Positions 1 through 21,657 of a DNA stretch of 21,657 bases are shown piece after piece; within the stretch, counting starts at the first letter, position 1; every line of letters begins with the position of its first letter. The stretch lies in the IMG/VR virus record IMGVR_UViG_3300044825_000328, positions 1 through 21,657 of that record, one strand, 5' to 3'. A program made the position numbers and the translations under genes. The notes below the pieces were generated by a model. It was not told the origin of the DNA. It saw only the letters and a list, made by a program, of their open reading frames with translations, and did not search any database. The stretch comes from a virus.

Positions 1-887
1 CGCTGCATTTCCATATCGGCTTGCTGGTTGGCAAGGGCTGCGCGGAGCGCATTCTCAGCGTTCATACCACGCATCTGGTTCTCAGCGGCCATATTCTGGA
101 CGCGAGCCTGCTGGTCATTGCTAAGGTTAGCCATTGCTACCTGCAAATCAGTCGTTGTGCGCAACTGCTGCGTGGAAATCTGCGAGGCGAGGTTCTGGCG
201 TTGGGCTTCCATTTGCGCCGCACGGTCACGCTCAAACTGCTGCGCGGCCTGCTCAAAGCCTGCCTGAAGGCCACGAGCTTGGATATCACCAAGCTGCTGG
301 CCGAGCATACGCTCACGACCCAAAGTTGCTAAAAGCTGGCGCGAACCGCCATAAGTACCCTGACGGGCTGCACCCAAGTCCTGTGCAAGCTGTTGCTGCC
401 GCGCGTCACGCAGGGCTTCACGCTTCTGTACGTCCACCACACTCTGCATGTAGGGGGACATATACTGGCTAACTTGCTGCTGCCCGAACTGGTCAGGAGC
501 CTGCATCTGGAACGTTGTGAGGTCTGGACGATAGCCGCTTTGCGCTGCCTGCATTGTTGCAGCTTGCGCTTGGGGTGCGGTTACTTGTTGTGCAGTGAAC
601 TTAAACGGATTGTAATCCGCCATGGCAAGCGAACCAAGACCAGCGGCAGTCGTAAGGCCCGAACCAGTTGCAATCTGCTTGGGGGCCTGAAGGCCCATGA
701 TGTTCTGCTGAACCTGCTGTTGGGCAGGTGTGAAGCCAATATCTGCCGCGCGCTGGAAACCATAGGGCTGATACTGCTGATACGACAGAGCCTGCGCCCG
801 GTTGACGAGGTTCTCAAAATACGGCTGGGCATACGCCGGTAGGTTCGACGTAGTTTGGACTACTTCTTGTCTTTGTACATCAGCCAT
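1..887 (-). CDS. Glutamine-rich phage structural protein, 3' part beyond window
   Basis: The reading frame is open from an ATG at 887 to the left edge (295 codons, no stop), so the C-terminus is missing. A Shine-Dalgarno (GGAG) lies about 7 nt before the ATG. The protein is very rich in Gln and Ala. It starts MADVQRQEVVQTTSNLPAYA, and from about residue 140 becomes a predicted long helix with SPYMQSVVDVQ near 144 and a Gly-Gly-Ser-Arg motif (GTYGGSRQ) near 177, followed by heptad-like Q/A/L/R sequence. It has no signal peptide and no Cys in the visible part. It lies last in the unit, after the hub and the 664-aa protein. The helical, Gln-rich composition fits an internal or ejected virion protein; this is inference. 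The family type looks familiar from aquatic phages, but I cannot name a function. Confidence 0.85.
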   Translation of the reverse strand, partial: MADVQRQEVVQTTSNLPAYAQPYFENLVNRAQALSYQQYQPYGFQRAADIGFTPAQQQVQQNIMGLQAPKQIATGSGLTTAAGLGSLAMADYNPFKFTAQQVTAPQAQAATMQAAQSGYRPDLTTFQMQAPDQFGQQQVSQYMSPYMQSVVDVQKREALRDARQQQLAQDLGAARQGTYGGSRQLLATLGRERMLGQQLGDIQARGLQAGFEQAAQQFERDRAAQMEAQRQNLASQISTQQLRTTTDLQVAMANLSNDQQARVQNMAAENQMRGMNAENALRAALANQQADMEMQ

Positions 888-915
888 CGTCAACTCCTGC
901 CCGCTTGGGCCCTAA

Positions 916-2910
916 TTACAACGCGCCCAACCCTTTGCGCAACTTAGTATCTTCACCGCGATCAGCTTTTTTGCGAGCCTTATGGGCTTTGTCCATAAGA
1001 GCATAGAGCTTCTTAGCACCACCCAGCTTCTTAACCGCAGCCGCTGGGATGATAACTTCATCCCGAGCCACACGTGCTTCTTGGGTTCCACCAATATTAG
1101 CGGGGATGGAGTCGCTGACGCCGTCACCCGGCCCCTTAACCGGTCGCCCACCCAAGCGAGCCAGCAACTCCTGCCCTGCGGAACTGCTTCCGTTGCCTAA
1201 TTCGGAAACAGTGCGAGCATCTACGACGAATGCTCCATCATCCATATGGATACCACCCTTGGCGTAAGACATATCACCCGGGGGCAAATCACCAAACCCA
1301 GTGGGGATGGTGCCATAACGCTTATAATAGTCCGCCATATAGTCTTGGACTGTCCGGGGCTGCTCTACGGGGCGGTTGAAGTTATATGTTTGCTCACGGC
1401 GCGGCGCAGCCATCTGGGCGCGCACTTGCTCATTGAACGAACCACCCGGATATTGAAGCGGAGCCGTGATTGCCCCCGGGCTATTCTGATACATCTCAAC
1501 GTAACGTGGCATATCCGCAACCAACGTGGCACCAAGCCGGTTCTGTTGGTACGCATTTGAGAGTTTGTTAGGTTCCGGGTTGATTGCGCGAAGTGCTTCC
1601 GACGCAGGAAGTGCAGCCAAACCAGTGTTCGGGATGGTGTCCTTAATGGTTTCTTTAACTTGCACGGTTTCCGTAGCGGGGGCACGATAAGGCTCCCAAC
1701 GCCCTTGGGGATTAACCACAAACTGCTGGCCGCCGAGATTTGCAGTCGCTCCGGGAGCAGCACCTGCTGGAAGCTGAGAACCGCCAAAACCCTTACTAAT
1801 CAGGTCTTCGTGGCTCATCTTCGAGACATCGCCGCCATCAGCATAGCCAGTAGGCATAGCGCCCGGAGGTAGGTTGCTCGGCAACGCGCCGGTAGCAGTC
1901 AGATATCCCGGATACGGGTTGGTATCACGGAAGAAATTGATTTCGCCTTGGCCGCTCGGACCAGTTGGACGCGGATCGTATATGCGCTGCTGGGGACGAT
2001 ACGGACCTTCGTACTTCCAAGTATTCTTTTCTTCCTCAGGGCCACCGCCCTTATTCTGCTGGATAGCCTGATCGACACCCCCAAGGGTATTAATAAGGCC
2101 GAGACCAGCCGTCATTGGTGCAGCTTTAGAGAGAATACCTGCGGGAAGACCGGCGCGGGCCGCAGTGGAGAACTTACCCGGAAGCGCAGCGAGACCTGTT
2201 TTGGCAGCGTTAGTGCCAATAGTTCCAGCATTTACTGCTGAAGTAAGCCCAGTGCCAGCAGCGCCGGGAGCAAATGCCGAAACGCCCGGAGCACCACCAA
2301 AGCCTGCACCAAACTTACTCCCTATACCCACTGCATCTCTGGTTGCACTGACCCCTGTACCCGTACCCGCACCGATACCCGTACCTGTGGTTGCGCCGGG
2401 AAGAGATGACGCAGCCTGCACACCGGCACCCAGACCACGTGCAAGCGAAGCGCCACCATAGGCGCTAAGGCCAGCCATCAGGCCCTTCTTCAAGCTACCA
2501 GTGAGAAGCGTAGAGCCACCACCAACGATGCCAGCAGCAGCAACTGCGTTAACACCCGGAATAAACATAAGGCCCGCGCCAACAAGGCTTGGCAACAGCT
2601 TCTTAAACACCGACCCAAGAAGCCCCGCTTCAGGCAGACCTGTATTCGGGTTAATCGTCATGGTCGTGCCGGTTTGCATAGCAAGGGCTTGTAGGCCACC
2701 GACTTCTTCTGGCGTCATGTGGACGAGCATCTTGTCGTCGCCACGACCTAAGTTCTGAAGCTCCCGCGCCATGGGGTTCATACGGTTATTAAGGCCGGAA
2801 AGCGTAGGCAGACCACCAGCACCCGGAGTCGGGTTAAAGTTATATGCCCCTCCCGCAGGAGTATACGGAGTGGGGTTGGTGGGCTGAACGTCCAGTTCTT
2901 GCATAACCAT
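916..2910 (-). CDS. Large phage protein with hydrophobic glycine-rich segment and duplicated C-terminal motif
   Basis: 664 aa from ATG 2910. A second ATG at 2904 (Met3) lies 8 nt from AAGGA and has better spacing, so the true product may be 662 aa. The N-terminus is Pro/Asn/Gly-rich. A conserved-looking block follows (MLVHMTPEEVGGLQALA, about 61-77). Residues 98-165 form a long hydrophobic Gly/Ala segment able to insert in or cross a membrane. The middle is Gly/Ala/Pro-rich and disordered-looking. The C-terminus holds two copies of a short motif: DGAFVVDARTVSELG (558-572) and DEVIIPAAAVKKLG (617-630), separated by GPGDGVSDSIPANI. The membrane-compatible region and position after the hub suggest a role in DNA ejection or at the tail tip. 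That is inference; no catalytic motif is visible. Confidence 0.88.
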   Translation of the reverse strand: MVMQELDVQPTNPTPYTPAGGAYNFNPTPGAGGLPTLSGLNNRMNPMARELQNLGRGDDKMLVHMTPEEVGGLQALAMQTGTTMTINPNTGLPEAGLLGSVFKKLLPSLVGAGLMFIPGVNAVAAAGIVGGGSTLLTGSLKKGLMAGLSAYGGASLARGLGAGVQAASSLPGATTGTGIGAGTGTGVSATRDAVGIGSKFGAGFGGAPGVSAFAPGAAGTGLTSAVNAGTIGTNAAKTGLAALPGKFSTAARAGLPAGILSKAAPMTAGLGLINTLGGVDQAIQQNKGGGPEEEKNTWKYEGPYRPQQRIYDPRPTGPSGQGEINFFRDTNPYPGYLTATGALPSNLPPGAMPTGYADGGDVSKMSHEDLISKGFGGSQLPAGAAPGATANLGGQQFVVNPQGRWEPYRAPATETVQVKETIKDTIPNTGLAALPASEALRAINPEPNKLSNAYQQNRLGATLVADMPRYVEMYQNSPGAITAPLQYPGGSFNEQVRAQMAAPRREQTYNFNRPVEQPRTVQDYMADYYKRYGTIPTGFGDLPPGDMSYAKGGIHMDDGAFVVDARTVSELGNGSSSAGQELLARLGGRPVKGPGDGVSDSIPANIGGTQEARVARDEVIIPAAAVKKLGGAKKLYALMDKAHKARKKADRGEDTKLRKGLGAL

Positions 2911-2922
2911 GATCCTTGCGCG

Positions 2923-3867
2923 CTATCGTATACTTACACTGACATTGCCCGTTTGTCCAAATCCAATTACTGGAAGAGGAGCAACACGCGTTGTGGGCGG
3001 GAACTGGGCGGAAACGTGGGTAATCCCCACAATAACAGAAGGCGTAGCCGGAATAGCTGGAGTGACGCCCGGGCTCGCTGCAACTGCTGGATACTGTTCG
3101 ATTGACACCGCTGTATTGCTAACACGCCACATAATTTCGACGTACTGGTTATCTGCCGTTAGATCGACCATGATAGGAGTTACAGCAACAAGGTGCGACG
3201 GGTCACCTGAGGACTTACGTGCAGGTAGCGAAAACCGACTATTGGAGTTGGGGATATCCGTACCGTTCTTGCGCAGCCAGATGTCTACGTCATGTGAGCT
3301 ATTGTCTGTGTTTTTAAACTGGATGCTGTAGGCAATGTTGTAGATGCCCCTCTTAGCGAAGGTAATCCGCGAGTTGCTAACGATGCTGATCCCATCAGGG
3401 AACTCGTTGGTGTTGAGCGTAATCGCATACGCGTTTGCTACACTCGCAGCAGTCTGGTCTTGGTCACTTGATAGCTGGTTATAGGGAAGCTGAAGCCAAC
3501 GGCCATCGCCGTAGTAAGTGCCACCATAGACGTCTCCTACGGTCATAGTCTCAATTAGCGCAGTGCGCGTGCTGAACGCGTCGGTGTCCGTGTAGACGGT
3601 GTTCGAGCGGTTTGCGCTAAACAGATCAATGACGCCGTTAACGGCCTCTAGGTTCGTAGTAGTGACATTAGTTGCGGTAATGTCGGTACCAGTAAAATTA
3701 CCCCCATAAAAATTATCAGCCCGATAAGACTGCGCTTGGTTGGGGGTGAGCGAATCCAACTGGTTGAAATAAAGCTCGATGACACGGATAAGCTGCCGCA
3801 CATACTGCGGATCATATTGCGCAGGCGGGTTAGGAAGTGGAGCAGCTTTAAACCGTTCGAGTGCCAT
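2923..3867 (-). CDS. Virion protein with C-terminal jelly-roll-like (C1q/TNF-type) domain
   Basis: 314 aa. The start is ATG 3867, whose A is the last base of the TAA of the upstream hub gene (TAATG), with GAGAGGA upstream; a start at 3918 would add 17 Arg-rich residues inside the upstream gene and is less likely. The N-terminus (MALERFKAAPLPNPPAQYDP, then RQLIRVIELYFNQLDS) is a short helix likely to dock on the virion. Residues about 50-115 form repeating short beta units (GGNFTGTDITATNVTTTNLE). Residues about 130-270 have the alternating pattern of a trimeric jelly roll: ISIVSNSRITFAKRGIYNI, then IQFKNTDNSSHDVDIWLRKN, then YVEIMWRVSNTAVSIEQ. That fold often forms phage receptor-binding heads. 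The assignment is by pattern only. Confidence 0.85.
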   Translation of the reverse strand: MALERFKAAPLPNPPAQYDPQYVRQLIRVIELYFNQLDSLTPNQAQSYRADNFYGGNFTGTDITATNVTTTNLEAVNGVIDLFSANRSNTVYTDTDAFSTRTALIETMTVGDVYGGTYYGDGRWLQLPYNQLSSDQDQTAASVANAYAITLNTNEFPDGISIVSNSRITFAKRGIYNIAYSIQFKNTDNSSHDVDIWLRKNGTDIPNSNSRFSLPARKSSGDPSHLVAVTPIMVDLTADNQYVEIMWRVSNTAVSIEQYPAVAASPGVTPAIPATPSVIVGITHVSAQFPPTTRVAPLPVIGFGQTGNVSVSIR

Positions 3868-5789
3868 TAGCGCCGTCCGTCCTCTCGTGCGTCTAAGCGC
3901 GGCGCACCCAATTGCCACTGGACGCCGAGGTTCTCGGACTGGATTTTAAACGCCATCTGGCGCGCTCGCGCACGCATGAAGACCTGATCGGTATACCGGT
4001 CGACCGAGGTTTCTACGATGATTTTGCTGTCGCTTGGGTTGCTTGAAAGCGCCGAACCCGGGAAGTTACGCGCACGAATTTGCATATCAACTGCCGGATT
4101 TTCAGCCGTAGACCCACTAAACCCGACGTCAGGGATAATACGCCGAGAGAGCATAAACGCATCACCATCAGCCAAATCAAAGTCTGATGACTGAATATAC
4201 GACACCATTGGGTTAGTGTCGTCGTCGATGCCTTCCTCGTGGTTATAGGCTTGGCCTGCTGCAAAGTCCGAAAGCGGCGTGTTGGTAGCCTGCGGATAGC
4301 GGCGCAGCGGTGTATCCAACCAAGCGGTGCGCTCGATTGTTCCGTAATACCAGATTTTCTCAAGGTGGTTATAGACCACATAAGCATTGTTGTAGTCGGC
4401 TTCGCCCGCAGGGTAGAACCACCAGACTTCGTTCCACTGCTCGTTCGTGCCGCAGATAACCTGATCGGACTGCGCCATGTTGAGGTTCTGGAAGACATGG
4501 TTACGCAGCGTGCAAGGCAGCGTTTCGACACGGCCCGTATAGGCGTAAAACTTATCTTGGCCCATCCAGTAGGTAATATTAGCCGCCGTTGCCATCGCGC
4601 GTGAGGACATGACCGAGATATTATCGGCGTATTCCTGCAAGCCAAACACGTCTGTCGTACCAAGGAACTGAAGCGTGTAGAGGTGGCTATCGGTCCAAAC
4701 CAAGATTTCCTGACGTGACGGCAAAGCGCGCACGATGCGCGAACCACGAGATACGCGGATATCGCCAGCCGTATTAAATTCTGTCGGTGTCCAGTCAGCA
4801 GGCGTGTCTTGGTCTGCCCAACGAATGAGCATCGGATCAAAATCGTCAGGGTTAGTAGACCCGAACGGAACTGCGCCAAAGGCAATCAGGTGCCGATCTT
4901 GCTGCGACACAAGCAACTGCATAATTTTAGCGGGTACAGCATTGGGGTCGAAACTGTTCGCCGTCGCATACGCTTGTAGCGTAATAGCCCGTGCGCTGAG
5001 CGCCGTCCCCGGATCAGGCAAAGTGCCGCGAGCCCACCAATAAGGCGCACCGTTGCGGATATTCATGACGAGGTCGTTGTCGAAATTATCAAACCACCAG
5101 TCACGCTGCTGGAAGAAGATCGGCTCGTTACCGCCCAGACCCCAAGCACCACGTGACCACGTGCCCGTACCCCAGCCATAGCCCGCAGTTGTGATTGGGT
5201 ATCCGGGACGGATTTCAAAATCGAGGGTAATAGCAGTGCCGCCAGCCCCGCTGGTTTCATTTGACGTAACTTGGGTTGTCACCGGAATCGTGAAAGCAAC
5301 ACCGTTAACTACGGTTAGTTCATGGTTGCCATTGATCTCGGAGGCAGGGACGCCACCAATAGTGCCAACTACGCCTGAGATTTGTACGAAGTCACCCGTC
5401 TCTGCATCGTGCGCCACAGGAAGTTCAATCTGCACCACATAGGGTGCAGTTGTATCCGTATAGACGCAGTTATCCGTGTCCGGCGTAGAGAACGTCGGAT
5501 TAAGCGGACGAAGCGGCGTGATGTTATTGTAGTAGCCACCATTCTCGATGTAGACCTTCTGGTGCGTACCAAGCGCCATGAGGTTATCAGAATAGGTCGT
5601 CACCCAGTTCCACAACTGACGGCATACACCTTGGAAAAGCTGAGACGTGTACTTCTGCCAACCGCCAATCTTCTCAGGATAGCCAGAACGGAAGCGGATT
5701 TTGTCACACTCCCACCAGCCGCCCTCGTTCGAGTAATCGGTCTGATCTCGATTCACGCCCGGCTTAAACTGGAGCTTGATGAATGGCAT
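3867..5789 (-). CDS. Tail hub/nozzle-like beta-propeller structural protein
   Basis: 640 aa, with AGGAG 7 nt before the ATG; the SD overlaps the TAG of the upstream gene. The protein starts MPFIKLQFKPGVNRD and contains EGGWWECDKIRFRSGYPEKI (about 22-41), a frequent opening of short-tailed and aquatic phage tail proteins. A Trp-rich segment (GWGTGTWSRGAWGLGG, then WWFDNFDNDLVMN) is followed by successive beta units such as ILVWTDSHLYTLQFLG, ITYWMGQDKFYAYTGRVE and NEVWWFYPAGEADYNNAYVV. This repeat layout resembles the beta-propeller hub/nozzle proteins of short-tailed phages (P22 gp10, T7 gp12). That match is by architecture, not alignment. An insert near residues 118-190 (HDAETGDFVQISGV, INGNHELTVVNGVAFTI) looks like a separate small beta domain. 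It is expected to sit between the adaptor ring and the fibres. Confidence 0.85.
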   Translation of the reverse strand: MPFIKLQFKPGVNRDQTDYSNEGGWWECDKIRFRSGYPEKIGGWQKYTSQLFQGVCRQLWNWVTTYSDNLMALGTHQKVYIENGGYYNNITPLRPLNPTFSTPDTDNCVYTDTTAPYVVQIELPVAHDAETGDFVQISGVVGTIGGVPASEINGNHELTVVNGVAFTIPVTTQVTSNETSGAGGTAITLDFEIRPGYPITTAGYGWGTGTWSRGAWGLGGNEPIFFQQRDWWFDNFDNDLVMNIRNGAPYWWARGTLPDPGTALSARAITLQAYATANSFDPNAVPAKIMQLLVSQQDRHLIAFGAVPFGSTNPDDFDPMLIRWADQDTPADWTPTEFNTAGDIRVSRGSRIVRALPSRQEILVWTDSHLYTLQFLGTTDVFGLQEYADNISVMSSRAMATAANITYWMGQDKFYAYTGRVETLPCTLRNHVFQNLNMAQSDQVICGTNEQWNEVWWFYPAGEADYNNAYVVYNHLEKIWYYGTIERTAWLDTPLRRYPQATNTPLSDFAAGQAYNHEEGIDDDTNPMVSYIQSSDFDLADGDAFMLSRRIIPDVGFSGSTAENPAVDMQIRARNFPGSALSSNPSDSKIIVETSVDRYTDQVFMRARARQMAFKIQSENLGVQWQLGAPRLDAREDGRR

Positions 5790-5799
5790 CTCTTAGCTC

Positions 5800-6585
5800 C
5801 TATGGCTGCACATACTGAAGGGTAACGGAACCATCCGCTGAACCAACGTCAATGTAGTACTGCTGTCCCGGTGTTACCGGTACATAGCTTGCGGTGGTTA
5901 CGAACTGTTGTCCCGGAGATGTACCGCCCGCTGCTGTGTAGCCAAATGCAGACGAAGATGTGCCGTTAGACGCAGACCCCGGGTAGAAAACTTCAACGCC
6001 AATGTACCAACCATCGCCAATCCCACGAACTGGATCACCGCTGCGGTTATCCCACGGGCCAGAAGCACGAGAGGCCGTACCGCGAATACGGTACGACTGG
6101 AAATCACTGAAATTGTAATACCCGTTCGTGTTTGAGTTATAGTAGCTAGTATTTGGGGCAATCGTTACGTTGCGGTCCCCACTCCCCCCAGAGTTCATCT
6201 GAGACAAGATCGAGTCCGCCGCTGCACCGGCTTGATAATATGCGTAGAACGCGGAAGGGCTACCCGCCTCGGCAAAGCCTACCTGAGAATAAAACCCATA
6301 AATATTGGTCGTGTAAATCCATTGGTCCGGCGTAGAGCTATACATACCGCCGTAGACTTCAAGGTTCACAAGGTAAAATACGCCCGCAGGGCACGTCCAG
6401 TAGTTAGAGCCAAAGAACGTAGCCGTCTGATAAACAGGCGGAGGCGGAGGCGGCGGTGGCGGCCCCGGAGGAGGTGGCGGTGGCGGAGGAGGCGGGGGAA
6501 CCGGAGGTATAGGTGCAGGCGGGATATAGGCAAAAGCCCCGGCCCCTCGTGCGCTTATTCCTCCTCGTGAGATAATGACTGGCAC
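5800..6585 (-). CDS. Polyproline-linker tail protein with C-terminal beta domain
   Basis: 261 aa from a GTG at 6585, with AAGGGGG 6 nt upstream and 11 nt after the stop of the fibre gene. An in-frame start at 6717 would overlap that gene by about 120 nt and has a basic, unlike N-terminus, so GTG is preferred. The product starts MPVIISRGGISARGAGAFAY, then a proline linker (residues 22-50) with runs of 11 and 9 consecutive Pro split by one Gly. After it comes NYWTCPAGVFYLVNLEVYGG, a variant of the beta module YTVPAGVTSIRVYAFGAGG in the fibre at 16017-17387. The end (VTPGQQYYIDVGSADGSVTL) also parallels VTPGQTVTITISSGNVTVSY there. It is likely an accessory tail-tip or receptor-binding protein on a rigid stalk. 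Confidence 0.82.
   Translation of the reverse strand: MPVIISRGGISARGAGAFAYIPPAPIPPVPPPPPPPPPPPGPPPPPPPPPVYQTATFFGSNYWTCPAGVFYLVNLEVYGGMYSSTPDQWIYTTNIYGFYSQVGFAEAGSPSAFYAYYQAGAAADSILSQMNSGGSGDRNVTIAPNTSYYNSNTNGYYNFSDFQSYRIRGTASRASGPWDNRSGDPVRGIGDGWYIGVEVFYPGSASNGTSSSAFGYTAAGGTSPGQQFVTTASYVPVTPGQQYYIDVGSADGSVTLQYVQP
6436..6498 (-). repeat. Proline-codon simple repeat (CCN)n
   Basis: Twenty Pro codons interrupted by one GGG (Gly) at 6463-6465. They use CCT, CCG, CCA and CCC, so the repeat is imperfect at the DNA level, which limits slippage but still gives a C-rich coding strand and a G-rich opposite strand. It encodes a polyproline II linker between the N-terminal tail and the beta domain. Confidence 0.9.
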
Positions 6586-6591
6586 TATGCG

Positions 6592-6598
6592 CCCCCTT
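6592..6598 (-). promoter_or_regulatory. Ribosome binding site deciding the GTG start at 6585
   Basis: AAGGGGG on the minus strand lies 6 nt before the GTG and overlaps the TAA stop (6597-6599) of the preceding fibre gene. No ATG in the same frame lies near it, so this site sets the start of the polyproline protein. Confidence 0.7.
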
Positions 6599-7520
6599 AA
6601 ACAAACTTGGTTTGCGAGGCGAATACCGTGTAGGTCGCGCTTCCAGTCTTCAGCACCGTATAAGTATAAGCGTCGATACTGGATGTGTTGCCGACGGAGG
6701 GCACTGTACCCTGCCATTTAGGTGTAAGGGTAACGCCATCGACTTGTACAACGTTATTATAGTATCCAACCGCGCCGATAGTCGCAAAGACTGCGATGGT
6801 GATAGCCTGCCCCGTTGCCAACAACGAATTGAGCGTTGTGGTGCCATCGCCGCGAATATTGATCGTCCAGTTAGCCGTAGCGTTTGTCGTGTAGAAAAGC
6901 ACCGACTGCGTAATCGCGTCTACGTTGATCGTCCCAGTAGCGCCCGAACCCACAACAGTCGCCGTCTCAATGGCATAGGCGAGAGGCTGAAGCGACGTGA
7001 TATCCGTGTTAGTTCCCGACTTAGCAGCACTAATGGTGGAGCGTGCGCCCGCAGCAGTGTTTGAACCCACACCCCCCGAAGCGAGCGGGAGGGGCGTCCC
7101 AAGTGTGAGCGACGTAAGATGGGTCGTAGCATCCACTACGTCAGTGCCGTTGTTGTAAACCCACATGGTCTTACCCGCCGGGACGGTAATACCCGCACCC
7201 GCAGCCGTCTTAACCAGCACGCTATCTGCGCAGGTGTTATTGATGATGTAGGTCTTCTCGATGCTGGGCACCACAAGGTTACGGGTCGAGCCACCAGTAG
7301 TGCCGATCAGGTTCAAACGCAGGTTACGTGCGGTTTGCGTCGTGTTGGTGTTGGACAAAGTAAGCGTGACGTTAGCACTAGCAAAGGTGACATCCGCTGA
7401 GCCGACAACGGCCTCTTCAATAGCAGTGCCAAGGTTGACGTTCGTGACGTTACCCCACGTGGCGAGGTTCTCGCCCGTTGCCATAAGCTGGAGTTTGAGA
7501 TTGCTATATGTGCTCGACAT
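6597..7520 (-). CDS. Phage tail fibre-like structural protein
   Basis: 307 aa; ATG 7520 with AAGGA six nt upstream, joined to the TAA of the previous gene (TAAGGACTGAAGATG). The N-terminal half opens MSSTYSNLKLQLMATGEN and continues with TWGNVTNVNLGTAIEEAVVG, a widespread phage fibre/collar module that I recognise from many tailed phages. Beta-rich text follows (SADVTFASANVTLTLSNTNT, NLRLNLIGTTGGSTRNLVVP), then the linker LTLGTPLPLASGGVGSNTAA near 138-157, which parallels ALAQPLPVSSGGIGATSLAA in the fibre at 16017-17387. The C-terminal third (WTINIRGDGTTTLNSLLATG, ITIAVFATIGAVGYYNNVV) is a beta domain. It likely forms part of the adsorption apparatus; no chaperone or enzyme motif is seen. Confidence 0.88.
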   Translation of the reverse strand: MSSTYSNLKLQLMATGENLATWGNVTNVNLGTAIEEAVVGSADVTFASANVTLTLSNTNTTQTARNLRLNLIGTTGGSTRNLVVPSIEKTYIINNTCADSVLVKTAAGAGITVPAGKTMWVYNNGTDVVDATTHLTSLTLGTPLPLASGGVGSNTAAGARSTISAAKSGTNTDITSLQPLAYAIETATVVGSGATGTINVDAITQSVLFYTTNATANWTINIRGDGTTTLNSLLATGQAITIAVFATIGAVGYYNNVVQVDGVTLTPKWQGTVPSVGNTSSIDAYTYTVLKTGSATYTVFASQTKFV

Positions 7521-7529
7521 CTTCAGTCC

Positions 7530-8273
7530 TTACGTCGGTATTTCTGTCCAGTTTGGCGTTTGTGCATCGTTGATTACGCTCCAAACAAGTGCAGAAGTAA
7601 TTGCGCCGTTACCTTGTACTCCGGTTGGGTATACACGCATATTGATCGCAACAAAAGGTGTCCCAGTCTGGCCGGTTGCCTGTACCCCTGTGGGTCGCAC
7701 GCCGCTTGCGTAGCGGATAGTCCCAGTTTGCCCGGTGCCTTGAACGCCTGTAACTTCGAAGTTGGCATCTGCACTGATTGCAACAGTACCAACCTGACCG
7801 AAGCCACTTACGTCATCTTCGATAACTATGCCGTAGGCGATAACGCTGGACTGGCCGATTTCACCGGTTGCCTGCGCTCCTTGAAGGAACACTTGGGCAT
7901 TTGCTTGGGTAAGGACGGAGCCAACCTGACCGACACCCTCAACACCATCTTCAATAACGATAGCGTCGGCATCAATAACAACCGGCTCAACATAACCAGT
8001 GGCCGAAAGACCAGCAACGGTTACAGAACTCGTGGGACGTACATCCCCAAGTTGGCCTGTGCCTTGGACACCAGTTACATCAAAATTAGCCGCAGCACGG
8101 ACAAGGACGGTGCCAATTTGTCCTGTACCGCTAACCCCACTGACAAAGTAGAAAACGCCCGCATCAGCGGTGCCAAGTTGGCCGGTCCCTTGGACACCAG
8201 TCAGTTCGACATCAACGTCTACGATGCCAAGGGCACCAAAGGCGGCAGCAGCAAATGGGGATGTCCCTAGCAT
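7530..8273 (-). CDS. Protein made of ten 20-22-residue Gly-Val repeats
   Basis: 247 aa. ATG 8273 has a G-rich sequence (AGGGGG) 9 nt upstream. After MLGTSPFAAAAFGALG the protein is ten tandem units of consensus V-x-G-V-x-G-T-G-Q-x-G-T-V, with unit starts near residues 26, 46, 68, 88, 110, 132, 154, 176, 196 and 218 (spacing 20 or 22). The unit alternates a beta strand (ANFDVTGV) and a glycine turn (QGTGQLG), suggesting a stacked beta fold. The C-terminus (SVINDAQTPNWTEIPT) is outside the repeat. It is probably a virion surface protein lying between the lysis cassette and the fibre gene. The function is unknown. Confidence 0.85.
   Translation of the reverse strand: MLGTSPFAAAAFGALGIVDVDVELTGVQGTGQLGTADAGVFYFVSGVSGTGQIGTVLVRAAANFDVTGVQGTGQLGDVRPTSSVTVAGLSATGYVEPVVIDADAIVIEDGVEGVGQVGSVLTQANAQVFLQGAQATGEIGQSSVIAYGIVIEDDVSGFGQVGTVAISADANFEVTGVQGTGQTGTIRYASGVRPTGVQATGQTGTPFVAINMRVYPTGVQGNGAITSALVWSVINDAQTPNWTEIPT
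7599..8198 (-). repeat. Ten coding repeats of 60 or 66 bp
   Basis: These are the DNA units behind the GVQGTGQxG protein repeats. They are diverged, but some units keep close identity around the core, for example CCTTGGACACCAGT read on the plus strand near 8050 and 8190. Unit lengths are multiples of two short beta periods. The preserved frame and divergent codons indicate protein-level selection after old duplications. Confidence 0.75.
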
Positions 8274-8293
8274 ATCCTACTGCCCCCTAAGGC

Positions 8294-8473
8294 TTAGCCG
8301 CCGAGAAATTCAGAACCCGCAGCGGCAATCGCTGCGATGGTGGCGAGAATGCCAGCCAGCTTAGCTTTCCATCCGAGCTTGGGTTTATCACCGTCCATCG
8401 GCAAAATCTTGTTAGTGGCTTCCTTGACGACCGCCTTCTTCACGGCCTTCTCTGCCAGTTTCTTCAGGTCCAT
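8294..8473 (-). CDS. Small membrane protein, candidate holin
   Basis: 59 aa, MDLKKLAEKAVKKAVVKEAT onwards. ATG 8473 has a strong AAGGAGG 5 nt upstream that begins in the stop codon of the endolysin gene. The first 40 residues are amphipathic and Lys-rich (about 12 Lys). Residues 38-52 (AKLAGILATIAAIAA) form one hydrophobic helix, and the end is GSEFLGG. Size, charge, single hydrophobic segment and position next to the endolysin fit a small holin or holin-accessory protein. The hydrophobic stretch is short for a membrane span, so peripheral insertion is also possible. Function is inferred from context. Confidence 0.75.
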   Translation of the reverse strand: MDLKKLAEKAVKKAVVKEATNKILPMDGDKPKLGWKAKLAGILATIAAIAAAGSEFLGG

Positions 8474-8478
8474 ATTGG

Positions 8479-8485
8479 CCTCCTT
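8479..8485 (-). promoter_or_regulatory. Strong Shine-Dalgarno fused to a stop codon
   Basis: AAGGAGG overlaps the TAA (8484-8486) of the endolysin gene and lies 5 nt before the ATG of the 59-aa protein. The arrangement should couple translation of the two products and supports the small gene being real. Confidence 0.75.
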
Positions 8486-9095
8486 ACAGCCAAGAAGCGA
8501 ACTTCTTGGTCTTCATTTTACGGTCTTCGAGACCGTGGGTTCCACCATTAATGCGTTTTGTAAGCTGCAAGATGGCGGCGTCTGTGATGCCTTGGTCGCA
8601 GATCGACCAGAGCTTATTCTTATCAAAGAACCACAAGGCGCTCTCAAATGCCAGTTCGGTAGCCACCAGATCGGGGTTCGTCATGACATCGGGGCGACCG
8701 ATATAGTCGGCAAACGCTTGGTAGTTGAATTTGCCAGTGAGTTGGAGGGCACCCCTGCCGCGAAAAGCGAAACCTTCGCCCGAGCTTTCCGGCCCATTAC
8801 CCATGCGGTTACCATAGACGCGGTTAGCAATCTTGGCAGGCTGGCGCGCATAAGCGTTCGCCAGTTCCGCTGTCGGAAAATACTTACCGAAAATATTGCG
8901 TAAGCCTTGCGCCGAGTAGTTCAGGTTCTCGGAGAACGCCTTAAAGCCGCCACTTTCGTGCGCCGTTTGGGCGAAAAAGTGGGCAGCGCGGTTACGGTTC
9001 AACTTATAATAGTTGGCGGCGGCCTTAAGCGTGCCGGGGCCAAAAGCCCCGTCAGCCGTTACACCGATCTTTTGTTGGAGATTTACGAGGCTCAT
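8484..9095 (-). CDS. GH19-type endolysin (chitinase-fold muralytic enzyme)
   Basis: 203 aa. The start is ATG 9095, which overlaps the upstream TGA in ATGA and has GGAGGA 10 nt upstream; the TTG at 9113 is rejected. It cleaves the glycan strands of peptidoglycan to release progeny. A short N-terminal segment (LQQKIGVTADGAFGPGTL, 6-23) looks like part of a peptidoglycan-binding repeat. The catalytic domain shows HFFAQTAHESGGF (39-51) with the likely acid Glu47, then SENLNYSA (56-63) with Glu57, and RGRGALQLTGKFNY (112-125), the substrate-cleft motif of family GH19. Layout and length resemble the Salmonella phage SPN1S endolysin. There is no signal peptide, so a holin is needed; membrane proteins lie on both sides. 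Confidence 0.93.
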   Translation of the reverse strand: MSLVNLQQKIGVTADGAFGPGTLKAAANYYKLNRNRAAHFFAQTAHESGGFKAFSENLNYSAQGLRNIFGKYFPTAELANAYARQPAKIANRVYGNRMGNGPESSGEGFAFRGRGALQLTGKFNYQAFADYIGRPDVMTNPDLVATELAFESALWFFDKNKLWSICDQGITDAAILQLTKRINGGTHGLEDRKMKTKKFASWL

Positions 9096-9589
9096 TTGTT
9101 CGGGTTCCTCCAATCGGGGAAGTCATTCTCGTCGACCACGCCGTCACCGTTGGCATCGTAGCGCAGATCGTGCCGATGGATTTCCCAAGGCTGCAACTCA
9201 CCGTCACCGTTCTCATCAAACGGCTCGTCCAGTTCCATAGCAGGTTCTTCCTTCTTGGCGAAGAAGGTTTCCTTAGGTTCTTCCTGATCGGTATCAACGT
9301 CGTTCACAACCGACACATTGACCGGGGCTTCAACCGAAGCTGCCATGTCCGGCGCTTCTTGCTTGTCAGCCTTGAAACCCATCATAGCTGCGTAACCACC
9401 AGTGATTGCGCCAGCCACAGCCGTCACAATGTAGCTCAGAAGAGTGAAGACCTTCTCGTTATCGACCAGTTCGTTAGGCGTAAACAAGCCGACGATGAGC
9501 GCCAAAACAACAGCGACAAAGCTGCCGGACAGGGAATAGGCTGCAATCAGCAGAACCTTAATGCGTGCGTCGAGGAGTTTCTCTTCCAT
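9092..9589 (-). CDS. Two-helix membrane protein with paired EF-hand loops, candidate holin
   Basis: 165 aa; ATG 9589 overlaps the preceding TGA by one base (TGATG), and its own stop overlaps the endolysin ATG. Two hydrophobic helices are visible: about 11-35 (KVLLIAAYSLSGSFVAVVLA onward) and 48-70 (FTLLSYIVTAVAGAITGGYA). A charged, disordered-looking linker follows. The C-terminus has two canonical 12-residue EF-hand loops: DENGDGELQPWE (125-136) and DANGDGVVDEND (145-156), each with Asp/Asn at positions 1, 3 and 5, Gly at 6 and an acid at 12. Two membrane spans next to an endolysin fit a class II-like holin. The calcium-binding pair is unusual for that role. Alternatives are a lysis regulator or a membrane anchor. 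Confidence 0.88.
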   Translation of the reverse strand: MEEKLLDARIKVLLIAAYSLSGSFVAVVLALIVGLFTPNELVDNEKVFTLLSYIVTAVAGAITGGYAAMMGFKADKQEAPDMAASVEAPVNVSVVNDVDTDQEEPKETFFAKKEEPAMELDEPFDENGDGELQPWEIHRHDLRYDANGDGVVDENDFPDWRNPNK

Positions 9590-10104
9590 CAGTTATCCCT
9601 TTCGGCCAGCGGGTTCGCCAGCGTTTTGGTAATCTTGTCGTTGACCTGAGCCTCCAACTCCTTGACGCGGCGTTGCTGCTCTAAGTCCTGCGCTCGTAGC
9701 TCTTGTATAATAGCACGCTGAGATTGCAATGTCTCCCTCTCAGATACTTGCGTGCGCGCAGTGACTGCATCGACGGTCTGTCGGGTACTCATGACGCTAC
9801 TGCCAACGCTGCTAGAGAGGGCTGCGAGGTTGTCGGACAGGTACTTGGTAGTCTCCAAGTTCATACGGATCATGCGCTCATTGCTGTCTTGGCGCTCCTT
9901 CATTTTATTGAACTCGTCGCCCATAGACGCGTAGGTCTCAGTAACTTCCTTCATGGTCAGGAACTGCTGGTAAACCTCGAAACCTGCCCATAGAGAGCCA
10001 GCCGCCGTCGAAAGCGCGGTCAGCACAATCATCATCTTACCGCCAGTAAACTTAATCCCGCCGACCTCAATGGAGGTGCCTTCGGGCTTCTCCTCGTCAC
10101 TCAT
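9589..10104 (-). CDS. Single-span coiled-coil membrane protein, possible inner-membrane spanin
   Basis: 171 aa. The start is ATG 10104, in an 8-nt overlap (ATGAGTGA) with the upstream gene; an earlier start at 10146 lacks support. The first 23 residues are polar. Residues 24-42 (MMIVLTALSTAAGSLWAGF) form one membrane helix. The rest is almost entirely predicted helix with heptad-like pattern, especially QSQRAIIQELRAQDLEQQRR and VKELEAQVNDKITK near the end. Topology (N-terminal span, long coiled coil) and location just before the lysis genes resemble i-spanins such as lambda Rz. No partner lipoprotein with a lipobox Cys is seen, so the spanin assignment is tentative. Confidence 0.85.
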   Translation of the reverse strand: MSDEEKPEGTSIEVGGIKFTGGKMMIVLTALSTAAGSLWAGFEVYQQFLTMKEVTETYASMGDEFNKMKERQDSNERMIRMNLETTKYLSDNLAALSSSVGSSVMSTRQTVDAVTARTQVSERETLQSQRAIIQELRAQDLEQQRRVKELEAQVNDKITKTLANPLAERDN

Positions 10105-11551
10105 ACTGCTCGTCCACCATCTGCTGCCAGCGAGCGTCTTGTCCACTCAATAGCCTGTATAATGCCATATTTTGGTCCGGAATGCGACGGCCTTTGTAGA
10201 TATCCTTCGGTTGGTAGAAGGGCATATCTGGGATGCGCGCCTGCGTATAAGCACCATAACCCTCCGGAACCGCAGCTAACTGCGCCATCGCTTCCTTATC
10301 GCTCTCGTTTACGTCGCCAATATCCTTGGGTTCTCCAGTCGCCATGTCGGCCTGCATACCCAGCAACTCCATCTGCTGAGCTTGACCTACGGGCGTTGAG
10401 AAGTCCCCCATCCCCGTTTGTGGTGCAGGCGCGAACGTCGGCCCCTCAGTCGGCCCAAGATTATAGGTTACGCCACTAGTTTCCGTCGTGCTTTGCTCAC
10501 CATATTGCTGCGCATACTGCACATCGGCTTGAGCCACAAAAGCCACGTTTTGCGCCGTTACTTGCAACACGGTCTCACGCGGGAAGTAAGCTGCGTCCTC
10601 GACGGCTTCGCTCTGGAAGAAGTCTACATTCCGGTCTTTGCGAGACACCACTATGGTGTTTTCTGTAGATGCAGAAATTCCCGGGGGGCCCGGAAGCAAG
10701 CCGGGCGGAGGTGGCGGATCGTTGGCGTCCTCGGCTGGTTCTTCCTCGACGGCTTCTTCAGTTACCGCTTCGGTTGCACTTTCCTCGACCACAGCTTCTT
10801 CTGGGGCTGCTTCAACTTCTGCCTCGATCACGGCGTCTACCGCAGCTTCAGCCGCTTCAATCTGCTCTTCTTGGTCAGGTATGGTTACTTCCAAGGGGTT
10901 AGGCGCAGGTGTTGGCGCTGGCGTAGGAGCCACAGAAACGGGAGAAAAGGTAGGTTCAGGCGCGCTTGGTGTTAACAAACCCGACTGAAACGAAAGGTTC
11001 TGCACGTTGGTGCCGTAGAAAAGCTGGATGTTATCCGTAGCCGCAGGCCCCGTAATCCCGGCGGAAACCGTGTGGAAGGTATTTGCCAACGAGCCGTAAT
11101 TGAACTGGATACTGCCAGTGGCCGAGAGGTTAATCTCAAAAGTGACTTTATTCTGCGTGCCATACTCTGTGGTGTTGTACCAGCCAAAGAGCGCCGACGT
11201 ATCGGTCAGCTTATAGTAGGGGTTTGCCCCACCAAACAAATCCGTCCAGTAGCCGTAGATCGTGTTGCGCTGCGCGTATTCGAGCGGCTCTCCGTCGCAG
11301 CACAGGTTGCCCGGCCCATAAAAGGACACAAAGCCATTGGAGGAAACCCACGCCGACGTGAATGTTTGGCCGTAATAGGTAAATGGAAAGCCAAGCTGCA
11401 CGAGGCGCGTACTATCATCTCCTCCATTCAGAGGCGTCATGGTTTGCGGAGAACCAAGGATTTGTGGCGGGATCAGCGTTGGGTCATAGTCTTGCGCCCA
11501 TGCAGGCCATGCGATCAGCGCCGCGAGGAGGATTTTGCTTTTTCTTCCCAT
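10097..11551 (-). CDS. Exported phage protein with NIDO-like beta domain and acidic/proline-rich linker
   Basis: 484 aa; ATG 11551 with AAGGAGG 10 nt upstream, overlapping the upstream gene by 37 nt. The N-terminus is a clear Sec signal peptide: basic MGRKSK, hydrophobic ILLAALIAWPAW, and likely cleavage after AWA (residue 19). Residues about 45-190 form a beta sandwich with LGFPFTYYGQTF (53-64), WVSSNGFVSF (68-77), GYWTDLF and ITGPAATDNIQLFYG, the pattern of nidogen-like (NIDO) extracellular domains; Cys84-Cys85 are adjacent. Residues 195-290 are a Pro/Ala/Glu-rich low-complexity linker. The C-terminal 190 residues hold a second block (ENTIVVSRKDRNVDFFQSEA, then PFYQPKDIYKGRRIPDQN). Export by the host implies a periplasmic or surface role, perhaps lysis or superinfection control; no known function is recognised. 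Confidence 0.88.
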   Translation of the reverse strand: MGRKSKILLAALIAWPAWAQDYDPTLIPPQILGSPQTMTPLNGGDDSTRLVQLGFPFTYYGQTFTSAWVSSNGFVSFYGPGNLCCDGEPLEYAQRNTIYGYWTDLFGGANPYYKLTDTSALFGWYNTTEYGTQNKVTFEINLSATGSIQFNYGSLANTFHTVSAGITGPAATDNIQLFYGTNVQNLSFQSGLLTPSAPEPTFSPVSVAPTPAPTPAPNPLEVTIPDQEEQIEAAEAAVDAVIEAEVEAAPEEAVVEESATEAVTEEAVEEEPAEDANDPPPPPGLLPGPPGISASTENTIVVSRKDRNVDFFQSEAVEDAAYFPRETVLQVTAQNVAFVAQADVQYAQQYGEQSTTETSGVTYNLGPTEGPTFAPAPQTGMGDFSTPVGQAQQMELLGMQADMATGEPKDIGDVNESDKEAMAQLAAVPEGYGAYTQARIPDMPFYQPKDIYKGRRIPDQNMALYRLLSGQDARWQQMVDEQYE

Positions 11552-12396
11552 GCCGCAGCGGCCTCCTTACCGATCTTTCCTTCGTACGGGCAGGGGGTCC
11601 CGGCCATCTTCATGGCGTCGAATACACGTTGATCCTGACAAAGCAGCGACACAGCCGCTACGCGCATACCCATATCATATAGGGTTTTGCTGAGCTTTAG
11701 GGCTTCGCAGTTCTTGTCTCGAATAGTTTTGCCACCAGAGATACCAAGGATTTGCGTCTGCACAGCGCCAGATACGCCAGTGGTGCAGAGGTCTTGGCTG
11801 TAGCTCATCATGCTCGGCGCAATCGCGCTAGGGGGCGGCGACGTAATTTTCTGGGTCACGCTCTGCGTGCTGTCCGACACGCTCACCGACTTGCTATCGT
11901 TGATGTTCGTGTTTTGATTGACGTTGGTGCTCTCAGATGTGCTGATCGAGCTATTCTGGTTCACATTTGTGCTAACCGCAGTCGAATTGCTCTGGTTTAT
12001 GTTTGTGTTGACGTTTGTCGACACGCTCTCACTGGTCGATACATTGGTATTGAGGTTGGTGGACGTGCTCGTCGATGTAGACGTGCTATCGTTGAAATTC
12101 CGGTTCGTATTCAAGTTCGTCGAGGTCGACGTACTCTCGTTGAAATTGCGATTGGTGTTGAGATTGGTGCTGTTAACCGTGCTATTCGTGGTGCTGTTAA
12201 CAGTCTGATTAATAGTGCTGGTGGACGTGTCGGTGTTGACGTTAATGTTTGTCGCCGTACCAGACTGGATATTGTTGTTCGTGTTGACGTTGGTGTTCGT
12301 CGAAGTCGCAGTAGTGTTATAGTTCGTCGTAGTCTGGGCAAGCGTCATACTCGCCCAGCCAGTTGCCACCAATACGAGAAACCGCCGATTAATCAC
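11515..12396 (-). CDS. Exported Thr/Asn/Ser-rich protein with four-cysteine C-terminal domain
   Basis: 293 aa from a GTG at 12396, which overlaps the previous TGA (GTGA). The Sec signal peptide is MINRRFLVLVATGWASMTLA, with cleavage likely after Ala20. Residues 21-180 are low complexity, nearly all Thr, Asn and Ser with Val/Leu at intervals, including a duplicated unit TNLNTNRNFN (77-86 and 93-102). Residues 185-293 form a compact domain that starts SPPPSAIAPSMMSYSQDLC and includes ALKLSKTLYDMGMRVAAVSL and GTPCPYEGKIG. The mature protein has exactly four Cys (204, 230, 253, 269), all here, as expected for disulfides outside the cytoplasm. It is not a lipoprotein. The stalk-plus-domain design suggests a surface or periplasmic role; function is unknown. 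Confidence 0.88.
   Translation of the reverse strand: MINRRFLVLVATGWASMTLAQTTTNYNTTATSTNTNVNTNNNIQSGTATNINVNTDTSTSTINQTVNSTTNSTVNSTNLNTNRNFNESTSTSTNLNTNRNFNDSTSTSTSTSTNLNTNVSTSESVSTNVNTNINQSNSTAVSTNVNQNSSISTSESTNVNQNTNINDSKSVSVSDSTQSVTQKITSPPPSAIAPSMMSYSQDLCTTGVSGAVQTQILGISGGKTIRDKNCEALKLSKTLYDMGMRVAAVSLLCQDQRVFDAMKMAGTPCPYEGKIGKEAAAAWEEKAKSSSRR
11562..11568 (-). promoter_or_regulatory. Internal Shine-Dalgarno inside the upstream coding region
   Basis: AAGGAGG lies within the last part of the Ser/Thr/Asn-rich protein gene, 10 nt before the ATG at 11551. It shows that the second exported protein is started independently and is not a frameshift product. Confidence 0.7.
11857..12336 (-). repeat. 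Thr/Asn/Ser low-complexity coding repeat
   Basis: This is about 480 bp of ACN/AAY/TCN/AGY-rich coding DNA with short near-repeats of TNLNTNRNFN and TNVNTN type. The reading frame is intact throughout, so it is a coding stalk and not a non-coding satellite. Confidence 0.7.
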
Positions 12397-12662
12397 TCTG
12401 GGAGTTCAGGCCAAACGATATCGTTGGGGAACCCTTCTTGCGCTGGTACGTCCCGCAGAGCTTGGCGATAAATTTTGTACGCATCTCGGATCGCCTTGGG
12501 GACGTCAGGAAGCTGGGTCCAGTCAGTGTCCTTCAGCAGGTTATTACGCTGCTCGCGGATACCGCTTTGCTTCATAGCCTCATGCTCTACCCCAAGAGCT
12601 TCGTATGCAGCAATTTCGTCTGCGTCCATGTCCATCAGGACGCCATCAACCATCTTTTTCAT
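12393..12662 (-). CDS. Phage tail-fibre assembly chaperone-like protein
   Basis: 89 aa if started at ATG 12662, one base after the TAA of the large fibre gene (TAATATG). Upstream ATGs at 12683 and 12677 would overlap the fibre gene and remain possible (up to 96 aa). The N-terminal half (MVDGVLMDMDADEIAAYEAL) is acidic. The C-terminal half, RNNLLKDTDWTQLPDVPKAI, RDAYKIYRQALRDVPAQEGF, then VWPELPE, is the signature of phage tail assembly chaperone proteins (TDW..L.D.P......Y RQALRD....GFP...WP). It follows the fibre gene directly, the usual position for a fibre-folding partner. Confidence 0.9.
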   Translation of the reverse strand: MKKMVDGVLMDMDADEIAAYEALGVEHEAMKQSGIREQRNNLLKDTDWTQLPDVPKAIRDAYKIYRQALRDVPAQEGFPNDIVWPELPE

Positions 12663-12663
12663 A

Positions 12664-14970
12664 TTAGCCGATCCCATAGACACTGATTGTACCGGTACCC
12701 CAGTATGTACTGCCGCCGCCCGGTGAAATTGTAAGGCTCGACGGATAAGAAGATACGTATCCAGTATTTAAAGTGGCGTTAGCTCCCGACGAAGTAGACG
12801 ACGTATTAAACGCGCATGTAAACGCGGGAGTAGACGAGGAAGCGGTATTAATAGTTAAATACCCGTTAAAAGTGGCGTAGTCCGAAGCAGTGACAGATGA
12901 CCCCTGCGGGTATAAGGTACCGGCTGTGGCAAACCCTGAAGCAGTACTTGTGCTATTAGCTATTAGGCCGTGGCCGTAGAATGCAATAGATGATCCGGCA
13001 GAGGTGACACCCGTAATGATAATATATTGTCCTCCCGTCCGAACTTGGAGCCCGTTGTATATAATTTGTACTTGCTGATATCCGGTGGGTAAACTCACCG
13101 TGACCGACGCGGGGTTCCCAGAAATAGTAGTCTGGGAGACAAGTTTCATAAATGCGCCGCCAGTCGTTACTTGGATAGACGTCGCGCTCAATGCCCGAGC
13201 TACAACCCCGTAGGGTGTAGTTGTTGTAACCAGCGTACCGTCGTAGCGCAAATAGTAAGCAGTGGCGGTCGTTAACCCAGTTTGGTTTGAGTTAACTCCC
13301 CCTAGGATCGTAACGGTAACTGGCTGCCCAGTAGAGACGGATTGCGTTGCAAAACCAACAAACTTATCTGCGTTTGACGAAAATACTTGGGGTAGAAACC
13401 CTATAAGTTGGGCGTTGTTTCCAGACCCACGCGCACCAATCGCACCGCGCTGGTTAGTCGGGTCATAAGTAATACCCGTACCCACAGGATAATAAGACGA
13501 GCTATTAAGCGAAGTCCCGCCATTATATGTCATAGTGGATGCTGTTAGCGTAATAGACCACACCGCAAGAACAGACGATGTGCTACCGGCGATGTATATT
13601 ACGTTATTGGTAGTATCGGGAGAAGAGTAGAACCCGTAATTACCCCAGTTCTGCCCTGCTGATGACGGTGAAGAGCTATCGCCCGTAACTTGGCTACCCG
13701 ACCCGTTAAACATATAGCTGTACGGAGAGCCAAAAGGAGCAAACTGGACAATAAACCGATCAATACTCGGAAAATAATAAGCCCGAGTATTATAGTAGAA
13801 ATTACTGGAGTAGGGGATTGTCTGGGAACCAATTGTCATCGTAGCGCCATCGGCGCTGAGCGTGATTGTCCGCGTAGCCATGTAGTTATTAGATGGGTCG
13901 CTATAGAATACACGCCCCGCATTCGAAGTGCTATTAAATGCAGCGCAGCACGTAGCATTATTATTGTTATAAAACGAAAAGGTTTGGTTTGCCGTAACGG
14001 TTGGCGACCCGCTGTTGTAGTTAATAGCGTTCGCGTAAAGCCCGCCATTTGTATAGTTATAAATGGCTACCATACGATTAGCGTAGCTATCGTAGTACAT
14101 ATCAAACGCAAAATAGTTATACATGGCCGACCCCAGAGTAGTCGAACCCGCGCCTGACGTAGCACCCGTGGTAGTATTCAAACTAAAATAATATACTTGT
14201 ACAGCTTGATAGCCCCCGCCGGGAGCGAACATAACTGCAAACCTATTCGCTGTCGTATCTTTAGCTATAGCTGCTCTCTGGTCATTTACGCTGCCATTGT
14301 TGCCAATATACGTCGCGTTAGTATTAGTTATCACGCCAGCCGAGCTAACTTTAAACGTATAGAGCCAGCGATTTCCGCTGCTGTCCCAGCTTACTTGAAA
14401 GTGCCATCCCGAGGCAGCGTCATAAAGACCCGCACCTGTGTAGCTATTACTTGAATAGAGGTTAGTTGCGTTAAAAGTAGCATCTTGGCTAATACCCGTA
14501 GTCGTAGACACGGTGCCGTTTGTATTGATCGAAACGGCCTGACCTGCCGTGATGGAACCAGATGAAGTGAACTGCTGGGTGCCACTAGAAGGCGTAGCAA
14601 AAGCAAGCTGCCCCGAACCGTTGGTCTGGAGGAACTGACCCGAAGTGCCGTCTGCCGTAGGCAATGTCAGCGTGTAATCCGCTGCAAGAGTATCCGGTGC
14701 CTTAATGGCTGCGTAGTTTGTACCGCTCCCAGTGGCTTCGCCTAGACGGATTTGTGCGCCGCTTGCGCCGCCAGCAATAAGGGCGGGAGAAGTAAGGCCC
14801 GTCGTTGAGTTCAGCGCACCCGTAACCGTAAGATTGCCTGCGGTAGTTACGTTAGCCCCAGTGAGCGTAACTGCCGTGATACCACCCGACTGAAGCTGGA
14901 GAACGCCAGAAGTATCCCCCGTGATAATCGCACCGCCAGTGGAGGTATCTGCGTTAATGGTTGTGGGCAT
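12664..14970 (-). CDS. Tail fibre with seven-unit beta-propeller-like insert
   Basis: 768 aa; ATG 14970 with GGAG upstream. Residues 1-60 (MPTTINADTSTGGAIITGDT) are a common fibre N-terminus. Residues 99-127 (YTLTLPTADGTSGQFLQTNG) match the module in the fibre at 15002-15748. Residues about 190-530 contain seven units, each beginning D/N/P-x-x-x-N-R-like: DSSGNR (196), DTTANR (238), DSYANR (294), NSTSNAGR (346), PSIDR (401), DTTNN (452) and DPTNQR (503), spaced 42-56 residues, as in a seven-bladed propeller. Then FVGFATQSVSTGQPVTV and GLTTATAYYLRYDGTL form a typical fibre module. The end (SVYGIG) matches RVYGIKNT of the neighbour. It is followed by its chaperone-like partner. Confidence 0.9.
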   Translation of the reverse strand: MPTTINADTSTGGAIITGDTSGVLQLQSGGITAVTLTGANVTTAGNLTVTGALNSTTGLTSPALIAGGASGAQIRLGEATGSGTNYAAIKAPDTLAADYTLTLPTADGTSGQFLQTNGSGQLAFATPSSGTQQFTSSGSITAGQAVSINTNGTVSTTTGISQDATFNATNLYSSNSYTGAGLYDAASGWHFQVSWDSSGNRWLYTFKVSSAGVITNTNATYIGNNGSVNDQRAAIAKDTTANRFAVMFAPGGGYQAVQVYYFSLNTTTGATSGAGSTTLGSAMYNYFAFDMYYDSYANRMVAIYNYTNGGLYANAINYNSGSPTVTANQTFSFYNNNNATCCAAFNSTSNAGRVFYSDPSNNYMATRTITLSADGATMTIGSQTIPYSSNFYYNTRAYYFPSIDRFIVQFAPFGSPYSYMFNGSGSQVTGDSSSPSSAGQNWGNYGFYSSPDTTNNVIYIAGSTSSVLAVWSITLTASTMTYNGGTSLNSSSYYPVGTGITYDPTNQRGAIGARGSGNNAQLIGFLPQVFSSNADKFVGFATQSVSTGQPVTVTILGGVNSNQTGLTTATAYYLRYDGTLVTTTTPYGVVARALSATSIQVTTGGAFMKLVSQTTISGNPASVTVSLPTGYQQVQIIYNGLQVRTGGQYIIITGVTSAGSSIAFYGHGLIANSTSTASGFATAGTLYPQGSSVTASDYATFNGYLTINTASSSTPAFTCAFNTSSTSSGANATLNTGYVSSYPSSLTISPGGGSTYWGTGTISVYGIG

Positions 14971-14984
14971 GGGTTATTCTCCGA
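14968..14984. repeat. 17-bp direct repeat at fibre start, copy 1
   Basis: The plus-strand sequence CATGGGTTATTCTCCGA covers the ATG and SD region of the propeller fibre. It is identical to 15746-15762, and after one mismatch the next three bases (TGC) also match. In copy 2 it overlaps the end of the 84-aa gene; here it lies in the 31-nt gap. Confidence 0.85.
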
Positions 14985-15001
14985 ATGCGACAGTTTTGGT
15001 C

Positions 15002-15748
15002 TTAGGTGTTCTTGATGCCATAAACGCGAATACGTCCTTGAGCAGCAAAGTTACCTCCGCCATTATCAAGGAAGAATGTTACCCCAGATAGGGCGCTACT
15101 GCCACTATAAACCCACATTCCAGCGTAAGAAAGGATCGTGGTGTCTGATGGGGTTTGGTAGAGTGCGAAGATTTCCCCGGTCTTCCATCCGCTTCCGTTG
15201 GCATTATGCAGACGAATATAGCCCGTAAAGCCATTCCCCGTTGAGTCCAGCGTGCCTGAACCCATGAGCAAATTTGCGCTCGTCGCGTTAAAGGTAAGGT
15301 TTGCTATGCTAGGTGTAGCAGAGCGATATGTATTTGCGCTCGACTGGGCACTCCCCCCAACCGCCACCCGCATATTTAACGTGCGCCCAGAACTTGCAGG
15401 CATGATGCTCTGCAAAGTGATGAAGTAAGTGTCGTAATCTGCGGTAAAAGTATTCAAAAAGTCCACGTTTGCGGCAGCCGTAGGGGCAGTATCCGCGAGA
15501 AGGATCATCGCACCCGCAGCAGGCGTAGCAAAAGCCAACGTACCTGAACCGTTCGTTTGTAAGAACTGCCCGTTTGTACCGTCAGCACTCGGCATCGTAA
15601 AGGTAAGGTCAGCAGCCATAGATGCCGCCGCTTGGATCGTAACGGTGTTTGTCCCATTACCCGTCTGTTCCGCAAGGCGAATACGGCCCTGAGTAGAAGC
15701 CGCGCCGTCTACTGTAATGATACCGTCGCCGTTGATAATCGTGGACAT
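15002..15748 (-). CDS. Tail fibre-like protein, short paralogue
   Basis: 248 aa; ATG 15748 with GGAG upstream inside the end of the previous gene. The N-terminus MSTIINGDGIITVDGAASTQ and residues 65-93 (DLTFTMPSADGTNGQFLQTN) parallel the propeller fibre downstream. The C-terminal 150 residues form a beta domain (DFLNTFTADYDTYFITLQSI, NMRVAVGGSA, FTGYIRLHNANGSGWKTGEI) ending in RIRVYGIKNT, close to the SVYGIG ending of the neighbour. It looks like a fibre with the same two ends but without the propeller insert. It is probably a receptor-binding or branch fibre subunit. Confidence 0.87.
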   Translation of the reverse strand: MSTIINGDGIITVDGAASTQGRIRLAEQTGNGTNTVTIQAAASMAADLTFTMPSADGTNGQFLQTNGSGTLAFATPAAGAMILLADTAPTAAANVDFLNTFTADYDTYFITLQSIMPASSGRTLNMRVAVGGSAQSSANTYRSATPSIANLTFNATSANLLMGSGTLDSTGNGFTGYIRLHNANGSGWKTGEIFALYQTPSDTTILSYAGMWVYSGSSALSGVTFFLDNGGGNFAAQGRIRVYGIKNT

Positions 15749-15762
15749 GGGTTATTCTCCGA
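15746..15762. repeat. 17-bp direct repeat at fibre start, copy 2
   Basis: Identical to 14968-14984. On the minus strand it reads TCGGAGAATAACCCATG: the last codons and stop (Gly-Glu-TAA) of the 84-aa gene plus the start of the next fibre. The copy in the 31-nt gap keeps the same text without the gene. Confidence 0.85.
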
Positions 15763-16006
15763 GTGCAGCGATTTGTGCCTGAAGCTCTTCAAGTTTAGCA
15801 AGCAGGTCTTCTTTGGTTGGCGCAACGTATTCTGGAAGCTCAACCGGAGAAGGCGGAGAGAAATTCTCCCCGTCAAACTCCCAATGAAAATCCACTTCGT
15901 CAGGAGCCTCAACGAACATATCCGCATAAGCCGGATGAAAAATCCCATGCGGGGGAACCTGAGCCCGGTCTTTAACGACGCCATTCTCAATGTAGACCCA
16001 AACCAT
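15752..16006 (-). CDS. Small fibre-assembly-like protein with C-terminal coiled coil
   Basis: 84 aa; ATG 16006 with AAGGA 8 nt upstream, the SD starting in the TAA of the glycine-rich fibre. Sequence: MVWVYIENGVVKDRAQVPPH, then FVEAPDEVDFHWEFDGENFS, a Pro-rich link, and a short helix EDLLAKLEELQAQIAALGE. The pattern 'F..AP.EV..GW.FDG..F.PP' followed by a coiled coil is common in small proteins next to phage fibres, including tail fibre assembly proteins. It probably helps fold or attach the fibre encoded just upstream or downstream. Confidence 0.82.
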   Translation of the reverse strand: MVWVYIENGVVKDRAQVPPHGIFHPAYADMFVEAPDEVDFHWEFDGENFSPPSPVELPEYVAPTKEDLLAKLEELQAQIAALGE

Positions 16007-16016
16007 GTTTTAGTCC

Positions 16017-17387
16017 TTATGCGTAAATCAAGACAATGGCAGAGCCAGCGGTGCTGAAGGCGTATGTATTATACGGCCCTGAGGTTGTTGCCGTAGACGA
16101 CCCAGCCCCAAATCCAGACGCACCCATAGTGAACGATCCACTACTCGCGGCGCTATAAGCTCCACCTCCGGCAGCGCCGAACCCGCCAGCGCCTGTGCCA
16201 ATCGTATTTGAGGATGAACCCCCATTGTAGCACCCACCGCCACCGCCGCCAAAGCCGCCATTCCCACCGTATAGAGCATAGCTGCCGTTCGCGTTGTTTC
16301 CTGCTCCAGCGCCACCAGCACCGGGACCGCCCGTCGCACCATACATAAGTTGAGCGTTAGAGTCTTGAGCGCCAAGTACACCCGGGGATGTCAGAGACTG
16401 CAAAAGGGGATCAGTATAAAGCTGATATCCACCACGACCATCGCCGGGCCTAAGCGACGTGGCCGCGCCGCCAGCACCGCCGCTGGGGCCGAAACCACGG
16501 TATGATGTTGGGGGGTCGCCGCCTTGAGCGGTCCCCCACCCAGCGCCAGCCCTTGATCCACCCGCCGTGCCATTTCCAAGTGGGGAAGCACTTGATCCCC
16601 CCGAGACTCCTTGGTTTACGGCGCCTCCGGAACTCCCTGCGCCTCCAGTATAAGCACCGCCATTGGTCACCCCGGTACCAATAGTTGCGGTGCCGCCCGC
16701 GGCAGCATTAGGGCTGCTATAGGGCGTTGTGGCGTTTGCGCCTTTGTTGGCCGTAAACCTTGTAACAGCGGCATAGGAAACTGTGACATTACCACTTGAG
16801 ATTGTGATTGTTACCGTTTGTCCCGGAGTAACCGCCAAGTCTCCGTATGCACATCCACCACCTGCGCCACTAGCAAGATAATAATATATTGAGCCGTCAT
16901 ATTCCGCAGTGGCATTACCGCCAGCGCCAAACGCATAAACGCGAATTGAGGTAACTCCGGCTGGGACGGTATACGTGCTAGAAGAAGTGTAAGATGACCA
17001 CGTTTTTGTTGAAGTTGTTACAGCCTGACTAACCCAAGTCGTGCCATTACTCGTTAGTACGTTCCCGCTGGCACCGGGAGCCACGACCTGAACCGCCGAA
17101 GTGCCGTTGCCTAACAAAACATTGTTTGCTGTAAGCGAAGTAGCGCCAGTTCCACCCTGCGCTACGGTAACAGCGGTGCTGGAAGTCAAAATACCCGCAG
17201 CAGCCAGACTTGTCGCCCCAATACCCCCCGAAGAAACCGGGAGTGGTTGAGCAAGCGCAACGACTTGGTTTGTACCAATCGTCATGGCAGTCGTCGTGCC
17301 ATTCGTCTGGAAAACGAGTGTGCCGGTTGTATCCCCGCTGGTGACGAGAGCAGTACCGCTTGTCGTGCCTGCCGAAATGGTGCTCAT
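16017..17387 (-). CDS. Tail fibre with C-terminal glycine-rich receptor-binding-like domain
   Basis: 456 aa; ATG 17387 with AAGGAG 7 nt upstream, joined to the previous TAA. Residues 1-60 open MSTISAGTTSGTALVTSGDT and continue with a linker ALAQPLPVSSGGIGATSLAA (45-64) repeated as VTVAQGGTGATSLTANNVLL (73-92). Residues 129-158 (TWSSYTSSSTYTVPAGVTSI, then RVYAFGAGGN) are a beta module also present in the polyproline protein. Residues about 230-430 are dominated by Gly (GGAGSSGG, GGNGGFGGGGGG, GAGGFGAAGGGA). Such sequence can form packed polyglycine helices, as in receptor-binding adhesins of T-even phages (gp38). The end is STAGSAIVLIYA. Confidence 0.9.
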   Translation of the reverse strand: MSTISAGTTSGTALVTSGDTTGTLVFQTNGTTTAMTIGTNQVVALAQPLPVSSGGIGATSLAAAGILTSSTAVTVAQGGTGATSLTANNVLLGNGTSAVQVVAPGASGNVLTSNGTTWVSQAVTTSTKTWSSYTSSSTYTVPAGVTSIRVYAFGAGGNATAEYDGSIYYYLASGAGGGCAYGDLAVTPGQTVTITISSGNVTVSYAAVTRFTANKGANATTPYSSPNAAAGGTATIGTGVTNGGAYTGGAGSSGGAVNQGVSGGSSASPLGNGTAGGSRAGAGWGTAQGGDPPTSYRGFGPSGGAGGAATSLRPGDGRGGYQLYTDPLLQSLTSPGVLGAQDSNAQLMYGATGGPGAGGAGAGNNANGSYALYGGNGGFGGGGGGCYNGGSSSNTIGTGAGGFGAAGGGAYSAASSGSFTMGASGFGAGSSTATTSGPYNTYAFSTAGSAIVLIYA

Positions 17388-17397
17388 CTATCGCTCC

Positions 17398-19329
17398 TTA
17401 AAGCACAACCCAGCGTTGGCCGCTGGTAACCGTAACTGAAACACCCGAAGCAATCGTGATCGGGCCGACGCTCATACCGTTTGTTCCCACCGGGAACGTG
17501 TAGTTAGCCGAGATATTCGTGATGTTGGTGGTAATTGCGCCACCCGCTGCGTTCGTCGATAGGTCGCCAGAACCAAGGATTGACTGGCCGTTGACCGTTT
17601 TGATGTTGGTGCCAGAGACAAGCGCCGCTTGCTTTGCGTTAAATGTGCTCCAGTCAGAGCTAGTCAAAGCACCGCGAGCCGAAGCCGATGCGGTGGGGAT
17701 GCTGATAGCAATAGCCGGGGTCGTCGAGGCGTTAGTGACCGCAACCGCTACGTCCGTGCCAATAGTGTCAGTCGTAGCCGATACGCTGGTAACCGTACCC
17801 ACATACTGGTCAGCCGATGCAATGTTAAAGTTCGGGTATGATCCCGTAATAACCGTCGTGCCGCTGCCTGTAAGCGAAACTACCTGATCCGGAGCCGTGT
17901 TGGTGATTGTGATTGCACCAGAGCCGTTGGTGATCGAGATAGCCGTACCGCCAGTCAGCGTGTTCTTTTCAAGTGAGCCATCTGAAGAGCGACCGATCAG
18001 GATTTGGCCGTCAGTATATGTCGTATGGCCCGTGCCGCCAGCAGCCGTGGGGAGCGTACCCGCAGTCAAAGTGTTCGTGCCTGACGAGTAAAGCGCGCGG
18101 TTAGAAGCGCCGAACGTCGTAAGACCCGTGCCGCCGAGCGTCGTAGCTACAGGCGAAGTAAGGCTAAACTGCGTGCCCGTGAGGGTAAGGCCGGTGCCTG
18201 CCGAGTAAATCTGGGCGGAGGAAACCTGCACGAAGTTGATGGCCGTGGTACCAAAGGTAATGGTACCCGTCGTGTTCATCACATAAGTTTCGCCAGCGCC
18301 CGTATCACCGCTCGTGACAAAGAAAGCATCGCCAGCGCCGAGCTTATTGGGGTCTTTTACCCCATAGCTGTTGGCATCCGTAGCGCGTGTCAAAACCCAA
18401 TTGGTTGAGCCGCTGCCGACAGTCGTAACCGTATAGACGCCGTTATGAGCCGCATTTGCCTGCTGATAAATAAGGACTCGGTCACCAACCTGCGCTACAA
18501 CCCCGTCAGGCGTAAAGGCGGTCTGCGTGCCTGCGTTAGTCAGGGTAGCACCAACTCCCGCCGTGCCGTTGTTGTACGTCGCCGTATAAGCGTTAGGAGC
18601 TTCGTATTTGACCGGCGCGTGGTAGCTAATACCTTCAGAGACCAGCGTATCCACATACTGCTTGGTTGCCGCCTCAAGCGCCAAAGTCGGGTCTTGGGTC
18701 AGCGTGACCGAAGTCAAACCAGCAAGCGTAAGCGACGTAGCACCAAGAGCAATTGACGTTGTACCGATGGTGACGGTGTTATTGCTAAGTGCAGAGTTCG
18801 GGATAGCCGAGAAGTTCGTACCCGTGAGTGTCGGGGTTGTCGAGAAAGACGGCGTAGTACCGCCAACAAGGACACCCGCAGCGGTAGCAACAAATGCCGT
18901 GGTATTAGCCGCCGTCTGGTAGGGAATAGACCCAGCAGCGCCAGCAGCAAGGTTTGTAGCCTTAGTGGCAGTCGCGGCGTTTCCAGTGATGTCGATGTTG
19001 ACGTTACCGGCGACATCTTCGTTAACTGACTTTTCCGCCGGGTAAGTGACGAAAACAATCTTTGTGCCTGCCGAGAAATTGACGAGGCTACCGCTGTTGC
19101 TGGAAGAAAGCACCGTATCGCGTGAGAGCGACGTGCCTGCTGCCGTGTAGGTGCCGATCCCGACTTCCCACTCGCTACCACCCGAAATGGTGTAGTAAGT
19201 GGTGTTGCCGTTACCGATAGCCGTGCCAAACGACTGGTACCCCGCAGGAGGCGTACCCGCGAGGGTAATGGTCCCCGTACCGGTAGTGGTAGTTAAATCT
19301 TGTACGCGGTCCGCGAGAACGAGAGCCAT
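17398..19329 (-). CDS. Long modular tail fibre protein
   Basis: 643 aa; ATG 19329 with GAGGTAGG upstream. Residues 1-100 (MALVLADRVQDLTTTTGTGT, NGNTTYYTISGGSEWEVGIG, GTKIVFVTYPAEKSV) are a very common phage fibre N-terminus that attaches to the tail. Residues about 112-210 are short beta repeats. Residues 214-370 are a recognised fibre module: AATKQYVDTLVSEGISYHAP, VGDRVLIYQQANAAHNGVYT, NWVLTRATDAN, GDAFFVTSGDTGAGETYV. Residues 395-450 are collagen-like/linker text (TLGGTGLTTFG, AAGGTGHTTYTDGQILIGRS). Near 557-569 is TSSDWSTFNAKQA, also a fibre motif. The C-terminus NYTFPVGTNGMSVGPITIAS and SGQRWVVL is a small capping domain. It is first in a series of four fibre genes. Confidence 0.92.
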   Translation of the reverse strand: MALVLADRVQDLTTTTGTGTITLAGTPPAGYQSFGTAIGNGNTTYYTISGGSEWEVGIGTYTAAGTSLSRDTVLSSSNSGSLVNFSAGTKIVFVTYPAEKSVNEDVAGNVNIDITGNAATATKATNLAAGAAGSIPYQTAANTTAFVATAAGVLVGGTTPSFSTTPTLTGTNFSAIPNSALSNNTVTIGTTSIALGATSLTLAGLTSVTLTQDPTLALEAATKQYVDTLVSEGISYHAPVKYEAPNAYTATYNNGTAGVGATLTNAGTQTAFTPDGVVAQVGDRVLIYQQANAAHNGVYTVTTVGSGSTNWVLTRATDANSYGVKDPNKLGAGDAFFVTSGDTGAGETYVMNTTGTITFGTTAINFVQVSSAQIYSAGTGLTLTGTQFSLTSPVATTLGGTGLTTFGASNRALYSSGTNTLTAGTLPTAAGGTGHTTYTDGQILIGRSSDGSLEKNTLTGGTAISITNGSGAITITNTAPDQVVSLTGSGTTVITGSYPNFNIASADQYVGTVTSVSATTDTIGTDVAVAVTNASTTPAIAISIPTASASARGALTSSDWSTFNAKQAALVSGTNIKTVNGQSILGSGDLSTNAAGGAITTNITNISANYTFPVGTNGMSVGPITIASGVSVTVTSGQRWVVL

Positions 19330-19338
19330 CTACCTACC

Positions 19339-19701
19339 TCACATCAGGTTACGGAGCTTGTAGATCGTTGTGAGATAAACGTCCGTGACCCCATCAATGA
19401 GGTTGGCTACTGCACGGTTGCCCTTGCAAATAGCCTCGTGGTTTTTCTCGATCCACTCAGCATCTTCGATCAAAATAAGCAGGATTTCATCCGCCTTGGT
19501 TTTGGGGGCTTTGATGGCCCCCACCAGTTCAAATGCACCCTGATACGCCTCAACAAGCTTGTCGATGGCGTCGATTACCCCATCGTAGAACTCACCGAGT
19601 GCTTGATGCCGCGCATACGCACCCACCCCACTGGCAGTCCAGTGCTCAAAGTGAGCTACGTTACGAGCATAAAACACTCGGCTGATAAGTTCTTCGATCA
19701 T
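19339..19701 (-). CDS. Dps/ferritin-like helical protein
   Basis: 120 aa; ATG 19701 overlaps the TAA of the preceding gene by one base. The protein is all helical (MIEELISRVFYARNVAHFEH, LGEFYDGVIDAIDKLVEAYQ, ILLILIEDAEWIEKNHEAIC, DVYLTTIYKLRNLM), consistent with a four-helix bundle. The segment HFEHW...YARHQALG...ID.LVE.YQG follows the Dps pattern: His20, His32, Asp47 and Glu51 have the same spacing (12, 15, 4) as His51, His63, Asp78 and Glu82 of E. coli Dps; the fifth ligand (Asp67) is Gly36, with Glu37 next to it. I believe this type is listed as an uncharacterised phage family (DUF5856), from memory. Dps proteins oxidise and store iron and protect DNA. It is shorter than Dps (about 165 aa), so cage formation is not assured. 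Confidence 0.85.
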   Translation of the reverse strand: MIEELISRVFYARNVAHFEHWTASGVGAYARHQALGEFYDGVIDAIDKLVEAYQGAFELVGAIKAPKTKADEILLILIEDAEWIEKNHEAICKGNRAVANLIDGVTDVYLTTIYKLRNLM

Positions 19702-20189
19702 TAGGCGATCCGGATAATAGCCGTGGTATTAGTGGCGGTCGGGAAGATGATGGTGAAGTCACCTGCCGTAGCCGTCTTGTCCGAGCCAAAGTCCAGCACC
19801 GCAACCGCAGCGTTCGTCAAAGCCGTGTTGGCGTTCGAGTTAGCCGAAGGAGTGGTGTTGTAAATCAGCGCGCCACGAGCCGTGATGGTCGCATTGGTGA
19901 AGGTAAGGTCACCAAAGTCAACAAAGCCCGTGCCGGTTTCCGCGTTGGTGTTAACCGCAGTTGCGCCAAGGTTAACCAACTGACCACCACCAGCGGAGTA
20001 GTTAGTGCCCGACGACGAAACTTCGTTCGACGAAGTATATGCCGTGGTGTTTGCGTCAAGCGAAGCCGACGACGTGTAAAGTGCGAGCTTAAAAACGTCC
20101 GCGCCGGTATCAGCCGACGGACGGAAATCGTGCACACCAAGCAGAAGCTGGGCTTTGAAGCTGGTGCACATTGCCTGTGTAATAGCCAA
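19701..20189 (-). CDS. Small conserved phage structural-type protein
   Basis: 162 aa from a TTG at 20189, which has AAGGAG 7 nt upstream and gives MAITQAMCTSFKAQLLLGVH, the N-terminus typical of this phage family; the first ATG is Met7. It continues with VFKLALYTSSASLDANTTAY and NEVSSSGTNYSAGGGQLVNL, then FVDFGDLTFTNATITARGAL, IYNTTPS, AVLDFGSDKTATAGDFTIIF and a hydrophobic end. The whole is beta-rich and resembles a family often found near head-tail genes of tailed phages (from memory). It may be a decoration or minor tail protein; there is no firm function. Confidence 0.87.
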   Translation of the reverse strand: MAITQAMCTSFKAQLLLGVHDFRPSADTGADVFKLALYTSSASLDANTTAYTSSNEVSSSGTNYSAGGGQLVNLGATAVNTNAETGTGFVDFGDLTFTNATITARGALIYNTTPSANSNANTALTNAAVAVLDFGSDKTATAGDFTIIFPTATNTTAIIRIA

Positions 20190-20196
20190 TGTAGGT

Positions 20197-20202
20197 CTCC
20201 TT
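20197..20202 (-). promoter_or_regulatory. Ribosome binding site deciding the TTG start at 20189
   Basis: AAGGAG lies 7 nt before TTG 20189 and overlaps the TAA (20201-20203) of the preceding gene. No ATG is at a proper distance (Met7 is 25 nt away), so TTG is the likely start. Confidence 0.75.
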
Positions 20203-20488
20203 AACTGTCCAAAATGGGGATAAACTCTGGATGCCCGGCCTTGTGAAATTTGTTCACCAGAGTCACGTTATGGGACCGGACAGCTTCGTGCATGTAATGG
20301 ATGAGCACCTGACGGATGCTGTCCTTAAATGCTTCTGCTTGGTCCCGGATGGCCGGATGTGTGTTGCTGCCCACGTGGATAATCTTGTCCAAAGCGCGCT
20401 CAGCAATTTCTTCGGGGGTGAAGCCACGACCCTGCGTGGTCACTACCATCACATCCCCACCTAGCATTGTTCCTACGGAATCAATCAT
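20201..20488 (-). CDS. Conserved hypothetical helical phage protein
   Basis: 95 aa; ATG 20488 one base after the TAA of the adaptor gene (TAATATG), with GGTGAGG upstream. Sequence: MIDSVGTMLGGDVMVVTTQG, then RGFTPEEIAERALDKIIHVG, DQAEAFKDSIRQVLIHYMHE and AVRSHNVTLVNKFHKAGHPE. It has a hydrophobic N-terminal strand, then helices with several His (HVGSNTHPAIRD, LIHYMHEAVRSH). There is no membrane span, signal peptide or known motif. Its position between the adaptor and a structural protein suggests a head-tail or assembly role. Confidence 0.83.
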   Translation of the reverse strand: MIDSVGTMLGGDVMVVTTQGRGFTPEEIAERALDKIIHVGSNTHPAIRDQAEAFKDSIRQVLIHYMHEAVRSHNVTLVNKFHKAGHPEFIPILDS

Positions 20489-20489
20489 A

Positions 20490-21152
20490 TTACCTCACCG
20501 GGTAGCGGACCTGTGGGGTCCGGTACATATCTTGACGGTTCTTGCCTTCGCCCAGTTGCTTCAGCATCGCCAGCGCCTGATCGTAACGCTTTTGGTACTC
20601 CGCAATGACGTCAGCTTCGCCCTTCATGAACGTATACGCTTCTAACAACGAACCGTAAAGAAGCACGCTCTCAAAGTTATCGCCCAGCCACGATGTACCT
20701 GCAACGGTAATCGACTGCGGGTAATAGAAGTAATGGAGTTCTACGCCGTAGCTCTGGTCTGGCGTCGGGCCCAGAATGAACGAGTCCACGTCAAAAAAGG
20801 CATAGTGAGTGGGCGGCCCAGTCACATTTGGGTTAGGGAATGCAGCACGGATAAAGCTGACATCCTTGTTTAGCAGGTAAGAATATGCCCCCGTGTTGGG
20901 GTCAATTAGGGCTATCGAAAACGTAGCAAGCCAATCCGACGGGACCGACAAATACTTGTTGTTCGCGGTCATATTACCGGTCACGTTCTTACGCAGGTCC
21001 AAAAGCTGGACCGAGTTGAAGACGCGCTCCTCGGCATTGACGATGAAAATGTTGATCTGCTCAGTCGAAGTAAGCCCACCCGACCCCACCGTATCCGGGA
21101 AGTCGTTTTCGGTGTAACCCTTAATTGCTTCGACGAGTTGATCGTAGTTCAT
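20490..21152 (-). CDS. Head-tail adaptor protein, SU10-type
   Basis: 220 aa; ATG 21152 overlaps the TAA of the 55-aa gene by one base. The N-terminal helix MNYDQLVEAIKGYTEND and EQINIFIVNAEERVFNSVQL, then LDLRKNVTGNMTANNKYLSV, PSDWLATFSIALID, LLNKDVSFIRAAFPNP and FILGPTPDQSYGVELHYFYY give the typical layout of phage adaptor proteins: N-terminal helices, a beta domain, then a C-terminal helical arm (LLYGSLLEAYTFMKGEADVI, AEYQKRYDQALAMLK). These proteins form a ring below the portal and join the head to the tail. The SU10-type label is from memory of this family. Confidence 0.87.
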   Translation of the reverse strand: MNYDQLVEAIKGYTENDFPDTVGSGGLTSTEQINIFIVNAEERVFNSVQLLDLRKNVTGNMTANNKYLSVPSDWLATFSIALIDPNTGAYSYLLNKDVSFIRAAFPNPNVTGPPTHYAFFDVDSFILGPTPDQSYGVELHYFYYPQSITVAGTSWLGDNFESVLLYGSLLEAYTFMKGEADVIAEYQKRYDQALAMLKQLGEGKNRQDMYRTPQVRYPVR

Positions 21153-21319
21153 TAGCCGAGCTTCTTACTGCTATTCGTGCCTTTAGTAGCCGCACCGGTT
21201 CCGCGAGTTTTCACGGTCTGGGTGTTAGCCACATTGTTCGGGTAGCCATTATTGCCCAACGGGTTGTTGGCAGGCTTCGGCTGGTCGTACTTGCCGATGT
21301 CCTTCATGTGCTCAGCCAT
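21152..21319 (-). CDS. 55-aa small protein with basic Gly/Thr/Asn-rich tail
   Basis: The translation is MAEHMKDIGKYDQPKPANNP, then LGNNGYPNNVANTQTVKTRG, and TGAATKGTNSSKKLG. ATG 21319 lies in an 8-nt overlap (ATGGCTGA) with the 42-aa gene, and its stop overlaps the adaptor start. GGTGG is 7 nt upstream. It is Asn-rich, disordered-looking and has a basic end. The RGTGAATKG motif is one I associate with small proteins of aquatic phages. Probably a small virion or head-completion accessory; function is unknown. Confidence 0.75.
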   Translation of the reverse strand: MAEHMKDIGKYDQPKPANNPLGNNGYPNNVANTQTVKTRGTGAATKGTNSSKKLG

Positions 21320-21440
21320 TTTTAACCACCTTCCCCATGTCCTTCTGGACTTTGCGAACTTCTTTCATCTGGTTCGCAACCTTGGCGAGGTTACGTCCGA
21401 GCTTCAACATCTGCTCGTTGGTCTTGCCACCCTTAGCCAT
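21312..21440 (-). CDS. 42-aa basic helical small protein
   Basis: The translation is MAKGGKTNEQMLKLGRNLAK, then VANQMKEVRKVQKDMGKVVK NG. It has 10 Lys and no aromatic residue, and forms one long amphipathic helix. ATG 21440 overlaps the end of the upstream gene by 8 nt (ATGGCTAA), with GGAG upstream. The overlaps on both sides and a good SD make it likely to be expressed. Candidate roles are DNA binding or a structural accessory; nothing specific is recognised. Confidence 0.7.
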   Translation of the reverse strand: MAKGGKTNEQMLKLGRNLAKVANQMKEVRKVQKDMGKVVKNG

Positions 21441-21657
21441 TGTCATTCTCCGTCGTCTGAATAGTTACCGTACCTACCTGACCATTACCTACTAATGTAT
21501 CAGGAAGACCCCATAAACCCAAGGGATTTTGAAAGCCCACTGGGTCCCAACCCCAATGAATGACGCGGCTACCGCCTGAAGGCGTCCCAAAAGCGTCTAC
21601 ATCCTCGGTTGGAAGCGTATTTGGTTGTGTGCGAATACCCGTCAAACCTGCCTGCCA
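21433..21657 (-). CDS. C-terminal part of an unidentified phage protein, start beyond window
   Basis: The frame is open from the right edge (Trp-Gln-Ala-Gly-Leu-Thr-Gly-Ile) to TAA 21435-21433; at least 74 aa are visible. The TTG at 21645 is probably not the start because the frame continues upstream. The visible text includes HWGWDPVGFQNPLGLWGLPD and ends LVGNGQVGTVTIQTTENDNG. That final segment resembles the repeat core of the protein at 7530-8273 (GVQGTGQVGTV). Its place before the adaptor suggests a head or connector region protein. Confidence 0.75.
   Translation of the reverse strand, partial: WQAGLTGIRTQPNTLPTEDVDAFGTPSGGSRVIHWGWDPVGFQNPLGLWGLPDTLVGNGQVGTVTIQTTENDNG

Follow-up and report, generated by a model that had tools for sequence, protein, structure and literature searches.

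Organization of the locus

The DNA analyzed here, a virus record of 21,657 bases (IMG/VR IMGVR_UViG_3300044825_000328), is referred to as the window. Its late genes lie on the minus strand and encode, in order, tail-fiber-like proteins, a tail assembly chaperone, three proteins designated A, B and C, a holin-like protein and a GH19 endolysin. The open reading frames of A and B, including their 37-nt overlap, were found exactly where a first-pass annotation of the same DNA had placed them, and the GTG start codon of A overlaps the TGA stop codon of the chaperone gene as GTGA, also as annotated. In the window B and C overlap by 8 nt. The features of the locus are as follows.

12393-12683, minus strand: tail assembly chaperone (PF16778, E=3e-22), upstream neighbor, outside the module
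11515-12396, minus strand: gene A, 293 aa, GTG start; putative signal peptide, N/S/T-rich stalk and 4-Cys domain
12337-12396, minus strand: putative signal peptide of A, MINRRFLVLVATGWASMTLA followed by Q, lipobox absent (sequence and signal-peptide rule)
11833-12336, minus strand: low-complexity stalk of A, about 69% N/S/T
11557-11832, minus strand: 4-Cys envelope domain of A, with homologs also on alphaproteobacterial chromosomes
11515-11551, minus strand: A-B overlap, 37 nt
10097-11551, minus strand: gene B, 484 aa, ATG start; putative signal peptide, predicted beta-sandwich, acidic/Pro linker and conserved C-terminal helix
11495-11551, minus strand: putative signal peptide of B, MGRKSKILLAALIAWPAWA followed by Q, lipobox absent (sequence and signal-peptide rule)
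10952-11494, minus strand: exchangeable N-terminal domain of B, predicted beta-sandwich ('NIDO-like' by eye; AlphaFold2 and cassette swap)
10325-10951, minus strand: acidic/Pro/Ala-rich linker of B (sequence; AlphaFold2 pLDDT mostly <55)
10100-10324, minus strand: conserved C-terminal region of B, FYxPKDIYK....D......QY (alignment)
9589-10104, minus strand: gene C, 171 aa, third member of the module; predicted cytoplasmic N-terminus, one TM segment, periplasmic coiled coil and invariant NPL
9607-9615, minus strand: invariant NPL motif near the C-terminus of C (conservation among C homologs)
9092-9589, minus strand: holin-like protein with EF-hand-like tail (weak matches only), downstream neighbor, outside the module
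8484-9113, minus strand: GH19 endolysin (domain/family matches), downstream neighbor, outside the module

Conservation of the A-B-C trio

Relatives of A were fetched from IMG/VR, and new searches were made with the C-terminus of B alone and with C alone as a safeguard against circularity; the C query included a pelagiphage C and Cs from IMG/VR. The B C-terminus search and the C search each gave at least 600 matches, which indicates that the B and C families number in the hundreds. Loci were then scored with HMMs for A, B and C. Among the best 80 loci of the at least 600 matches per search, which are the closest relatives and include many near-duplicates, both A and C were present in 59/59 B-ascertained loci with enough flanking sequence, and the C-ascertained loci with enough flank contained A in 60/60 and B in 52/60 cases. 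The other eight hold a short diverged B that was recognized by eye. The first-pass annotation had treated A and B as a unit of two. They do belong together, but the linkage of C is just as tight as that between A and B, and judged by the HMM scoring the unit is a set of three genes, A-B-C, and not a pair.

Order and strand of A-B-C are constant in all loci, and an A-B overlap of some length is found in 168/181. The same order occurs in hundreds of IMG/VR phage contigs, whose sizes range from 32 kb (cultured SAR11 phages) to more than 300 kb. The Cys domain of A is present in the Pelagibacter phages HTVC202P, HTVC115P, HTVC033P, HTVC023P, Mosig and Baldr and also in Roseobacter phage CRP-207. 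Both the annotated phages inspected and the IMG/VR loci have, after A, a B-like exported protein whose C-terminus is conserved in most cases, and C comes after B either directly or past a few genes. Loci resembling L234 have three additional genes for exported proteins inserted between B and C. These looked pilin- or chaperone-like by eye, an assignment that was rejected as they gave no Pfam, PHROG-with-function or PDB match. The phages that carry the module differ greatly in size and gene context, and PHROG surveys revealed very mixed neighbors, among them structural genes and genes for holin, endolysin and DNA metabolism. The module behaves like a mobile cassette.

Export signals of A and B

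Signal peptides were scored with a rule that looks for a basic n-region, an uncharged hydrophobic core and small residues at -3/-1, and that is permissive in allowing any start. By this rule, a signal-peptide-like start is present in 205/208 untruncated A homologs and 198/203 B homologs, against a background of 43/215 (20%) for the remaining ORFs in these loci, scored with the identical any-start rule. A lipobox was found in none of the A homologs and as a possible one in 3 B homologs, and none is visible in A or B of the window. Both proteins thus seem to carry export signals, and the earlier description of Sec signal peptides lacking a lipobox is borne out. No route that would carry A or B through the outer membrane is visible, so a complex containing them could be wholly periplasmic.

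These signals bear on the possibility that the trio encodes virion components or assembly-associated proteins that cross a membrane, for example for decoration of particles at release. The window genes lie between tail-fiber/chaperone genes and lysis genes, and in some loci the module genes adjoin structural genes, both of which would be consistent with such a role. However, many loci lie among DNA-metabolism genes, and cleavable-type signal peptides together with conserved cysteines fit a periplasmic location, while the assembly of tailed phages is cytoplasmic. A function in the virion is very unlikely.

The cysteine domain of A and its cellular relatives

A Thr/Asn/Ser stalk followed by a four-Cys domain had been noted in A, and both parts are well defined: besides the stalk composition given above, the four cysteines (C16, C42, C65 and C81, numbered within the domain) are invariant in 46 homologs. 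The length of the stalk varies from 17 to 388 aa among homologs, and tandem repeats in its DNA are only weak. The HMM of phrog_20531 (PHROGs v4) matches A residues 122-292 with E=2e-17. The domain has no sequence relatives in the PDB, and a Foldseek comparison of its model, which is weak with a pLDDT of only 67.5, gave no match in the PDB. A Pfam search for the OmpA domain (PF00691) found no match in A, B or C of the window. A C-terminal hydrophobic tail is present in 126/205 A homologs and absent from A of the window. Its interpretation as a membrane anchor was dropped since the same DNA encodes the signal peptide of B in another frame; with an A-B overlap that is commonly about 62-74 nt among loci, the tail may be a by-product of this double coding.

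A scan of species genomes for the Cys domain gave 46 loci, about half of which are phage contigs binned into genomes. Loci L117-L134, with the exception of the phage-like L122, are alphaproteobacterial contigs with 38-48% identity, and one of them (L124) is a complete Hyphomonadaceae chromosome, CP096134.1, whose A homolog also matches phrog_20531 (7e-29). Read from their sequences, the neighbors of the chromosomal homologs are what we take to be housekeeping genes, such as crotonyl-CoA carboxylase/reductase, and among the chromosomal copies inspected neither B nor C was seen beside A. The cellular homologs are composed of a signal peptide, an N-rich or collagen-like stalk and the 4-Cys domain. 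In L130 and L133 the A domain is fused to OmpA (PF00691, 2e-16), and in L117 and L118 a gene encoding collagen and OmpA parts follows the A homolog. This fusion and adjacency suggest that the A domain is located at the cell-wall (peptidoglycan) layer.

Domain structure and head exchange in B

B had been described as a NIDO-like domain on an acidic linker. The linker is evident in the sequence, and AlphaFold2 predicts a confident beta-sandwich for residues 21-196 (pLDDT about 90). Membership of the NIDO family was nevertheless rejected for lack of HMM support: B of the window has no Pfam match at E<=1, and none of 35 B homologs matches NIDO (PF06119) at E<=0.05. For B of the window and the divergent members tested, no Pfam or PHROG family was found. 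Comparison of the B structure with the PDB using Foldseek gave no match, and the best VIA-align score of the model (Z = 5.3) is to lyases and mutarotase-like folds, a Z of about 5 being uninformative. The matches in BFVD are uncharacterized phage proteins only, including A0A879R3E6 of Synechococcus phage S-SRM01 (E=2.4e-5). The B homologs are about 300-860 aa in size, and in an alignment of 22 divergent members the C-terminal residues Y, Y, Y, D and QY are invariant.

The N-terminal domains of B fall into two main families of 143 and 49 sequences that have no sequence similarity to each other. Loci L014 and L017 are 88% identical at the DNA level across A and the signal peptide of B, cannot be aligned over the next 490 nt or so, and are again 88% identical over the remainder of B and C. 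The same break was seen in other locus pairs. From these alignments, two unrelated families of N-terminal domain replace each other in B as cassettes, with A, the rest of B and C staying colinear. Exchange of the head only is typical of a binding domain whose targets change, and the precision of the swap resembles that of ligand-binding proteins under diversifying pressure. As the head has no HMM match and no convincing structural match (Pfam, PDB), the term ligand-binding rests on its fold class and on the swapping; the head probably attaches to something on the cell surface.

Such heads would also be of use to an adhesin or aggregation device. The infected cell or its debris would then display B and stick to cells, particles or matrix, with the benefit that new hosts are near at burst. 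The modular, exchanged heads resemble extracellular beta-sandwiches, the collagen-like stalks of cellular A-domain relatives are like those of bacterial adhesins (NCBIfam Scl/Lcl matches that are driven by low complexity and below cut-off), and some relatives have three additional exported proteins between B and C. Yet no export route through the outer membrane is visible, which argues against it, and phage A and B gave no match to a known adhesin family. As a separate explanation it is unlikely.

Predicted topology of C and relation to lysis genes

C has a hydrophobic segment at about residues 24-45, which is preceded by a short charged N-terminus and followed by a coiled-coil-like region. 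We infer a cytoplasmic N-terminus, one inner-membrane segment and a periplasmic coiled coil. Conserved elements are the motif I.IGG..FT..KL before the TM segment, an aromatic motif after it and the invariant NPL end. Family searches with C gave weak coiled-coil matches only, and its matches in the PDB are limited to coiled coils and proteins of similar helical type. In Roseobacter phage CRP-207 C is annotated as 'putative lysozyme'.

The predicted topology of C (cytoplasmic N-terminus, one TM segment, periplasmic coiled coil) is that of i-spanins (PMC6139136), which raises the possibility that the trio disrupts the envelope at the lysis stage. C would act like an i-spanin and A and B would connect it with the cell wall or outer membrane; once the endolysin has acted, the envelope would be torn or its membranes fused. 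In the window, A-B-C directly precede the holin-like gene and the GH19 endolysin, an arrangement that fits lysis equally well in the clade of the window; a heuristic scan for lipoprotein-like (o-spanin) ORFs on the minus strand, from about 3000 to 21000, found none. Pelagiphage HTVC023P has an M15 peptidase after C, and the CRP-207 annotation would also agree with a lytic role. The proximity to a lysis cassette mentioned in the first-pass annotation, however, holds for the clade of the window and not for the module in general: only 8/34 non-redundant loci showed lysis enzymes within about 4-5 kb (fetched flanks), which is probably an undercount as only three seed enzymes were used. The close relative L013 contains A-B-C together with a holin-like gene, a GH19 endolysin and an Rz-like i-spanin with an overlapping lipoprotein as o-spanin (phrog_456, 2e-7). 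Head swapping in B is not expected of a lysis protein, and a size of about 300-860 aa is unlike that of described spanins. Disruption of the envelope during lysis, one of the roles initially proposed, is weakened by the gene content of L013, and we regard it as improbable.

The more specific assignment as a spanin was considered separately. C fits the i-spanin feature of an N-terminal TM segment with a periplasmic domain, but no lipoprotein partner was found in the window, where A and B have no lipobox. Spanin identity was rejected on this absence and on the coexistence with an Rz/Rz1-type pair in L013, and the latter also speaks against the trio being the sole outer-membrane disruption system of the phage. 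A unimolecular spanin, which combines a lipoprotein signal and a C-terminal TM segment in one protein, was rejected since A has no lipobox and, in the window, no C-terminal hydrophobic tail. An envelope or surface role, such as superinfection exclusion or surface decoration, remains the best class of explanation.

Proposed function of the trio

The conserved trio, the export signals scored by the sequence rule, the head swaps and the OmpA-linked homologs of A lead us to infer a physical complex, its display site, a ligand and a purpose. We tentatively favor A, B and C as subunits of one phage-encoded trans-envelope complex with a ligand-binding B, for which superinfection exclusion would be the likeliest purpose. 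C would be anchored in the inner membrane, its coiled coil spanning the periplasm of the infected Gram-negative bacterium. A would be exported and place its 4-Cys domain at the cell-wall layer, the polar stalk serving as spacer. B would also be exported and be held by its conserved C-terminal helix, most likely via A and/or C, while its exchangeable beta-sandwich would engage a ligand at the outer membrane or close to it. The infected cell would thereby acquire a changed surface or receptor state that keeps competing phages out; swapping of the B head would match different receptors. Superinfection exclusion is favored over lysis in view of the head swapping, the frequent distance from lysis genes and the coexistence with spanins. 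Adhesion is nearly as likely a purpose as superinfection exclusion.

In wider terms, the trio could be an undescribed, widespread three-protein apparatus that extends over inner membrane, wall and outer envelope, displays a swappable receptor-binding head as a surface adhesin or exclusion organelle, and has one domain in common with alphaproteobacterial chromosomes. This proposal is possible but somewhat doubtful. A search of the literature outside subscription journals found no published description of the module. By architecture the A-B-C kind is new, and it could still serve a known purpose.

Phages that infect SAR11, Roseobacter-group and freshwater bacteria rank with the most abundant ones known, and in these phages the conserved trio is annotated only as hypothetical proteins. 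It gives experimental access to the way in which phages reshape the envelope of infected Gram-negative cells, be it for superinfection exclusion, adhesion or as a new lysis aid, and the swapping of B heads offers a natural set of interchangeable binding domains. The cellular relatives of A point to an uncharacterized OmpA-associated surface system in Hyphomonadaceae-type bacteria.

Comparison with known systems

Two-component spanins (Rz/Rz1) resemble the trio in the i-spanin topology of C, the overlapping genes and, in the window, the position beside a holin-like gene and an endolysin. The trio differs in that it has no lipoprotein partner, contains two large Sec-exported proteins and is usually located away from lysis genes. 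Known envelope proteins for superinfection exclusion, such as T5 Llp and T4 Sp/Imm, are small single proteins. As exported or membrane proteins that block later infection they possibly share a purpose with the trio. The family phrog_20531 shares the C-terminal part of A, but it has no assigned function and is silent on B, C and the module. The OmpA-linked envelope proteins of the Hyphomonadaceae type are comparable to A over its full layout: whereas phage A is devoid of OmpA and some of the cellular A-domain proteins bear or adjoin an OmpA domain, both have a signal peptide, a low-complexity stalk and the 4-Cys domain in the same order.

Neighbours of the exported-protein module

The run of tail-fibre-like genes has the following layout:

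window 12664-19329: four genes (19329-17398, 17387-16017, 15748-15002 and 14970-12664)

Their low-complexity N-terminal parts are related to one another, and the genes are apparently paralogues. At the other side of the module lie the lysis genes:

window 9092-9589: holin-like protein with an EF-hand-like calcium-binding tail, DANGDGVVDENDF
window 8294-8473: 59-aa membrane protein, following the endolysin
L013:8811-9318: Rz-like gene region, following the endolysin of a related locus

The EF-hand-like tail is kept among relatives. L013, L020 and L026 carry an Rz-like gene in the slot after the endolysin, whereas the window has the 59-aa protein there; in L013 a lipoprotein o-spanin gene overlapping the Rz-like gene was recognised. 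EF-hand-like and membrane segments are also joined in gp72 of Roseobacter phage CRP-207 and in one L078 protein.

Relatives of the module proteins

A hydrophobic C-terminal tail of about 20 residues (e.g. KKIGLGALLGALVFKLF) is present in 126 of 205 homologues of exported protein A, and the DNA encoding it in A also encodes, in a different frame, the signal peptide of exported protein B. The four-Cys domain of A recurs in uncharacterised alphaproteobacterial chromosomal proteins:

L117:8945-11845
L118:5422-7875
also in L130, L133 and L124

These combine a collagen-like or N-rich stalk with the domain, in some cases with an OmpA anchor that is fused or encoded by the next gene, and possibly represent a cell-surface structure in Hyphomonadaceae-type bacteria.

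Two loci bear on C, the membrane coiled-coil protein, and on the B-C interval:

L006:3292-3873: CRP-207 gp73, 'putative lysozyme' in GenBank
L234:4699-5967: three additional exported-protein genes between B and C (products of about 165, 124 and 135 aa)

CRP-207 gp73 looks like a member of the C family, and its label is likely a misannotation. The three-gene set is shared by L239, L261-L264, L267 and L283. By eye its products look pilin/chaperone-like, but this resemblance is backed by no match in Pfam, in PHROG families of assigned function or in the PDB. The third protein is distantly related to proteins of about 90 phages, chiefly Vibrio phages, and in Vibrio phage Achelous its relative is encoded close to holin and M15 peptidase genes.
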